Program-made: the position numbers and the translations under genes
DNA from: Clostridia bacterium
GTDB taxonomy: Bacteria > Bacillota > Clostridia > Lachnospirales > Lachnospiraceae
Direction: 5' to 3'
Assembly: GCA_910574835.1 (NCBI GenBank)
Contig: CAJTDE010000004.1
Span: forward strand, 62,001-126,000
DNA length: 64,000 bases
Shown: positions 1 to 64,000 of the stretch, piece by piece
Layout: every line of letters starts with the position of its first letter
How positions within the stretch are numbered: the stretch's first letter is position 1
The notes under the pieces: generated by a model
Databases searched by the model: none
Told to the model about the DNA's origin: nothing
Seen by the model: only the letters and a program-made list of their open reading frames with translations

Positions 1-236
1 GCTTTCTCGATTTTTTCCACTTCGTTCCACAAAACCGCCCTGTCTGAAAAAGCGGCGGGGGCATGGTCGGGGAGTAAAATCTCGGTGTGGACTACGCCGC
101 CCTTGTGGGTGTAGTCGTGGGTCATTCCGTCAAACTGGTTTTTGATTTTCTCCCCCGCCCGGTAAGCGGCGGCGGCAACAGCGGACTTGCCCTTGCCGCG
201 GGATATGACTTTGATACTGCAATGATAGATTGCCAC
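1..236 (-). CDS. MobA/MobL-family relaxase, N-terminal fragment (runs off the left edge)
   Basis: The minus strand encodes about 78 residues starting with a GTG that reads V-AIYHCSIKVISRGKGKSAV, followed by an AAYRAGEK motif. This is the N-terminus of MobA/MobL relaxases, which nick oriT and covalently lead the transferred strand. An AAAGGAG ribosome site lies about 8 bases before the GTG, which decides the start. The rest of the gene lies outside the window. Its upstream neighbours DUF3847, TnpW and a TnpX-like recombinase make this the mobilization gene of an IME. It is separate from the ICE relaxase at 31531. Confidence 0.85.
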   Translation of the reverse strand, partial: MAIYHCSIKVISRGKGKSAVAAAAYRAGEKIKNQFDGMTHDYTHKGGVVHTEILLPDHAPAAFSDRAVLWNEVEKIEK

Positions 237-781
237 GCGCCGCGCTCCTTTCTGCGGGCAACTCCCGCCGTTTTCTTTTGTGCCGGCAGGCACAAAACGC
301 CGTCTGCAAGACCGCACATACCACAATTCATTGTGGTATATAAGTGCGCCCTTGCTTTTAAGCAAGGGTAGGGGCATAAGCCCGTTACCCTTGCAAGCCG
401 CCCCCCGTTCATACTCCCGCCTGCGCCGCCCTCGCGGGCTGTATGGGCGGTTTTAGCGGCGGGTGGCGTGTTACCCTGTGCCGCCGTTTCTGCGCCCTGT
501 GCGGGGGCTGTGGGGGCGTTCTGGGCGGTCAGTCCGTCCAGTATGCGGCGGGCGTGGTCGGTCATTACAGTCTTTTCAAGAAAGGTCTTGAATTGTTCCT
601 CTGTCAGCGGTATCGTGTCGGGGACAAGGCTTTCAAAAAGCCCCATGCGGCGGCATAGGCGTTTCGTTCTGTCCCTGCGCTCCTGCGCCTTTTGCTCCTG
701 CACAAGCTGTCTGCGCCTGTTTTCAAGCTGTCGGATTTCTTCCTCAATGCTCGTGATTTTTTCGGCTTTGGTCTTTGCCAT
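122..781 (-). CDS. DUF3847 protein with probable read-through C-terminal extension
   Basis: The first ~115 residues are a Lys/Arg/Glu-rich helical protein (MAKTKAEKITSIEEEIRQLE, then a PDTIPLTEEQFKTFLEKTV motif) typical of DUF3847, a family found beside relaxases on Clostridia mobile elements. Function unknown; an accessory role in mobilization is inferred. An AAAGGAG site precedes the ATG. Family members are usually about 100-130 residues, but this frame stays open for 219. The extra residues come from the palindromic intergenic DNA and the start of the relaxase gene, so the original stop was probably lost by mutation. The functional end is likely near position 420. Confidence 0.65.
   Translation of the reverse strand: MAKTKAEKITSIEEEIRQLENRRRQLVQEQKAQERRDRTKRLCRRMGLFESLVPDTIPLTEEQFKTFLEKTVMTDHARRILDGLTAQNAPTAPAQGAETAAQGNTPPAAKTAHTAREGGAGGSMNGGRLARVTGLCPYPCLKARAHLYTTMNCGMCGLADGVLCLPAQKKTAGVARRKERGAWQSIIAVSKSYPAARASPLLPPPLTGRGRKSKTSLTE
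318..339. repeat. Perfect 10-bp inverted repeat upstream of the IME relaxase
   Basis: ATACCACAAT and ATTGTGGTAT flank a two-base centre. The palindrome lies about 80 bases upstream of the MobA/L start. Such repeats are common in origins of transfer next to relaxase genes. The oriT role is inferred. Confidence 0.5.
349..368. repeat. Second inverted repeat upstream of the IME relaxase
   Basis: CCCTTGCTT and AAGCAAGGG form a 9-bp stem with a two-base loop, nine bases from the first palindrome. Together they give a compact two-hairpin block that could be part of oriT or a transcription signal. There is no long T-run, which argues against a simple terminator. Confidence 0.45.
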
Positions 782-859
782 GCGTCAATCGCTCCTTTCG
801 ATTTTTGTATGGAATGGATAGGATAGGAATGGATTTTTACAGACAATCGGCTTCCCGTT

Positions 860-1036
860 TTATTCCTGCTTATCGGCAAGTATCATTTTCAGCAGCTTGT
901 CGCGGAATGTTTCTGTGCCGCTGTGGTTGAAAAACAACTCCGCAACAATGGTCTGCCCGTCCCTGTGTGTCGTGATGATACCGTCGGGCTTTCGGGGTGG
1001 GGCGGGCGTTTCTTTCTTTTCTGTCAATTCTGTCAA
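860..1036 (-). CDS. tnpW: TnpW-family transposon-encoded small protein (TTG start)
   Basis: A 58-residue protein contains the family core PDGIITTHRDGQTIVAELFF followed by a TETFRDKLLKMI helix. TnpW proteins accompany TnpX-type serine recombinases on Tn4451-like elements; their role is not established. I chose the TTG at 1036 because an AAAGGAG site lies seven bases upstream and the family match begins just downstream. A longer frame exists but has no ribosome site and overlaps the recombinase C-terminus. It lies 79 bases downstream of the recombinase, probably in the same transcript. Confidence 0.7.
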   Translation of the reverse strand: MTELTEKKETPAPPRKPDGIITTHRDGQTIVAELFFNHSGTETFRDKLLKMILADKQE

Positions 1037-1115
1037 TGGGTCGCTCCTTTCTGTGGGCGCAAAAAAGGAATTTCCCGTATTTGGAAAATCCCTCTCTGCT
1101 GTCGGCTGTTCGGTT

Positions 1116-2963
1116 TTATTGTGCGGACATGGCGGCGGCTTGCGCCTTTTTCCTTGCCCGGTATTCCCGCGCCTTGATACGGTCATACTCCCGTTGCTTT
1201 TCGCGGTTTCTGGCGCGGTAGGCTCTGGAATATTCACGGTGGTAAGCGCGGCTCTTTTCCTTTTTCGCTTCTTCGATTTCCTCCCGCATTTTTTTGATTT
1301 CCTGCTCTGTCGGCTCGGCAAGCTGTGTCAGTTCGTTCTCAAATTTGCCGATATGGTTGAAGTATATCCCGATATGCTGTATGGCGTATCTCGCCCGTTT
1401 CTGGTCGCGCTCATGCACTTCAATCCTGCTGATAAACTCGTTGAGAATGGCGGGGGTGAGTTCGGCAAAGTCGGCGTATCGTTCTGTCAGTTTTACAAAC
1501 CTCTGCGCCCGCCCTCCTGCGTTCTCAAAAGCGGATAACTGCTCTTTGATTTCCGCAAGTTCCTCTTTCAGCATATAATATTCTTCCGAATACTTCCGCG
1601 ACATCTGCTCATAACGGTCTTGCTCAATTACTCCCAGTGCGTTGTCCTCGTACAGCTTATCCAGAACCTTTTCGATTTGTTCAAGCCGCGTTGTGATTTG
1701 CGGTACGCGCTTCTGCTGTTTCTTCGTCCGGTCGGTCTGCTGTACGTCAAGGCTCTTTTTCACTAAGGCTTCAAAGTCTGCCCGGTTGCTGATGGAGTAT
1801 TCCGCGATTTTTTTCAGCACGTCCGAAACGGTCTGCATGAGTAAATCCGCGTCCATGATGTGCGGGGAATGGCACTTCGGGTTTCTGGCTTTTCCCTTGT
1901 GGTACTCACTGCAATAGGCGATATGCCGCCTGCCGCCGTTCCTGTAATCTATCCGTATGTGCATTTTTGCGCCGCAGTCCTTACAGAAAAGCAAGCCCGA
2001 CAAGGGGTGGATTTCCCCGTCCCCGTTTGGTCGCTTGACGGGGGCATTTTCCAAAATCCGCTGTACGTTCTCAAAATCGGTGCGGTCAACAATCGGCTCA
2101 TGCACGTTTTCCGTAATATGCCACTGGCTTCGGTCTACATAGTGGTTTCGTTTGTCGCGGAAATGCTTTGTGGTCTTGAAGTTGACCACATCTCCGCAAT
2201 ACTCCTGCCGTGTGAGGATACGGGTCAGGGTCGCCTTATTCCATTTGTAGCGGTTTTCCTCGTTCAGCGTCTTGTTTTTACAAGTTCCCCGCCCCCGGTC
2301 TTTCATGTAGAAAGTGGGCGTTGGAATTTGTTCGTTTTTCAGATATACGGCGATTTGGTTTCGGTTCTTCCCGTCCAGAAACAGGCGGAAAATCAAACGG
2401 ACAACTTTCGCGGCTTCTTCGTCAATCAACCAAAAATCCTTGTTGTCGGGGTCTTTTACATATCCGTATGGGGCTTCGGTAGCGATTGGCTTGCCGCTTG
2501 TCCCCTTTGTGCGGATACCCGTTTTTACTTTCTTGCTGATGTCGCGGGCGTACCACTCCGACATGATATTGATGAACGGCGCAAACTCCAACGTGTCGGG
2601 CTTTTCGCTGTCTATCCCGTTGTTTACCGCGATAAAGCGCACGTTGTTCCGTCTGAAAATCTCCATAGCGTTTCCCACTTGGAGATAGTCGCGCCCCCAG
2701 CGGGTCATGTCTTTCATAATGCAGACACCGATTTTTCCGTTTTCCACGTCCTCAATCATGCGGGAGTAAGCGGAGCGGTCAAAAAACCTGCCGCTTTCGT
2801 CATCGTCAATGTAGTGCCGGATATTGGTCAATTTTAGCTGTCTGGCATAGCTTTCCAGAAATTTCTTCTGGTTCTGTATGGAGTTGCTTTCGCCGCCGTC
2901 CCTGTCCTCGTCCCCCACGGATAAGCGGGAGTAAAGGGCTGTGATTTTGCTGTAATCATTCAT
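1116..2963 (-). CDS. Large serine recombinase (TnpX-like) of the IME
   Basis: A 615-residue recombinase that should excise and integrate the IME. The N-terminal resolvase domain carries the YSRLS motif with nucleophile Ser15, then GESNSIQNQ and the MKDMTRWGRDYLQVG helix. A recombinase domain follows, with a zinc ribbon (FCKDCGAKM ... CSEYHKGKARNPKC) near residues 335-385, a coiled coil, and a very basic Arg/Lys-rich tail. The ATG at 2963 is favoured because GGAGGG lies seven bases upstream; two earlier in-frame ATGs are badly spaced. The gene starts about 50 bases from the point where virD4 is interrupted, the usual position of the recombinase at the end of a Tn4451-type element. Confidence 0.9.
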   Translation of the reverse strand: MNDYSKITALYSRLSVGDEDRDGGESNSIQNQKKFLESYARQLKLTNIRHYIDDDESGRFFDRSAYSRMIEDVENGKIGVCIMKDMTRWGRDYLQVGNAMEIFRRNNVRFIAVNNGIDSEKPDTLEFAPFINIMSEWYARDISKKVKTGIRTKGTSGKPIATEAPYGYVKDPDNKDFWLIDEEAAKVVRLIFRLFLDGKNRNQIAVYLKNEQIPTPTFYMKDRGRGTCKNKTLNEENRYKWNKATLTRILTRQEYCGDVVNFKTTKHFRDKRNHYVDRSQWHITENVHEPIVDRTDFENVQRILENAPVKRPNGDGEIHPLSGLLFCKDCGAKMHIRIDYRNGGRRHIAYCSEYHKGKARNPKCHSPHIMDADLLMQTVSDVLKKIAEYSISNRADFEALVKKSLDVQQTDRTKKQQKRVPQITTRLEQIEKVLDKLYEDNALGVIEQDRYEQMSRKYSEEYYMLKEELAEIKEQLSAFENAGGRAQRFVKLTERYADFAELTPAILNEFISRIEVHERDQKRARYAIQHIGIYFNHIGKFENELTQLAEPTEQEIKKMREEIEEAKKEKSRAYHREYSRAYRARNREKQREYDRIKAREYRARKKAQAAAMSAQ

Positions 2964-3017
2964 GTGCATACCCTCCTGCGTCAATATAGGTGTTGCTTAC
3001 AGTTAAGATTATGCACC

Positions 3018-3317
3018 TCAACGCGCCGAACCATACTCAACTCCGTGGCGGTATTTCTTGGCGTTTTTCGCCTTGAAATAAACCACAGCCCGGATAATGA
3101 CTGCGCCGGCAGCGCCAAACAGCAGGTCGCGGGGGTGGAAGCTGGGCAGCGGGTTTTTGGAAATCAGCGTCCCCAGGCCCGATACCGCGCCCATTGCCTT
3201 TGTCACCATATCCGCGCCCTCTGCCAGCCGGCAGCCCTCCGCCACACGGTTAAAAAACCAGAAGATGAACACATAAGGCAGGTTAGGGAGCAGGATTTTC
3301 TTTACATCCAGTTTCAC
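3018..3317 (-). pseudogene. virD4/traG coupling protein, N-terminal 99 codons, cut by the IME
   Basis: The reading frame starts MKLDVKKILLPNLPYVFIFW and ends KYRHGVEYGSAR followed by stop. This is the membrane-anchored N-terminus of the VirD4/TraG-type coupling ATPase of Tn1549-like ICEs, which normally continues with WG and the nucleotide-binding domain for about 600 residues. The stop arises exactly where the IME begins. Two hydrophobic segments remain, but Walker motifs are missing. Its start overlaps the pcfB stop by four bases, so it is the last gene of the repA-pcfB operon. The remainder of virD4 would be expected on the far side of the IME, left of the window. Confidence 0.85.
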
Positions 3318-3793
3318 AGCTCAACGCCCCCTTTCTCCCGGTTTTTGGCGGTATCCCGCGTCAGGTTCTTTGCAATCTCCTTGAAATGGGAAAGCTGGCC
3401 TAACAGTGACGGCTTCTTCTGCGCGGAGCGGTTCAGGCTTTTCCCGGCATACTCGGCAAAGGCGGCATTCAGCGCGTCCGCGTCCCGTGCCTTGAAAAAG
3501 ACAAGGTATTTCCCTTGCGCCGGGTCTTTTTTCAGTGCAAAGTCCACCCCGTATTTCCGCGCCACACGCTCAAAGGACTTGATATTTTTGCCGGTAATCT
3601 CAATGTTTTGAACGCCTGCGCCTTGGCTTACAAGCTGCTTCACGGTCTGCTTGCCGTGGTGGATTTTGGGGTTTTGGGCCTGCGCCAGATACTTCCGAAT
3701 GGCCCATTTCAGCAGGCCGGCGGTCAGCCTGCCGCCTGCTTTGCCGACCTTGATGGTGAGAGCCACCGATTTTTCGCGTACTTCATCCTGCAT
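3314..3793 (-). CDS. pcfB: PcfB-family (DUF3801) conjugation protein
   Basis: A 159-residue protein with VALTIKVGKAGGRLTAGLLK near the N-terminus and a basic middle section ending in NREKGG. PcfB-family proteins act with the coupling protein at the DNA-processing step of conjugation in Gram-positive elements. The gene overlaps the virD4 start by four bases (ATGA), which indicates translational coupling. It lies in the block that is inverted relative to the main conjugation operon. The family call is firm; the exact role is taken from the family. Confidence 0.85.
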   Translation of the reverse strand: MQDEVREKSVALTIKVGKAGGRLTAGLLKWAIRKYLAQAQNPKIHHGKQTVKQLVSQGAGVQNIEITGKNIKSFERVARKYGVDFALKKDPAQGKYLVFFKARDADALNAAFAEYAGKSLNRSAQKKPSLLGQLSHFKEIAKNLTRDTAKNREKGGVEL

Positions 3794-3873
3794 GGTAAAA
3801 CCTCCTCTCTTTGCAGGCTGGGACTAAATTGGTGTGCGCTAAGGCGGAACCAGCAGGCGGCGGAGCAGGTATT

Positions 3874-4332
3874 TCATGCGCCGGCCTCCATGCCGCCCCA
3901 TTTGGTCAGCACCACGGATTCGCCGCTTGCCATGCCGCCCCAAAGCCTGCCAGCGGTTTCAGCAAACTCGGCAGGCGAAGCGCAGATGTGGTCTGCCCCC
4001 AGCATCATAAACTCGCCGGGGCTGGCAAAAAGGCGCTGAAACTCGGCTTGCCGGGCAGGGGAAAGGGAGCAGAAGCCCTCCCCGTCTGAAAGCCCGCACA
4101 GCAGGAATGTACCGCTGATGCACTCGTTCACAAAGGGATTGCAGCGGTTGGGCGGCAGTCCCTGGCGGCTGGCGTCCTCGTTGTAGAGCAGCATGACCCG
4201 CTGGGGCAGGAAACAGCCCATTGCCAGCTCACCGCCGACAAGCTGTGAAAAAGTTTCCAGCGAGTAGTCCACCCGCGCCGGTCTGGGCGGTCTGCCCGGT
4301 TCCACCACCAGAATGTTGATTTCATGTTCCAT
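3874..4332 (-). CDS. DUF3846-family protein
   Basis: A 152-residue acidic protein beginning MEHEINILVVEPGRPPRPAR and including a YSLETFSQLVGGELA segment followed by MLLYNEDASRQGLPPNR, the recognisable DUF3846 pattern. The family occurs almost only on Clostridia ICEs and plasmids between the replication initiator and pcfB, which is its position here. Function is unknown. An AGGAGG-like site lies shortly upstream of the ATG. Confidence 0.8.
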   Translation of the reverse strand: MEHEINILVVEPGRPPRPARVDYSLETFSQLVGGELAMGCFLPQRVMLLYNEDASRQGLPPNRCNPFVNECISGTFLLCGLSDGEGFCSLSPARQAEFQRLFASPGEFMMLGADHICASPAEFAETAGRLWGGMASGESVVLTKWGGMEAGA

Positions 4333-4382
4333 GCAAAAGTCCTCCTTTGGTTTGATTGATGTATTGCAAAGCGCCGGGCGGC

Positions 4383-5375
4383 TTAACCGTCCAGCAGCCC
4401 GTGCGCCATATCGTGGCTGACAAGGGATGTGTAATACTGCCCCATCGTGACGGGGGCGTTGTAGAGTGCTGCCAGCGTGTATGCCTTGATATTGCCAATC
4501 TTGGCAGTATTGCTTTTCAGGCTGTCCATGACGTAGCCAATATGTTCGCTGTTCAGCTTCAGGAACCGGCTTTTGACAACTTCGGTGGGTACTTCCTGCC
4601 CGCAGATACGGACAGATTGCCGTGTGGAGCAGCAGATTTCAAGCATTAACTCCACATAGCCGTCCAGCAAGTCCTTGTCCCAGGGGTTCCGTTCCAGAAG
4701 AATGTCATAGTCAATATTTTCTAAAATCAGTTCGCGGTAGCTTTCCATCTCATCCAATCCCATCCTGCGCGGAGCGCGTTTACCAGCAGGGGAAGAAACC
4801 GCTGAGGGGGCAGGGGGTGTGATGGATAGATCAGTATCGCTTTTTTCAGTTTTATTTATATCAGTATTATTAGGGGCGGAAAAACCGCACTCTTGACCGC
4901 TGGTTTTCCGTCGTGCAGACTGCGGTTTTTCAGCAGTCTTGACTGCGGCACTGTCAAGCGGTCTTGACTGCTGGTTTTCCGCAGTCTGAACCGGTGCGGC
5001 GGGTTCCGGTTCCAGAATGAAGTTCTTAACGTAAATCCGGGCGGGGTGTCCCTGGCCCTGCTTTTTCCGTTCCACAAGGCCGATGCCCTCCAATTCGCGG
5101 AACAGCTTCGTCGCCTTGTCCTTGCCGCAGTCCAGCATGGTCATGACTTCCTCCTGGGTGAAGTAGAGGAACACGCGCCCGTTATCGTCCAGCCAGCCAT
5201 TGCGGGCAGACAGCCCCATGCGGTCAAGCAGCAGGCCATACAGCACCTTTGCTTCCAGCGATACGCCCTTGTAGCGGCGGTCGGTCAAAAGGATTTTCGG
5301 GATGCGGTAGAAGCTGTACTGGTCGGCTTCATTCCCGTAGTAGTAATTCAGATTCAAAGTTTCCGGCATTTTCAA
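4383..5375 (-). CDS. repA: Replication initiator protein A (RepA N-terminal and DUF6017 domains)
   Basis: A 330-residue protein. Residues 10-115 match the RepA_N winged-helix domain (FYRIPKILLTDRRYKGVSLE, then YFTQEEVMTMLDCGKDKATK). A low-complexity Ser/Lys/Pro linker separates it from a C-terminal DUF6017-like domain (LILENIDYDILLERNPWDKD). Such initiators allow the excised circular ICE to replicate before or after transfer. It is the first gene of the minus-strand block repA, DUF3846, pcfB, virD4. A strong hairpin terminator about 65 bases upstream separates it from whatever lay upstream. Confidence 0.85.
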   Translation of the reverse strand: MKMPETLNLNYYYGNEADQYSFYRIPKILLTDRRYKGVSLEAKVLYGLLLDRMGLSARNGWLDDNGRVFLYFTQEEVMTMLDCGKDKATKLFRELEGIGLVERKKQGQGHPARIYVKNFILEPEPAAPVQTAENQQSRPLDSAAVKTAEKPQSARRKTSGQECGFSAPNNTDINKTEKSDTDLSITPPAPSAVSSPAGKRAPRRMGLDEMESYRELILENIDYDILLERNPWDKDLLDGYVELMLEICCSTRQSVRICGQEVPTEVVKSRFLKLNSEHIGYVMDSLKSNTAKIGNIKAYTLAALYNAPVTMGQYYTSLVSHDMAHGLLDG

Positions 5376-5630
5376 AGCCTCCTGTCTAAATGAAAAAAGC
5401 CCCGGCGATCTACGTCACCAGGGCAGAGTTATCTATAAACAAAAAAGCCGCACAGTAGCTGATTGTTCGTCAGTTACTGCGCGGCTTGTGGTTTCGATAT
5501 TCGGTTTTTTTGTGGTGTGTGCCAGAGTAGGCCACTTTTTCTACATTTTTTGTCGGAGTTTTGACAGATAATCGGGCATTTTCCCTGTTTTTCTCGGCGT
5601 TTTCCTCTACGTCTATTCGTCTGGTCGTCA
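5376..5630. other. Region upstream of repA, ending at a rearrangement junction
   Basis: Besides the terminator, the minus strand keeps an open frame across about 5470-5610 (ending KTEYRNHKPRSN) that may be the tail of a lost upstream gene. I do not recognise it. Around 5613-5631 the sequence changes to a serine-recombinase gene on the plus strand that lacks its start, so this is probably a rearrangement breakpoint. Confidence 0.4.
5441..5487 (-). terminator. Rho-independent terminator upstream of repA
   Basis: The arms AAGCCGCACAGTAGCTGA and TCAGTTACTGCGCGGCTT form an almost continuous 18-bp stem. On the minus strand it is followed by six Ts (AAAAAA at 5441-5446). It would stop transcripts entering repA from upstream. 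Confidence 0.7.
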
Positions 5631-7196
5631 GAGGACGAGCTGCAAGGCGAGAGCAATTCCATAAGCAACCAGAAGCGAATCCTTGAAAACTACGCCAAAC
5701 AGAACGGCTTCGGCAATCTGAAATGGTACACGGACGACGGTTATTCCGGGGCAAATTTCCAAAGACCCGGCTTCCAGTCCATGCTTGCCGACATTGAAGC
5801 GGGGCTTGTGGGAACGGTTATCGTAAAGGATATGTCACGGTTAGGGCGAAACTACTTACAAGTGGGAATGTATACAGAAATGATTTTCCCACAGAAAAAC
5901 GTCCGTTTCATTGCAATCAATGACGGCGTTGACAGCGCACAGGGCGAGAATGATTTTGCGCCCTTGCGTAACATTTTTAACGAATGGCTGGTGAGAGATA
6001 CGAGCAAAAAAATCAGAGCAGTCAAGAGGTCAAAAGGCATGAGCGGGAAGCCTGTCACAAGCAAGCCCGTGTACGGCTACCTCATGGACGAGGACGAAAA
6101 TTTCATCATTGACGAAGAAGCCGCCCCCGTGGTGAAGCAGATATACAGTTTATGCCTTGCCGGGAACGGACCGACCAAGATAGCCCGTGTCTTGACGGAA
6201 CAGCAGACACCCACGCCGGGAACGCTGGAATACCGCCGGACGGGAAGCACACGCCGCTACCACCCCGGCTATGAGTGCAGGTGGGCGACAAACACCGTGG
6301 CGCATATCCTTGAAAACCGGGAATACACCGGTTGCCTTGTGAACTTCAAGACCGAGAAAGTGTCCTACAAGGTAAAGCAGAGCAAGGAGAACCCCGAAGA
6401 AAAGCAGGTAATCTTTGAGAACCACCACGAGCCAATCATAGACCGTGACACATGGGAGCGTGTGCAGGAACTACGCAAGCAGCGCAAACGCCCCAACCGC
6501 TATGATGAAGTGGGCTTGTTCTCCGGCATACTCTTTTGTGCCGACTGCGGCAGCGTCATGTACCAGCAGAGGTATCAGACGGACAAGCGGAAACAGGACT
6601 GCTATATCTGCGGCAGCTACAAGAAGCGCACGGCAGACTGCACGGCGCACTTTATCCGCACCGACCTTTTGACCGCCGGAGTGACCGAGAATTTACGGAA
6701 AGTTACCAGCTACGCCGCCAAGCATGAAGCCCGGTTTATGAAACTGTTGACCGACCAGACCGAGGACGGGAGCAAACGCCGCAACGCCGCAAAGAAGAAA
6801 GAGCTGGAAGCGGCAGAAAAACGGATTGCGGAACTCTCCGCTATCTTCAAGCGGCTGTATGAGGACAGCGTGACCGGGCGCATATCGGACGAGCGTTTCA
6901 CGGAGCTTTCGGCAGATTACGAAGCCGAGCAAAAGGAACTGAAAGAGAAAGCCGCCGCCTTGCAGAGCGAGCTTTCTAAGACGCTGGAAGCCACGGCAAA
7001 CGCTGAAAAGTTTATGAAAGTGGTACGCAAGTACACCAGCTTTGAGGAACTCACCCCTACCCTGTTACGGGAGTTTGTGGAGAAAATCGTAATCCATGAA
7101 TCGGAAGCCCTTGACGGGAAACGCCGGGGGAAGCTCCGCAGACAGGAAATCGAAATCTATTACTCTTTTGTCGGCAAGGTAGAGTTGCCCGACTAA
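5631..7196 (+). pseudogene. Large serine recombinase lacking its catalytic N-terminus
   Basis: The frame enters at EDELQGESNSISNQKRILEN and runs to the natural C-terminus about 521 codons later. The first ~15-20 residues, including the Tyr-x-Arg-Leu-Ser nucleophile motif, are missing; just upstream only a frameshifted trace of the motif may remain near 5613-5630. The rest is well preserved: KDMSRLGRNYLQVG helix, recombinase domain, zinc ribbon (FCADCGSVM ... CYICGSYKKRTADC) and coiled coil. The first ATG in frame is at 5781 and would give a protein without catalytic serine. It belongs to a different subgroup from the recombinase at 1116. Its 3' end lies 80 bases from the truncated maff2. Confidence 0.8.
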
Positions 7197-7275
7197 AGCC
7201 CGACCCGTCCGGCAGTCAGCCAGACAGGGAACGGCAAAATTTTTTACACTTCTTTTACTTCTTTATCTCACATGA

Positions 7276-7371
7276 GCAAAAAGCCAGGGCATGAAGCAGC
7301 TCATGGCGGGCGGCGGCGTTGCCCTGATCGGCATGGTGCTTGTACCCCTGCTCTCCGGTCTGTTCGGCTAA
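7276..7371 (+). pseudogene. maff2 (VirB2/pilin-like) gene, C-terminal 31 codons only
   Basis: The frame reads AKSQGMKQLMAGGGVALIGM followed by VLVPLLSGLFG and stop, the conserved C-terminus of the Maff2 family of small membrane proteins encoded just before the VirB6/TrbL gene in Tn1549-like ICEs. The N-terminal half, about 40 residues with the first membrane segment, is missing. Homology begins right after a GA dinucleotide at 7274-7275, which suits insertion by a Tn4451-type recombinase. Confidence 0.75.
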
Positions 7372-7399
7372 TCCCCGCACCAGAAACACCCATACCTTT

Positions 7400-7425
7400 G
7401 CCCCTCCCGCAGACGCGGGAGGGGC
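7400..7425 (+). promoter_or_regulatory. Perfect 11-bp intercistronic hairpin between maff2 and trbL
   Basis: GCCCCTCCCGC and GCGGGAGGGGC pair perfectly around an AGAC loop, ending about 20 bases before the trbL start. There is no T-run, so it is more likely an mRNA stability or processing element than a terminator. The GGAAAGGAGG ribosome site follows directly. Confidence 0.55.
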
Positions 7426-7444
7426 GGAAAGGAGGTAGCACTGT

Positions 7445-8314
7445 ATGGATTTTCTGCTGGATGCAATCACCACCTGGCTGAAAGAAATGCTGGTGGGCGG
7501 CATTATGAGCAACCTTTCCAGTATGTTCGATTCGGTCAACAACCAGGTGGCGGACATATCGGGGCAGATTGGGCAGACGCCCCAGGGCTGGAACGCGGGT
7601 ATTTTCAGCATGGTACAAAGCCTTTCGGAAACGGTCATTCTCCCCATAGCAGGCGTGATCCTGGCCTTTGTGATGACGCTGGAACTGATTCAGATCATCA
7701 CCGACAAGAACAACTTCCACGACATTGAAACCGCTGTGTTTTTCAAGTGGATTTTCAAGACCGCCTGTGCCATCCTCATTGTCACCAACACCTGGAATAT
7801 CGTGATGGGCGTATTTGATGTGGCCCAGGGCATCGTGGCCCAGGCTTCCGGCGTCATCGGCGCGGATGCTTCCATCGACATTTCCTCCGCGATGGCGGAT
7901 TTGGAGCCAAGGCTCATGGAGATGGATTTGGGGCCGCTGTTCGGGCTGTGGTTCCAGTCCCTGTTTATCGGCCTTACCATGTGGGCGCTGACCATCTGTA
8001 TTTTTATCGTCATTTATGGCCGTATGCTGGAAATATATCTCGTCACCTCGGTCGCGCCGGTCCCGATGGCCGCTATGATGGGCAGGGAATGGGGCGGCAT
8101 GGGGCAGAATTACCTGCGCTCCCTGATGGCGTTAGGCTTTCAGGCGTTCCTCATCATGGTCTGCGTGGCAATCTACGCGGTCCTGGTGCAGAACATCGCC
8201 ACCGACGAGGATACGATTGCTGCCATCTGGTCCTGTGTGGGATATACAGTCCTGCTCTGCCTGACCCTCTTTAAGAGCGGCAGCATGGCCAAGGCAATCT
8301 TCCAGGCCCACTAA
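7445..8314 (+). CDS. VirB6/TrbL-like conjugative channel membrane protein
   Basis: A 289-residue polytopic membrane protein (MDFLLDAITTWLKEMLVGGI...) with about six hydrophobic segments, including VILPIAGVILAFVMTLELIQ and ALTICIFIVIYGRMLEIYLV. The invariant-looking TSVAPVPMAAMMGREWGGMG stretch is typical of the VirB6/TrbL-like protein of Tn1549-type ICEs. It forms the inner part of the type IV secretion channel. GGAAAGGAGG precedes the ATG. It is now the first intact gene of the conjugation operon because maff2 upstream is truncated; its promoter may therefore have changed. Confidence 0.85.
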   Translation: MDFLLDAITTWLKEMLVGGIMSNLSSMFDSVNNQVADISGQIGQTPQGWNAGIFSMVQSLSETVILPIAGVILAFVMTLELIQIITDKNNFHDIETAVFFKWIFKTACAILIVTNTWNIVMGVFDVAQGIVAQASGVIGADASIDISSAMADLEPRLMEMDLGPLFGLWFQSLFIGLTMWALTICIFIVIYGRMLEIYLVTSVAPVPMAAMMGREWGGMGQNYLRSLMALGFQAFLIMVCVAIYAVLVQNIATDEDTIAAIWSCVGYTVLLCLTLFKSGSMAKAIFQAH

Positions 8315-8332
8315 CGAAAGGAGTGTGCAAAA

Positions 8333-8818
8333 ATGGCTTATGTACCAGTACCCAAAGACTTAACGAAGGTCAAGACAAAGGTGGCCTTCAACCTCACCAA
8401 GCGGCAGTTAGTCTGCTTTGGCGGCGGGGCGCTCGTGGGCGTACCGCTTTTCTTTCTGCTTCGGGGGCCAGCCGGAAACAGCGCCGCCGCCCTGTGCATG
8501 ATGCTCGTTATGCTGCCCTTTTTCCTGCTGGCGATGTACGAGAAGAACGGCCAGCCGCTGGAAAAGATCATCGGCAACATGATCCGGGTATCCTTTCTCC
8601 GGCCCCGGCAGCGCCCCTACCAGACCAACAACTTCTATGCCGTATTGGAGCGGCAGGACAAACTCGACAAGGAGGTGTATGACATTGTTTACGGCAAAGA
8701 AAAACCGGACAAACGGCAGAGCGCCGGAGGGCGAAGGGCCAATGCCGGTGAAAAAGAAGCTCTCCCGCGCGGATCGGAAGCAGATCGAAGCCGCCATTTC
8801 CCGCGCCAACCGCACTGA
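8333..8818 (+). CDS. prgI: PrgI-family conjugal transfer membrane protein
   Basis: A 161-residue protein starting MAYVPVPKDLTKVKTKVAFN with two adjacent membrane segments (LVCFGGGALVGVPLFFLL and ALCMMLVMLPFFLLAMYE), the PrgI layout. PrgI (VirB3-like) works at the membrane together with VirB4. AAAGGAG precedes the start. The C-terminal ~45 residues are Arg/Lys-rich and overlap the start of virB4 by about 140 bases in another frame. Confidence 0.85.
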   Translation: MAYVPVPKDLTKVKTKVAFNLTKRQLVCFGGGALVGVPLFFLLRGPAGNSAAALCMMLVMLPFFLLAMYEKNGQPLEKIIGNMIRVSFLRPRQRPYQTNNFYAVLERQDKLDKEVYDIVYGKEKPDKRQSAGGRRANAGEKEALPRGSEADRSRHFPRQPH

Positions 8819-11135
8819 CCAGAAGGGGATTTCCGCGCAGGACAGCATCCCCTATGAACGGATGTGGCCGGACGGCATCTGCCGCGTGACCGGCTGCTAC
8901 TATACCAAGACCATTCAGTTTCAGGACATCAATTACCAGCTGTCCCAAAACGAGGATAAGACCGCCATCTTCGAGGGCTGGTGCGATTTCCTCAACTACT
9001 TTGACAGCTCCATCCGGTTCCAGCTGTCCTTCCTCAACCTGGCCGCGTCCCAGGAAACCTTTGCCCGGTCCATCACCATCCCGCCCCAGGGGGATGATTT
9101 TGACAACATCCGCGGCGAGTACACCCAGATGCTGCAAAACCAGCTGGCAAAGGGGAACAACGGCCTGATTAAGACAAAGTACCTGACTTTTGGCATTGAC
9201 GCGGACAGCATCCGGGCGGCAAAGCCCCGGCTGGAACGGATTGAAACCGACCTGCTCAACAACTTCAAGAGGCTGGGCGTAGTGGCGGAGCCGCTGGACG
9301 GGCGGGCGCGGCTGTCCCAGCTGCATGGCGTATTCCACATGGACGAACAGGTTCCCTTTTCCTTTTCGTGGGACTGGCTGGCCCCCTCCGGCCTTTCCAC
9401 CAAGGACTTCATCGCCCCCACTTCCTTTGAGTTCCGCACCGGCAGGCAGTTCCGCATGGGGAAAAAGTACGGCGCGGTCAGCTTTGTGCAGATTCTCGCG
9501 CCGGAATTGAACGACCGGATGCTGGCGGATTTTCTGGATATGGAAAGCTCCCTGATTGTCAGCCTCCATGTGCAGTCCTTAGACCAGGTAAAGGCCATCA
9601 AGACGGTCAAGCGCAAAATCACCGACCTGGACCGGGCCAAGATCGAGGAACAGAAAAAGGCGGTCCGGGCAGGGTACGATATGGACATCATTCCCAGTGA
9701 TCTGGCTACCTACGGGAACGAGGCCAAAAAGCTGTTGCAGGATTTACAGAGCCGCAACGAGCGGATGTTCCTTGTGACCTTTCTGGTGCTGAATACGGCG
9801 GACACCGCCAGACAGCTGGGCAACAACGTGTTTCAGGCGTCCAGTATCGCGCAGAAGTACAACTGCCAGCTGGCAAGGCTGGACTTCCAGCAGGAGGAGG
9901 GGCTGATGAGCTGCCTGCCCCTGGGACAAAACCAGGTGGAAATCCAGCGGGGGCTGACCACTTCCAGCACCGCCATCTTTATCCCCTTTACCACCCAGGA
10001 GCTTTTCCAGAACGGGAAAGAGGCGCTGTACTACGGCATCAACGCCCTGTCCAACAACCTTATCATGGTGGACCGCAAGAAGCTGAAAAACCCCAACGGC
10101 CTGATTTTAGGCACTCCCGGCTCCGGCAAGTCCTTTTCCGCCAAGCGGGAAATTGCCAACTGTTTTCTGCTCACCACCGATGACATCATCGTGTGCGACC
10201 CGGAGGCAGAGTACGCGCCCCTTGTGGAGCGGCTGCATGGGCAGGTTATTAAGATTTCGCCCACCTCCGGGGACTACATTAACCCGATGGACCTAAACCT
10301 GGACTACTCGGACGATGAAAGCCCGCTGTCTTTGAAATCCGACTTCATTCTGTCGCTGTGCGAGCTGATCGTGGGCGGCAAGGAGGGCTTGCAGCCAGTC
10401 CAGAAAACCATCATCGACCGCTGTGTGCGGCTGGTCTACCATGATTACCTGAACGACCCCAGGCCGGAGAATATGCCGGTATTGGAGGATTTATACAACC
10501 TTCTGCTGACCCAGGAGGAAAAAGAAGCGCAGTACATCGCTACGGCGCTGGAAATCTATGTTTCCGGCTCCCTGAATGTGTTCAACCACCGGACCAATGT
10601 AAACATCGACAACCGCATTGTCTGCTATGACATCAAGGAGTTAGGCAAGCAGCTGAAAAAAATCGGTATGCTGGTGGTACAGGACCAGGTATGGAACCGC
10701 GTCACCATCAACCGCGCCGCCCACAAGTCCACCCGTTACTACATTGACGAGATGCACCTTCTGCTCAAAGAGGACCAGACCGCCGCCTATACCATTGAAA
10801 TCTGGAAACGCTTTCGGAAATGGGGCGGGATTCCCACCGGCATCACACAGAACATCAAGGACCTGCTTGCCAGCCGGGAAATCGAGAACATCTTTGAGAA
10901 CTCGGACTTTGTATATATGCTCAACCAAGCAAGCGGCGACCGGCAGATTCTGGCAAGGCAGCTGGGCATCTCTCCGCACCAGCTGTCCTATGTGACCCAC
11001 TCCGGCGAGGGCGAGGGGCTGCTGTTCTACGGCAACATCATCCTGCCCTTTATCGACCGGTTCCCCAAGGATACCGAGCTGTACCGCATAATGACCACCA
11101 AATTACAGGAATTAAAGGAGGGAAAGCAATCATGA
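8679..11135 (+). CDS. virB4: VirB4-like conjugation ATPase
   Basis: An 818-residue ATPase that powers assembly and secretion by the type IV system at the inner face of the membrane. Walker A is GTPGSGKS at about residues 478-485, Walker B is YYIDEM near 687-692, and the C-terminus contains the conserved GIPTGITQNIKDLL segment. I chose the ATG at 8679 because GGAGG lies just upstream, though the spacing is short; the ATG at 8742 (MPVKKKLSRADRK) is a reasonable alternative. The gene is intact and ends four bases inside the next start, so translation is probably coupled. Confidence 0.9.
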   Translation: MTLFTAKKNRTNGRAPEGEGPMPVKKKLSRADRKQIEAAISRANRTDQKGISAQDSIPYERMWPDGICRVTGCYYTKTIQFQDINYQLSQNEDKTAIFEGWCDFLNYFDSSIRFQLSFLNLAASQETFARSITIPPQGDDFDNIRGEYTQMLQNQLAKGNNGLIKTKYLTFGIDADSIRAAKPRLERIETDLLNNFKRLGVVAEPLDGRARLSQLHGVFHMDEQVPFSFSWDWLAPSGLSTKDFIAPTSFEFRTGRQFRMGKKYGAVSFVQILAPELNDRMLADFLDMESSLIVSLHVQSLDQVKAIKTVKRKITDLDRAKIEEQKKAVRAGYDMDIIPSDLATYGNEAKKLLQDLQSRNERMFLVTFLVLNTADTARQLGNNVFQASSIAQKYNCQLARLDFQQEEGLMSCLPLGQNQVEIQRGLTTSSTAIFIPFTTQELFQNGKEALYYGINALSNNLIMVDRKKLKNPNGLILGTPGSGKSFSAKREIANCFLLTTDDIIVCDPEAEYAPLVERLHGQVIKISPTSGDYINPMDLNLDYSDDESPLSLKSDFILSLCELIVGGKEGLQPVQKTIIDRCVRLVYHDYLNDPRPENMPVLEDLYNLLLTQEEKEAQYIATALEIYVSGSLNVFNHRTNVNIDNRIVCYDIKELGKQLKKIGMLVVQDQVWNRVTINRAAHKSTRYYIDEMHLLLKEDQTAAYTIEIWKRFRKWGGIPTGITQNIKDLLASREIENIFENSDFVYMLNQASGDRQILARQLGISPHQLSYVTHSGEGEGLLFYGNIILPFIDRFPKDTELYRIMTTKLQELKEGKQS

Positions 11136-11503
11136 CTGCACAGAAAATCAAACACAATCCCCGGCTGTTTTTGCAGCGGGCGATGGAGATTCAGCGCCGC
11201 CAGCTGCTTCTGGCGATGGCGGACGCGGTAAGCGAGTGCCGTACTGCGGAGAGCATGGCGGCAGAACTGAACCGTGACGGGGAAACGGGCCTGCTCCGCC
11301 TTGCGGAAATCTGGTGCTGCCTCTCCCCCGGCACCGGCGGCAGGATTATGGAGGGCCGGGGCGCGGAGCTTCTGGCCGATGTGCTGGCACAGGTCTATGC
11401 CTGCCTGATCCTCCGTCCTTTACACACCCCGGCTGGCATGGGCCTCTATATGGAACTGCTCTATATGATGGAGGCGCTGATGCTGGGGGAATGGTTTGAA
11501 TAA
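11132..11503 (+). CDS. Conserved-context ICE protein of unknown function
   Basis: A 123-residue protein (MTAQKIKHNPRLFLQRAMEI...) that is mostly helical and rich in Leu, Ala and Met with few charged patches. I do not recognise a domain. It lies between virB4 and the CHAP hydrolase, overlapping both neighbours by a few bases, so it is an integral part of the transfer operon. A role in the secretion apparatus is inferred from position only. Confidence 0.65.
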   Translation: MTAQKIKHNPRLFLQRAMEIQRRQLLLAMADAVSECRTAESMAAELNRDGETGLLRLAEIWCCLSPGTGGRIMEGRGAELLADVLAQVYACLILRPLHTPAGMGLYMELLYMMEALMLGEWFE

Positions 11504-13256
11504 GGAGCCGCGCCTGCGCTTCACCGAGGAGGAACGGACCGACCCGGCGCTGGAAAAGCCGATCCGCCGCGCGGAGAAAGCGGCTGTCCGGGCAGACAAG
11601 GCGCAGGCCAGGATACCCAAAAAGAAGGTCCGGCAGACCGTTATTGACCCCGATACCGGAAAGAAAACAACGAAACTGACCTTTGAGGAACAGGCAAAGC
11701 CGCCCTCCAAGCTGTCCAATGCGGTACGGGGCGCTCCGGCCAACGCGCTGCTTGCCGGGGCGCATAAGGAAATCCGCAAGTCCGAACAGGACAATGTGGG
11801 CGTGGAGGGGGCGCACAAGACTGAGCAGGCTGTTGAAGTCAGCGCGCGGCTGGTGCGGGAGGGATACCGCAGCCATAAGCTGAAACCCTACCGCGAAGCG
11901 GCAAGGGCGGAGCAAAAGCTGGAAAAAGCAAACATCAACGCCCTGTACCAAAAGTCCCTGGCGGAGAATCCCCAGCTTGCCAGTAATCCCCTTTCCCGCT
12001 GGCAGCAAAAGCAGGCCATCAAAAAGGAATATGCCGCCGCCAAACGCGCCAGTCAAACGGCTGGACATACGGCGCAGGCCGCAGGCCATACCACCAAGAC
12101 CGCGCAAAAGACCGGCAAGGCGGCAAAGTCTGTCAAAGAAAAAGCGGAACAGGCAGGCCGGTTTGTCATGCGGCACAAGAAGGGATTCCTGATTGCGCTG
12201 GCGCTGTTTCTGCTGGTCTGCCTGCTGATGAATACCCTGTCCTCCTGCTCCATGCTGGCCCAGAGCATCGGCTCGGCGGTGTCCGGTTCCACCTATCCCT
12301 CCAAAGACGAGGATATGCTGGGGACCGAAGCGGATTATGCCGCAAAGGAGGCGGAACTGCAAGCCGAACTGGATAACATAGAGAGCCTGCACCCCGGCTA
12401 TGACGAGTACCGGTACAATCTGGACCCCATCGGCCATAACCCCCATGAGCTGGCGGCTTATTTAAGCGCCCTGCTCCATGAGTACACGCCCCAGAGCGCG
12501 GCGGCACAGTTACAGCGGGTCTTTGACCTCCAATATGTCCTGACGCTGACCGAGGAGGTGGAAATCCGCTACCGCACCGAAACCAGCACCGACCCGGAAA
12601 CCGGGGAAACGACCAGCGAGGAAGTCCCCTATGAATACTACATCCTCCATGTGGAGCTTGTGAACACCCAGATTTCCGCCCTTGCGCCGGAGCTTCTCAC
12701 CCCGGACGAATATGAGATGTACCAGGTCTATATCGCCACCAGGGGCAACAAGCCGCTGCTGTTTGGCGGCGGTTCCCCGGATATGGGAAATTCCGAGGAT
12801 TTGAGCGGCGTGGAGTTTATAAACGGGACCCGCCCCGGCAATCCGGGACTGGTGGATCTGGCAAAGCGTCAGGTGGGAAACGTGGGCGGCTATCCGTATT
12901 GGAGCTGGTACGGCTTTAACAGCCGGGTGGAATGGTGCGCCTGCTTCGTGAGCTGGTGCTATAACCAGGCCGGGAAAAGCGAACCGCGCTTTGCTGGCTG
13001 CCAGTCCCAGGGCGTACCCTGGTTCCAGTCGCATGGACAATGGGGCGGGCGCGGATATGCCAACATCGCCCCCGGCGACGCCATTTTCTTTGACTGGGAT
13101 TTGGACGGTTCCGCCGACCATGTCGGCATTGTGATCGGCACAGACGGGAGCCGGGTCTATACGGTGGAGGGCAATTCCGGCGACGCCTGCAAAATCAAAA
13201 GCTATGACCTGAATTACCAGTGCATCAAGGGCTACGGCCTGATGAACTGGAACTAA
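11496..13256 (+). CDS. CD1108-family membrane-anchored CHAP peptidoglycan hydrolase (TTG start)
   Basis: A 586-residue protein. About 225 basic, cytoplasmic residues precede one membrane segment (GFLIALALFLLVCLLMNTLS, near 228-250). The extracellular part ends in a CHAP domain (about 445-586) with catalytic Cys in EWCACFVSWCYNQAG and His in ADHVGIVIG. Such enzymes open the cell wall locally for the conjugation channel, like VirB1. The start is TTG at 11496, overlapping the previous stop. The long basic N-terminus is as in CD1108-like ICE proteins. Confidence 0.85.
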   Translation: MNKEPRLRFTEEERTDPALEKPIRRAEKAAVRADKAQARIPKKKVRQTVIDPDTGKKTTKLTFEEQAKPPSKLSNAVRGAPANALLAGAHKEIRKSEQDNVGVEGAHKTEQAVEVSARLVREGYRSHKLKPYREAARAEQKLEKANINALYQKSLAENPQLASNPLSRWQQKQAIKKEYAAAKRASQTAGHTAQAAGHTTKTAQKTGKAAKSVKEKAEQAGRFVMRHKKGFLIALALFLLVCLLMNTLSSCSMLAQSIGSAVSGSTYPSKDEDMLGTEADYAAKEAELQAELDNIESLHPGYDEYRYNLDPIGHNPHELAAYLSALLHEYTPQSAAAQLQRVFDLQYVLTLTEEVEIRYRTETSTDPETGETTSEEVPYEYYILHVELVNTQISALAPELLTPDEYEMYQVYIATRGNKPLLFGGGSPDMGNSEDLSGVEFINGTRPGNPGLVDLAKRQVGNVGGYPYWSWYGFNSRVEWCACFVSWCYNQAGKSEPRFAGCQSQGVPWFQSHGQWGGRGYANIAPGDAIFFDWDLDGSADHVGIVIGTDGSRVYTVEGNSGDACKIKSYDLNYQCIKGYGLMNWN

Positions 13257-13281
13257 ACCATATGGGAAGGAGTGTTTACAG

Positions 13282-13539
13282 ATGGCAACGAACAAAATCG
13301 ACCGGATTGACCGGGAGATCGCAAAGACCCGCGAAAAGCTGGCGGAATACCAGAACAAGCTGCGGGAATTGGAGGCGCAGAAAACCGAGGCGGAGAACCT
13401 GCAAATCGTCCAGCTGGTGCGGGCGGTCCGCATGACCCCGCAGGAACTGAACGCGCTGCTGTCCGGCGGCGGGATTCCCGGCGTGGGAACGCCTGCACCC
13501 GACACCCAGGAAAAGGAGGAAATTCACGATGAAATCTAA
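13282..13539 (+). CDS. DUF4315-family protein
   Basis: An 85-residue coiled-coil protein (MATNKIDRIDREIAKTREKL, then AEYQNKLRELEAQKTEAENL) ending in an acidic tail. The family is restricted to Clostridia ICEs and always lies between the CHAP hydrolase and DUF4366 genes, as here. Function unknown. GGAAGGAG precedes the start; the 3' end overlaps the next gene by 11 bases. Confidence 0.85.
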   Translation: MATNKIDRIDREIAKTREKLAEYQNKLRELEAQKTEAENLQIVQLVRAVRMTPQELNALLSGGGIPGVGTPAPDTQEKEEIHDEI

Positions 13540-14251
13540 ACAGTTATTGCGGACGCTGGCCGCATTTTGTACCGCCCTGGTCCTCATGGGCGGTTTTTCT
13601 GTCCCCGCCTACGCAGGCGGCGGCGAGGAACCGGCTGATGGAACCAACGATTCCAACGTACAGGTGGAGCAGCCGGAGGAAACGCCGCCCCTCACCCCGG
13701 ATGGCAACGCCACCCTGGTGGACGATTACGGCGGGAACAAGCAGCTGATTACCGTTACCACCAAAAACGGCAACTACTTTTACATCCTGGTGGACCGGGA
13801 TGACGAGGGGGAAAACACCGTCCATTTTCTCAACCAGGTAGACGAAGCCGACCTGATGGCGCTGATGGAGGACGGGGACAGCGAGGAGCCTCCCGCTGTT
13901 TGCAGCTGCACCGAGAAATGTCAGGCAGGCGCAATCAACCGGAACTGCCCGGTCTGCGCCTTTACCATGACAAGCTGCACCGGCAAGGCGGCGGAACCGG
14001 AGGAGCCGCCTGCAATGGAGCCGGAACCGGAGAAAAAGTCCGGCATGAATCCGGCTGTCCTGCTTTTGGTTGTGGCCCTGTTAGGCGGCGGGGGCGCGCT
14101 CTACTACTTCAAGTTTATGAAGAACAAGCCGAAAACCAAAGGCGCGGACAATCTGGACGATTATGACTACGGCGATGAGGAAGATGAGCTGTGGGAATCC
14201 GAGGAGGGCGCGGAGGAGGAACCGGAGGAAAGTGAGGAAGAACCGGAATGA
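13529..14251 (+). CDS. DUF4366-family secreted, membrane-anchored protein
   Basis: A 240-residue protein with a signal peptide (about residues 1-29, ending FSVPAYAGG) and a domain with the conserved TKNGNYFYILVDRDDEGENT segment. A Cys-rich patch follows (CSCTEKCQAGAINRNCPVC), then a membrane helix (NPAVLLLVVALLGGGGALYY) near 175-200 and a strongly acidic Glu/Asp tail. DUF4366 proteins are standard components of this transfer operon and are probably surface-exposed parts of the apparatus; function is not established. Confidence 0.85.
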   Translation: MKSKQLLRTLAAFCTALVLMGGFSVPAYAGGGEEPADGTNDSNVQVEQPEETPPLTPDGNATLVDDYGGNKQLITVTTKNGNYFYILVDRDDEGENTVHFLNQVDEADLMALMEDGDSEEPPAVCSCTEKCQAGAINRNCPVCAFTMTSCTGKAAEPEEPPAMEPEPEKKSGMNPAVLLLVVALLGGGGALYYFKFMKNKPKTKGADNLDDYDYGDEEDELWESEEGAEEEPEESEEEPE

Positions 14252-14442
14252 CCCGCTTCACCGACAGCCCCTTTGAGCGCATGATGACACAGAAACCGGA
14301 GGGCAGGAAGAAAACTTCCCGCCCTCCTTCTTTACCCAAAAGCCACCCCTGCTATGGCTGCGGCAACTACGGGAGGCCCTGTGTGGGATTCTGCCACCGG
14401 GAACTGGAAAAGCAGCTGAAAGAAAGGAGAGATCGGAAATGA
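14248..14442 (+). CDS. Small Cys-rich ICE protein
   Basis: A 64-residue protein (MTRFTDSPFERMMTQKPEGR...) with a C-x2-C-x7-C-x3-C pattern in CYGCGNYGRPCVGFCHRELE, suggesting a small metal-binding fold. It overlaps both neighbours by four bases, the usual layout of this operon. No function is known to me. Confidence 0.7.
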   Translation: MTRFTDSPFERMMTQKPEGRKKTSRPPSLPKSHPCYGCGNYGRPCVGFCHRELEKQLKERRDRK

Positions 14443-15137
14443 AGTATCTTATTTTATTGATAAAAGGCATCGCTGTTTTTGACCTGTGCTGTCTGGCGGT
14501 GTATCTGGGCGGCGATATTCTGACTGCCCTGACACGCAAACTTCGGAAAAAGCCTGCACAGAGCGACGACCTCTATGACTTTTCTATGGATGGCGACACA
14601 GCCGCCCCGCTGTCCATAGATTCCATCCGCCAGCTGTACTCCGGCGATGTGGAAACTTTTGTAGGGGAAAGGCTTCTGCCGGACGCCGCAAAGACAATGG
14701 AGGCTTTAACGGAACGGGAACAGACAGCGGCCCGCCTGCTTTTATGCGCCCTGATCGGCTATCTGAAAGAAGAAGCCCGCATGGACGAGCAGAGTTTTCC
14801 GATGGTGATGGAACTGCTGAAATATATGGAGGGGGAAAAAGAGGAAGGCTGCCAGGACCCGGTAGACTGGCTGCTGGAGGACGCCAACAGCCGCGCACAC
14901 CGGCAGGAGTCCTATTACAGCGATTATCAACGCTACCAGCTGATGCAGGTGGATAAAAAACGTGTCATTCTGGCCTGCCGTATCCTCATCAATGATCTGG
15001 TAGGAAAACTGTACCGATATGATTACCGGTTCGGCTATGACCTGATGCTGACAGAGGACAACAGCATTGAGGAAAAGCTGCGTACATCTATGCGGGAAGA
15101 ATGGGAGGATGAAGATTATGCGCCTTGTGATTGCTGA
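14439..15137 (+). CDS. Conserved-context ICE protein with N-terminal membrane segment
   Basis: A 232-residue protein with an N-terminal hydrophobic helix (LILLIKGIAVFDLCCLAVYL) followed by a soluble, helical, acidic domain. I do not recognise the family, but it occupies the standard slot just before topoisomerase III. GAAAGGAGA precedes the ATG. Its 3' end overlaps the topB start by 20 bases. Confidence 0.65.
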   Translation: MKYLILLIKGIAVFDLCCLAVYLGGDILTALTRKLRKKPAQSDDLYDFSMDGDTAAPLSIDSIRQLYSGDVETFVGERLLPDAAKTMEALTEREQTAARLLLCALIGYLKEEARMDEQSFPMVMELLKYMEGEKEEGCQDPVDWLLEDANSRAHRQESYYSDYQRYQLMQVDKKRVILACRILINDLVGKLYRYDYRFGYDLMLTEDNSIEEKLRTSMREEWEDEDYAPCDC

Positions 15138-17217
15138 AAAACCGTCGGTGGCCCAAAGCCTGTCCGCTGTGATCGGGGCCAATGCCCGCAAGGACGGGTA
15201 TCTGGAAGGGAACGGCTGGCGGGTCAGCTGGTGCGTGGGGCATCTGGCCGGGCTTGCCGACGCGGACAGCTATGACCCTAAATACGCCAAGTGGCGCTAT
15301 GACGATCTGCCGATCCTGCCCTCGGACTGGAAAATGAGCGTGGGGCGGGACAAGAAGAAACAGTTTGATATTCTCAAAAAGCTGCTGTGCGCCCCGGATG
15401 TGACCGAGGTGGTAAATGCCTGTGACGCGGGACGGGAGGGCGAACTGATTTTCCGCAACGTCTATGAGCTGGCGGGCTGCAAAAAGCCCATGAAACGGCT
15501 CTGGATTTCCAGCATGGAGGATTCGGCAATCCGGGAGGGCTTTGAAAACCTCCGCCCCGGCGCGGACTATGACGGTCTGCATCAGGCGGCGCTCTGCCGC
15601 GCCAAAGCCGACTGGCTGGTGGGCATCAACGCCACCCGGCTGTTTTCGGTGCTGTACCGCCGGACCCTCAACATCGGGCGGGTTATGTCCCCTACACTGG
15701 CCCTTATCGTCCAGCGGGAAGCAGAGATTGAAGCCTTCCAGCCGGAGCCGTTCTATACGGTGGCGCTGGAACTGCCCGGATTTATCGCTGTGGGGGCGCG
15801 GATGAAAGACAAAACCGCCGCGAAAGAGCTGCAAACCGCCTGCCGGGGCGGTTCTGCGGTGGTGAAGCAGGCGCAGCGGAAAGAGAAGTCCGAAAAGCCG
15901 CCCGCCCTTTATGACCTGACCACCTTACAGCGGGACGCCAACCGCCTGCTGGGGTTTACCGCCCAGCAAACGCTGGACTATCTGCAAAACCTCTATGAGA
16001 AAAAGCTGTGTACTTATCCCCGGACGGACAGCCGGTATCTGACCTCGGATATGGCGGAGGGCCTGCCGGTGCTGGTCAACCTCACCGCCAATGCCATGCC
16101 GTTCCGAAAAGGGATCGGCATTACCTGCAACCCGGAGGCGGTCATCAACGATAAGAAAGTGACCGACCACCATGCGGTGATCCCCACCCGCAATCTTCGG
16201 GATGCGGATTTGTCTGCCCTCCCTGTGGGGGAAAAAGCGGTGTTGGAGCTGGTGGCCGCAAGGCTGCTGTGCGCGGTGGCGGAACCCCATCTTTACAAGG
16301 AAACCGCCGCCACGCTGGTCTGCGCCGGTCAGGAGTTTGCCGCAAAAGGGAAAACCATTCAGCGCCCCGGCTGGCGCAGGCTGGATTCCGCTTATCACGC
16401 CGGTCTGAAAAATGCCCCGGAGCCGGAGGAAAGACCAGAGGAAAAGACGCTGCCGGAACTCTCCGAGGGACAATCTTTGTCCGTTTCCAATGCCTCCGTC
16501 AAGGAGGGGAAAACCAGCCCGCCAAAACATTTCACCGAAGATACCCTGCTGTCGGCTATGGAGAACGCCGGTAAAGAAGATATGCCGGATACTGCCGAGC
16601 GCAAGGGATTGGGTACGCCCGCCACCCGCGCCGGGATTCTGGAAAAGCTGGCCTCCACCGGGTTTCTGGAACGGAAAAAGAGCAAAAAGACGGTCCAGCT
16701 GATGCCCTCCCGCGACGCGCGTTCCCTCATTACCGTTCTGCCGGAACAGCTGCAATCCCCGCTTCTCACCGCCGAGTGGGAGTACCGGCTGGGCGAGATT
16801 GAGCGCGGCGAGCTTTCCCCGGAGGAGTTTCTGTCCGGGATTTACGCCATGCTGCGGGAGCTGGCGGCAACCTATCAGGTGGTTAAGGGGACCGAGTACC
16901 TGTTCTCCCCGCCCCGCGAAGCAGTAGGCAGATGCCCCCGGTGCGGCGGTGAGGTTACAGAATCGCAAAAGGGATTTTTCTGCCAAAGTGAAACTTGCAG
17001 ATTTGCCATCTGGAAAGACAGCAAGTGGTGGAGCGCCAAGAAGAAACAGCCCACCAAGGCCATTGTCGCGGCCCTCTTAAAAGACGGGCGGGCAAGGCTT
17101 ACCGGCTGCTACTCGGAAAAAACCGGAAAAACCTATGACGCGGATGTGCTTTTGGAGGATACCGGCGAGTATGTGAACTTCAAGCTGGACTTTGGCCAGC
17201 GGAAAGGAGGCTCGTGA
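15118..17217 (+). CDS. topB: DNA topoisomerase III (type IA)
   Basis: A 699-residue type IA topoisomerase. The Toprim domain begins at once (MRLVIAEKPSVAQSLSAVIG) with the acidic triad region CDAGREGELIF. The catalytic tyrosine is Tyr300 in CTYPRTDSRYL. A C-terminal zinc ribbon (CPRCGGEVTESQKGFFCQSE) lies near 605-625. ICE-borne TopB is thought to resolve supercoils and catenanes during excision, replication or transfer. I start at 15118 because the Toprim match begins there; an ATG nine bases earlier is possible. Confidence 0.9.
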   Translation: MRLVIAEKPSVAQSLSAVIGANARKDGYLEGNGWRVSWCVGHLAGLADADSYDPKYAKWRYDDLPILPSDWKMSVGRDKKKQFDILKKLLCAPDVTEVVNACDAGREGELIFRNVYELAGCKKPMKRLWISSMEDSAIREGFENLRPGADYDGLHQAALCRAKADWLVGINATRLFSVLYRRTLNIGRVMSPTLALIVQREAEIEAFQPEPFYTVALELPGFIAVGARMKDKTAAKELQTACRGGSAVVKQAQRKEKSEKPPALYDLTTLQRDANRLLGFTAQQTLDYLQNLYEKKLCTYPRTDSRYLTSDMAEGLPVLVNLTANAMPFRKGIGITCNPEAVINDKKVTDHHAVIPTRNLRDADLSALPVGEKAVLELVAARLLCAVAEPHLYKETAATLVCAGQEFAAKGKTIQRPGWRRLDSAYHAGLKNAPEPEERPEEKTLPELSEGQSLSVSNASVKEGKTSPPKHFTEDTLLSAMENAGKEDMPDTAERKGLGTPATRAGILEKLASTGFLERKKSKKTVQLMPSRDARSLITVLPEQLQSPLLTAEWEYRLGEIERGELSPEEFLSGIYAMLRELAATYQVVKGTEYLFSPPREAVGRCPRCGGEVTESQKGFFCQSETCRFAIWKDSKWWSAKKKQPTKAIVAALLKDGRARLTGCYSEKTGKTYDADVLLEDTGEYVNFKLDFGQRKGGS

Positions 17218-17498
17218 TGAAGCTGTCGCTGCTGGAACAGGAAACGGTTCTCCTTTATAACCAGGCCGAGTCTGCGGCAGAGGTCTATACCCATGACCCC
17301 AAGCTGATGAAGAAGCTGGAGAAGCTGGCGGAAAAATACCCGGAGCAGATCATCAAGAAGGACGACCACAACTTCATTGTCCCCAAACGCTGCGTATCGG
17401 TCCGGGAGCCGTACAGCGAAAAGCGGCGCAAAGCCGCCAGTGAACGGGCCAGGGCCGCAGGCTATAAGCCGCCGTTGAAATCCTCCTCCGGTCAATAA
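17217..17498 (+). CDS. Conserved-context ICE protein downstream of topB
   Basis: A 93-residue basic protein (MKLSLLEQETVLLYNQAESA...) with a helical centre and a C-terminal run of Lys/Arg (EKRRKAASERARAAGYKPP) that could contact nucleic acid. No function is known to me. GGAAAGGAGG lies upstream; an in-frame GTG three bases earlier is an alternative start. It touches the topB stop and the next gene, so it is part of the operon. Confidence 0.7.
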   Translation: MKLSLLEQETVLLYNQAESAAEVYTHDPKLMKKLEKLAEKYPEQIIKKDDHNFIVPKRCVSVREPYSEKRRKAASERARAAGYKPPLKSSSGQ

Positions 17499-17500
17499 GC

Positions 17501-20500
17501 ATGGGCGGGAATGTCTTTGAAACGGTAAAGCAGTCCATCACCACCAGAGAAGCGGCGGAACACTATGGAATCGAGGTAAAGCGGAACGGTATGGCCTGCT
17601 GTCCCTTTCACGATGACAGGACGCCCAGCATGAAATTAGACCGCCGCTTTCACTGTTTCGGCTGCGGGGCGGACGGTGATGTGATCGACTTTGCCGCCAG
17701 ACTGTATAACCTCTCCCCCAAAGAGGCTGCGGAAAAACTGGCCCAGGATTTTGGACTGCTCTATGACAGCCAGGCGCCCCCGAAGAAAACCTATGTCCGT
17801 CAAAAATCAGAAGCGCAGAAGTTCCGGGAATCCAAGCAGCGGTGTTTCCGCGCGCTGGCAGACTACGCCCATCTGCTGCGGGGCTGGGAAACCGGCCTTG
17901 CGCCCCTGACCCCGGAGGATGAACCGCACCCCCTTTTTGTGGAGGCGCTGCACCAAAAGGACTATGTGGAGTATCTTCTGGACTTTCTGATGGAGGATGG
18001 CATCGAGGAACAAAAAACATGGATTGCAGAACACCTAACAAAAATCATGGATTTGGAAAGGAGAAACAAGGCAATGGCAGAGAAACCCACCAACCGGGAG
18101 CGATTGCGGGAAATCACCGAGGGCATTGAGCAGAACATCAAGGAACTGTTTGAGAGCGAAAAGTATATGCGCTATCTGTCGGTGATGTCCCGGTTCCACC
18201 GCTACTCGGTCAATAATACCATGCTGATCTATATGCAGAAGCCGGACGCGACCCTTGTGGCTGGCTATAACAAGTGGAAGAACCAGTTTGAGCGCCATGT
18301 GAAGAAGGGCGAGCGCGGCATCACCATCATCGCGCCCACCCCCTATAAGAAGAAAATCGAGGAACAGAAGCTGGACCCGGACACCCATGCACCGGTGCTG
18401 GACGCAAACGGCAGGGTGGTCATGGAGGAAAAAGAGGTGGAAATCCCGCTGTTCCGTCCGGTCAAGGTCTTTGATGTGAGCCAGACGGACGGAAAGCCCC
18501 TGCCCTCCCTGGCGGCGGACCTGTTCGGGAATGTCCGGCACTTTGGGGCGTTTATGGAGGCGCTGAAACGCTCCGCCCCGGTTCCCCTTGCGTTTGAGGA
18601 AATGGACGCGGATACGGACGGATATTTTTCTTCCAGCCAGCAGCGCATTGCCATCCGCCAGGGCATGAGCGAGGTGCAGACCGTTTCCGCCGCTGTCCAT
18701 GAGATCGCCCACAGCAAGCTGCACAACTTTGATGTGCCGGACAACCCGGACGCGCCCTTGTATCAGGAAGTGGAGCTGTTTGGACAGCCAGCCCTGTTCT
18801 CCAATGAGCGGATTGCCGCAGACGATCTGCCGGACGGACTGTTTTGTTATGACCTGCGCGGTTCCGACGATGACCCCGGCGCGCCGGTTGCGGTCGAGGA
18901 ACGGGTTATCGTCAACCACGCCGGTTCCGTCATAACCGCAAAGCCGCTGGAACTGCCGGAGCAAGGGTATCTCCCCCTGACCGATGAATCCGGCCTGGAC
19001 TTTAACGGCGGCGAAAAGACCGCCCAGCGGTTTTTGCAGGACCATAAAAAGGACCGGCGCACTGAGGAGGTGGAGGCCGAGAGCATCTCTTACGCGGTCT
19101 GCCAATATTTTGGGATTCAGACCGGCGCAAACAGCTTTGGGTACATTGCGAACTGGAGCCAGGGCAAGGAGCTGAAGGAACTGCGGGCCAGCTTGGAAAC
19201 CATCAACAAGACCGCCGGTACTCTGATTGCCGATATTGACCGCCATTTTCAGGAGGTCTGCAAGGAGCGCGGCATTGATCTGGAATCCGGGCCGGAGCAG
19301 GACGCCGGAAAAGAAACCATGCAGCCGGAAAACCCGCAGGCCGATACGGAGAATCAAGAGGTTTCCCCTGAACCGGAATCCTCCTGGAAAATCCCCGCCG
19401 AACTGCCGGAGCAGGACCCCTCCATGTTCCGCTATTACATTACCCAGGAATCGCTGGATGTGGGAACCTATCCTTTGATGGACGGGAAAACCATCACTGA
19501 ACTTGCCGCGCCGGTAAAGGTGGAACAGGATTCCATCACTGCCTTTGGCTGTATCGACTACCCCCAGCCGCTGACCGCCGAACAGGAACGGGAATACGCC
19601 CTTTTGCCCGCCAGCCAAAACCCGCGGGCGCTGGATTCCATCGGCCATGCCGCAGAAGCCGCCCCGCTGCCCGACGCGCCGGAGCAGGCGCTGGATGAAT
19701 ACCCGATGCCGGACCCTTTGCTGCGGGAGGACGATCTGAAAAACTGCGGCTATCAGGACGGGGACTTGCTGCCCCTCTCCAAAGAGCGGGCGCTGGAACT
19801 GTTTGAGCAGGATTTGACGGTGTACGCGGTGGTGGACGGGGGCGGCGCGGAAATGCTCTTTGACCGGGAGGAATTTGAATCCCAGCTGCCCGGTACGGTG
19901 TTCGCCCTTTCCCGCGAGGAATGGGAGGAAAGCCCAGCCTTTGACGCGCTGGTGCAGGACCGGCTGAACCGCCAGCAGGAACGGGAGCAGGCGTTTCTCT
20001 CTCATGAGGGGGACTGCTTTGCCATCTATCAGGTAAAGGATGATGACAGCCTGCGGGAAATCCGCTTTGAGGGGCTGGACTGGCTCCAATCCATCGGGCG
20101 CGAGGTGGAGCGTGAGAATTACAACCTGATCTACACCGCGCCCCTTTCCGGCAAAGATACGCCGGAGGTTGTGGCGGAGCAGCTGTTCTACCGCTTCAAC
20201 AACGAACACCCCAGGGACTATCACAGCCCCTCCATGAGCGTCAGCGACATCGTTGCCATCCGCAGGGACGGCGCGTTATCCTGTCATTACTGTGATAGCT
20301 TTGGCTTTCAGCAGATCACCGGTTTTCTTGACGCGAACCCGCTGAAAAATGCGGAAATGTCTATGGAGGACGATTACGGCATGATTGACGGGATCATCAA
20401 CAACGGCCCCAAAGAGCCGACCGTAGCCCAGCTGGAACAGCAGGCCAGAAGCGGCCAGCCGATTTCCCTGATGGATTTGGCGGCGGCTGTCCACCGGGAG

Positions 20501-20602
20501 GACGGGGACAAGCGGAAATCGGTGGTGGAACAGCTCCACCAGCAGCCGAAGCAGGAAAGCAAAAAGACAGCGCCGAAAAAGAGCGCGGAAAGGGAGCTTT
20601 GA
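17501..20602 (+). CDS. Fusion protein: CHC2 zinc finger, ArdC-like/metalloprotease, YodL and DUF4316 domains
   Basis: A 1033-residue protein joining parts often encoded separately on related ICEs. Residues 33-64 are a DnaG-type CHC2 zinc finger (CCPFHDDRTPS ... HCFGCGADGDVIDF). From residue 192 an ArdC-like N-terminal domain follows (NNTMLIYMQKPDATLVAGYN), then a metalloprotease-like motif HEIAHSKLHNF with His400, Glu401 and His404. The C-terminal third holds a YodL-like domain and DUF4316 (PTVAQLEQQARSGQPISLMD). ArdC proteins protect incoming DNA from restriction. At 18057-18076 an AAAGGAG site and in-frame ATG (MAEKPTNRE) could start a separate ArdC product. Both parts are well preserved. 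Confidence 0.8.
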   Translation: MGGNVFETVKQSITTREAAEHYGIEVKRNGMACCPFHDDRTPSMKLDRRFHCFGCGADGDVIDFAARLYNLSPKEAAEKLAQDFGLLYDSQAPPKKTYVRQKSEAQKFRESKQRCFRALADYAHLLRGWETGLAPLTPEDEPHPLFVEALHQKDYVEYLLDFLMEDGIEEQKTWIAEHLTKIMDLERRNKAMAEKPTNRERLREITEGIEQNIKELFESEKYMRYLSVMSRFHRYSVNNTMLIYMQKPDATLVAGYNKWKNQFERHVKKGERGITIIAPTPYKKKIEEQKLDPDTHAPVLDANGRVVMEEKEVEIPLFRPVKVFDVSQTDGKPLPSLAADLFGNVRHFGAFMEALKRSAPVPLAFEEMDADTDGYFSSSQQRIAIRQGMSEVQTVSAAVHEIAHSKLHNFDVPDNPDAPLYQEVELFGQPALFSNERIAADDLPDGLFCYDLRGSDDDPGAPVAVEERVIVNHAGSVITAKPLELPEQGYLPLTDESGLDFNGGEKTAQRFLQDHKKDRRTEEVEAESISYAVCQYFGIQTGANSFGYIANWSQGKELKELRASLETINKTAGTLIADIDRHFQEVCKERGIDLESGPEQDAGKETMQPENPQADTENQEVSPEPESSWKIPAELPEQDPSMFRYYITQESLDVGTYPLMDGKTITELAAPVKVEQDSITAFGCIDYPQPLTAEQEREYALLPASQNPRALDSIGHAAEAAPLPDAPEQALDEYPMPDPLLREDDLKNCGYQDGDLLPLSKERALELFEQDLTVYAVVDGGGAEMLFDREEFESQLPGTVFALSREEWEESPAFDALVQDRLNRQQEREQAFLSHEGDCFAIYQVKDDDSLREIRFEGLDWLQSIGREVERENYNLIYTAPLSGKDTPEVVAEQLFYRFNNEHPRDYHSPSMSVSDIVAIRRDGALSCHYCDSFGFQQITGFLDANPLKNAEMSMEDDYGMIDGIINNGPKEPTVAQLEQQARSGQPISLMDLAAAVHREDGDKRKSVVEQLHQQPKQESKKTAPKKSAEREL

Positions 20603-20603
20603 T

Positions 20604-20819
20604 ATGGGACACTTTACCTTTGAAGAAATGAATCTGATGTGCATTTACAACACCGGAACCCGCGCCGGACTGATGGAGAGCCTGACCGAGATGCGCGGCT
20701 ATCTCTCGCCGGAGGAAACGGAGCTGATGGAGCTGACCGACAGCGCCCTTCATAAGCTGCGCGCCATGACGGACGCGGAGTTTGACAGTCTGGAACTGTA
20801 CCCGGACTTTGACGAATAG
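20604..20819 (+). CDS. Transposon-transfer assisting family protein (TTRAP)
   Basis: A 71-residue acidic protein (MGHFTFEEMNLMCIYNTGTR then LTEMRGYLSPEETELMELTD) matching the small transposon-transfer assisting family encoded near the helicase of Tn1549-like ICEs. Biochemical role unknown. It starts one base after the previous stop. A weak GC hairpin (20833-20861) with a short T-run follows before the helicase gene. Confidence 0.8.
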   Translation: MGHFTFEEMNLMCIYNTGTRAGLMESLTEMRGYLSPEETELMELTDSALHKLRAMTDAEFDSLELYPDFDE

Positions 20820-20895
20820 GAACCAATAGACCGGAGGGGCTGGCGCTGTGCCGCCCCTTCCTTTTATCCAAAACCCGAAAGGAGGGCCGAAAACA

Positions 20896-23800
20896 ATGGC
20901 AACCAAAGCGCAGATGTACGCACAGATGGCCGACCATGCGGCGGTGCAGCTTACTTCCAGCTGGAATGAGTGGATGCGGTTTCTCGACACAGCCTCCAGG
21001 CTTTACAAATACCCCTTCCACGACCAGCTGATGATCTACGCCCAGCGCCCGGACGCTACCGCCTGCGCGGAGTATGACCTGTGGAATGACAAGATGGGCC
21101 GCTATGTCCGGCGCGGCTCCAAGGGCATCGCCCTGGTGGACGATTCCGGGGACCGGACCCGGCTGCGGTATGTCTTTGACATCTCCGATACCGGAACCCG
21201 CCCGCACTCCCGCACACCCTGGCTCTGGAAGATGGAGGAACGGCATATAGATTCCATCTCCGCCATGCTGGAAAACCGGTATGGGGTGGGCGGCGATGAT
21301 TTAGGCGGGCAGCTGACCGAGATCGCCCGCAGGCTGGCCGGGGAATATTGGGCGGACAACGGGCGTGACTTCCTTTACATCGTTGACGATTCCTTTTTGG
21401 AGGAGTACGATGAACTTAACATCGAAGTCCAATTCAAAGCCGCCGCCACCGTCAGCATCGCCTATTCCCTGATGTCCCGCTGCGGGCTGGCCCCGGAGCA
21501 GTATTTCACCCACGAGGATTTCATGCCGGTTTTTGATTTCAACACACCGGCCACCGTTGGGGCGCTGGGAACGGCGGTCAGCCAGATCAACCAGCAGGTG
21601 CTGCGGCAGATCGGCGTAACCATTCTAAACGCGGAACGAGAGGCCAACAAAGAAAGGAGCCAGCAAAATGAACAACACCTTAACTTACATTCAGAACGGG
21701 GATTATCTGATTCCCAACCTGCAACTGACAGAACAGCCCGAAACGCCCCTGGGCAAGTACGGCAGGATGCGGAAAACCTACTTGAAGGATCACCGGCCCA
21801 TCCTTTACAACCGTCTGCTGATGAGCGAGAAGCTGTACCCGCACCTGTTGGAGATCGACCGGACCGCGAACAGCCGATTGGAGCAGCTGATGCCAAAACT
21901 GGCGCAGGCGGCGGGCGTGACCGAGGAACTGAAAGCCCGCGACATGATGCAGTGGGTGGGCCTGATGAACAGCTGCAAGGCCCAGGCGGAGGAGATTCTG
22001 CTGGCGGAACTTATCAACAGCTGACCTTAAACCTGTTTCTTTCCGAAACGGAACAGATTCAGAATATTGATGAAGCAGAGAATGTGAAAGCGTCCTCTGC
22101 TTTTTCTTTTGCCCAAAAGGACATTGACCATGTACTGCGGCTGGGCGGCAATACCGACCGTCTGCGGGAGCGCGTGACAGCTGAATTTGAAAAGCAGAAG
22201 CCGGTCCCGGAAATAGCTGCCGCCCTGCAATCCCTCTATCATGGCGGCAACGGTTTTACCACCGATACAGGCCGTATCACAGTCTGGTACGGCGAGGACG
22301 GAATCCATCTCTCTCATGGAAAATCCGCCCGATATGATAAATCCGCGCAGGTTATTTCCTGGGAGGGCGCGGCGGAACGAATTGGCGAGCTGCTGGAATC
22401 CGGTCAATTTGCTTCCAATGTGGAGCTTGCCGAGGCGGAGGGTTATGAACGCTCCCTCCTTGCCAACAAGCTCTGGAACCTGTATCACGATTTGAGCGAT
22501 GAAGCCAGAGAAGCCGGATATTTACCCAGTCTGTCAGAAATCAAGGGCAACGGGTTTCCAGAAGAATCCGCATGGCTCACTGAGCAGCTGCGTGACCCGG
22601 CTTTCCGCCAGCCCCTCACAGAAGAATACGCCGCCTTTTGGACTGCCTATACGCAAGACCGTAACTTGCTGCGTTTCCATTACCACAAGCCAAAGGAGAT
22701 TTGGGAAAACCTGAAAGACCTGTCACTGCCCCGCAAAGCCTTTTCATCTGAAATGGCAGAGGTTCCTGCGGTTAAGCAGTTTATTACGGAGGATGAGATC
22801 GGCGCGGCCCTTTCTGGCGGCAGCGGTTTTGCCGGGGGCAAAGGGCGCATTTATGCCTTTTTCCAGCAGCCCCATACCGACAAGGAAAAAACCGCGTTTC
22901 TCCGGCAGGAATACGGAACCGGCGGACGCTCCCACGCACTGTCCGGTGCAACGCACAGTGGCGAAGATCACGATGGAAAGGGCCTGCGCTACCAGAAAAA
23001 CGGCTGTGACGATGTACGCCTGACCTGGGATAAGGTCGTGAAGCTGGTTGCCGGCCTGATCCAAAAGGATCGTTATCTGACCGAAGCAGAACGGGAACAG
23101 TATGAGAAAATCCAGGCAGAAAAGGAACTGGCAGAGGCGGGCATTGTAGAATCACAGAGCCAGCCTGCTCCTGTCCATGAAACCGAAACAGAACCGCCCC
23201 AGCCCGCGCTGGAAGATGTGCTGGAACAGTACAAGCCGGTTGTGACCGCCGCCATCATGGAGGATACGGCATACCGCAACGCCTGCGGCCATACTGACCA
23301 TGAAAACGCTGTGATTGAGGGCAACGCCGCTGTGCGCCGCGCGGTTCTTGGCTCCGGTAATATGCAGCTTCTCAAACAGTATTCGGATGTGCCGGAGTTC
23401 CGCCACCGCCTGCATCAAGAGGTGATTGCCGAAACCTATCCAAAGCTCCATGAGCTTCTGCGCCCTCTCTCCCAGGACGATATTGACGAAGCCCTCTGTG
23501 CATGGAACGGCGATATGGACAGCAAACGGGCCGTAGTCCGCTATATGAAGGAGCATGGGCGGGAAAAAGATACCGCCGCATGGCTGTCCAGGGAGTACGG
23601 CGGTCCTGAACATACAAACCTGTTTATTGTCCGCGCCGGAAGCCCCGAAGAAATGGAACTGCCCTGGCCCAAGGTACAGCGCCGGATCGCCCAGCTTATC
23701 AAAGAGGACCGCTTTTTTACAGAGGCTGAACGGGAAAATCTGGACGATATAGACCCTATCGCAATCCGGGAAAATCTGGCCCAGCGCGGCATTGTAAACG

Positions 23801-26800
23801 GGCAGGTAGTGGAACCGGAAAAGCTGGACAATGACCCCTTTATTCAGCAGGTCATGGCTGATGTGGAGCAGATTGCCGCCGATGAAGCAGAACCGCGCTT
23901 TTCCGTTGTTATGACCAGCGATGCGTTTCCCGACCCGGAAGATGCGTTTGCTGTCTGGGATAATCAGACCAATGATTACTATACCGCCTCTGATGGAACG
24001 GTACGGACATTTTCAAGAGAAGAAGCTGCGGAGCAATTCCTGGCCGGGCTGGAACCACAAGAGATAAAGGCGGACCGGCAAGAAGAACCGGCACAGGAAA
24101 CAGCCGCACCCGCTGCGGAAGAACCGGAACCATTTACCCACGACCCGCTGGCATCGGCCTATGGCGTAGGGGATTTTGTTTTTCTGGAAAATACCGAGTA
24201 CCGCATCACCGATTTGCAGCGGGGCTATGTCCAGCTGAATGACCCTGCGCTGCCCTACCCCATTTACCGGACGGAAAGCAAAGAACAGTTTGAACGCGCC
24301 ATCCGGCAGGACCCGCGCAACAGCGCCATCACCGACTATCTCCCCGCCGATCTGGACCAGTTTTCCCCTGATTTGCGGGAAGTCCTGACCGGGGATGGCG
24401 GTTTACTGGATGGGTTGGCAAAGGAGGATATAGCGGTACTGCTCCGAAGCGGCGCAGGCAATCCGGCTGTTGCCCAGCATCTTTCCCAGCGGTTTTCGGG
24501 TACAGTGGAAACCATGCAGCTGGAAACCGGGGATACGGCAGATTACAGAACAACCGACAAAGGCATGGAAGTAGAGATTTTGCGGGAGGATGAAACGGTT
24601 CTGGCGGCGCTGTATGAAAGCTGGGAACCGGTTGCCGCCGCACTCCGCGCCCTCTACCAGCAGGAACTGGACGGATTCTCCCACGAACCGGCACAGCTAA
24701 AGGAACAGCCAGCAGAGAAACAGCCGGATTTGGGGAATCCTCCCGCACCGGAACCAGCGCCGCGAATGACTACCACCCCTGTCACCCGTTATCCGGGTGA
24801 ACAGAACCACCTGCCCTATGATGTGGAGATTCATACCCTGCACATAGAGAAACCGGAACCCACCCCACCCCAGCCGACAGCCGGGAACTTCCGTATCACC
24901 GACATTCACCTGGGCGAAGGAGGGCCGAAAGCAAAATTCCGGGCCAATATGGACGCAATCAATCTCCTGAAAGAATTGGAGTTTGAAAACCGGCAGGCCA
25001 CGCCGGAAGAACAGGAAACCCTTTCCCGGTATGTGGGCTGGGGCGGTCTGGCAGACGCTTTTGACGAGAGCAAGCCCGCCTGGGCCAAGGAGTTTGCGGA
25101 ACTCTACGCAACGCTGTCCCCGGAGGAATATGAAGCCGCCAAAGGGACCACCTTAAACGCCCATTACACCAGCCCTACCGTTATCCAGGCCATTTATGAA
25201 GCGGTGGGGAAAATGGGATTCCAGACCGGCAACATCCTGGAACCCTCCTGCGGCGTGGGCAATTTCTTCGGTATGCTGCCGGAGGAAATGCGGGGCAGCA
25301 AACTGTACGGCGTGGAACTGGATTCCATCACCGGACGCATCGCAAAACAGCTCTATCCAAAAGCAGACATCACCATCGCGGGCTTTCAAACCACCGACCG
25401 GCGGGATTTTTATGATTTAGCCGTAGGAAACGTGCCGTTTGGCCAGTATTCCGTCAATGACCGGGCCTATAACAAGCTGAACTTCAACATCCACAACTAC
25501 TTTTTTGCAAAATCGCTGGACCAGGTGCGTCCAGGCGGTGTCGTAGCCTTTGTCACCAGCCGCTACACGATGGATTCCAAGGATTCTACGGTGCGCCGGT
25601 ATCTGGCGCAGCGGGCGGAGCTGTTAGGCGCGATCCGTCTGCCCAACAATGCGTTTAAGGCCAATGCCGGGACAGAGGTGGTATCCGACATCATTTTCCT
25701 GCAAAAACGTGACCGCCCGATTGACATTGCCCCGGACTGGACGCAGACCGGACAGACCGAAGATGATTTTACCATCAACCGCTATTTCCTGGACCACCCG
25801 GAAATGGTGCTGGGCCGCACTGTTTCAGAAAGCACCCAATACGGAAAACAGGATTACACAGTGGCCCCCATTGAGGGATTGGAACTTTCCGACCAGCTGC
25901 ACGACGCCATAAAATATATTCGCGGGACCTATCAGGAGGCCGAACTGCCGGAGCTGGGCGAGGGGGAAGAAATTGATACTTCTATCCCCGCTGACCCTGA
26001 TGTAAAAAACTATTCCTATACCGTTGTGGACGGTGCGGTGTACTATCGGGAAAACAGCCGCATGGTGCGCCCCGACTTAAACACCACCGCCGAGGCCCGC
26101 GTAAAAGGGCTGGTGGAACTGCGGGACTGTGTGCAGAAACTCATCGCACAGCAGATGGACAGCTTTGTTTCGGATACGGCAATCCGTGAAACCCAGGCCG
26201 AATTGAACAGGCTCTATGACGCATTTTCCGCAAAGTACGGGCTGATCAATGACCGGGGGAACCGGCTGGCCTTTGCCGATGATTCCAGCTATTATCTGCT
26301 CTGTGCGCTGGAAGTCATTGACGATGACGGACATCTGAAGCAAAAGGCGGATATGTTCACCAAGCGCACCATCAAGCCCCATCAGGCCGTTACTGCGGTG
26401 GACACCGCCAGTGAAGCCCTGGCTGTTTCCATCGCGGAAAAGGCCGAGGTGGATATGGCGTACATGGCCGAACTGAGCGGCAAAACCCAGGAGGAATTGG
26501 CGCAGGAGCTGCGGGGCGTGATCTTCCGCCTGCCAGGACCACTGGCGGAGGGGGAAACGCCCCGTTATGTGACAGCGGACGAATACCTCTCCGGCAACGT
26601 GCGCCGGAAACTGCGGCAGGCACAGCGGGCGGCGGACAAAGACCCCGCCTTTTCTGTCAATGTGGAGGCACTGACCGCCGCCCAGCCAAAGGATTTGGAC
26701 GCATCGGAAATCGAGGTGCGCCTGGGCGCTACCTGGATTGACAAAGACTACATCCAGCAATTCATGTACGAAACCTTCCACACCCCGTACTATCTGCAAG

Positions 26801-29800
26801 GGAAGATTGAGGTCAAGTATGTCCCCTACACCGCCGAGTGGCAGATCACCGGCAAAAACGCCGTTGGGTACGGCGATGTAGCCGCCAATACCACCTACGG
26901 AACCGACCGGGCCAACGCCTACAAGATTCTGGAGGACAGCTTAAACCTGCGGGATGTCCGCATCTATGACACCGTTGAGGACGCGGAGGGCCGGGAGCGC
27001 CGGGTACTCAACGCCAAAGAAACCACCCTTGCCGCCCAGAAGCAGATGGCGATCCGGGAAGCCTTCCGGGACTGGATTTGGAAGGACCCCCAGCGGCGGC
27101 AGACGCTGGTGCGCCAGTACAACGAGGAAATGAACAGCATCCGCCCCCGCGAGTATGACGGGCAGCATATCCGGTTTGCGGGCATGAACCCGGAAATTAC
27201 GTTACGGGAACACCAGAAAAACGCCATCGCCCATGTGCTGTACGGCGGAAACACCCTGCTGGCCCATGAGGTGGGCGCGGGCAAGACCTTTGAAATGGTA
27301 GCCGCCGCGATGGAATCCAAGCGGCTGGGCCTGTGCCAGAAATCCCTCTTTGTGGTGCCGAACCACCTGACCGAGCAGTGGGCCTCCGAGTTTTTACGGC
27401 TCTACCCTTCCGCGAATATCCTTGTCACCACCAAAAAGGATTTTGAAAGCCACAACCGCAAGAAATTCTGCGCCAGAATCGCCACCGGGGACTATGACGC
27501 GGTGATTATCGGACACTCCCAGTTTGAGCGTATTCCCATCAGCCGGGAACGGCAGGAGCGCCTGCTGCGGGAGCAGATCAATGAGATCACCGACGGGATT
27601 GCCGAGGTGGAGGCCAGCGGCGGGGAACGCTTTACCGTCAAGCAGCTGGAACGCACCAAAAAATCGTTGGAGGCAAGGCTGGAAAAATTGCAGGCCGAGG
27701 GCCGCAAGGACGATGTGATTACCTTTGAGCAGCTGGGCGTGGACCGGCTGTTTGTGGACGAGAGCCACAATTATAAGAACCTCTTTTTATACACCAAAAT
27801 GCGGAATGTGGCGGGGCTTTCCACCACAGACGCGCAGAAATCCTCCGATATGTTTGCCAAATGCCGCTACATGGACGAGATCACCGGCAGCAGGGGCGTT
27901 GTGTTCGCCACCGGAACGCCGGTCAGCAACAGTATGACCGAACTTTATACCATCCAACGCTACCTCCAGTATGAGCGGCTCCAGGAATTGAACATGACCC
28001 ATTTCGACTGCTGGGCCAGCCGGTTCGGGGAAACAGTGACAGCCCTGGAACTGGCCCCAGAGGGGACCGGCTACCGGGCGCGGACAAGATTTTCTAAATT
28101 CTTTAACCTGCCGGAGCTGATGAACCTGTTCAAAGAGGTGGCGGACATCAAGACCGCTGACCAGCTGGACCTGCCCACCCCGGAGGTGGAATACCACAAC
28201 ATCGTAGCAAAGCCCACCGAACACCAGCAGGATATGGTGAAGGCCCTCTCCGAGCGCGCCGCCAAAGTCCATTCGGGAACCGTTGACCCATCAACCGACA
28301 ATATGCTGAAAATCACCTCGGATGGCCGCAAGCTGGGGCTGGACCAGCGCATCATCAACCCCATGCTGCCGGACGAACCCGGCACAAAAGTCAACCAGTG
28401 CGTGGACAATATCCTGCAAATCTGGCGGGACGGACAGCCGGAAAAGCTGACCCAGCTGGTGTTTTGCGATATTTCCACACCCCAGGCTGCTGGCTCCAAA
28501 AAGGTGGCTAAAACGCTGGATAACCCGATGCTTCACGCGCTGGAACAAGCAATTCCAGAGCCGGAGAAACCGCTGGCCTTTACGGTCTATGAGGACATCC
28601 GGCAGAAACTCATCGCACAGGGTATGCCCGCCAGCCAGATCGCGTTTATCCATGAGGCCAATACCGAAGTCCGCAAAAAGGAGCTGTTCTCCAAAGTCCG
28701 CTCCGGCCAGGTGCGCGTCCTGTTAGGCTCCACCCAGAAGATGGGGGCCGGGACCAACGTGCAGGATTTGCTGGTGGCACTTCACGATCTGGACTGCCCC
28801 TGGAGGCCCGGAGATCTGGCACAGCGAAAAGGGCGGATCGAGCGCCAGGGCAACCAGAACCCGCTGGTCCATGTTTACCGCTATGTGACCGAGGGGACCT
28901 TCGACGCATACCTCTGGCAGACGGTGGAGAACAAGCAGAAATTCATCTCCCAGATCATGACCTCAAAATCTCCGGTCCGCAGCTGTGACGATGTGGACGA
29001 AACCGCCCTGTCCTTTGCGGAGATCAAGGCCCTGTGTGCCGGGGACCCCCGCATCAAGGAGCGTATGGACCTGGATGTGGAGGTATCCCGCTTAAAGCTG
29101 ATGAAGGCCGACCACCAGAGCAAGCAGTACCGGCTGGAAGATCAGCTGTTAAAGCACTTCCCAGAGGAGATTGAAAAACACAAGGGCTTTATCCAGGGCT
29201 TGGAAACGGATATGGAAACCCTGGCGGCACACCCCCACCCGACAGACGGATTTACCGGCATGGAAGTCCGGGGCGATACGCTCACCGACAAAGAGAACGC
29301 CGGAGCCGCCCTTCTGGACGCCTGCAAGGAGGTTAAAGGCTCCGAGCCGGTGCAGGTCGGCAGCTACCGGGGATTTGCTATGTTTGTAACCTTTGACGCT
29401 TTTCAGAAGGAATATATGCTCCAACTGAAAGGCCGCATGACCCACCGTACCGCCCTGGGCGCGGACCCGCGCGGCAACCTGACCCGGATTGACAACGCGC
29501 TTTCCCAGATGCCCCAGCGGTTGGAAAGCGTCAAAGTCCAGCTGGATAACCTTTACCAGCAGCAGGCCGCCGCGAAGGAGGAAGTGGGCAAAGCCTTCCC
29601 CTATGAGGAGGAATTGCGGGTCAAGAACGCCCGTCTGGTGGAGCTGGATATGGAGCTGAACATGGACAGCAAGGGGCAGTCCCGTCCAGAAGCGGCGATT
29701 GCCAAGCGCGAAAGGCCCTCGGTGCTGGAAGGGCTGAAACGCCCCATCCCGCCCCGCAGCATGGAAAAGAAACCCAAACAACAGGAACAGGAGGCAAGAT

Positions 29801-29802
29801 AA
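20896..29802 (+). CDS. Giant ICE methylase-helicase (ArdC-like N-terminus, N6-methylase-like domain, SNF2-type helicase)
   Basis: A 2968-residue protein. The N-terminal ~250 residues are ArdC-like (FHDQLMIYAQRPDATACAEY). Residues ~255-380 are a Gly/Arg/Asp-rich linker encoded by the same DNA as tnpV in another frame. Repeated ICE-type modules follow. A methyltransferase-like domain has LEPSCGVGNFFGML near 1450 and NVPFGQYS near 1512. An SNF2-type helicase has Walker A HEVGAGKT near 2125, the DEAH-type box FVDESHNYKN near 2286, and a C-terminal motif QRKGRIERQGNQN near 2645. It probably remodels or protects transferred DNA. I chose the ATG at 20896 because AAAGGAGG lies ten bases upstream. Confidence 0.85.
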   Translation: MATKAQMYAQMADHAAVQLTSSWNEWMRFLDTASRLYKYPFHDQLMIYAQRPDATACAEYDLWNDKMGRYVRRGSKGIALVDDSGDRTRLRYVFDISDTGTRPHSRTPWLWKMEERHIDSISAMLENRYGVGGDDLGGQLTEIARRLAGEYWADNGRDFLYIVDDSFLEEYDELNIEVQFKAAATVSIAYSLMSRCGLAPEQYFTHEDFMPVFDFNTPATVGALGTAVSQINQQVLRQIGVTILNAEREANKERSQQNEQHLNLHSERGLSDSQPATDRTARNAPGQVRQDAENLLEGSPAHPLQPSADEREAVPAPVGDRPDREQPIGAADAKTGAGGGRDRGTESPRHDAVGGPDEQLQGPGGGDSAGGTYQQLTLNLFLSETEQIQNIDEAENVKASSAFSFAQKDIDHVLRLGGNTDRLRERVTAEFEKQKPVPEIAAALQSLYHGGNGFTTDTGRITVWYGEDGIHLSHGKSARYDKSAQVISWEGAAERIGELLESGQFASNVELAEAEGYERSLLANKLWNLYHDLSDEAREAGYLPSLSEIKGNGFPEESAWLTEQLRDPAFRQPLTEEYAAFWTAYTQDRNLLRFHYHKPKEIWENLKDLSLPRKAFSSEMAEVPAVKQFITEDEIGAALSGGSGFAGGKGRIYAFFQQPHTDKEKTAFLRQEYGTGGRSHALSGATHSGEDHDGKGLRYQKNGCDDVRLTWDKVVKLVAGLIQKDRYLTEAEREQYEKIQAEKELAEAGIVESQSQPAPVHETETEPPQPALEDVLEQYKPVVTAAIMEDTAYRNACGHTDHENAVIEGNAAVRRAVLGSGNMQLLKQYSDVPEFRHRLHQEVIAETYPKLHELLRPLSQDDIDEALCAWNGDMDSKRAVVRYMKEHGREKDTAAWLSREYGGPEHTNLFIVRAGSPEEMELPWPKVQRRIAQLIKEDRFFTEAERENLDDIDPIAIRENLAQRGIVNGQVVEPEKLDNDPFIQQVMADVEQIAADEAEPRFSVVMTSDAFPDPEDAFAVWDNQTNDYYTASDGTVRTFSREEAAEQFLAGLEPQEIKADRQEEPAQETAAPAAEEPEPFTHDPLASAYGVGDFVFLENTEYRITDLQRGYVQLNDPALPYPIYRTESKEQFERAIRQDPRNSAITDYLPADLDQFSPDLREVLTGDGGLLDGLAKEDIAVLLRSGAGNPAVAQHLSQRFSGTVETMQLETGDTADYRTTDKGMEVEILREDETVLAALYESWEPVAAALRALYQQELDGFSHEPAQLKEQPAEKQPDLGNPPAPEPAPRMTTTPVTRYPGEQNHLPYDVEIHTLHIEKPEPTPPQPTAGNFRITDIHLGEGGPKAKFRANMDAINLLKELEFENRQATPEEQETLSRYVGWGGLADAFDESKPAWAKEFAELYATLSPEEYEAAKGTTLNAHYTSPTVIQAIYEAVGKMGFQTGNILEPSCGVGNFFGMLPEEMRGSKLYGVELDSITGRIAKQLYPKADITIAGFQTTDRRDFYDLAVGNVPFGQYSVNDRAYNKLNFNIHNYFFAKSLDQVRPGGVVAFVTSRYTMDSKDSTVRRYLAQRAELLGAIRLPNNAFKANAGTEVVSDIIFLQKRDRPIDIAPDWTQTGQTEDDFTINRYFLDHPEMVLGRTVSESTQYGKQDYTVAPIEGLELSDQLHDAIKYIRGTYQEAELPELGEGEEIDTSIPADPDVKNYSYTVVDGAVYYRENSRMVRPDLNTTAEARVKGLVELRDCVQKLIAQQMDSFVSDTAIRETQAELNRLYDAFSAKYGLINDRGNRLAFADDSSYYLLCALEVIDDDGHLKQKADMFTKRTIKPHQAVTAVDTASEALAVSIAEKAEVDMAYMAELSGKTQEELAQELRGVIFRLPGPLAEGETPRYVTADEYLSGNVRRKLRQAQRAADKDPAFSVNVEALTAAQPKDLDASEIEVRLGATWIDKDYIQQFMYETFHTPYYLQGKIEVKYVPYTAEWQITGKNAVGYGDVAANTTYGTDRANAYKILEDSLNLRDVRIYDTVEDAEGRERRVLNAKETTLAAQKQMAIREAFRDWIWKDPQRRQTLVRQYNEEMNSIRPREYDGQHIRFAGMNPEITLREHQKNAIAHVLYGGNTLLAHEVGAGKTFEMVAAAMESKRLGLCQKSLFVVPNHLTEQWASEFLRLYPSANILVTTKKDFESHNRKKFCARIATGDYDAVIIGHSQFERIPISRERQERLLREQINEITDGIAEVEASGGERFTVKQLERTKKSLEARLEKLQAEGRKDDVITFEQLGVDRLFVDESHNYKNLFLYTKMRNVAGLSTTDAQKSSDMFAKCRYMDEITGSRGVVFATGTPVSNSMTELYTIQRYLQYERLQELNMTHFDCWASRFGETVTALELAPEGTGYRARTRFSKFFNLPELMNLFKEVADIKTADQLDLPTPEVEYHNIVAKPTEHQQDMVKALSERAAKVHSGTVDPSTDNMLKITSDGRKLGLDQRIINPMLPDEPGTKVNQCVDNILQIWRDGQPEKLTQLVFCDISTPQAAGSKKVAKTLDNPMLHALEQAIPEPEKPLAFTVYEDIRQKLIAQGMPASQIAFIHEANTEVRKKELFSKVRSGQVRVLLGSTQKMGAGTNVQDLLVALHDLDCPWRPGDLAQRKGRIERQGNQNPLVHVYRYVTEGTFDAYLWQTVENKQKFISQIMTSKSPVRSCDDVDETALSFAEIKALCAGDPRIKERMDLDVEVSRLKLMKADHQSKQYRLEDQLLKHFPEEIEKHKGFIQGLETDMETLAAHPHPTDGFTGMEVRGDTLTDKENAGAALLDACKEVKGSEPVQVGSYRGFAMFVTFDAFQKEYMLQLKGRMTHRTALGADPRGNLTRIDNALSQMPQRLESVKVQLDNLYQQQAAAKEEVGKAFPYEEELRVKNARLVELDMELNMDSKGQSRPEAAIAKRERPSVLEGLKRPIPPRSMEKKPKQQEQEAR
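21668..22024 (+). CDS. tnpV: TnpV-family protein encoded inside the helicase gene in the +1 frame
   Basis: A 118-residue protein (MNNTLTYIQNGDYLIPNLQL, then GKYGRMRKTYLKDHRPILYN and EIDRTANSRLEQL) clearly of the TnpV family known from Tn4451-type elements. It has its own AAAGGAG site at 21653-21659, eight bases before the ATG, and ends in TGA at 22022. The DNA also codes in the helicase frame, where it gives only low-complexity Gly/Arg/Asp/Pro-rich sequence. Third codon positions are GC-rich in the tnpV frame, as in neighbouring genes, so tnpV looks like the primary coding frame here. Function of TnpV is not established. Confidence 0.8.
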   Translation: MNNTLTYIQNGDYLIPNLQLTEQPETPLGKYGRMRKTYLKDHRPILYNRLLMSEKLYPHLLEIDRTANSRLEQLMPKLAQAAGVTEELKARDMMQWVGLMNSCKAQAEEILLAELINS

Positions 29803-29803
29803 T

Positions 29804-30610
29804 ATGAACAGCAACGAAAAGAATACGGCCCTTTATGAGAAGATGGCCGCTGAACAGGATACCTTCCGGGATTGGCTGAAAAGCCAGTCCCCGGAGGAGG
29901 TCCTAAACCATGCCTATGAGTACACCGTCCGGGAGGACATTGTGATGGCGATGGAGGAACTGGAACTTTCCGATAACCAGGCACAGGCGCTTCTGGATTC
30001 CCCCTCCCCGCTGGCTGATGTGTACCGCCATTTTGAAAAGCTGGAAACCGGCTATATGGATGTGATCCGGGACAGCATTGAGGAACGGGCAAATGAGATG
30101 CACAGGGCAAAAGAGGAACAGAGAGCCGTCCCGATCTATCCCCACTCCGCCGCCTATGCGTCCGAGCATGGGGAGATGGCGCAGTACCGCGCCTCCCTGC
30201 AAGCCAGTCTTGCCTGCAAAGAAGCCATTGAGCAGGCCATCAGCGCCCACTATGGGGATAACCGCTTGAATACCGAGGCCGCTGTCAAAGAAGTGCTGGA
30301 ACAGTTCGGGCCGGAGCGTATGCAGGTTATCCTTGCCAATACGGTGCTGAAAAAGGAGCATGACGGGCGTATCTCCCGCGATAACAAAGCCTGGGCGAAA
30401 ACAATCCCCATGCCGGAGGATGGCGGCGATCCCCGCCACAGCTATGCCCTGGTGGTGGATAAGGTCAACCCCGGCCTGACCGACCTGTTCTTGAAGCAGG
30501 CGCGGAAAGTCCTTCAAGCCCCGGAGAAAGGCTCCGTCCTGGAAAAACTCAAACAGGAGCCGCCGGAACGCAGACCCGCCGCCCCTAAGAAACGGGAACC
30601 GGAACGATGA
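29804..30610 (+). CDS. DUF3848/DUF3849-domain ICE protein
   Basis: A 268-residue protein with an N-terminal DUF3848 domain (LYEKMAAEQDTFRDWLKSQS, then YEYTVREDIVMAMEELELSD) and a C-terminal DUF3849 domain (VPIYPHSAAYASEHGEMAQY). Both domains are confined to Clostridia ICEs and plasmids and adjoin the helicase and MobC genes. Function unknown. The start lies one base after the helicase stop and the end overlaps mobC by four bases. Confidence 0.85.
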   Translation: MNSNEKNTALYEKMAAEQDTFRDWLKSQSPEEVLNHAYEYTVREDIVMAMEELELSDNQAQALLDSPSPLADVYRHFEKLETGYMDVIRDSIEERANEMHRAKEEQRAVPIYPHSAAYASEHGEMAQYRASLQASLACKEAIEQAISAHYGDNRLNTEAAVKEVLEQFGPERMQVILANTVLKKEHDGRISRDNKAWAKTIPMPEDGGDPRHSYALVVDKVNPGLTDLFLKQARKVLQAPEKGSVLEKLKQEPPERRPAAPKKREPER

Positions 30611-30951
30611 GCGCGGCAAAGCGGAAACGGGAGGTACAGGTGAATTTCCGGGTTTCCCCGGAGGAGCTGGCCCTGATTGAGCAGAAAATGTCCCAGCTTG
30701 GAACCGTCAACCGGGAAGCCTACCTGCGGAAAATGGCGCTGGACGGGTATGTGGTAAAGCTGGATTTGCCGGAGCTGAAGGAGCTGGTGTCCCTGATGCG
30801 CTATTCCAGCAACAACTTAAACCAGCTGACCCGTAAAGTGCATGAAACCGGGCGGGTTTATGACGCTGACCTGGAGGATATATCCCAGCGGCAGGAACAG
30901 CTTTGGGAGGGTGTGCAGAAGATACTGGCCCAGCTTTCCAAGCTCTCCTGA
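30607..30951 (+). CDS. mobC: MobC-family relaxosome protein
   Basis: A 114-residue protein with a ribbon-helix-helix-type N-terminus (REVQVNFRVSPEELALIEQK) and the MobC C-terminal signature (LMRYSSNNLNQLTRKVHETG). MobC binds oriT DNA and helps the relaxase open the strands. It precedes the relaxase gene, separated by a terminator and one small gene. The start overlaps the previous stop by four bases. Confidence 0.85.
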   Translation: MSAAKRKREVQVNFRVSPEELALIEQKMSQLGTVNREAYLRKMALDGYVVKLDLPELKELVSLMRYSSNNLNQLTRKVHETGRVYDADLEDISQRQEQLWEGVQKILAQLSKLS

Positions 30952-30971
30952 CCGGATAGTTTGCTCCATCT

Positions 30972-31022
30972 GCGGAGGGAGGAACGGCGTTCTTCGCCGC
31001 GCCTTCCTCCGCTTTTTCTTTT
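30972..31022 (+). terminator. Rho-independent terminator after mobC
   Basis: GCGGAGGGAGGAACGGCG pairs imperfectly with CGCCGCGCCTTCCTCCGC around TTCTT, followed by a T-rich run (31013-31022). It would end the long operon that begins upstream of trbL. Confidence 0.75.
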
Positions 31023-31100
31023 TGACGGTAAACTTGCCGGATGTGCCGGAATCATGGATAATAGCGGCAGAACAGGGTTTTACGAAAGGAGTGGACTGCT

Positions 31101-31415
31101 ATGATGTCATTTGAACAGGTGATAGACATTTTTGGGGACTATCTGGCATTGGATACAGAAATGGAAGTCTGCAAAAGCCGGTATGGGTATATCCGGGTGG
31201 AGTTTCATGGGACAGGGGAATTACCCGGCTATTGCAGCGGCATGGTCTGCCATACCCCAAAGGAGCTTTTTGACCTTCTGCTTTCCGATTATGAAAGCTA
31301 TCTGGAAATCCAGCGGACAAAGGGATGCAGGAATGTGACGGAGGAAGATAAAAACGAAATTGCCGCACTGTGCCAATCCCGTTTGGAGAAGTGGGAAAAA
31401 GGAAACGCCAGATAG
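31101..31415 (+). CDS. Small hypothetical ICE protein
   Basis: A 104-residue protein (MMSFEQVIDIFGDYLALDTE...) with no motif I recognise. AAAGGAG lies about ten bases before the ATG, and codon use is like its neighbours, so it is probably expressed. It sits alone between the mobC terminator and a hairpin upstream of the relaxase. Confidence 0.65.
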   Translation: MMSFEQVIDIFGDYLALDTEMEVCKSRYGYIRVEFHGTGELPGYCSGMVCHTPKELFDLLLSDYESYLEIQRTKGCRNVTEEDKNEIAALCQSRLEKWEKGNAR

Positions 31416-31484
31416 CTTTGGCTGATTTACTTTTGGCATGAAACAGGATAATCCGATATAAAAACGGTGAATAAAAGAAACAAG

Positions 31485-31508
31485 CGGTCTGCGTATGCAG
31501 GCCGTTTT
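31485..31508 (+). terminator. Hairpin with T-run just upstream of the relaxase gene
   Basis: CGGTCTGC and GCAGGCCG pair around GTAT and are followed by TTTT, then the GGGAGG ribosome site of the relaxase. It can act as terminator of the preceding gene or as an attenuator of the relaxase. An oriT hairpin is also possible. Confidence 0.5.
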
Positions 31509-31530
31509 GTTATGAAGGGAGGATTCCATC

Positions 31531-32949
31531 ATGGCAACCACACGCATCATGCCGCTGCACATTGGCAAAGGCCGCACCGAAAGTCAGGCGGTCAGTGACA
31601 TTATCGACTATGTATCCAACCCGCAAAAGACAGATAACGGCAGGCTCGTCACCGGCTTTGCGTGTGACAGCCGGGTAGCCGATGCCGAGTTTCTGTTGGC
31701 AAAACGGGAGTACATTTCCACCACTGGCCGGGTACGCGGCGCGGACGATGTACTTGCCTACCATGTCCGGCAATCCTTTGTCCCCGGCGAGATTACCCCG
31801 GAAGAAGCCAACCGGCTGGGCGTGGAGTTTGCAAAGCGGTTCACCAAGGGCAATCATGCCTTTGTGGTCTGCACCCATATCGACAAATCCCATATCCATA
31901 ACCACATCATCTGGAACGCAGTCAATGTGAACTGTGACCGGAAATTCCGAAACTTCTGGGGCAGCACCCGCGCGGTCCGGCGGCTGAATGATACCATCTG
32001 CGTTGAGAATGGCTATTCCATTGTAGAGGACCCAAAACCGCATGGAAAAAGCTACAACAAATGGCTGGGGGATCAGGCGAAGCCCTCCCACCGGGAACAG
32101 CTCCGCATGATGATTGACCAGGCATTAGAACAGAAACCGGCAGACTTTGACGGGCTGTTAAAACTGCTTACAGAAATGGGCTGTGAAGTGTCGCGCCGGG
32201 GACAGGCAATCCGGCTCAAAGCCCCCGGCTGGAAGAATGTTGCCCGCATGGATGAAAAACTGGGCGAGGGATATAGTGAAGATGAAATACGGGCGGTCCT
32301 TGCCGGAGAAAAGCAGCATACGCCCCGCAGAAAAGACGCGGTTTCAACTCCCACTCTCAAGGTCAATCTTCTGGTGGATATTCAGGCAAAATTGCAGGCC
32401 GGAAAAGGCGCTGGCTACGCGCGCTGGGCAAAGGTATTCAATCTGAAACAGATGGCGCAGACAATGAACTATCTCACTGAGCATGGCCTGCTGGAATACG
32501 CAGTCTTGGAAGAAAAAGCGGCTGCTGCTACCGCCCGTCATAATGAGCTGTCGGCGCAGATCAAGGCGGCGGAAAACCGCATGGCGGAGATTGCCACACT
32601 GCGGACCCACATCATCAATTATGTGAAAACCCGCGAGGTCTATGCGGCCTACCGCAAGGCGGGATATTCCAAGAAATTTTTAGCGGAACATGAAGCGGAT
32701 ATTTTGCTCCACAAGGCGGCAAAGCAGGCATTTGACGATTTGGGTATCAAGAAGCTGCCCACCGTCAAGAGCTTGCAGGCCGAGTACGCAACATTGTTGG
32801 AAGAAAAGAAAAAAGACTATGCCGAGTACCGGCAATCCCGCGAGGAAATGCGGGAACTGCTGGCCGCAAAAGCCAACGTAGACCGGCTGATGGGATACGG
32901 GGAGGAACGCCAGAATGACCGGGAAAAGGAACAGGGGCAGGATCGCTGA
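31531..32949 (+). CDS. ICE relaxase/mobilization nuclease (MOBP type)
   Basis: A 472-residue relaxase. The N-terminal domain carries the three-histidine metal site in HIDKSHIHNHIIWN (about residues 116-129), and the probable catalytic tyrosine lies near the N-terminus (DIIDYVSN, about residue 30). It nicks the ICE at oriT and pilots the strand through the VirB4-driven channel. The C-terminal half is helical and coiled-coil. It is preceded by GGGAGG. The gene is intact and followed by a cluster of hairpins. It differs in family from the IME relaxase at the left edge. Confidence 0.9.
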   Translation: MATTRIMPLHIGKGRTESQAVSDIIDYVSNPQKTDNGRLVTGFACDSRVADAEFLLAKREYISTTGRVRGADDVLAYHVRQSFVPGEITPEEANRLGVEFAKRFTKGNHAFVVCTHIDKSHIHNHIIWNAVNVNCDRKFRNFWGSTRAVRRLNDTICVENGYSIVEDPKPHGKSYNKWLGDQAKPSHREQLRMMIDQALEQKPADFDGLLKLLTEMGCEVSRRGQAIRLKAPGWKNVARMDEKLGEGYSEDEIRAVLAGEKQHTPRRKDAVSTPTLKVNLLVDIQAKLQAGKGAGYARWAKVFNLKQMAQTMNYLTEHGLLEYAVLEEKAAAATARHNELSAQIKAAENRMAEIATLRTHIINYVKTREVYAAYRKAGYSKKFLAEHEADILLHKAAKQAFDDLGIKKLPTVKSLQAEYATLLEEKKKDYAEYRQSREEMRELLAAKANVDRLMGYGEERQNDREKEQGQDR

Positions 32950-32995
32950 CGCGCCTGTTTTTTCGCATTTTCTCACCGCCGCAGGCCGGTAAAAA

Positions 32996-33095
32996 GCGTT
33001 CCGCAGGAACGCGCAGCCACAGAATGAAATTCTGTGTTCAAAGGGGCTTGGGGAATCCCCAACAAGCAGCGCCAGGAGCCAGATGGCTATCCTGG
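32996..33095. other. Cluster of four hairpins after the relaxase gene (oriT candidate)
   Basis: Four inverted repeats follow one another: GCGTTCC/GGAACGC (32996-33012), CACAGAAT/ATTCTGTG (33018-33036), TTGGGGA/TCCCCAA (33048-33062) and CCAGGA/TCCTGG with inner GCCA/TGGC (33072-33095). Such density in non-coding DNA beside a relaxase gene suggests an origin of transfer or a structured RNA. No nick site can be assigned by eye. Confidence 0.45.
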
Positions 33096-33167
33096 GGCAT
33101 TGCTTGCCTCTTTTTGCTCGGAAATGAAAGGAGCCAGTGAGGAAACAGTCAAATTTCACTCACCGGC

Positions 33168-33530
33168 TCAATTCGTTTCAAATTTCTCGGATAGTTCTGT
33201 TAGCTCTTTTGCGGTCTCCTGTGTGTGGTGCAAGAGGGTTTCACGCATTTCTGACGGACAGCTGCAATACAGCATTTTCATCTGATTGCTTCCATCATCT
33301 TCGGGAGAAACATCTGGGTTGATTAGAGAGTCCAGAGAAATCGGTAGCACCTTTGCCAATGCTTTCAAAATCAAGTAAGATGGATTCATCTTTCCTTTTT
33401 CGATGTTGGCAATTTGTTTTACAGATACATGGCTCAGATCAGAAAGTTCCTGCTGTGTCAGGTCTTTTTTCTTTCGGGCTTCCCGCATTTTTTGCCCTAA
33501 AGCAGTCAAATCATCAATCGGCATAATCAT
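33168..33530 (-). CDS. XRE-family helix-turn-helix regulator
   Basis: A 120-residue protein with an N-terminal Cro/CI-type helix-turn-helix at about residues 10-68 (QKMREARKKKDLTQQELSDL, then VSVKQIANIEKGKMNP). The C-terminus is helical without a recognised domain. It is convergent with the relaxase gene and divergent from the ABC cargo operon, with a 295-base shared upstream region. It may therefore control that operon or ICE transfer; this is inferred from position. Confidence 0.8.
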   Translation of the reverse strand: MIMPIDDLTALGQKMREARKKKDLTQQELSDLSHVSVKQIANIEKGKMNPSYLILKALAKVLPISLDSLINPDVSPEDDGSNQMKMLYCSCPSEMRETLLHHTQETAKELTELSEKFETN

Positions 33531-33825
33531 TCACCTCAAATATATTGTATCGTGCTGATTCACACAAATGAATAACCTTATTATGCCGTTTAATAGGTCT
33601 GATTATGCTGATTTTTTGAGAGAGATATTTCTGCATACTAATCCTAAAGCCATCCTGCACCTCCTAACGGGAAAGGAAAAACCGTTGAGGGGTAGGTATT
33701 ATCCCATGTTCTGATTTTACGGCGGTTTTGAACAAAAATTTTTTTGAAATTTACGAAGGATTTTGTTCTGTCATACGACTACCTTTTCAGAAGCTGATAG
33801 TCGGCTTCGGAAAGGAGATGTAAAT
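33531..33825. promoter_or_regulatory. Divergent intergenic region with possible ECF-type promoter
   Basis: This AT-rich region lies between the XRE regulator and the ABC operon. TGAAATTTAC (33745) and GTCATACGAC (33770), about 16 bases apart, resemble -35 and -10 elements of ECF sigma factors, and an ECF sigma gene lies in the operon downstream. The assignment is tentative; no consensus housekeeping promoter stands out. Confidence 0.3.
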
Positions 33826-34674
33826 TTGGACACACAAATTCTTGCCGTAGAACATTTGAATAAATGTTTCGGTCAAGCCGAGATATTGCATGATGTGGAT
33901 TTTTCAGTTTCAAGAGGTGATGTGTACGGCCTTGTCGGACAGAATGGCGCTGGCAAAACTACACTGTTGCGCTTAATTGCGGGCCTGATGAAACCCACGA
34001 AGGGCAATATTCTCTGTTATATGGAAAAGGACTATATCGGCTACATGCCCCAAAGCTGCCGCTTTGATGGGGCACAAACGGTTGCCAGTACCATTCAATT
34101 TTTCTCGGCTTTGAGAAATGCTGATATGCAAAACGGTCTGCGGCTGTGCCAAAAGTTGGAGTTGGACACAGCTAAACGAGTTAAGCATCTTTCTCCCGGC
34201 CAGCAGAAAAAACTCCAAATGGTGATTGCAATGACCGGCGATCCCGATTTTTATATCTTAGATGAACCAACTGCGGGATTAGACCCCAATGCAAGCCACG
34301 AAATGAATAAACTGATCCAAGAGCTGCATCAACAAGGGAAAAGCATTTTGATTTCGTCACACATTTTGCAAGATATGGATGATATTTGTACCAATGTTGC
34401 TATTATGGAAAGTGGACGACTGATATATGATCGTCAGCTTGAAAGCAGCTACATTATCGAAACCAGTATAGTGCCGGATAAACTGTTTACCCAGTTGGCA
34501 CAAAAATTCTCTCTTAGCAGCAATCAGGAACGAACTTTGATTCATGCAAAAACAGATCGAGAGGGTGTTGCCGCTCTCATTGGGGCGCTTACTGCAAATT
34601 CGGTTTTGGTTTATGAAGCAGTACATTCTAATGTGAAGGATGTGGTTCAGGAACAGTTACACATGAACAATTAG
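33826..34674 (+). CDS. ABC transporter ATP-binding protein (TTG start)
   Basis: A 282-residue ABC ATPase with Walker A GQNGAGKTTLL, signature LSPGQQKKLQM and Walker B FYILDEPTAGLDPN, followed by the H-loop segment SILISSHIL. It resembles the ATPases of ABC-2 type exporters. TTG at 33826 is chosen because AAAGGAG lies seven bases upstream. Next to it lie the permease, a lipoprotein and an ECF sigma factor, so it belongs to an export or self-protection module. GC content is lower than in the conjugation genes, a sign of separate origin. Confidence 0.85.
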   Translation: MDTQILAVEHLNKCFGQAEILHDVDFSVSRGDVYGLVGQNGAGKTTLLRLIAGLMKPTKGNILCYMEKDYIGYMPQSCRFDGAQTVASTIQFFSALRNADMQNGLRLCQKLELDTAKRVKHLSPGQQKKLQMVIAMTGDPDFYILDEPTAGLDPNASHEMNKLIQELHQQGKSILISSHILQDMDDICTNVAIMESGRLIYDRQLESSYIIETSIVPDKLFTQLAQKFSLSSNQERTLIHAKTDREGVAALIGALTANSVLVYEAVHSNVKDVVQEQLHMNN

Positions 34675-34685
34675 GAGGAGTCGAT

Positions 34686-35459
34686 ATGAAGTCTGTTACA
34701 AAATTGATATGCCGTGACTTAAGGCGGGCTTTTGGTTTGCGAACATTGGGGATTTGGGTGGTTATGGCACTCTTTACCATCTATTTCTTTTTCTTCTCTA
34801 ATGGCCGCCGGGAATTGGTAGAGAATAACCGGCTTGAATATATGTCCCTCTTTCTGCCTTTAATTATTTTTGGCGCATGGGCAGTTATGGCGGTATTCTT
34901 TGACCTTATATCCGCCGACCGTGAACGGAATGTGCTGGATTGCATTTTGTGTTCTGGAACGACTAAAAAGCATGTTTTCATAGCCAAGATTATTGCCACA
35001 GCCATTGTTTCTCTCGCCTTGTCTTTTATCTATCTTGCGCCAATTGCGATCATTGTTACCTGTTTAAGCAGCGCACAAAGGGCAGCAATGATTGGGAAAT
35101 ATCTCTTGCCGCTTTGGGGCTTTATCATGGTATTTGCAGCTTTAGGGCTGATGATTTCCGTGTTTGCCCGATCTTCCAAGGTGGCTATGATTTGGAGTTT
35201 GGCAAGCGGGCTTGTGCTTATGCCTCGTTTCTTTGTCCTTATCCCGGAGGGCATTGGAAAAGTGCTGAACCTTTCCACACAAACAGTAGAAAAAATCAGC
35301 ATGATTTCGCCGGGAATTATGATGGAAGCACTTTCTAATCCAAATAACACTTCAAGTTGGACAACAGCCGTAGTTGGATTTACAATAGGTATTGTTGTGT
35401 TGTTTGGAATTGCTTATATAGCTTTCAAAAATCAGGATGAATACAATTACGGCGAGTAG
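34686..35459 (+). CDS. ABC-2 type transporter permease
   Basis: A 257-residue membrane protein with about six hydrophobic segments (for example LPLIIFGAWAVMAVFFDLIS and GFTIGIVVLFGIAYIAF) and the ISADRERNVLDCIL region typical of ABC-2 permeases. It is the membrane partner of the ATPase upstream, eleven bases away, with GGAGG before the start. The substrate is unknown; peptides, lipids or antibiotics are usual for the family. Confidence 0.85.
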   Translation: MKSVTKLICRDLRRAFGLRTLGIWVVMALFTIYFFFFSNGRRELVENNRLEYMSLFLPLIIFGAWAVMAVFFDLISADRERNVLDCILCSGTTKKHVFIAKIIATAIVSLALSFIYLAPIAIIVTCLSSAQRAAMIGKYLLPLWGFIMVFAALGLMISVFARSSKVAMIWSLASGLVLMPRFFVLIPEGIGKVLNLSTQTVEKISMISPGIMMEALSNPNNTSSWTTAVVGFTIGIVVLFGIAYIAFKNQDEYNYGE

Positions 35460-35470
35460 GAGGTAATACA

Positions 35471-35878
35471 ATGAAAGTTTTTAAGAATTTTTCTGCTTTC
35501 TTATTGATCGCAGCATTGCTTATGATGCTTATGACTGGATGCGGACAACAAAATACAGTAGAGAGTTTCGTTGTGTCGAACTCTCCCTTTGAGGAAAAAG
35601 CCGACATTGAGGACGCAACGCAGCCGGAAAAGGTGTTTGAAAATGAACCGGTGTATGCCAGTGTATATTTCATTGAGTCCCCGAAAGGCATGGAATACAC
35701 AGCAAACTGGTACTTGGATGGCACAGAAATAAAGACAGATGTACAGGAAACCACAACGGACATGGCCGGAGTGATTGTCTACTCTTTAGAGGCAGATCAA
35801 GTGGCCGTCGGAACCTTAAAATTTGAAATCACATACAACGATGATATTCTTTGTTCACTGGAACTTATCGTCGAATGA
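35471..35878 (+). CDS. Predicted lipoprotein of the ABC/ECF operon
   Basis: A 135-residue protein with a type II signal peptide ending in the lipobox LMTGCGQQ, so the mature protein would be anchored at Cys24 or nearby. The exported part is short and acidic with a probable beta-sandwich character (YASVYFIESPKGMEYTANWY). I recognise no family. It may be a sensor or accessory subunit of the adjacent ABC system. Confidence 0.7.
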   Translation: MKVFKNFSAFLLIAALLMMLMTGCGQQNTVESFVVSNSPFEEKADIEDATQPEKVFENEPVYASVYFIESPKGMEYTANWYLDGTEIKTDVQETTTDMAGVIVYSLEADQVAVGTLKFEITYNDDILCSLELIVE

Positions 35879-35881
35879 GGT

Positions 35882-36415
35882 ATGAGTATGGCTGGAAACG
35901 GAGAGCAGAAGTTTATTTCCATCTACAAGGCTTATGTAGATGAAATATACCAATATATTTTTCTGCGAACTGGCTATGATGTTTCTCTTGCCGAGGATTT
36001 AACACAGGACATCTTTCTTGAGGTTTACAAGGGCATAAATGGATTCCGAGGACTTTGTTCGGAAAGAACATGGGTATTTAAGATAGCGAAAAATAGGTTG
36101 TTTGACTTTTACAGAAAGCAATATAGTCAGCCGTCCGATACCATCCCCATTGATGGCAATTTGATCGAGCAGATCAGTGATTACAACCAAGACTTAGAAG
36201 AATACCTGCAAACGACCTATGAAAGTCAACGTGTTAGAGAATGTCTACGTCAGTTACCGCAGCAATATAAAATTGTTTTGCTTCTCAAATACATCGAAGA
36301 AAAGCGTGTAAAAGAGATTGCTCAAATTCTTGATAAATCACCGAAATCCGTAGAAAGTATGTTGCAGCGGGCCAGAGGTGCATTTATCAACCTATATGGA
36401 AAGGAGGAAAAGTAA
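35882..36415 (+). CDS. ECF-type RNA polymerase sigma factor
   Basis: A 177-residue sigma-70 family protein of the extracytoplasmic function group. Region 2 includes AEDLTQDIFLEVYKGINGFR and the WVFKIAKNRLFDFYRK core-binding part. Region 4 is the helix-turn-helix IVLLLKYIEEKRVKEIAQIL then DKSPKSVESMLQRARGAF. It follows the lipoprotein by three bases and overlaps the next gene, the usual sign of a cognate anti-sigma factor. It may drive the operon itself. Confidence 0.9.
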   Translation: MSMAGNGEQKFISIYKAYVDEIYQYIFLRTGYDVSLAEDLTQDIFLEVYKGINGFRGLCSERTWVFKIAKNRLFDFYRKQYSQPSDTIPIDGNLIEQISDYNQDLEEYLQTTYESQRVRECLRQLPQQYKIVLLLKYIEEKRVKEIAQILDKSPKSVESMLQRARGAFINLYGKEEK

Positions 36416-36684
36416 TGCCCATCAACCATGATCCTTTGCAAAAGGCATTTGAAACTATTAGGGACGTCGAAGTTCCATCTGAACAGCAGAAAGAAAAAAT
36501 GCTTCATATCGTGCTTGCCCAAGCCCACCAGAACGAAACTACTTTAAGAGAAAAAATTGGCAGGTTTGTTTCGCTATATCCGTGGAGGGTTGCATTTGGT
36601 ATTTCTTCTTTGCAGGCAGTAGCTTTTACTTTGATTTTCGGAACCCGTTACACCAATATATTTCTTAGTTTCTTTGGAGGTTAA
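36415..36684 (+). CDS. Probable anti-sigma factor (small, one membrane segment)
   Basis: An 89-residue protein with a soluble N-terminal half (MPINHDPLQKAFETIRDVEV...) and one hydrophobic segment (FGISSLQAVAFTLIFGTRY). It is co-translated with the ECF sigma gene (one-base overlap), and its size and layout fit a minimal membrane-bound anti-sigma factor. No zinc-binding motif is visible. The role is inferred. Confidence 0.55.
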   Translation: MPINHDPLQKAFETIRDVEVPSEQQKEKMLHIVLAQAHQNETTLREKIGRFVSLYPWRVAFGISSLQAVAFTLIFGTRYTNIFLSFFGG

Positions 36685-36691
36685 TAGAACT

Positions 36692-37252
36692 ATGTCGCTT
36701 TTTTTTGAAGCCCTCAACAGGCCGGGTAATGCTTATCATAAGCGATATAAAGGCATTGCATGGCTGCTTGTGGCTATAACGATACTGATGGTTACTGTAT
36801 TGGATTCGGTCTTGCGAAAGGCATCCGATACTAACTTCCAAATCGATGGCCCCCAACTCTTAAAAACTATTGTGTTGGGCGTTGCAAGCTATTTGCTCAT
36901 TTGTACGGTAATGTGGCTGGTTTGCAAATGCTTTGGCAGTAAAACCAACCTTCAATCTTATATCCAAACATGGGGAATTTCTTTTTTCCCCAATATCATC
37001 TGTTCAATCACAGTTGCCATTACAGAAGTATATTTCTATTTGTTTTGGAACAGTCCCCTATGGGGAATGCTATTGAGCATCATTTTTGTGGGTGTTTTGA
37101 TTTGGAAAATCATCCTCTATGTACTGTTTCTGCGGGAAGTTGCGGGGTTGGTAAAGGCAAGGTTCTTAGGTGCTTTTGTAATAATCACCATCGTGATTGC
37201 GGTTATGGCCGCTCTAAATGGTTATGTTGGATTGAAAACGCCTATTCTATAA
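36692..37252 (+). CDS. Five-segment membrane protein (possibly Yip1-like)
   Basis: A 186-residue polytopic protein with about five membrane helices (WLLVAITILMVTVLDSVL, then LGVASYLLICTVMWLVCKCF). Spacing and length resemble Yip1-type membrane proteins, but I see no diagnostic motif. GGAGG lies upstream of the ATG at 36692. It is the last gene of the ABC/ECF operon. Confidence 0.6.
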   Translation: MSLFFEALNRPGNAYHKRYKGIAWLLVAITILMVTVLDSVLRKASDTNFQIDGPQLLKTIVLGVASYLLICTVMWLVCKCFGSKTNLQSYIQTWGISFFPNIICSITVAITEVYFYLFWNSPLWGMLLSIIFVGVLIWKIILYVLFLREVAGLVKARFLGAFVIITIVIAVMAALNGYVGLKTPIL

Positions 37253-37726
37253 GAGATAAACTCTATATATGGATTGATTTGTTGAATGGCGGCAAAAGAA
37301 AAAAACCATCGTACAGCAGCCCTTTTGACACGTCCATACGACCAGCGGTGACTTTGAACAATCTGCCTACACTAAATGAGGGAGTAGACCGGGGTGTCTT
37401 TGGCACATTCATTGAGGCGGCCAAGAGTGGCGTCATTCGGATTGTTGTAATCCCTGTTCCATCTATCCTTGAAGCAATCCTCTTGGCAGTAGGAAGTTTG
37501 TATAACATTTGTAGGTTATGCTTGTGGTAAATCAATATAAAACATCTGCCTCCACAGCGGGGAAAGAAAAAAACCGCTGACGGGCAGAGGATTTCGCGCG
37601 CTTTCCTGCACAGCTGATTTCTTCGGCGGTTTTGAGTAATCAAGGCCGCCATTTCTTTTTGCTAAAAAGCAGACCTCCAGATGACCCTCAGCAATCAGCA
37701 GGGGCGGTATATAGGAGGATACCGCC

Positions 37727-37783
37727 ATGTCTGCAATATTCATTTGTAATAGCTATGACATATATCAATTAAAAAAAGCATAG
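37727..37783 (+). CDS. Possible 18-residue leader peptide
   Basis: A strong GGAGG site lies eight bases before an ATG that reads MSAIFICNSYDIYQLKKA and stops. There is no family evidence. A short translated leader in front of the sigma-like gene is possible, as is chance. Confidence 0.3.
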   Translation: MSAIFICNSYDIYQLKKA

Positions 37784-37862
37784 GCCCTCCTCCGGGATAT
37801 TATAGTTATCTATCAGTATTATCAATCCATATAAATCAGCATAATCATGGTGTTTTTTGTTG

Positions 37863-37891
37863 CGCCAGTTTCTCATTGCGAGAAGCTGGCG
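37863..37891 (+). terminator. Hairpin with T-rich tail upstream of the sigma-like gene
   Basis: CGCCAGTTTCTC and GAGAAGCTGGCG form a nearly perfect stem around ATTGC, followed by a T-rich tract. It can end transcription from upstream. Confidence 0.55.
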
Positions 37892-37999
37892 TTTCTTATT
37901 GTCGATTTTTAGGGAAACCTCCCGATGTGTACCGCTGCCGATCCCCGCCTCCATTCGATTCACCCGTCAACCACGCCTGAATCGAAATGGAGGAAAACT

Positions 38000-38470
38000 A
38001 TGGGCTTTCACTATGGATATGAGAAAAGGAAGTTTGATGCAGAATGGACCCGGCTGGAACAGGAATACCGCGCGGCCGGTATGGACGATAGGCAGATCGC
38101 AGCGATGAAGGAATATGACTGGTCCTGGTTTTGCAGCCAGCGGACCTATCAGAACCGCGTACAGGCTCTTCCCAGCGAACAGTGTGAGGACGAGAGCGAG
38201 CAGTCCTGCCTGTTCCGAAAATTTGAATCCCTGTCCTGCACCTGGGACACCGGCGATGTGGATTCCCGGCGGTTTGGCTGGCTGTCCTCCCTGGAGGATG
38301 AACTGCTGTACCGGCGGCTCTGCAAATTGCCGGAGGACGATCTGGAACTGCTGACCCTGCTCATTGTGGACGGATACCGGCAGGCCGATGTCGCAAGGCT
38401 GTGGAACTGTTCCCGGAGTGCAATCACACAGCGAATAAATAAAATCAAGATTTTTTTGAAAAAGGCTTAA
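38000..38470 (+). CDS. Sigma-70 region 4-like helix-turn-helix protein
   Basis: A 156-residue protein whose C-terminal ~40 residues form a sigma region 4-like helix-turn-helix (DGYRQADVARLWNCSRSAIT). The N-terminal part (MGFHYGYEKRKFDAEWTRLE) is helical and lacks region 2. Proteins of this kind lie near the integrase end of Tn1549-like ICEs and probably regulate excision or transfer. ATGGAGG precedes the ATG at 38000; an in-frame start 75 bases upstream lacks a ribosome site. Confidence 0.7.
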   Translation: MGFHYGYEKRKFDAEWTRLEQEYRAAGMDDRQIAAMKEYDWSWFCSQRTYQNRVQALPSEQCEDESEQSCLFRKFESLSCTWDTGDVDSRRFGWLSSLEDELLYRRLCKLPEDDLELLTLLIVDGYRQADVARLWNCSRSAITQRINKIKIFLKKA

Positions 38471-38971
38471 CAAATCGCCTTTCCCAATGCCTACACATTG
38501 AAGGGACAAGTCCTCTTGCCCCTCATTGCAGCTTGACAACTGAATATACGGCATAACAGGTACATAACCCGTATCGAAGCGGAAAAGGCGCGCCGCCAGG
38601 ACGGTTGCTTGCAGGAGGTGATGACAGACAGGCAATCCGAGCGATCTACGTCCAGCCTTAAACCCGGAGATGGCGTTCCGGGCGCGATGATGGTGCGGGG
38701 GCTTAAAGATACTTCCTCACGGCCCGCCAAAGACTTGGGGGGAACCCTGCGGCGCGCGAGAAAAACGGCGCTGCGGAGTTATGACAGCTCTGCCGGGAGC
38801 GGCCTGTTATGTCCCCATCGTCAGGGGGCGTGGCAAATATGACGAACCATCCAAACAGAATTGCAGCAGCCGTACCGGACGGTATCCAGCGGCAACCGCC
38901 GCCCTTATCTTTCGATACGGCTGCTTTTTAACCATAGAGTAAAAACAATTTTTGAACGGAGGTGCGTCTTT
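38471..38971 (+). ncRNA. Structured gene-free region before the integrases (ncRNA candidate)
   Basis: About 500 bases with no convincing gene but several hairpins: CCCGGA/TCCGGG (38663-38682), GCGGCGC with GCGCTGC near 38750-38777, and CCCC/GGGG near 38813-38828. The region ends in a terminator at 38866-38929. The GC-rich, hairpin-dense nature and the closing terminator suggest an untranslated RNA or long leader. I cannot assign it to a known RNA family. Confidence 0.35.
38866..38929 (+). terminator. Terminator closing the structured region
   Basis: GCAGCCGTA (38866) pairs with TACGGCTGC (38916) across a large internal structure and is followed by TTTTT. Confidence 0.55.
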
Positions 38972-39145
38972 ATGACCAAACAGACAACCCCGACAAGCTC
39001 CTACAAAGAGGTGCGGATCGGGAAAACCATTTATCGTGTCACCAGCTTTTTTTCGGGAGAAAAGGACCTGGGAAAGACGCTGGAACAGCTGGCAGTCAGA
39101 CGCGCCATGTCGGAAGCCATTCCAGCTGCCAGCGGTTCCAAATAA
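38972..39145 (+). CDS. TnpW-like small protein preceding the ICE integrases
   Basis: A 57-residue protein (MTKQTTPTSSYKEVRIGKTI, then YRVTSFFSGEKDLGKTLEQL). Its core, a short strand pair followed by FF-S-G and a helix, parallels the TnpW protein at 860, and the gene also neighbours serine recombinases. GGAGG lies upstream of the ATG at 38972. A role in recombination control is inferred. Confidence 0.65.
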   Translation: MTKQTTPTSSYKEVRIGKTIYRVTSFFSGEKDLGKTLEQLAVRRAMSEAIPAASGSK

Positions 39146-39280
39146 CAGAAAGCCTCGCGGCCTGCCGTATCATTGCGCGGCGGTGGATTCTCCGGTAAGA
39201 TATTCATGCAGGGTAAAACCTGCGGAGCCATTTTGCCGCACGAGGTATGGATTCTGAGATGGTCGGGAGGTAAAAGAAAG

Positions 39281-40945
39281 ATGATGGATACAACATACAA
39301 CGTGGGCATCTACTGCCGGTTAAGCAACGACGATGAACGTGACGGGGAATCGGTCAGCATTGAGAACCAGAAGCTGCTGCTTCAAAACTATGTCAGGCAG
39401 CGCGGCTGGAATGAGGTCGATGTCTATATCGACGACGGATACTCCGGCACGAACTTCAACCGCCCAGGCGTCAGGCGGTTAATCGAGGACGCAAAGGCAA
39501 AGCGGATCAATGTGATTCTGGTGAAGGACCTTTCCCGTTTTGGCCGCAACTACATCGAATTTGGGCAATATACGGATTACCTGTTCCCTTCCCTTGGCTG
39601 CCGGTTTATCGCACTGAACAACGGCATTGACACCATGAGCGACAACGGAAGCACCGATGTCATGTGCTTTTTGAACTTATTTAATGAATTTTACAGCCGG
39701 GACACCAGCAAGAAGGTCAAGGCGGTCAAAAGAGCCTGTGCCGAAAACGGAAAATTCATGGGAACCTACCCCGCCTATGGCTACCGGCGCGACCCGCTGG
39801 ATAAGCATCATCTGGTGATTGACGAGGAAACCGCGCCGGTTGTGAGCCGTATCTTTGAAATGCGGGCATCAGGCATGGGATTTCACGCTATCGCGGTGGC
39901 GCTCAATGAAGAAGGGATTCAGCCGCCCGGTGTGCTGTACTACCAGCGAAAGGGCCAGAGCGACCCCCGCAGGGTCAACCACAAATGGGCTGACCAGACG
40001 GTTAAAAACATGGTCCGCAACGAGGTCTACATCGGGAACATGGTACAGGGCAAAAGCGGCACACTCTCCTATAAATCCCGCAAGCTCGTCAATAAATCGG
40101 AGGACGAGTGGATTCGGGTGGAGGGGACCCACGAAGCTATTATTTCGCGGGAATTGTGGGACACCGTAGCCAGTATCGGCAAAAAGAAGGTGCGGAAAAG
40201 CGCCCCGTCCGATGGCTGCAAGAGCATCTTCACCGGCCTTGTGTACTGTGCCGACTGCGGTTTCAAAATGCGGAACCATATCGAAAAGTTCACCTATAAG
40301 GATGGCAGGCCGGGACGGTACAGCTCTTTCATCTGCGGCAACTACTCCCGCAGCGGAAGGGGCGCGTGTACCATCCACACCATCTATGAAACGGTGCTGA
40401 CCCAGCTGGTATTGGAGGACATCCGGGAAAAGGCCCGCTTTGCGGAATATGACCCGGACCGGCTGATGGGCGAGATTCTCCGGCTGAAGGAGAAGGAATC
40501 CCACACCCGGCTTTTCTCCTATGAGCAGGAATTAAAATCCTCCTTAGCCCGTATTTCCGATTTGGAGCGCCTGATGCAGAATCTCTACGAGGACAAATGC
40601 ACCGGCTCCATCCCCCAGACGGTATTTCAGACACTGATGCAGAAATACGAAGCGGAACGGGCAGAAAAGGCGGAGGCAGTCCCGGAACTGGAAAGGAAAG
40701 TCCGGGCGCACCTGGAAAACCAGGTGGATACCGACCGCTGGCTGGAAATTATCCGGCGCTATACCGAAATCTCGGAACTGGACGAAACCATTCTCTTTGA
40801 ACTGGTAGACCGGATCGAGGTTGGCGATACCCAGAAGGTCAACGGGCAGCGGATTTGTGAGGTCAAGGTGTACTACCGCTATGTCGGGAATGTGGACGGG
40901 GCGCTGGCACAGGAAAGGGGGCGGGATTATGGCGAAGCAATATAA
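39281..40945 (+). CDS. Large serine recombinase (ICE integrase 1)
   Basis: A 554-residue recombinase with the resolvase domain (VGIYCRLSNDDERDGESVSI; nucleophile Ser15), VKDLSRFGRNYIEFG helix, recombinase domain, zinc ribbon (YCADCGFKM ... CGNYSRSGRGAC) near residues 315-365, and a coiled coil. It should excise and integrate the ICE together with the next gene. ATG 39281 is preceded by GGGAGG. The 3' end overlaps the next recombinase by 17 bases. Confidence 0.9.
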   Translation: MMDTTYNVGIYCRLSNDDERDGESVSIENQKLLLQNYVRQRGWNEVDVYIDDGYSGTNFNRPGVRRLIEDAKAKRINVILVKDLSRFGRNYIEFGQYTDYLFPSLGCRFIALNNGIDTMSDNGSTDVMCFLNLFNEFYSRDTSKKVKAVKRACAENGKFMGTYPAYGYRRDPLDKHHLVIDEETAPVVSRIFEMRASGMGFHAIAVALNEEGIQPPGVLYYQRKGQSDPRRVNHKWADQTVKNMVRNEVYIGNMVQGKSGTLSYKSRKLVNKSEDEWIRVEGTHEAIISRELWDTVASIGKKKVRKSAPSDGCKSIFTGLVYCADCGFKMRNHIEKFTYKDGRPGRYSSFICGNYSRSGRGACTIHTIYETVLTQLVLEDIREKARFAEYDPDRLMGEILRLKEKESHTRLFSYEQELKSSLARISDLERLMQNLYEDKCTGSIPQTVFQTLMQKYEAERAEKAEAVPELERKVRAHLENQVDTDRWLEIIRRYTEISELDETILFELVDRIEVGDTQKVNGQRICEVKVYYRYVGNVDGALAQERGRDYGEAI

Positions 40946-42566
40946 AGTCGGTATCTATTGCCGCCTGAGTGTGGATGACGCCTCCAATTCCGCAAAAGCG
41001 AAGGGCTATATTCCCAGCGATGAATCGGTGAGCATTGAGAACCAATATGAAATCCTCTCCAAATTCGTCATGCTCAACGGCTGGATCGAGGTCAAGACCT
41101 ATCAGGACGATGGGTACAGCGGGGGCAACTTCCAGCGACCCGGATTTTTGGAAATGCTGGAGGACGCAAGGCATGGCCTGATTAACCTGATTCTGGTAAA
41201 GGACCTTTCCCGTTTAGGCAGGGATTTTGTGGAGGTGGGCCGTTATACGGACGTCATTTTCCCTTCCCTCGGATGCCGGTTCGTGTCGGTTCTGGACTGC
41301 CTGGACAGCGAGGGGGACAACACCGATATGCTGCACTTCCGCAGTCTGATGAATGACTACCATCTCAAGGACCTGTCCAGCAAGGTCAAGTCGGTGCTTC
41401 ATGCAAAGAAGAAAAGTGGCCAGTATCTTGCTGCCTACGCTCCCTACGGATACCGCAAGAGCGAGGAGGACAGACACAAACTGGTCATTGACGGGGAATC
41501 CGCCGCTGTTGTGCGGCAGATATTCCAGATGCGTCAGTCCGGCATGGCCTATGGGAAAATCGCTGCCGCCCTGAATGAGAAAGGGATTCTCCCTCCCCGC
41601 TGGTACTGGGCGGTCCATTACGGAAATGGCAGCTGCAAGTATTCCCGGCTGTGGGCTTACGCAACCGTCCGAAGCCTTCTGAACGATGATATTTATGTCG
41701 GTACGCTCACACAGAACTGCACCGGTTCCCGTTCCTATAAAGACAAGACCATGATAAGGAAACCGGAATCGGAATGGATTTCCCATGAGGGTGCGCACGA
41801 GGCAATTATCGGGCCGGAGCTGTGGGAGGCTGTCCAGAAAATCAATCAGGCGGCGAAACAGATTTCCGCTAACAATACGCCGCCCCAAGCATCTCTGTTT
41901 ACCGGAAAGCTGGTTTGTGCGGACTGCGGGCATCCTCTGGTTGCCGCCCGCGAAACACAGCGCCGGAAAAACGGAACTGTCAAGCACTATACTTCTTATT
42001 TTTGCTCCCGGTTTGCCACTACCGGACACAGCATCTGCTCCTGGCACCGGATTTTTGAGATCAGCTTGAAAAACTTGGTGCTGAGTGAAATCCGGGCGCA
42101 TGGCAAAGCGGTTGCAGCCGATGAAGCCGCTGTACTGGATAAGCTGAAACAGCACATCCAATCCGCAAGCGCCGCGCAACAAGAGGACTGCCGACAGGAA
42201 ATCAGCCGTTTGCGGCGGCGTTTGGAGGAGCTGGAACAGATCACCGCAAAACTTTATGAAGATAAGGTAAGCGGGGCAATCAGCGGCGATTCCTTCTCGG
42301 TTCTGATTCAAAAGAACGAGCAGGAACGCATCCAGAAATCGGAACGCCTGGACAGTCTGTTAGCCGGGGAACGAAAAGCCCAGCAGGACATCGCCAATAT
42401 CCACCAGTGGGCCGGAACCATCCGGCAGTATCTGGACTTGCAGGAACTGAACCGGGAAATCATTGAGGAACTGATTGACCGCATTGAAGTTGGAGAACGA
42501 ACCGTCATAGACGGTCAAAGACACCAGGACATTAAAATTTACTACCGCTTTGTTGGGCTGGTGTGA
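40929..42566 (+). CDS. Large serine recombinase (ICE integrase 2)
   Basis: A 545-residue recombinase with the same architecture as its upstream neighbour: VGIYCRLSVDD with nucleophile Ser14, LVKDLSRLGRDFVEVG, a zinc ribbon (CADCGHPLVAARETQ ... CSRFATTGHSICSW) and a C-terminal coiled coil. Both proteins have intact catalytic residues, so both may be active, perhaps as a required pair. It ends about 130 bases before the prophage recombinase that the ICE interrupts, so it marks the right end of the ICE. Confidence 0.9.
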   Translation: MAKQYKVGIYCRLSVDDASNSAKAKGYIPSDESVSIENQYEILSKFVMLNGWIEVKTYQDDGYSGGNFQRPGFLEMLEDARHGLINLILVKDLSRLGRDFVEVGRYTDVIFPSLGCRFVSVLDCLDSEGDNTDMLHFRSLMNDYHLKDLSSKVKSVLHAKKKSGQYLAAYAPYGYRKSEEDRHKLVIDGESAAVVRQIFQMRQSGMAYGKIAAALNEKGILPPRWYWAVHYGNGSCKYSRLWAYATVRSLLNDDIYVGTLTQNCTGSRSYKDKTMIRKPESEWISHEGAHEAIIGPELWEAVQKINQAAKQISANNTPPQASLFTGKLVCADCGHPLVAARETQRRKNGTVKHYTSYFCSRFATTGHSICSWHRIFEISLKNLVLSEIRAHGKAVAADEAAVLDKLKQHIQSASAAQQEDCRQEISRLRRRLEELEQITAKLYEDKVSGAISGDSFSVLIQKNEQERIQKSERLDSLLAGERKAQQDIANIHQWAGTIRQYLDLQELNREIIEELIDRIEVGERTVIDGQRHQDIKIYYRFVGLV

Positions 42567-42712
42567 TCGGGCAAAAAAAGCGCCTGACCGCATCAGCAGC
42601 CAGACGGAAACATTCTGTAACAGCAGCGATATTTGATTGTTGCACACTGATTTGTCGAATTGGAGAGAAATTAGCAGTTTACCCCTCCCCAATGACTCGT
42701 GTTCTTTACGAT
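42567..42712. mobile_element. Right end of the ICE and junction with the prophage (attR region)
   Basis: About 130 bases after integrase 2 the plus-strand sequence becomes, on the minus strand, a serine-recombinase coding sequence that stops matching after MPLKNIV. The break is therefore at about 42695-42706. The last nine residues plus stop of the truncated gene (TSHWGGVNC) come from the ICE end. The exact core dinucleotide cannot be fixed without the left end. Confidence 0.6.
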
Positions 42713-43174
42713 ATTCTTCAAAGGCATGGACAAGTCCGTCCCGCTCCGGAAAGAATCAAACCCGTCATTGACCGAAATAAACCGCACGTCCAGAAACGGG
42801 AACACCCGCTCAATATAATTGCCGGCCTCCACATAATTCCTCCCAAGCCTGGACAGATCCTTCACAATGACACAGTTGATCTTCCCGTCCCGGATATCCC
42901 CCATCATACGCTCGAAGCCCGGACGCTCAAACGTGGTCCCCGTAAAAGAAGCGTCCGAATACGTCTCCTGCACCACGATATCCTCCGCACCCTCCACAAA
43001 GATCCTCATAAGCTCCATCTGCGTCTCAATAGTCCCCCGCTCCCGGTTCACCCCGGACTCATAAGAAAGCCTCGCATACAGCCCTGCCCGGAACAGCACA
43101 GCCTTCTCCGCTTTCCCGGCCGCCCCGTTCACAGGCACAGCCCCATTCAGTCTCTTCCTGCTCTTCCTTGCCAT
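42671..43174 (-). pseudogene. Prophage serine recombinase 2, cut off by ICE insertion
   Basis: A 167-residue frame with a complete resolvase domain (AGLYARLSYES, Ser37; IVKDLSRLGRNYVEAGNYIE) that ends abruptly after MPLKNIV, where homologues continue with the recombinase domain for another ~350 residues. The final nine codons are foreign. It starts one base after the stop of the full-length recombinase upstream, so the phage carried a tandem pair. The missing part should lie on the far side of the ICE, left of the window. Confidence 0.8.
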
Positions 43175-43175
43175 A

Positions 43176-44855
43176 TCAGACCGCCTCCCTTCCGGTGGCC
43201 ATTCCCTCCAGGCCTGGACACTCCCTGCCTTTCAGATATTCCAACGCCTGACGGTACTGGTCCGCAAAATCGAACACAACCTCAATATTCTCCCTGTCAT
43301 ACACCCGTACTTCCGAAATCAGCGCCACCACCACATTCCTGGTCAGCTCCCCGATATCCTTATACTCCTTAAAATAAGAGATCCACCGGTACTTGTCCTC
43401 TTCCCCTTCCAAGACAGCTCTGATCTCTCTTTCCGCCTTCCCGGCCGCCTCCTGCGCCTCCTTCCCCCTGGCCTCATACGCGGCATGGAGCTCCACATAA
43501 TCCTCCTTCGTGATTACCCCATCCTTCATATCCTCATAAAGCATCAGGCGCAGCTCCCGGCATCTCTCCGCTTCTCCCGACAGCTTCTCCCGCCGTTCCT
43601 CCAGCTTCCGTACATCCAAGTTCCTAAGCGGCACTGTCCCCGCATAATCCAGAACCCTCTCCAAGTCCAGGACACACCCGATCTGCCTCTTCAACAGGAC
43701 AAACACCGCATCTTCCAGCGCCTGCACCGGAATCCGGTGGGGACTGCAATTCCCGCCCGCCTTATGCCCGGAGCAGATATAATAACAATACCTCTTCCCA
43801 TTCACCGAAGACACCTTCCGCACCATCGGGGCCCCGCAGTCCCCGCAAACGGCAACTCCTGACAGCAGGTACACGCTCTCCCTGTCCGGCGCCGTCCTCG
43901 TATCCATCCCCAGCAGTTTCTGGACAACCGCAAAATCCCTCTCGCTGACCACCGGCTCATGGTTCTTCTCAACCCTCACCCAGTCCTCTTTGTCCTTCCG
44001 TATAGATTTCTTCACCTTATGGTTCGGCGTGGACTGCCGCCCCTGCACTAGATTCCCGATATAGACCTCATTTTCCAGGATACGCCTCACCGCCACCGGG
44101 CTCCACCCGGATGCCGCCTTCGCCCTAAACACCGTCCGGAAATTGATTCCCATGCTGTTCTTATACTCCATCGGAGAAAGAATGCCGTCCCTGTTCAGCT
44201 TTCCGGCAATGGCATCCTGGCTCATGCCGTGCAGCTTCATACGGAAAATATCCTGCACCACCCCCGCCGCATAAGTATCAACCATAAGCCTGTGATGGTC
44301 CTCCCCGTCCTTCTGATAGCCATAAGGCGCAAAAGCGCCGATAAACTCCCCGTTCTTCCGCTTCACTTCCAGATGGCTCCGAATCTTCACCGAAATATCC
44401 CGACAGTAAGCGTCATTGATCAAGTTCTTAAAAGGAACCAGGATCTCGTCACCCTGGTCGTCCCCTTTCAAACTGTCGTAATGGTCATTCACCGCAATAA
44501 AGCGCACTCCCATAGCCGGAAACAGCCGCTCAATATATCTGCCGGAATCAATATACTCCCGCCCGAACCTGGACAGATCCTTGACCACTACGCAGTCCAC
44601 AACGCCCTTCTTGATATCCTCCATCATCAGCTTGAAAGAAGGCCGCTCAAAACTGGAACCGCTGTACCCGTCGTCCACCCGTTCCGACACCACCACAATA
44701 TCCTTTTTGTCTTTCAGGAAATCTCTGATTAACTCTCTCTGATTAGAAATGCTGTTGCTCTCCGCCTTAGACGCGCCCGCAACATCGCCATCCTCCTTTG
44801 ATAACCGGACATAGATGGCGGCATGATAGATCTTCTTGAATTGTTTGTTTTTCAT
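43176..44855 (-). CDS. Prophage large serine recombinase 1
   Basis: A 559-residue recombinase: resolvase domain with AAIYVRLSKEDGD (Ser19) and VKDLSRFGREYIDSG, recombinase domain, zinc ribbon (CGDCGAPMV ... CSGHKAGGNCSPH) near residues 330-375, and a coiled coil. It probably served prophage integration and excision with the second, now truncated, recombinase. It is separated from the upstream DUF6870 gene by a terminator, so it has its own promoter or is read at low level from the late operon. Confidence 0.9.
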   Translation of the reverse strand: MKNKQFKKIYHAAIYVRLSKEDGDVAGASKAESNSISNQRELIRDFLKDKKDIVVVSERVDDGYSGSSFERPSFKLMMEDIKKGVVDCVVVKDLSRFGREYIDSGRYIERLFPAMGVRFIAVNDHYDSLKGDDQGDEILVPFKNLINDAYCRDISVKIRSHLEVKRKNGEFIGAFAPYGYQKDGEDHHRLMVDTYAAGVVQDIFRMKLHGMSQDAIAGKLNRDGILSPMEYKNSMGINFRTVFRAKAASGWSPVAVRRILENEVYIGNLVQGRQSTPNHKVKKSIRKDKEDWVRVEKNHEPVVSERDFAVVQKLLGMDTRTAPDRESVYLLSGVAVCGDCGAPMVRKVSSVNGKRYCYYICSGHKAGGNCSPHRIPVQALEDAVFVLLKRQIGCVLDLERVLDYAGTVPLRNLDVRKLEERREKLSGEAERCRELRLMLYEDMKDGVITKEDYVELHAAYEARGKEAQEAAGKAEREIRAVLEGEEDKYRWISYFKEYKDIGELTRNVVVALISEVRVYDRENIEVVFDFADQYRQALEYLKGRECPGLEGMATGREAV

Positions 44856-44900
44856 GTGCTCCCGCTCCTTTCGTTTTCTGCCAGAATCACCTGCAAAATC

Positions 44901-44952
44901 AAAAAGGCGGATGCACTAACTTGTCCCTAAGACAATCATAGCGCCTCCGCCT
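44901..44952 (-). terminator. Terminator between DUF6870 and recombinase 1
   Basis: AGGCGGA (44905) pairs with TCCGCCT (44946); on the minus strand the hairpin is followed by TTTTT. It would end the late phage transcript. Confidence 0.6.
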
Positions 44953-44971
44953 AAAAAAATCCACTGTTATT

Positions 44972-45250
44972 TTAAACATTCCGCAGCATATTTTCAAAAG
45001 CCTCTTCAAAAGAGGCCCCGTCCTCCGCAAACCGTACCTTCACCTTCATATCCCCCACACGCACCGCATAAGGATTCCCCACCGCCTCCAGATAAGCCCT
45101 CTTCCGTTCCTCCAGCGGCAGGCTCCGGTCAATCTCCACCTCCCGGATATCCACAAGCCCCTCCTTCTCCACAGTCCTCACATCCACGTCTTTCAGCGCG
45201 TCCAGCTCCATCACCGTCATAACCAATTCCCTTACCTTTCCAAAATTCAT
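44972..45250 (-). CDS. DUF6870-family protein
   Basis: A 92-residue protein (MNFGKVRELVMTVMELDALK, then KEGLVDIREVEIDRSLPLEE and GNPYAVRVGDMKVKVRFAED) matching the DUF6870 pattern, a family common beside recombinases on Clostridia phages and ICEs. Function unknown. No strong ribosome site precedes this ATG; a start at MTVMELD, ten residues later, has a better upstream purine run. Confidence 0.65.
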   Translation of the reverse strand: MNFGKVRELVMTVMELDALKDVDVRTVEKEGLVDIREVEIDRSLPLEERKRAYLEAVGNPYAVRVGDMKVKVRFAEDGASFEEAFENMLRNV

Positions 45251-45376
45251 ACCAACGGCATGGTATGTACCGCCGGGGAATCCCCCGGCCGACGCGCTGC
45301 TCAGACCCCAACAGCCCTCCGGCAGCATATAGCAAGACAAAAAAATAAGGCATCCCTGCCCTCAACAAAAACGCCC

Positions 45377-46975
45377 TTACAGCCTCGTCACAAAATCCAG
45401 CGAAATCCACCCGTTCCGCTCCCTCTTATACGACTTCAAAAGCCCCCACTTCCCGGCTCCCTTCCCGTCCGCTTCCTCCACAACCGTAAACACACCCACA
45501 CCCGTAAACAGTCCCGTCCGGGCAAAATCCGTCCCCGGCCCCTTACGGATATTCAGATCCGGGATATCCACCCGCACCAGATAAGAAGACTTCCCCGGCA
45601 GCCTCTCCATAAACATCACATACTCCGCATCCGCCGTGATAAAAAGCCCCGATTTCAGCCTGTACCACCGCCTGTCCGCGCTGATGCCCGTAACCGTATA
45701 AATCCCCTCATACACCACCTGGTCCACATTGTCCCCCATGCAGGGAGCAGTCCGCACATTCACCCCGTCCCTGCCCTTATAGAACACCTTCACAAACCCG
45801 GCCATAGGCTCCACCGGATTCCCCGGCACACCGCAACCGCTTCCGCCGCTCCCGGCCTCCCCGGTAATCTCCCTCAAAATCCCCAGGACCTTCTCCCCAT
45901 ACCCGGCTCCCGCAGCCCAGCCTTTCCCCTGGGGATTCTCCTGGACACCCAGCCACTCCACATAAGGCGCACACCCCCTTGCCACATACCTAAAGCGCGG
46001 GTCCACATTCCCATTCACCAAATCCTCCGTACAGGCATAGGCTTTCAAATGCTGCACCTGGCACCGGATACCAAGCAGCGCCGTATTAAAACACAGCCCC
46101 TTCACCCCGTTTTTCACCACGCCCATCCCGGCAAAATTATTCTGCTCCAAAGAGACCGCCGAACCCGAAAACGTAAAATTCCCCGTCTCCAGGCACGACT
46201 GGGCAAAAGCCACATCCCCTCTCACGCCCTCGGCCTCCCCTTCCGACAGATACAGCGGCACCATATCCAAAACCGACTGCGCCACCCCCGGATTCTTCCC
46301 CTTCACATACTCCCGCATCTGCTCCGCCGTCGCCACAGCCTTCCCCATAATCCTTGTAAGCCCGGAAACACCCGCGCCAGAACCGCCGTCCCCGCCGCTG
46401 TCATTCCCAGTCTCCGCACCGTCCATAGCCGCCCTGATATCCTTCCGAAACTGCCCCATAGACAGCCCAAACCGCTTCCAGATATGCTCCACGTCCCCGT
46501 GATTGCTTGCAATCCCCCTCCTATGCCCCTCGGAATGGGAAACCACAACCCCGTCCGCCAGAGGGTCCAGCCCAAACATCTGGCACAGATAAGCAAACAG
46601 CTCCACCGCATACCCATAAGCGGCAAGCACATGATCCCTCGTGCCTCTCCCGTCCCCGGTCTCCGTCCAGGCCGAACCGCCCGTATACCGGATCGTGGCA
46701 GGCTCCGTCATCTCCACCCCAATATGCGTCCCGTTCCCGTCGCCGCCGCAGTGCCATCCCCTATAATCCCAAGGCAGAAGCTGGTACACATCCCCTCCCG
46801 GTTCCACAATAGCATGGACACAAGCCCCCGCATCCGCCTTATCCCAATTCTTCATAAACACAGAAGCCTTCGGCTGTGGACACCCCACCGAATGGATCAT
46901 CAGCCCCTTCACCGCAATCTTCCTCCCCGCCCGGTAACACCCGGACTCCGTTAAAAACTTCTGAATCAGCTTCAT
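45377..46975 (-). CDS. Phage endolysin: N-acetylmuramoyl-L-alanine amidase with glucosaminidase and SH3 domains
   Basis: A 532-residue lysin. Residues ~20-185 form an amidase_2 domain with zinc-ligand histidines in GLMIHSVGCPQ and in SHSEGHRRGIASNHGDVEHI. Residues ~220-370 look like a glucosaminidase (VAFAQSCLETGNFTFSG, then LEQNNFAGMGVVKNG). Two SH3-like repeats follow (GRDGVNVRTAPCMGDN and VDIPDLNIRKGPGTDF) for wall binding. There is no signal peptide, so release depends on the holin encoded upstream. It cuts host peptidoglycan at the end of the lytic cycle. Confidence 0.85.
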   Translation of the reverse strand: MKLIQKFLTESGCYRAGRKIAVKGLMIHSVGCPQPKASVFMKNWDKADAGACVHAIVEPGGDVYQLLPWDYRGWHCGGDGNGTHIGVEMTEPATIRYTGGSAWTETGDGRGTRDHVLAAYGYAVELFAYLCQMFGLDPLADGVVVSHSEGHRRGIASNHGDVEHIWKRFGLSMGQFRKDIRAAMDGAETGNDSGGDGGSGAGVSGLTRIMGKAVATAEQMREYVKGKNPGVAQSVLDMVPLYLSEGEAEGVRGDVAFAQSCLETGNFTFSGSAVSLEQNNFAGMGVVKNGVKGLCFNTALLGIRCQVQHLKAYACTEDLVNGNVDPRFRYVARGCAPYVEWLGVQENPQGKGWAAGAGYGEKVLGILREITGEAGSGGSGCGVPGNPVEPMAGFVKVFYKGRDGVNVRTAPCMGDNVDQVVYEGIYTVTGISADRRWYRLKSGLFITADAEYVMFMERLPGKSSYLVRVDIPDLNIRKGPGTDFARTGLFTGVGVFTVVEEADGKGAGKWGLLKSYKRERNGWISLDFVTRL

Positions 46976-47033
46976 ACAAAATCACTCTCCTTCTCCCGTT
47001 CCCTGCCCGGAACATTCTCCAATTCACTGCACG

Positions 47034-47063
47034 AAAAAAGGCACCAGCTTTCACACTGATGCC
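47034..47063 (-). terminator. Terminator between holin and endolysin
   Basis: On the minus strand GGCATCAG pairs with CTGGTGCC around TGTGAAAG, followed by TTTTTT. A close copy occurs at 51123-51151. Confidence 0.65.
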
Positions 47064-47126
47064 CGCTCACAAAAACCCTAAAAAATATCTCCCTCTGTAC
47101 TTCCCGCCCTTATCCTCCGTACTTTC

Positions 47127-47534
47127 CTACTCCTTCCCCTTTTCCTCACGCAACTGCGCCAGAACCCCTTTCAGCTTCTCCGGCACCGGCAGCCCAATCC
47201 TGGCCGCATTCTCCAGAATCGAAATCCCCTCATTGGACAGATAAAAGAAAATCACCGCCGTCCGCACCGCGCTCCCGTTCTGAATAATATGCGTGTCCAA
47301 AATATGCCCCAGCGCCACCAGACAAAAAATCACAATCTTCTTAAAAATCCCCCGGAACCCCACGCCGCTAGACAACCTCTTCTCCACCGCCGCGGCCATC
47401 AGCCCCGTCACATAATCCACCGCCACAAACACCACCAGGGCATACAGAAAACCGTCAAACCCTCCCATGGCCCAGCCCAGGTATCCGCCCATAGCCGCAA
47501 ACCCGCACTCTATCACACTCACAAACTCCTTCAT
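47127..47534 (-). CDS. Phage holin (toxin secretion/phage lysis family)
   Basis: A 135-residue membrane protein (MKEFVSVIECGFAAMGGYLG...) with three hydrophobic segments, including FLYALVVFVAVDYVTGLMAA and IFKKIVIFCLVALGHILDT, the holin family 4 pattern. It forms membrane lesions that let the endolysin reach the wall. GAGGGA lies before the ATG at 47534; a longer frame upstream has no family match. Confidence 0.85.
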   Translation of the reverse strand: MKEFVSVIECGFAAMGGYLGWAMGGFDGFLYALVVFVAVDYVTGLMAAAVEKRLSSGVGFRGIFKKIVIFCLVALGHILDTHIIQNGSAVRTAVIFFYLSNEGISILENAARIGLPVPEKLKGVLAQLREEKGKE

Positions 47535-47639
47535 ACAAAATCCCTCGCTTTCTCTGATTTTTCTATGGAAAAAGCGGCCCGCTCCCAAAAGCCGCCGCCC
47601 TGTTCCCAATCCCAATATCCGCACACCATTCCCTAACAT

Positions 47640-47780
47640 TTCATCCCATTCCCACACACCTCAGCCCATTTCCCTGCACTCCATACCATTCTCCCATATC
47701 CCAAACCATCCCCTGCTCATCCCTGCCGTCCCATGCCGTTCCCGCCTATCTCAATCATTCTCCGCCATTCCATACCTTTC
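47640..47780 (-). repeat. Degenerate G-rich GGGAATGG-type repeats between tail gene and holin
   Basis: On the minus strand this spacer is built from loosely repeated units such as GGGAATGG, GGGATGG, GGCATGGG and GGGATATGG every 8-20 bases. It has no open coding sense that I trust. The origin is unclear. Confidence 0.5.
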
Positions 47781-49187
47781 TCACCCCTCCCCACTCGCAG
47801 CCTCCGTCAGCGTATAAGTAATCTTCATGGTCTTATTCGCATCCTTCACCACCGCCGAAGAAAGATTATTGATCGTAGCCAGATAAGGCGTCAGCAGATA
47901 CATATGCCGGTACTCATTCCCATAACTGCCTCCCCACCCCACCAGAAACTGCTTATACTGAAACAGCGGCGTAGCCGCGCTCCCCAGCCTCGCGCTCCCC
48001 TGGGTATGGATAACCACATCCTCCACCGTCACCTGAAAATCCCCGCCCACAATCAAATCCCCAACCAAAGTCAGGAACAACTCACAAGTCCCCGACTCAC
48101 AAAGCGGCTTCATCTTAGACGTAAACCCAAAAGCAATCAGCGACACATCCGCCGTATTCGCCACATTAATCTTATAAATCCCCTTCTTGTCATAGGCCGG
48201 CACATACAGATACCCATTCCTCATACAGCACCGGCACTTCCGCTCCGGATAACTCCCGCTCATATCCCGCTCCCCAACGGCCATCAGCTTCGCATTGGAA
48301 AGCGTCCACTCCCCTTCCGTCACCGAATAATCCGCCTTGGAAATCCTCACCCAAAGCACCCTGGCACTCCCGGAAGAATTGCCCTCATTGGAAAACCCGT
48401 ACCAATACCCGTCCTTCCCGTCCAGAAACTCCCCATACAACGTATAACTCCCCAGAAACAAAAACGTCTCCACCGAAACCGCATGGTCCTCCAGCACCCT
48501 ATAAGAAGAATCATCCAGCCTCTCATTCAGCCCCACACTAAAAACCGGCAGCCTCACCTTCCGCACCCTCACACTGGAATCCTCAAAACAAATCGAATAC
48601 AGCAGATCCCTCTCAAAATCCATCTCCACCGCCTCAAACAACACAACCTGCCTCTCCTTCCCCAGATCCCCGATATCCAGCTTCTTAATCTGCAGGAATG
48701 TACTTGCGTCCCCCACCAGACTCCCGTACCCGTTCTGCCCGCCCTGGGCGCTGGTCAGCGCCACCGCCGCAATCGTCCCGTTCCCCTGGCTCGGCGTAAA
48801 CTCCCACACAAACTTATACCCATCCTCCAAAACCTTGCTCTCCGTCTGGTTCAGACTCCCCCTGGCCGCATTCGCCGTAGTATTCACATTATTGGAAGCA
48901 TAAGCCACCGGCAGATTGTCCGACAACTCATAAATATGCCCCGCATCCTCCTCCAGCGCCTTGGAAAAAAGCAGAATCCCCCCTACCATATTCGGGCAGA
49001 CCGGCAGCAAAACATCATTCCACGACAACACATCCGCCAGCCGTTCCTCCGAATAAAACACCCCCATGGGGTTCATCCCCAGAATATCATTCACCGCCTC
49101 CGTCACCATATTTTCCTCCGTGACCGTCTCCACCTCCCCCGTGGCCCCATCCGTCAGTTCCAGAACCATTGTCCCTTTCAGTTTCAT
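47781..49187 (-). CDS. Phage structural protein, probably baseplate or receptor-binding
   Basis: A 468-residue protein (MKLKGTMVLELTDGATGEVE...) rich in beta-strand-like sequence, located between the DUF5048 tail protein and the holin where siphophages encode tail-tip or host-recognition proteins. I do not recognise a domain. AAGGAG lies before the ATG at 49187, which is in better context than an upstream in-frame ATG. Host recognition is inferred from position. Confidence 0.6.
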   Translation of the reverse strand: MKLKGTMVLELTDGATGEVETVTEENMVTEAVNDILGMNPMGVFYSEERLADVLSWNDVLLPVCPNMVGGILLFSKALEEDAGHIYELSDNLPVAYASNNVNTTANAARGSLNQTESKVLEDGYKFVWEFTPSQGNGTIAAVALTSAQGGQNGYGSLVGDASTFLQIKKLDIGDLGKERQVVLFEAVEMDFERDLLYSICFEDSSVRVRKVRLPVFSVGLNERLDDSSYRVLEDHAVSVETFLFLGSYTLYGEFLDGKDGYWYGFSNEGNSSGSARVLWVRISKADYSVTEGEWTLSNAKLMAVGERDMSGSYPERKCRCCMRNGYLYVPAYDKKGIYKINVANTADVSLIAFGFTSKMKPLCESGTCELFLTLVGDLIVGGDFQVTVEDVVIHTQGSARLGSAATPLFQYKQFLVGWGGSYGNEYRHMYLLTPYLATINNLSSAVVKDANKTMKITYTLTEAASGEG

Positions 49188-49203
49188 ACACGCCCACTCC
49201 TTC

Positions 49204-51102
49204 CTAACCAATCTCAAAAGGCTTCCCAAAAGCCCCGATCAATACCTTCCCCATACTGTCCCCATAACTCCTTTGCACCAGCTCCATGGTCTCAATCCCC
49301 ATATCCCCGGCAAACACCTTCATCCCCAGGCCGCCGCCCAAAGCAAACCGCCTCATAGGTTCCTCTACCGTAACCGTACCGTCCCAGGCAGCCGCCGCGG
49401 CCATCCCCTGCCCGCTGATAGAAGCAATACACCCGCCCGTCTCAATCTTCCCCGTGCCGCCCTCCATCCGCAGATACACATTGAACGTATTGGTAATATT
49501 CGGCACAAGACCATCAATCGGATAATACAAAGACAGAATATGCCTCCCGCTCCCCCAGGTCTCCACCGGCCGGTGAGCCAGAATCTCTGAATCATTCAAC
49601 TCATAAGTAACAAAAACAGCCGCCTGCCCGTCCTCCGTCCAAATGACAGGAAGCTCCACCTCCACCGTGACATTCTCCGTACTTTCCCCGGTTCCGCCAT
49701 CATCCCCGGCACTCCCGGCCTCTTCTCCGTCACCGGAAACCGCACCAACAGCCACTCCGCCGCCCGTTCCTCCGCCAGCCCCCGCCACAGGAACCGGGAC
49801 CACAACACTCCCGGACGCACAAGCCCTCCGCTCCACCTGCGCCGCCCTCACATCCAAAACCACCTGCCCGAAAAACTGCACATGGGTCTCTTCCTTCGCC
49901 GCAAACTCAATACTGATCACCCGCACCCTGTCCTCCGCCACCACATAAGCAGAAGCATTGGTAAACGTATGAATCCCCACCTTCCCGGCCTCAATCTGGT
50001 TCAAAAGCCCGGAAATATTCTTGTCATTTTTAGACTTCGCCTGGGCCAGCCTGGGATTCTTACCCACACATTTCAGGCTCTGCCTCCCGCCAATCCTGCA
50101 CTGGAAAGACGTGATACAAGTCATCTGCTCCCCGTCCGCCTGCCCGCCCGTAAACGTCAGCACATCCCCCAGATCCAGCGCCGGATTCCCTATGGTACTG
50201 GAATCAAAAGGCACATAATTCACCGCCGCCAGGTCAGCCAATATATTCCCGCACAACTGCCTCCTGGTCTCCTCCAGCCCAAACTGCAAAAGCGGGTTCA
50301 CCCCCAGATTCATGGTCAGCCCGTCGTCCACCTCCAGCCCATAATACTCCGCCGTCTGCGTCCGCAGGTTCGTAGAACTCACCGCCGTATACCTGGTAAT
50401 AAAATCAGAAAAACTGCTGGAAAACCGGTGCCTCCCCTGCACCTCCAGCACCGGCTCCGCCCCGTACTTCCGAAGCTCCAGCCTCCCCCGCCGGTTGATA
50501 CAGAAAAACCCGCCCAGCACCTGCCCCACAAAAAACAGCACGTCCCGGTACGTCCCAATATCATTCTCCGGGTAGATCGAAAGCAGCTCCCTCCCGTTGG
50601 GCATCCCCTCAATCTCCCCCTGCGTATTCTCGATCTCCACACCGCAGGCCTTACAGCACAGCTCCAGAAAAGCCCAGGCATTCCCCACAGACTCAAACCC
50701 GTTAAAACTCTTCTCAAACCGCAGCATATAATCATAGGCTTTCAGTTCCAGGCAGTGCAACCTCCGGTTCGCCTCGCTCACCTCAAAAATCCCCATCGGC
50801 ACTTCCTCAAACCCACCGCCCTCCACCCGCAGATGATAGAAAAGCTCCACCTTCGCCCCGTCCAGCGTATACCGATCCACCTGTGAAAACAACGTAACGC
50901 CCATCTCCGCCGCATACACCGTCCCCAGCTCAATCTCCGCGCTCCCGCAACACTGGGCGAAAATATACCCGCTCCCCTTCACAATATCCTCATACCCGAA
51001 CGGATAGACCGCCCCGCCCTTCGTAGTGATCCTCCCCGTCCAGTAATACCTCCGGGTATTCTCCTGCACCGCCCGCAGGAACGCCTCACTCACCGGATAC
51101 AT
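49204..51102 (-). CDS. DUF5048-family phage tail protein
   Basis: A 632-residue protein starting MYPVSEAFLRAVQENTRRYY with the DUF5048 segment YPFGYEDIVKGSGYIFAQCC, typical of Clostridia siphophage tail-tip proteins encoded after the tape measure. The middle third resembles tail hub proteins, and the C-terminus has a Gly/Val-rich linker (VPVPVAGAGGGTGGGVAVGA) and a beta-rich end. The start at 51102 is preceded by GGAAGGGGG. A block of non-phage genes separates it from the preceding tail gene. Confidence 0.75.
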   Translation of the reverse strand: MYPVSEAFLRAVQENTRRYYWTGRITTKGGAVYPFGYEDIVKGSGYIFAQCCGSAEIELGTVYAAEMGVTLFSQVDRYTLDGAKVELFYHLRVEGGGFEEVPMGIFEVSEANRRLHCLELKAYDYMLRFEKSFNGFESVGNAWAFLELCCKACGVEIENTQGEIEGMPNGRELLSIYPENDIGTYRDVLFFVGQVLGGFFCINRRGRLELRKYGAEPVLEVQGRHRFSSSFSDFITRYTAVSSTNLRTQTAEYYGLEVDDGLTMNLGVNPLLQFGLEETRRQLCGNILADLAAVNYVPFDSSTIGNPALDLGDVLTFTGGQADGEQMTCITSFQCRIGGRQSLKCVGKNPRLAQAKSKNDKNISGLLNQIEAGKVGIHTFTNASAYVVAEDRVRVISIEFAAKEETHVQFFGQVVLDVRAAQVERRACASGSVVVPVPVAGAGGGTGGGVAVGAVSGDGEEAGSAGDDGGTGESTENVTVEVELPVIWTEDGQAAVFVTYELNDSEILAHRPVETWGSGRHILSLYYPIDGLVPNITNTFNVYLRMEGGTGKIETGGCIASISGQGMAAAAAWDGTVTVEEPMRRFALGGGLGMKVFAGDMGIETMELVQRSYGDSMGKVLIGAFGKPFEIG

Positions 51103-51122
51103 GAAAACACCCCCTTCCACGC

Positions 51123-51151
51123 AAAAAGCACCAGCCCTTTCAGACTGATGC
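51123..51151 (-). terminator. Terminator upstream of the DUF5048 gene
   Basis: On the minus strand GCATCAG pairs with CTGGTGC around TCTGAAAGGG, followed by TTTTT. It ends transcription of the cargo block before the tail gene; it is nearly the same as the one at 47034-47063. Confidence 0.6.
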
Positions 51152-51230
51152 CTTCCCTAAAAACAATCATAATCTCCTTAAAAAATAAGAATCTTTCAAA
51201 ACACATTCTATCAATAAGCACATGTACCGA

Positions 51231-51794
51231 CTACATAGGTTTTAGATTTTTATTAAGTCTATCCACCATCCACGCAATCCGCTTTTCCCGTCCGGCATCC
51301 GTCTTTGCGTCAAAAAACGCCCGTGTATAAGTCTTCTTCACAGATAAAGACATCGCCTGAAAATTTGTGTAGGCTGGCTCATAGCTTTCCAATATCGCAG
51401 AAAGCCGCGCAATCTGCTCTTCCGTAATAACCGCCAGCGGATTTACCGCATCCCATTGGCCATTCTTTTTGGCATCCTCTATTTTCTTTCTGCCATGATC
51501 AGTCATACGCCCCTGCTCTTCAAGCCTTTTGGCTAATTCCTTGTTCTTGTCCGACCACTTGCTATTCTCCCTGCGCATCGAAAAATACTTTTTATAAGTT
51601 TTCTCGTCAATCTTTTCCATCTGGCCGTCAATCCATCCAAAGCAGAGTGCTTCTTCCAGCGCTTCTCCCGCCTTTATTGTTTTCGGTCCGCCAGCCTTGC
51701 CAAACAAAACCCAAATACCGGCACTTGAAAGACAGTTATCACAGAGCCATTTTCTAAACTCATCTCTGCTCCCAAATTCCATTAGATCGCTCAT
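51231..51794 (-). CDS. YdeI/OmpD-associated family protein
   Basis: A 187-residue protein (MSDLMEFGSRDEFRKWLCDN...) with the family motif EALCFGWIDGQMEKIDEKTY and the KYFSMRRENSKWSDKNKELA stretch typical of YdeI-like proteins, sometimes annotated as bacteriocin-protection proteins. The role is uncertain. It is host-type rather than phage-structural and forms the last gene of the five-gene cargo block inside the tail module. Confidence 0.75.
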   Translation of the reverse strand: MSDLMEFGSRDEFRKWLCDNCLSSAGIWVLFGKAGGPKTIKAGEALEEALCFGWIDGQMEKIDEKTYKKYFSMRRENSKWSDKNKELAKRLEEQGRMTDHGRKKIEDAKKNGQWDAVNPLAVITEEQIARLSAILESYEPAYTNFQAMSLSVKKTYTRAFFDAKTDAGREKRIAWMVDRLNKNLKPM

Positions 51795-51868
51795 TACACG
51801 CCACCCCTTTCCTATGTCTCATCCGCCAAAGGCCCGCTATCTCCAACAAAAACGTATCGAAAATACCT

Positions 51869-52066
51869 TTAGATCAATTCCAGAGCCCTTTTATAAAGCG
51901 GGTCCATCTCACAGCCGCAGCTCCCGCATTCCCTATCCGCCTGCTTGATCGCTGATATGAATGCTTCCCTGTCAAATTTCCCGTCTAACCATTGCTGTGC
52001 CGGAACAGATATCAAATCCCACCCCGATGCAGCGAACTTCTCCATAATAGATTTTAATTCTTCCAT
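51869..52066 (-). CDS. 65-residue hypothetical protein
   Basis: A small protein (MEELKSIMEKFAASGWDLIS...) with Trp, Cys and an acidic helix; ECGSCGCEMDP could bind metal. It has an excellent AAAGGAG site and a TATAAT box about 45 bases upstream, so it is probably expressed. No family recognised. Confidence 0.65.
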   Translation of the reverse strand: MEELKSIMEKFAASGWDLISVPAQQWLDGKFDREAFISAIKQADRECGSCGCEMDPLYKRALELI

Positions 52067-52109
52067 AATGCGCTCCTTTCATAATAACCGTTTTCGGCTC
52101 CTTGCCACC

Positions 52110-52140
52110 ATTATACAGAACATCCCACCAAAAGCTCCCG
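52110..52140 (-). promoter_or_regulatory. Extended -10 promoter upstream of the 65-residue gene
   Basis: The minus strand reads TGTATAATGG (TATAAT at 52110-52115) within a block GGTGGGATGTTCTGTATAAT that resembles the block in front of the GNAT gene. The -35 element is weak. Confidence 0.5.
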
Positions 52141-52181
52141 ACTGATGCCCATTGATACAACCATACCCGAAACACAAAAGC

Positions 52182-52598
52182 CTACCTGCCCCTGTGCTTC
52201 TCCTTCCGCTTCTGCTGTTTCAGCTCAAACATCCGCTGCTTCTCGGCCTCCTTCTGCTCCCTGCCGACCTGCCTGCGCTCCGTCTTCCTCTCTTCCCTCT
52301 GCAACTGTAACGCCTGCTGGGACTTCGTGCCTATCCCTGCCTGCATGGTCTGCTTCCCGGCCTCCCTCTGCCTCCGCTTCGGGTTCACTTTTCCGTCCCT
52401 CACAGCCACCGGGGCAGCCGGACTAAACTTCAAGCTGTAATAATTTTTAAGGACAAACTCCCAAACCTCATAGTCCCTGGGTTCACTCCCAAAAACCACC
52501 CGGCATACCGAAAGTTTCCCGTCCTCGACACGCTCAAACACGCCAACCCAGAACGGCCCCTCAAAAAATACCGTCAAGCCTGCCTTTCCTCTGTCCAT
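52182..52598 (-). CDS. yjdF: YjdF-family protein
   Basis: A 138-residue protein: FFEGPFWVGVFERVEDGKLS, then VFGSEPRDYEVWEFV, and the basic C-terminus EQKEAEKQRMFELKQQKRKE. This matches Bacillota YjdF over its whole length. YjdF genes are usually controlled by the azaaromatic-binding yjdF riboswitch, and such a leader lies upstream here, which supports the call. Biochemical function is unknown; a detoxification role is suspected from the ligands. GGAGGG precedes the ATG at 52598. Confidence 0.9.
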   Translation of the reverse strand: MDRGKAGLTVFFEGPFWVGVFERVEDGKLSVCRVVFGSEPRDYEVWEFVLKNYYSLKFSPAAPVAVRDGKVNPKRRQREAGKQTMQAGIGTKSQQALQLQREERKTERRQVGREQKEAEKQRMFELKQQKRKEKHRGR

Positions 52599-52611
52599 AA
52601 CGAATCCCTCC

Positions 52612-52738
52612 TTAAAATGTGTTATGAACAAAGAACGGACAACCCAGGAGGGCAGGTTACTTACCCTGATACCATCAGGACGGCCGGGCTACCTACCGGC
52701 TCTGGCACATCCAAAAGATGCACGTTGCGTTTTTATCT
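52612..52738 (-). promoter_or_regulatory. yjdF (azaaromatic) riboswitch
   Basis: The minus-strand leader of yjdF contains GCAACGTGCA, GCCAGAGCCGGTAGGTAGCC and GGGTAAGTAACCTGCCC in the order and spacing I associate with the yjdF motif RNA, which binds azaaromatic compounds and controls yjdF. A TATAAA box lies at 52745-52750. The terminal stem is next to the ribosome site, so control is probably at translation. Confidence 0.7.
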
Positions 52739-52796
52739 TTGCTGTTTATATTTCCAGCAGGATAAACTCCCGCTAAAAACCAAAATCTATCCCTTC

Positions 52797-53246
52797 CTAT
52801 AACTTCTGTATCTCCTTCAACGCCTTTTGAATATCCTTATAAACAAGCGGCTGCATACTGTCATCATAAAAAGATATATCCGCCCTCTCCAGCGCCGAAC
52901 AAATATCATTTCTCAACTCCGGCTTATCCTTCGCGATCATGGGCAGCAGCTTTATACACTGTCTTGCCGTGATCGGCTTCACGTCTGTTATATGCTTCAA
53001 ATATCCGTCAATAATCTCATCAATCTTATTATCCTTATCCCATCTCGCATTATAGGCAATCAGCGTAAGCCCCCTGGTACGGATATAGGAATTGTCACTG
53101 TCAAGCATATCACCCAGCCTGTCCATATAAGGATAGACCTTGTCCGTTTCCACGCTTTCTTTCTGCAATTCCTGTAATGCCCTGTATGCCGTCTTATTAT
53201 TTTTATCAAACAGCAATTCAAATGCTTCTGCTGTATCCATCGACAT
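52797..53246 (-). CDS. HEAT-like repeat protein
   Basis: A 149-residue all-helical protein (MSMDTAEAFELLFDKNNKTA, with paired helices such as YPYMDRLGDMLDSDNSYIRT and RQCIKLLPMIAKDKPELRND) that looks like two or three HEAT-type repeats. Such proteins bind partners; no enzymatic motif is present. The ATG at 53246 is preceded by AAAGGCAAGGG. It belongs to the cargo block. Confidence 0.65.
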   Translation of the reverse strand: MSMDTAEAFELLFDKNNKTAYRALQELQKESVETDKVYPYMDRLGDMLDSDNSYIRTRGLTLIAYNARWDKDNKIDEIIDGYLKHITDVKPITARQCIKLLPMIAKDKPELRNDICSALERADISFYDDSMQPLVYKDIQKALKEIQKL

Positions 53247-53306
53247 AATAACACCCTTGCCTTTCACTGCCGCGTTTGGTCTATTCAAAGCCAAACGGAC
53301 ATTTAT

Positions 53307-53789
53307 CTATTTTTCCATAATCAATTCTTTGCACTTCCATTCTTCACCCAGAATACAATATTTTTCTGTTGTATCAAGAACTACATCGCTAAAACCGACT
53401 GCTTTATAACAATAATAAGCCGGAAGATTATTCTCAAAAACGCCCAATGATACTTTTTTTGCCCCATATATTTCAAATACAAATTTCAGACCTAACCGGA
53501 GCATAGCTTTTCCATAGCCTTTTCCTCTCTTTTGAGGATTAACGATAACAAAGCCAAAGCGCAATTCATCCAGTGATCCATCAGGATTCCTTAGTGTAAA
53601 AAAGCCAATAATTCCCGTTTCATCAAATGCAGTAAACGGCATTAGAGATTCAACAAAACAAAATTCATTTTGTGTTATAGGATAATTACCAAGTATACCT
53701 GCTGTCCATTGATAAAATGCTTTTTCATCCTGGCACCACGATAATATCGTATCTGCATCCAAAGCTTTATATGGTCTTATTCTAATCAT
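53307..53789 (-). CDS. GNAT-family N-acetyltransferase
   Basis: A 160-residue GNAT enzyme with the acetyl-CoA loop in NPQKRGKGYGKAMLRLGLKF (about residues 90-109) and the C-terminal NNLPAYYCYKAVGF segment. It would transfer an acetyl group from acetyl-CoA to an unknown substrate. It has its own TATAAT box upstream and is lower in GC than the flanking phage genes. Transfer from another genome is likely. Confidence 0.85.
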   Translation of the reverse strand: MIRIRPYKALDADTILSWCQDEKAFYQWTAGILGNYPITQNEFCFVESLMPFTAFDETGIIGFFTLRNPDGSLDELRFGFVIVNPQKRGKGYGKAMLRLGLKFVFEIYGAKKVSLGVFENNLPAYYCYKAVGFSDVVLDTTEKYCILGEEWKCKELIMEK

Positions 53790-53825
53790 ACATTTTTCCT
53801 CACCAAATTCTGATCCATGCTTCCC

Positions 53826-53856
53826 ATTATACAGGATATCCCGCTAAAAATCACTC
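53826..53856 (-). promoter_or_regulatory. Extended -10 promoter upstream of the GNAT gene
   Basis: The minus strand reads GCGGGATATCCTGTATAATG, with TATAAT at 53826-53831 and an 8-bp palindrome GGATATCC overlapping the spacer, a possible operator. It lies about 36 bases before the ATG. Confidence 0.5.
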
Positions 53857-53865
53857 TCTATTTTC

Positions 53866-54228
53866 TTAAAATTCCCTCAACGTAAAACTCACCTTCCAAA
53901 GCCCCTTAAAAGACGTATCCTTCACCAGCACCGCCTTATACCCCTCAACAAACATCTCCGCCTCCTTCATCTCCAACAACTCCGTATCAAAATACCCCAC
54001 AGAAATCTTCTCCCTCTGCTTAAACCCCGTCAGCACTTTCAGCCACTTTGGGGAAACCGAAAAACTCACCGCAATAGATACCACCCCCAGCCTAACCACA
54101 TCCCTCTGGGTAGTCCCCGCCTCCGTCTCCCCGCCCGAATCCGCCTCCACGTCAACCATCTGCACCTCATAAGAATCCGGCAGAGGGAGCAGAACACCGT
54201 CAAACACCAGATACTGTACAAACGCCAT
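53866..54228 (-). CDS. Phage tail protein following the tape measure
   Basis: A 120-residue protein (MAFVQYLVFDGVLLPLPDSY...) directly after the tape measure gene, in the slot of a small tail component that sits near the tail tip. It has beta-rich sequence and no catalytic motif. The precise name is inferred from synteny. Confidence 0.65.
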   Translation of the reverse strand: MAFVQYLVFDGVLLPLPDSYEVQMVDVEADSGGETEAGTTQRDVVRLGVVSIAVSFSVSPKWLKVLTGFKQREKISVGYFDTELLEMKEAEMFVEGYKAVLVKDTSFKGLWKVSFTLREF

Positions 54229-54230
54229 CC

Positions 54231-57161
54231 CTATCTCCCTCCCGACCTAAGATTCTGCCTCGCCTGCGCGTCCACTACCACCTCATCCAGCAGCGTGCCG
54301 CCCACATACACTGGAATACAGATCGTCCCAAAATTCTCCCCGCTCTGCATCCCCGCAAACATCTCCCGCAGCCCCGAAACCATCTGCCGCACAGCCTCCA
54401 GAGAAGCCCCCTGCGCCTGGACCGCCTGCATATCCGCCAGCTTCGGGCTCACCACCATATCCCCGGCCACACCCTCCACGGCTTTCCGCACCAGCCCCCG
54501 GCTCCTCTCAATCCCTCTCGCCAGACCGCCCATAAAATCCGGCATCCAGCTCTCATAATCCGTCAAAGGCCCCTCGTCCGGCACAGAAAAATGCAGGAAA
54601 GAACGTATCTTATCCGCCACGTCAGACACCGCGCTCACCACATTCCCTATGGCACTGCGGATACCCTCCGCAATCCCGTTGATAAAATCCATCCCCCACT
54701 GCAAAGCCCGCCCCGGCAGAGACGTAATAAACCCAATGGCCGACTGGAACCCATTCTGCACCACACTCCCCAGAGAAGCCAGCGCCGAACCAATCCCCGA
54801 CACCATCCCCCGGAAAGCCTCCACCGCCGACTGCCTCAAATTCCCCGCCACGGAAACCACCAGATTTTTCAACCCGTTCCAGGCAACAACCGCCGCCGAA
54901 GACACCACAGACCACAAATTCCCCATAAAATCCTGAAGCCCCGACAGCAGAATAGACACATGGTTCACCAGCCCCTGCACCGCAGAGCCAACCATCTGCC
55001 CAATCCCCGTCCAGATAGCAGAAGCCGCCTGCTGGATATTCGTCCAGATATGCAGCGCATCCTCTTTCAGCTTCGTAAAATTCCCCGTCACCAAGTCAAT
55101 CAGCAGCAGAACCGGCCCCAGCACCACATTCTTAATCAACTCCCAGGCCCCCGAAGCCGCAGCCTGAATCCCAGACCAGATCCCCTGCAACGTAACAGAA
55201 AGATTCTCCCACAAAGAGCGGATCATATCCACAATCCCGGCCAGCACCGGATTCTCCATCATGCCCGTCCAGACACTCCCGAAGAAATCCCCCACCGACT
55301 GCCAAAGCCCCGACCACCAGGCCGGAATCCCCTCAAAAAACGAAACCAGCGCCTCCCAGGCCGCCGGTATAGTCTCCGTAAAAAACGAACAGATAACCTC
55401 CCAGGCAGAAACAAAAAAGTCCCTCACCTGCGCCCAGACCGCATCCACCGCATCCCGGAACCACTCACACTTATTATAAAGCAGCACCACAGCCCCGATC
55501 ACCGCAGCAATAGCAATGGGAACCCACCCGATAGCCGCCACCACCGCCGACAACGCCGGAACCACCGTCCCCGACACAAACCCGATCACCCCGGAAACAG
55601 CCCCCGCAACCTTCGGAACCACCGTCAAAATCGTCCCGACAGCCCCGACAACTTTCCCGACCACAATCAGCACCGGCCCCAGAGCCGCCGCCACCAGAGC
55701 CACCGTCACAATGACCTTCTTCGTCCCCTCGTCCAGACCGTTCAGCCAGTCCACAAGCCCCTGAATCCACCCGACAACCTGCCGGATAGACGGCATCAAA
55801 ATCTCCCCTATGGAAATTGCCAGCTCCTCCAACTGGCTCTTCAAGATCGTAAGCTGCCCCGCCAGATTGTCCTGCATGGTCTCGGCCATCCGCTCCGCCG
55901 TACCGTCACAGTTATTAATGGCACTGTTCAGCTTCTCAATATCCCCCGGAGCCGCGTTCATCACCGCCAGGAATCCGCTCATGGCATTCTTCCCCACCAG
56001 AGCCTCCGCATTGGCCGCCCTCTCCGCCTCCGACATCTGCGAAAACGCCGCCCGGCAGTCTCCCAGGATATCCCCCAGGCTTCTCATACTCCCGTCCGCA
56101 TTGACCGTCTGCACCGTCAGCTCCCCAAAGGCATCCCCCACAAAGGTCACTTCCCCGGTAAGGCTGGTCAGCATGGTCCTCATGGCTGTGCCTGCCTGGG
56201 AAGACTTGATGCCCGCATTCGCCATCAGCCCGATGGCTTCCGCCGTATCCTCTGCCGTGAATCCCAAAGCCCCTGCAACCGGCGCACAATACTTAAACGT
56301 CTCCCCCATCATGGCAACATTCGTATTCGCATTAGAACTCGCCGCCGCCAAAATATCCGCAAAATGCCCCGAATCCGCCGCCGACAGCCCCAAAGCCGTC
56401 AGAGCGTCCGTCACAATATCCGAAGTAGTCGCCAGGTCCTCCCCGGAAGCCGCCGCCAGGTTCATGATTCCCTCAATCCCCTCCAGCATATCCCCGGTCT
56501 TCCACCCGGCCATAGCCATATAATTCATGGCCTCCGCCGCCTCCGAAGCGGAGAACTTCGTCTTACTCCCCATCTCCCTGGCCTTGTCCCGCAGGGCATC
56601 CAGCTCCTTCCCCGCCGCCCCGGACACCGCCGCCACCTGGCTCATGGCAGAATCAAAATCAGAAGCCACCTTCACCGCAGCCGCGGAAAGCCCGCCCACA
56701 GCCGCCGTCACCGGCATCAGCTTCCGCCCGGCCCCCTCAATCGCCGAACCCACATCCCGCAGCTTCTCCCCCGCGGCCCCAATCTTCTGCAAAGCCACCG
56801 AAGCCTGCTCCGCCTGCCGCTCCAAGTCCCACAGGGCCTGCTCCGTCTCCGCAATCTCCCTCTGCAAAGCATCATACTGGCTCCGGGAAATCTCCCCCTT
56901 CGCCAGAGCCTCATTCGCCTGCTGCCCCGCCAGCCTCAACGCCTCCAGCTTCTCCCTGGTCTCCCCCACAGCCTGGGCCAGAAGCCGCTGCTTCTGCGCC
57001 ATCAGCTCCGCATTGCCTGGGTCCAGCTTCAACAGCTTGTTCACGTCCTTCAACTGCGCCTGCGTGTCCCGAATCTCCTTATTCACCTTTGAAAGCGCCG
57101 TGGAGAGCTTCGTAGTATCCCCGCCAATCTCCACCGTAATCCCCTGAATCCTGGATGCCAC
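54231..57161 (-). CDS. Phage tail tape measure protein (GTG start)
   Basis: A 976-residue protein that sets tail length and aids DNA delivery. The N-terminal third is coiled coil (DTQAQLKDVNKLLKLDPGNA). A TP901-type tape-measure domain follows (AMSQVAAVSGAAGKELDALR, then FSASEAAEAMNYMAMAGWKT). Hydrophobic segments lie near 530-600 (VIVTVALVAAALGPVLIVVG). A longer frame to 57212 would include a terminator hairpin in its first codons, so I prefer the GTG at 57161 (V-ASRIQGITVEIGG), which has GGAGAAAGGCGG upstream. Confidence 0.85.
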   Translation of the reverse strand: MASRIQGITVEIGGDTTKLSTALSKVNKEIRDTQAQLKDVNKLLKLDPGNAELMAQKQRLLAQAVGETREKLEALRLAGQQANEALAKGEISRSQYDALQREIAETEQALWDLERQAEQASVALQKIGAAGEKLRDVGSAIEGAGRKLMPVTAAVGGLSAAAVKVASDFDSAMSQVAAVSGAAGKELDALRDKAREMGSKTKFSASEAAEAMNYMAMAGWKTGDMLEGIEGIMNLAAASGEDLATTSDIVTDALTALGLSAADSGHFADILAAASSNANTNVAMMGETFKYCAPVAGALGFTAEDTAEAIGLMANAGIKSSQAGTAMRTMLTSLTGEVTFVGDAFGELTVQTVNADGSMRSLGDILGDCRAAFSQMSEAERAANAEALVGKNAMSGFLAVMNAAPGDIEKLNSAINNCDGTAERMAETMQDNLAGQLTILKSQLEELAISIGEILMPSIRQVVGWIQGLVDWLNGLDEGTKKVIVTVALVAAALGPVLIVVGKVVGAVGTILTVVPKVAGAVSGVIGFVSGTVVPALSAVVAAIGWVPIAIAAVIGAVVLLYNKCEWFRDAVDAVWAQVRDFFVSAWEVICSFFTETIPAAWEALVSFFEGIPAWWSGLWQSVGDFFGSVWTGMMENPVLAGIVDMIRSLWENLSVTLQGIWSGIQAAASGAWELIKNVVLGPVLLLIDLVTGNFTKLKEDALHIWTNIQQAASAIWTGIGQMVGSAVQGLVNHVSILLSGLQDFMGNLWSVVSSAAVVAWNGLKNLVVSVAGNLRQSAVEAFRGMVSGIGSALASLGSVVQNGFQSAIGFITSLPGRALQWGMDFINGIAEGIRSAIGNVVSAVSDVADKIRSFLHFSVPDEGPLTDYESWMPDFMGGLARGIERSRGLVRKAVEGVAGDMVVSPKLADMQAVQAQGASLEAVRQMVSGLREMFAGMQSGENFGTICIPVYVGGTLLDEVVVDAQARQNLRSGGR

Positions 57162-57186
57162 AACCCTCACCCGCCTTTCTCCAACG

Positions 57187-57209
57187 AAAAAAGGAGCCAC
57201 CCCGGCTCC
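57187..57209 (-). terminator. Terminator between the AbiJ-like gene and the tape measure gene
   Basis: GGAGCC and GGCTCC pair around a five-base loop and, on the minus strand, are followed by TTTTTT. It closes the AbiJ-like transcript, so the tape measure gene needs read-through or its own promoter. Confidence 0.7.
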
Positions 57210-57265
57210 CATAAAAATGCAACAAAAAAGCGTCTGCCATTTCCGACAAACGCCTATGTAAGTTA

Positions 57266-58171
57266 CTATTTGATTTTAATTGATACTTCTTTTAAATAAT
57301 TTATAAATGCGCTACATGATACTAACATAAACTTGGCTTCTTCAAAAGTCGATTCTGTACCTCCTATACTGCCTGCATGCCTAATGCCTTTGGCATCACT
57401 TGTATATCCGTACAGCTTTAAAAAAGCTTCTTTTAATGCCGGATGTATCTTTATACCTGCCTTTTCTAATTTTTTTAACAGAGTACCCAATTCTCCTTTT
57501 TCTTCTAGTAAAATAACACACATTGCCTCAACAGCACTTATGCTCTCTTTAATTGAGTTCTCATAATCTGGATTTTTTCTATCTGATAATCTTTCGCTTG
57601 CTTTATCTAAATGAAAATTTACTTCTTCATATGGAGATAAAGAGGCCTTTACTATTTCTTGTATTTCATTCTCATCTGTAATATTCCTTATTTTCCCTTT
57701 AATAAAACGATATCCAACGTATTCCTTTTTGAATACTTCATTATATCGTTCCTCCGGAGAAGGCAAATTGTCATATGGTAATTCCCCTTGCGTTATGTCT
57801 TGTGTTTCGTGTGAAATATATTCCAGCAAGTCAAAAACTTCAAAATAAGGATGATTTAATATGACATTATTTACTACTTCTTCCCAACTTCCATCCTGAC
57901 TGATTTCTTCTGCTTCAACATAGGGAATGCAGAATACATCTTTTAGCAAATCACACCCGAAATCTGGATGAGTTTTTCTATTTCTAATGATTCCCCAATT
58001 TACATTCTCCTGCTTAAAATACTCAACAAATATTTCATCTGTTTTGTTTAGGATTTCTACTCTTGTCCGATAATCCAAATCGTCATATTGTAATGTCTTT
58101 TTCAACGAAATCAAATTGTTTCTATCGGAAAATCCCTCTCGCATATTTACATGCCAATCCTTAATATTCAT
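57266..58171 (-). CDS. AbiJ-like abortive-infection-type protein
   Basis: A 301-residue protein with an N-terminal domain resembling AbiJ N-terminal domain 4 (FSDRNNLISLKKTLQYDDLD) and a C-terminal helical domain with SIKESISAVEAMCVILLEEK and DAKGIRHAGSIGG. Such proteins occur in abortive-infection and HEPN-type defence contexts. The gene is strikingly AT-rich compared with the flanking phage genes and sits between the tail chaperone and the tape measure, with its own terminator. It is a probable moron against competing phages. The start at 58171 follows GGTGAT; 58183 is an alternative. Confidence 0.65.
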   Translation of the reverse strand: MNIKDWHVNMREGFSDRNNLISLKKTLQYDDLDYRTRVEILNKTDEIFVEYFKQENVNWGIIRNRKTHPDFGCDLLKDVFCIPYVEAEEISQDGSWEEVVNNVILNHPYFEVFDLLEYISHETQDITQGELPYDNLPSPEERYNEVFKKEYVGYRFIKGKIRNITDENEIQEIVKASLSPYEEVNFHLDKASERLSDRKNPDYENSIKESISAVEAMCVILLEEKGELGTLLKKLEKAGIKIHPALKEAFLKLYGYTSDAKGIRHAGSIGGTESTFEEAKFMLVSCSAFINYLKEVSIKIK

Positions 58172-58263
58172 ATATATCACCATTGTATTTTTTCAGCTAA
58201 TATTTTTCAGCCTTTTTCCACCACCAAATTATAGCAGAAAAAGGCCGCCATATCAATCAGATT

Positions 58264-58428
58264 TCAAAACCGGTCCATATCCTCCTGCGTCCCAATCTCC
58301 GCATACCTGCACTCGTCATTCCGGCTCTCCACAAACATATCATTCACCAGCCCAATAGACAAAAGCTCCATATCCGCCATAGAGATCCCAAGCTGCACAC
58401 ACCGGAGCAGGAACAGCGGCGTAGTCAT
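58264..58428 (-). CDS. Tail assembly chaperone T part (C-terminal frame of the GT fusion)
   Basis: A 54-residue frame (MTTPLFLLRCVQLGISMADM, then ELLSIGLVNDMFVESRNDE) that overlaps the end of the upstream chaperone by four bases (ATGA) in the -1 frame. It can be made either as a fusion by -1 frameshifting at 58449-58455 or by re-initiation at the overlapping ATG. Such T parts are conserved in Clostridia siphophages and are needed for tape measure folding and tail assembly. Confidence 0.8.
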   Translation of the reverse strand: MTTPLFLLRCVQLGISMADMELLSIGLVNDMFVESRNDECRYAEIGTQEDMDRF

Positions 58429-58802
58429 CTCCCGCTCTGTTGACCGAAGTTTTTTTTAGCCTCCGCATCCGTCTTCACATTCAGCCCCCACAGCTTGATA
58501 AGCTCCGGCAGCACCTGATAAATCGAAAACGTATTAAACCCGTCCAGCCATTCCTCCACATCATCCGGGATAGCCGGGTCTGCGTGTTTCGCCATCGTAT
58601 AAGCGATATTCTCAAACATCTCCAAAGAAAAAAGATCCAAGTTGGAACGCTCCTCATCCCCCTCCCCAATACTCTTCTCCAGAATCCGCAGATCCTTATA
58701 AATATCCCTCTGGAACTTCAACCGGTAAATCCTCGGGATCGCCGCCGATGCCTTAAACAGCACCTCCTTCCCGTCAATCCCGACCTTCCTCACAATACTC
58801 AT
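58425..58802 (-). CDS. Tail assembly chaperone G part
   Basis: A 125-residue protein (MSIVRKVGIDGKEVLFKASA...) directly after the major tail protein, with the helical, acidic character of tail assembly chaperones (EEWLDGFNTFSIYQVLPELI). Together with its frameshifted GT form it keeps the tape measure protein soluble while the tail tube forms around it. The slippery heptamer lies seven codons before the stop. Confidence 0.8.
   Translation of the reverse strand: MSIVRKVGIDGKEVLFKASAAIPRIYRLKFQRDIYKDLRILEKSIGEGDEERSNLDLFSLEMFENIAYTMAKHADPAIPDDVEEWLDGFNTFSIYQVLPELIKLWGLNVKTDAEAKKNFGQQSGR
58449..58455 (-). promoter_or_regulatory. Programmed -1 frameshift site A AAA AAC
   Basis: On the minus strand codons 117-118 of the chaperone read AAA AAC preceded by A, a canonical -1 slippery heptamer. 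Slipping joins the G frame to CTT CGG TCA ... ATG ACT ACG, which is exactly the T frame. Confidence 0.75.
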
Positions 58803-58818
58803 ACCCTTTCAGCCTCCT

Positions 58819-59418
58819 TCAACCCTGTCCCTCTTCCTCGACACCGCCGCCAGCCTCCGTCTTCGGAACCGGCAGATACACACTCTTATACCACCCCTCA
58901 TAAGTCTCCGCCGAAGTCTTATTCCCCGTCTTCGCCTTCACATACCCGCTTGCCAGCGGCCTGGCCTTCACCGTCAGCGTCTCCGTCTGCACCTCCCGGC
59001 TCTCCTCATTGGTCTTTCCCTCAATCTTCGGCCTGCTGGCAGAACAATTATACAGCACATGCCGGATCTTCCTGATATCCCCGTCGAACTCAAACAGCAG
59101 CGCAAAAGCCCCCGTCTCCGAATTGGCGTTCTCCACCAGCACCTCATTCCCGTCCGCTTCCTCCTTCAACACATCCGTCCGGAAACTCTCCGGGATCAGC
59201 GCCAGCTCCAGGTCCCCGTCATACCCCATATTGTTGGCAATAATATAATACTCAATCCCGTCCGCATAAAACGACTCCGGCTCCCCATTCGGGTCCAGTG
59301 CCAGCGAAACCGCCCCAGGCATCGCCACCGGCACGTCAAACGTCATCTCCCCGTCCTCCGCCACCCTCTGCAGCGCATAATGACAATTACAGATATTAAA
59401 CTTCACCTTGTTATTCAT
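58819..59418 (-). CDS. Major tail protein (phi13 family)
   Basis: A 199-residue beta-rich protein (MNNKVKFNICNCHYALQRVA, then YIIANNMGYDGDLELALIPE) with the profile of the phi13-type major tail protein that forms the tail tube. It lies between the tail terminator and the chaperones, the conserved siphophage order. Confidence 0.85.
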   Translation of the reverse strand: MNNKVKFNICNCHYALQRVAEDGEMTFDVPVAMPGAVSLALDPNGEPESFYADGIEYYIIANNMGYDGDLELALIPESFRTDVLKEEADGNEVLVENANSETGAFALLFEFDGDIRKIRHVLYNCSASRPKIEGKTNEESREVQTETLTVKARPLASGYVKAKTGNKTSAETYEGWYKSVYLPVPKTEAGGGVEEEGQG

Positions 59419-59423
59419 CCGCC

Positions 59424-59741
59424 CTAAACCTCCATCTCATACAAAACCTCATACAGCCGCTCCGACTCAATCCAGACCTCACTCTTCCCATAGAAAATCC
59501 CATGCCTCAACAGCACCGCCTCTATGCCCTCCTCCAGCTCCGGGTCCTTCAAGTCCGTATACACCTCAATATCCAGCGCATTCCTCTTAAAATACGTCAC
59601 CCCGTCCGCAGAAAAATTATCCGCCCTGGGATAAAGGAACACCGCAAAAGGCGGCTCCGGGGCCTCCCCTTCCACAAAATGGTCATAGGCAAAAGGAAGC
59701 CCCAGTTCCTCCATCATTTTCAGCACATCCTCATGGCTCAC
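59424..59741 (-). CDS. Tail terminator-like (tail completion) protein
   Basis: A 105-residue protein (MSHEDVLKMMEELGLPFAYD...) with AVFLYPRADNFSADGVTYFK, typical of small tail-completion proteins that cap the tail tube. It lies between the HK97 gp10-like gene, overlapping it by four bases, and the major tail protein. Confidence 0.75.
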   Translation of the reverse strand: MSHEDVLKMMEELGLPFAYDHFVEGEAPEPPFAVFLYPRADNFSADGVTYFKRNALDIEVYTDLKDPELEEGIEAVLLRHGIFYGKSEVWIESERLYEVLYEMEV

Positions 59742-60124
59742 TTAGACAGCCCCCTTTTTATCCCCTCTTCCAGCTCCCGGACACCCTTTTCCTCCGCCGG
59801 GGCAATATGCGGGACAGCCTTCACCCGCCCGCCTCCCCGCTTCGCATGACCCTTCTCCAGAAGATGGGTAAGCTGATACCGGTCTCTGCTATGCACCACC
59901 ACCTCCAAAACATTGGAAGTCTCCCTCTGCCGCCTCACCGCCCAGCTCTTCTTATACCTCCCGGTCTTCACCGGCGCGCCCGCCTTTGCCTCCCGCTTCA
60001 CCGTATCCCCGGCCTTCCTCACACAGTCCTTCATCACGTCCGCGGCAAGCTCCGCATACTCCGTAAGCCCCTCCATAATGACATCCGCCATCCGGTCCAC
60101 AGACACCCTCTGATTCTCCGACAC
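59738..60124 (-). CDS. HK97 gp10-family head-tail protein
   Basis: A 128-residue protein with the gp10 pattern: MADVIMEGLTEYAELAADVM, then AGAPVKTGRYKKSWAVRRQR and a His-rich HLLEKGHAKRGGGRVKAVPH. These proteins act in head-tail joining. The stop overlaps the next gene by four bases. Confidence 0.85.
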   Translation of the reverse strand: MSENQRVSVDRMADVIMEGLTEYAELAADVMKDCVRKAGDTVKREAKAGAPVKTGRYKKSWAVRRQRETSNVLEVVVHSRDRYQLTHLLEKGHAKRGGGRVKAVPHIAPAEEKGVRELEEGIKRGLSK

Positions 60125-60128
60125 CCAA

Positions 60129-60518
60129 TCACCTCTTCACCAAAGAAGCCCGCAGCTTCAACATCCTGTTCTGATACCGCACATTGTCAATAAACACAAG
60201 ATCATAAACCTGCCCCCGAAACAAAACCCGGTAATGCTCCGTGTCCATACCGGCCACCTCCGAACAATACCGGATAATGAAATAAATATCCCTCTGCGCG
60301 TTCACCTGCGCCGCCTCCCAATACTCCTTCCCGGAAAGACCGTTCACAAAAGCCGAACAGCAGAAATAATCCTCCCAGACCAGCACATGGTTCCCGGCCT
60401 TATCATTCCCCAGGGAACTTCTCTGGATCGTGATCCGCTCCTTCCACTCCCCCAGAGGATACCCCTTCCGGAAGCCGCCGCCGTCCCTGCTGCCGCTGCC
60501 CCCGCTCCACTCCGCCAT
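60129..60518 (-). CDS. Phage head closure protein
   Basis: A 129-residue protein with a Gly/Ser-rich N-terminus and the WKERITIQRSSLGNDKAGNH, then YDLVFIDNVRYQNRMLKLRA pattern of SPP1 gp16-type head closure proteins, which seal the capsid vertex after packaging. It overlaps the neighbouring connector gene by one base. Confidence 0.8.
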   Translation of the reverse strand: MAEWSGGSGSRDGGGFRKGYPLGEWKERITIQRSSLGNDKAGNHVLVWEDYFCCSAFVNGLSGKEYWEAAQVNAQRDIYFIIRYCSEVAGMDTEHYRVLFRGQVYDLVFIDNVRYQNRMLKLRASLVKR

Positions 60519-60796
60519 CAGAACACTTCCCTCCTGATACCGAACAACAGAGAGCGCAGCGTCTGTACCAGTTCCTCATGGTCCGCCTGCTCCCTGTGCT
60601 CATACAGATACGCAGTGACATACAGAACAGCAATCCGCGCCATAGGAAGATGCCCCTCCAGCTCTTCCGCTTCCATCCGCGCCATATCCGCGCACATACT
60701 CTCCCCAGTCTCCAACAGCCCGGAAATAAACCCGTCCTCGTCCCCGCTGTCCACCCGGAGATACCGCTTCGCCTCTTCCAGCGTCACAACCGCCAT
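60518..60796 (-). CDS. Head-tail connector (gp6-like) protein
   Basis: A 92-residue protein (MAVVTLEEAKRYLRVDSGDE) with the signature start of gp6-like head-tail connector/DNA packaging proteins. It forms the ring between portal and head closure protein. It follows the capsid gene by about 40 bases. Confidence 0.85.
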   Translation of the reverse strand: MAVVTLEEAKRYLRVDSGDEDGFISGLLETGESMCADMARMEAEELEGHLPMARIAVLYVTAYLYEHREQADHEELVQTLRSLLFGIRREVF

Positions 60797-60838
60797 CCCG
60801 TATCCCTCCTGCCTTTAAAACCAAAACACCCCGAAACC

Positions 60839-62056
60839 TTACGCCCCGGCGCTGCTCCCCTTGATCGCCATAGTCTTCACAGCTTCGGAGAGAATCAGCT
60901 TCCCGTCCACCCTCTGGCTCGCCAGGAAACCCACCTGCCCGTTAGCCGCAAACAGCTCATTCAGCCTCTTAAAAGACCTCCCCTGCCGGTCCGCGATCCA
61001 ATAATAAGAGAAATCCCCGAAAGCCATCACCTTCGCCCCGGCCGCCACCTCCGGCACATAAGCCGAAGTATAATAAGGCCGGTTCAGGATCATATCCGGC
61101 TGCCCCGCCTGCACCGACGGCTGCCAGATATAATTCCCGTTATTGTCCTTCAATTTCCGCAGAGCCTTCACCGTCGTATCATTCAGCACCCAGACCGCCT
61201 TCCTCCGGTACGGCGACTTCAACGCATAAAACAGATCCATCACATCGTCAAACGTAATACTCGCCGCTGCCGTAGTCACCCCGTCAGAAGCCCCGCCCGC
61301 AGCATTAAAAATCCCCGTAGGCTTCCCCTTCCCGTCCCCGGTAAAGAACGCCTCTTCCTCCTTCGTCCCAATCCTGCGCCCGAACTCCTTAGAGATATAC
61401 GCCTCCAGGTCAAACACACTGTCATTCAGAAGCTCATCCGACACCTTCAACATCGTAGCCACCTTATAAGCCCCAATAGAAACCTGTCCGAAAGAATCAT
61501 CCGACTCCGGGTAAGCCCCCTCCTCGTCAATCCAGGAAGCCGTCCCCTTCGTGGCAACCACCGGGATCTTCCGGTCCCCGCTGGAAGTCTGGATCACCGT
61601 AGCGATCCCCCGGAAAAAATTCTCTTCCTCCAGAGCCTCCACCAGCGTATGCTCAAACTCGTTCGGCACCAGATACCCGCCCTCCGAATCCGTCCCCACC
61701 TGCAGGGCATTCTCCACATCATAAAAACTCTTCCGCCGCATGGCATTCCAGAAAGTCCTCCGGTACTTATCCGAAGCCCTCCCCTTCTTCCCGTCCCCCT
61801 CCGGGTCATTGTTCGGCTTATTCACAATCGGCTCCGAAGTAGGCCTGTTCAGCTCCGCATCAATCGCCGCCTGCCGTTCCAGCCTCTCAATCTCCTTCCC
61901 CAGATCCATAACCTCCTGCTCCATCCTCTCATAAGCAGCCGTATCCTCCGCCGACAAAAGGCCGTCCTCGCCCCTCTTACTGTCCAGAAAAGCCTTCGCC
62001 GCCTCCCATGCCTTCGCACGTTTCTCCCTCAACTCCAAAATCTTCTTCATCTTCAT
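60839..62056 (-). CDS. Major capsid protein (HK97 fold)
   Basis: A 405-residue protein. Residues ~1-110 are a coiled-coil delta scaffold domain (LREKRAKAWEAAKAFLDSKR, then MEQEVMDLGKEIERLERQAA), which the protease removes after assembly. The rest is the HK97 capsid fold, with TDSEGGYLVPNEFEHTLVEA at its start and a conserved FGDFSYYWIADRQGRS near residue 350. Confidence 0.9.
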   Translation of the reverse strand: MKMKKILELREKRAKAWEAAKAFLDSKRGEDGLLSAEDTAAYERMEQEVMDLGKEIERLERQAAIDAELNRPTSEPIVNKPNNDPEGDGKKGRASDKYRRTFWNAMRRKSFYDVENALQVGTDSEGGYLVPNEFEHTLVEALEEENFFRGIATVIQTSSGDRKIPVVATKGTASWIDEEGAYPESDDSFGQVSIGAYKVATMLKVSDELLNDSVFDLEAYISKEFGRRIGTKEEEAFFTGDGKGKPTGIFNAAGGASDGVTTAAASITFDDVMDLFYALKSPYRRKAVWVLNDTTVKALRKLKDNNGNYIWQPSVQAGQPDMILNRPYYTSAYVPEVAAGAKVMAFGDFSYYWIADRQGRSFKRLNELFAANGQVGFLASQRVDGKLILSEAVKTMAIKGSSAGA

Positions 62057-62068
62057 ACCTCCATAAAT

Positions 62069-62779
62069 TTAATGTGATAACAACTGTAACCGCTTCTCCA
62101 ACTGCTCCACCGGAACTTTCTTCTCCGTTTCCTTATGCTCCGGTATCAGCTTAGACAGCAGCGAATTAGTCACCGCCATGCGCGAAAACATCACGCCCTC
62201 CGGCTCCCCGCCCCTAGCTTTATCCTCCGTACCGTCCCCACGCAGAACCCCGTCCGCAAACCCAAGCTCCACCGCCTTCCTTGCGTTAAACCAGCTCTCC
62301 GCATCCATCAGATGGGAAATCCTGGCCCGGCTCATGCCCGTCTTGATCTCATAGGCGTTCATGATACTCTCCTTCACCTCGTCCAGCATCTCCCCCGCCC
62401 TCTGCATCTCCTTACTGTCCCCAATGGCAATCGTCATGGGATTGTGGATCATCATCATGCCCACCGGAGACATCAGAACCTCCGTCCCCGCCATGGCGAT
62501 CACAGACGCCGCCGAAGCCGCCAGAGCGTCCACCTTCACCCGCACATCCCCCTTATACTCCATCAGCATGTTATAAATCCGCGCCGCCGCAAACACATCC
62601 CCGCCCGGAGAATTAATCCAGACCGTAATATCTCCCGTCCCTGCATTCAGCTCCTTCCGGAACAGCGCCGGCGTCACCTCGTCCCCGTACCAGGTCTCAT
62701 CCGAAATCTCCCCGTTTAAAACCAGGGTCCTCTCCCCGTCTGTCTCATTCCGTATCCAGTTCCAAAACTTCCGCTTCAT
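62069..62779 (-). CDS. ClpP-type prohead protease
   Basis: A 236-residue serine protease of the ClpP/S14 type that matures the capsid. The catalytic serine is in ALAASAASVIAMAG (about residue 90) and the histidine in GMMMIHNPMT. The oxyanion-loop segment WINSPGGDVFAA is present. The C-terminus is basic and acts as linker to the capsid scaffold. It lies between portal and capsid genes, as in HK97-like phages. Confidence 0.9.
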   Translation of the reverse strand: MKRKFWNWIRNETDGERTLVLNGEISDETWYGDEVTPALFRKELNAGTGDITVWINSPGGDVFAAARIYNMLMEYKGDVRVKVDALAASAASVIAMAGTEVLMSPVGMMMIHNPMTIAIGDSKEMQRAGEMLDEVKESIMNAYEIKTGMSRARISHLMDAESWFNARKAVELGFADGVLRGDGTEDKARGGEPEGVMFSRMAVTNSLLSKLIPEHKETEKKVPVEQLEKRLQLLSH

Positions 62780-62936
62780 CCCTGCACCTCACTTTCCGAT
62801 TCTTCCAATACTTCCCGCCAATCCCCATAAATCAGCGCACAAAAAAAGCCGTCAGATATCTCCGCCTGTCAGCTTCCAAAACGCCTTTATTCTGCTTTTA
62901 TGCCTTTATACCTTTATGCTTTCATGTTCCCATGCC
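62780..62936 (-). other. Spacer between portal and protease genes with hairpin and A-rich repeats
   Basis: On the minus strand degenerate units such as GGTATAAAGG and GGCATAAAAG (62885-62935) precede an imperfect hairpin GCTGACAG/CTGACGGC followed by TTTTTTT (62841-62873). These genes usually touch in related phages, so the spacer looks like an insertion scar or a regulatory stop. Confidence 0.45.
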
Positions 62937-64000
62937 TCACTGCCCCTGTCCGGGATAGCCCTGCCGGGACATCCTCCCGTCCGTCGTCTCTGGCTCCTGC
63001 AGGTTCTTTCCCGCAAACAGCCCTGCATCTTCCAGCTTGCACAGATTCCCGTTCACCAGGTACAAGTCCCCTCCTTCCTCCGCAGGGATCGGGTTCATGT
63101 CCTCCATCTCCCTGATATCATTCGCAGACAGCCACCCATTCTGCCGCCCCACAGAATACCCGGTCATACGGCTCTGGTAATCCCCCCGCAGAAGCCCGTC
63201 CACGTTCAGCTTCACAAAATACTCCCGCTTCTCCTGGGGCAGCAATAAGGCTTTCTGTAAAGACTGCTCCCACCGGATCACCCATGGGTCCAGCGTATAC
63301 TTCACAAACTCCAGCGACTGCTGCTCAATGTTGGAAAAACTGCTCTTATCCAGATCCCCAACCATATGCGGCGGAATCCGGTACAGCCTGGCAATCTCGT
63401 CCACCTGGAACTTCCTGGTCTCCAGAAACTGCGCTTCCTCCGGCGGAATCCCGATCTGCTGGTACTTCATGCCCTCTTCCAGAACGGCAACCTTCCCCGC
63501 ATTCTTAGAGCCCCCGTAGACAGCGTGCCAGCTCTCCCGCACCTTCGCCGGGTCCTTCAACACCCCCGGATGCTCCAATACACCGCCAGGCGTGGCCCCG
63601 TTCTCAAAGAACCCCGCCCCGTATTCCTCACAGGCCAGCGTCATCCCCACCGCATTCTTCGCCATGGCAATGGGAGAATACCCCACCAGCCCGTCAAACC
63701 CAAGCCCGGGGATATGCAGCACATCCTCCGGTGCAAGATACACCCTGCCGTACTCCCCAAAGTTCGGGTTCTCGTCACTGTACCGGTTATAGACATAATA
63801 AAGCTCCCCCTTACCGTCCCGGTCAACCTCCACCTTGTCCGGCAGCAGCGGGTACAGCCCAAGCACCCGGCCCCTGCCGTCCCGTATGATCTGCGCATAG
63901 GCATTCCCCCAGATCAAAAGATGGCTCATAAGCGTCTCCCGGAACACAAAAGAAGTCATCTCCGGGTTCGGCTCGTCATGCAGGAGATAATACAAAGGAT
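62937..64000 (-). CDS. Phage portal protein (HK97 family), N-terminus beyond the right edge
   Basis: At least 353 residues of a portal protein, including MSHLLIWGNAYAQIIRDGRG, the EDVLHIPGLGFDGLVGYSPI segment and the C-terminal MEDMNPIPAEEGGDLYLVN. The portal forms the dodecameric channel for DNA packaging. The frame stays open at the window edge and the family normally has about 40-60 more N-terminal residues, so the gene is incomplete here only because of the edge. Confidence 0.85.
   Translation of the reverse strand, partial: PLYYLLHDEPNPEMTSFVFRETLMSHLLIWGNAYAQIIRDGRGRVLGLYPLLPDKVEVDRDGKGELYYVYNRYSDENPNFGEYGRVYLAPEDVLHIPGLGFDGLVGYSPIAMAKNAVGMTLACEEYGAGFFENGATPGGVLEHPGVLKDPAKVRESWHAVYGGSKNAGKVAVLEEGMKYQQIGIPPEEAQFLETRKFQVDEIARLYRIPPHMVGDLDKSSFSNIEQQSLEFVKYTLDPWVIRWEQSLQKALLLPQEKREYFVKLNVDGLLRGDYQSRMTGYSVGRQNGWLSANDIREMEDMNPIPAEEGGDLYLVNGNLCKLEDAGLFAGKNLQEPETTDGRMSRQGYPGQGQ

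Follow-up and report, generated by a model that had tools for sequence, protein, structure and literature searches.

An open tnpV frame inside a helicase gene

The window (the whole 64,000-nucleotide stretch of Lachnospiraceae DNA that was analyzed) contains a region that looks like a conjugative element. A domain search of the window finds genes for TrbL, a TraG-type ATPase, a CHAP-domain protein, a topoisomerase, and a CHC2/ArdcN primase-like protein, together with a helicase, a DUF3848/3849 gene, a relaxase, and large serine recombinases. The relevant features are:

17501..20602, forward strand: upstream primase gene with matches to CHC2 zinc finger, ArdcN, LPD28, DarA_C, and YodL domains, which we take to be LtrC-like (our own naming, not from the domain search)
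20896..29802, forward strand: giant gene for an SNF2-type helicase of 2,968 aa, with tnpV inside it; open frame with SNF2-rel_dom, ResIII, and Helicase_C matches
20896..21666, forward strand: N-terminal part of the helicase (residues 1-257), the tnpV-free query; predicted to be folded to about residue 260
21652..21659, forward strand: GAAAGGAG, the putative ribosome-binding site of tnpV at -16 to -9, from its near-invariance in 56 distinct contexts and from SD-core counts
21667..22023, forward strand: tnpV DNA read in the helicase frame (residues 258-376), a predicted disordered linker; pLDDT below 50 at 264-382, no stops in 124 of 124 nested copies
21668..22024, forward strand: tnpV (118 aa) in helicase frame +1; PF14198 match at E = 1.2e-44, family dN/dS 0.22-0.29
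29804..30610, forward strand: DUF3848/DUF3849 gene directly downstream of the helicase, from domain matches
31531..32949, forward strand: relaxase (MobA/VirD2-like) of the element, from the domain search
39173..42566, forward strand: two overlapping large serine recombinase ORFs, both with Resolvase and Recombinase domains

Two other arrangements of reading frames occur further along. Across 39173-43372 three ORFs overlap end-to-start, namely the two large serine recombinase ORFs and one of 269 aa without a Pfam match, and long ORFs (>500 and >800 aa) are opposed on both strands at 45260-46975 and 54231-57212.

Translation of 21668-22024 gives 118 residues and a stop codon. Residues 6-116 match the TnpV family (PF14198) over the full profile (1-111 of 111) with a score of 151.3 bits, well above the curated cut-off of 27. 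The surrounding ORF of 2,968 codons is unbroken across tnpV and belongs to the SNF2-type helicases, with scores above the cut-offs for SNF2-rel_dom (41.3 bits, cut-off 24.9) and Helicase_C (25.5 bits, cut-off 23.5). Because tnpV starts 772 nucleotides into this ORF, it occupies frame +1. A preliminary description of this DNA had placed a complete TnpV of this length wholly within the helicase ORF at a +1 offset, and the translation, the family match, and the open frame all bear this out. It had also given tnpV its own ribosome-binding site, and GAAAGGAG is indeed found 8 bases before the ATG and is nearly invariant among nested copies. The same description called the helicase N-terminus ArdC-like, a label that was not confirmed: no Pfam ArdC domain is detected in the helicase at E <= 0.01, and the sole basis for the name is a match of some 60 residues (34%) with the upstream LtrC-like protein plus the names of plasmid homologues.

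Read in the helicase frame, the overlap has a composition high in G, D, E, R, A, and P. Synonymous resampling of the helicase codons over this region left the +1 frame without any stop in 150 of 5,000 runs and with at most one stop, at any position, in 1,095 of 5,000. The length of the tnpV ORF is by itself hardly beyond chance; its family membership and conservation are. Since the length of the nested ORF is unsurprising, the case for the gene rests entirely on comparison.

Occurrence of the overlap in related helicases

Helicase residues 1-257, which end ahead of the overlap, were used as the census query because selecting only TnpV-bearing copies was to be avoided. All four full-length matches in the window's own genome (40-100% identical) have a nested tnpV, and 9 of 16 genomes of the same genus have a query match. 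A scan of genome contigs retained the best 80 of 574 confirmed loci. The first pass covered 99 loci, including these best 80 of 574, and TnpV is present in 97 of them, every one in frame +1, with 96 of the 97 lying within an open helicase frame as counted from the start of the match. Widening the census with divergent relatives (a class search in which 56 of 196 genomes had a match) and plasmid records gave 144 distinct loci, again including loci from the best 80 of 574. Four of these ended too early, which leaves 140 that are usable.

TnpV lies in frame +1 of a helicase that is open over it in 136 of the 140 usable loci. One further locus (L261) has a helicase stop within the overlap, and three (L078, L288, and L309) have no TnpV; the helicase frame of L078 breaks after about 209 codons. 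On a recount, the TnpV ORF extends for at least 95 codons from its ATG in 134 of the 137 TnpV-bearing loci, the exceptions being L029, which has an internal stop, L282, where the ORF is cut short, and L294, where it has 92 codons. Both frames are in order over the overlap in 133 of the 140. In 10 of the 137 TnpV-bearing loci the helicase frame ends fewer than 800 codons past the N-terminal match. These are L261 and nine others that are open over tnpV (L018, L036, L039, L067, L260, L264, L308, L282, and L294), so some helicases in the census are not whole. Two records fetched later, from Enterococcus and Listeria plasmids, both have the overlap. The proposal that dual coding is conserved across the helicase family is upheld by these counts: 136 of 140 loci, TnpV being at least 95 codons long in 133 of these, and both later records.

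An intact linker with a stop in the tnpV frame had been named in advance as the pattern that would argue against conservation. It occurs in L029; 133 of the 140 loci keep both frames. L029, on the minus strand of a same-genus genome, has a helicase that is open in the available stretch and a tnpV frame with an internal stop and no clear start; it is an apparent natural loss of tnpV with the linker retained. L288 and L309, which belong to the same family, are open helicases that have a short linker and lack tnpV. Together with the broken or short frames of L029, L282, and L294, they indicate that tnpV is dispensable in some such genes.

The reverse case is seen in L261 / L160, where one helicase stop falls within the overlap and tnpV is intact. 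L203 has two tnpV copies in succession: the first is nested, six helicase-frame stops fall over the second, and the helicase frame ends one codon past the first.

Carriers of the overlap span several classes of Bacillota. They include Lachnospiraceae, Oscillospiraceae, Holdemania, Collinsella, Cohnella, Monoglobus, Anaerococcus, Virgibacillus, Ruminococcus, Selenomonas, Aerococcus, Listeria, and Enterococcus; L309, which lacks tnpV, is another Enterococcus record. TnpV is barely recognizable in the most divergent carriers (E from 1e-13 to 1e-3). Among 23 divergent copies that were picked for inspection from those with a TnpV match, none of the 23 has a helicase stop over tnpV, and the chosen start is an ATG in 22, with an SD-like stretch upstream in most. 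For the remaining copy (L305), no start codon was located by the automated scan, either at the match or upstream of it. None of ten annotated overlap records lists both a helicase spanning the overlap and TnpV in the gene table of the collection, which is incomplete, and the Aerococcus record among them lists neither.

Start signals of the nested gene

Among 56 distinct contexts, the ATG never varies and GAAAGGAG, at -16 to -9, hardly does, while the spacer between them is variable. Of 81 distinct nested starts, 79 have an SD core ahead of them, versus 242 of 3,599 other ATG triplets. The helicase codons that overlie this region are also unusual. Within the 21 nucleotides before the tnpV start, arginine is encoded by AGG in 79 of 89 cases and by AGA in the other 10, versus an AGG share of 9.3% elsewhere in the helicase, a choice that fits a putative ribosome-binding site. 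These comparisons show that tnpV has its own conserved predicted ribosome-binding site and ATG.

Selection on the two reading frames

TnpV matches outside the first set (n = 153, not deduplicated) comprise 54 nested, 96 stand-alone, and 3 helicase-associated copies, and the pooled, deduplicated set contains 124 nested and 84 stand-alone genes. Helicase-frame stops are absent from all 124 nested copies, 43 of which were labeled nested partly for their open frame. Stand-alone copies have a mean of 8.3 stops in the corresponding frame; one of the 84 is stop-free and 83 have stops. Because nested copies are richer in GC (0.54 versus 0.38), tests within each sequence were also used. Permuting synonymous tnpV codons predicts that 11.3 of the 124 nested copies would be stop-free. 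In nested genes, tnpV codons that end in a pyrimidine never end in T when the next codon begins with AA, AG, or GA (0 of 1,522), versus 1,189 of 3,601 (33%) elsewhere. The corresponding counts in stand-alone genes are 698 of 1,301 before AA, AG, or GA and 1,974 of 3,145 before other codons. The 81 nested copies that were not picked for openness give the same result (0 of 1,045 versus 739 of 2,533). From zero stops and zero stop-making T we conclude that tnpV is read through in the helicase frame. The counts show selection for the helicase frame to stay stop-free across the overlap.

The tnpV frame was compared in 27 independent sister pairs that are 2-12% divergent. Differences occur at tnpV codon positions 1, 2, and 3 with frequencies of.035,.027, and.092. 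Position 3 is the fastest in the helicase-only N-terminal part (.151), and it reaches.210 in the downstream part. Position 2 of tnpV coincides with position 3 of the helicase, which means that the position that is normally freest in the helicase is now the slowest in the overlap. The dN/dS ratio of nested tnpV, obtained from a simplified site-class count and not from OLGenie, is 0.218 (0.172-0.270) for 32 pairs and 0.289 (0.245-0.331) for 27 pairs. Stand-alone tnpV gives 0.157 (6 pairs) and 0.234 (16 pairs). This rate test per frame, which the preliminary description had called for, excludes neutral change in the tnpV frame (dN/dS 0.22-0.29). It shows that TnpV is under evident purifying selection beyond what the host frame imposes.

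Nature of the helicase linker

Constraint on the helicase residues over tnpV is weak or absent. For nested copies, NN/NS is 1.27 (0.94-1.78) and 1.35 (1.12-1.62) and SN/SS is 0.66 (0.45-1.08) and 0.70 (0.52-0.97); the stand-alone control, which has few sites, gives 0.88 and 1.24 for NN/NS and 2.65 and 1.26 for SN/SS. In distant pairs the helicase-frame identity is.296, versus.271 expected from TnpV and stop avoidance, and the composition of this frame is also near that expectation.

AlphaFold2 predicts a folded helicase N-terminus followed by segments with pLDDT below 50 at residues 264-382 and 394-403, and the first of these coincides with overlap residues 258-376. TnpV, in an AlphaFold-type prediction, is well folded with a mean pLDDT of 89. 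One frame thus appears to hold a fold, and the other is probably a linker of nearly any stop-free sequence. Because the helicase side is kept open and its residues are little constrained, the linker would be largely a shadow of TnpV rather than an equal partner. The earlier proposal that one stretch of DNA supplies both a protein and an unstructured linker holds insofar as both frames are selected and the linker is predicted to be disordered, but the residues of that linker are nearly free.

Origin of the arrangement

All nested copies in the census share an identical site and frame, which indicates a single origin within this sample. The TnpV tree is less simple. One group with a support of 81 contains 47 of 62 stand-alone representatives, and the rest fall among nested copies. 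There are 9 changes of state among 133 representatives and 7 among 113, and a tree that places every nested row in one clade is marginally rejected (p-AU 0.036). This mixing may reflect repeated escape of tnpV from helicase genes. Since the alignment is short, the tree is unrooted, and some branches are long, we regard the escape reading only as a lead. In one locus (L232), an intact stand-alone tnpV lies beside a helicase N-terminus with three stops, which may represent a stage of such an escape.

The same intermixing and p-AU value would also be expected if tnpV had become nested more than once from stand-alone genes. This course of events is distinctly unlikely, however, since the nested copies of the census share one site and frame, since escape better explains the mixing, and since the tnpV of L232 adjoins a helicase N-terminus that has stops.

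Interpretation and alternatives

Very probably, tnpV is a real, independently started +1 gene nested in the ICE helicase gene, and translation of the helicase continues across it to give a single polypeptide. As is characteristic of an overlapping gene pair, selection is detected on both frames, although on the host frame it takes the form of stop avoidance with weak or absent residue constraint. Both proteins would be produced from one mRNA. Internal initiation at the GAAAGGAG-ATG would give TnpV, and ribosomes coming from the helicase start would read through, making the linker between the N-terminal domain and the later modules. The arrangement is presumably old, with one origin within the helicase family. 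The weakest step concerns function: TnpV might work with the helicase in processing or protecting element DNA during transfer or replication, a role that we propose tentatively.

Could only one of the two frames be expressed? If only TnpV were made, the long helicase ORF would have arisen by coincidence or through a fusion that has decayed, and the functional helicase would start downstream. A Selenomonas plasmid on which the listed SNF2-related protein begins after TnpV is consistent with this, as are Monoglobus and Cohnella records that list TnpV and no helicase CDS over it in an incomplete gene table. Nevertheless, the stop-making T is never used even though T and C are synonymous for TnpV at those positions, the helicase N-terminal part evolves like coding DNA, and the frame continues open over tnpV in 136 of 140 loci, all of which makes exclusive expression of TnpV very improbable. 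Exclusive expression of the helicase, with tnpV as a shadow ORF in GC-rich linker DNA, is scarcely credible. The frequency with which the +1 frame is nearly stop-free by chance in the resampling (at most one stop in 1,095 runs, none in 150) and the two helicases that manage without tnpV would permit it. A PF14198 match at 1.2e-44, stand-alone homologues in 87 distinct loci, a dN/dS of 0.22-0.29, the slow third position of the helicase, and a nearly invariant SD sequence all argue against it.

A separate question is whether TnpV is an excisionase-like factor of the serine recombinases of the element that is merely located in the helicase gene. The excisionase fold of lambda Xis is a winged helix. 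The predicted TnpV model gave no usable fold match, which speaks neither for nor against such a fold. Homology with lambda Xis is the ground on which a passage in PMC3158075 postulates that TnpV of Tn4451 acts in excision. The window element carries large serine recombinases, tnpV overlaps the end of a recombinase gene in Campylobacter coli pCOS502, and it begins a few bases after a recombinase-like ORF in Pusillibacter faecalis pMM59_01. Within the short flanks examined, a serine recombinase occurs at 15 of the 87 distinct stand-alone loci and at 1 of the 48 nested loci. Ten scanned neighbors of stand-alone tnpV belong to mixed families (RepA_N, Mob_Pre, NikA-like, D12 methyltransferase, HTH, SNF2, and DUF6664) or gave nothing, and no recombinase was found among these ten. 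The excisionase reading is unlikely. The preliminary description had called TnpV transposition-associated, an attribution that comes only from its name: none of the ten scanned neighbors is a recombinase, and 15 of the 87 stand-alone loci have a serine recombinase in the flank. A helicase-side role for TnpV seems somewhat more likely than one in recombination, because tnpV is nested in a helicase whose neighbors act in DNA processing.

A broader reading is possible, though less than probable. The overlap would be ancestral to the whole helicase family, stand-alone tnpV genes (including those of the Tn4451 type) would be escapees, TnpV would be a partner of the helicase, and many linkers would be shadows. 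If this is true, then TnpV is not a transposition protein but a helicase partner kept in step by a common mRNA, and many of the disordered linkers found in SNF2 proteins annotated on Bacillota mobile elements are frame shadows of an unannotated gene. The overlap bears on annotation in any case, as the helicase and TnpV are not listed together in the ten annotated records with their incomplete gene table.

Comparison with known systems

The protein belongs to the TnpV family of Tn4451 and its relatives, since it matches the same profile, and the aligned stand-alone relatives are 32-56% identical to the TnpV of the window. It differs in that its gene lies wholly within another gene, and excerpts from the TnpV literature make no mention of such nesting. 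A passage in PMC9815147 describes Streptococcus suis elements in which inserts in snf2 genes carry a TnpV transposase gene, and one in PMC11913394 places tnpV next to tet(O) in Roseburia. No description of tnpV nested in a helicase was found in the open-access literature that was searched.

The helicase itself may resemble the DarB-type helicase/methylases of phages. It is likewise very large, it has a weak match to the Eco57I methylase family that falls below the cut-off of that family, and it lies within two genes of a protein with a DarA_C domain.

Overlap between genes is in itself a known arrangement. According to a passage in PMC9927249, bacteria have few well-established long nested genes. 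The conserved tnpV/helicase overlap makes a good test case for the joint evolution of two frames because it is kept over a wide bacterial range, is represented by many sequences, and comes with an inherent control for each frame in the form of stand-alone homologues. A close formal parallel is comS of Bacillus subtilis, which is located within srfA in another frame and is described in PMC12350097 as a small same-strand gene in a giant gene with both products used. Like comS, tnpV is a small, same-strand, out-of-frame gene inside a giant one, and we judge the proteins of the two systems to be unrelated. They differ in that the host stretch of tnpV is a predicted disordered linker and in that the tnpV/helicase pair occurs across several bacterial classes, on mobile elements.
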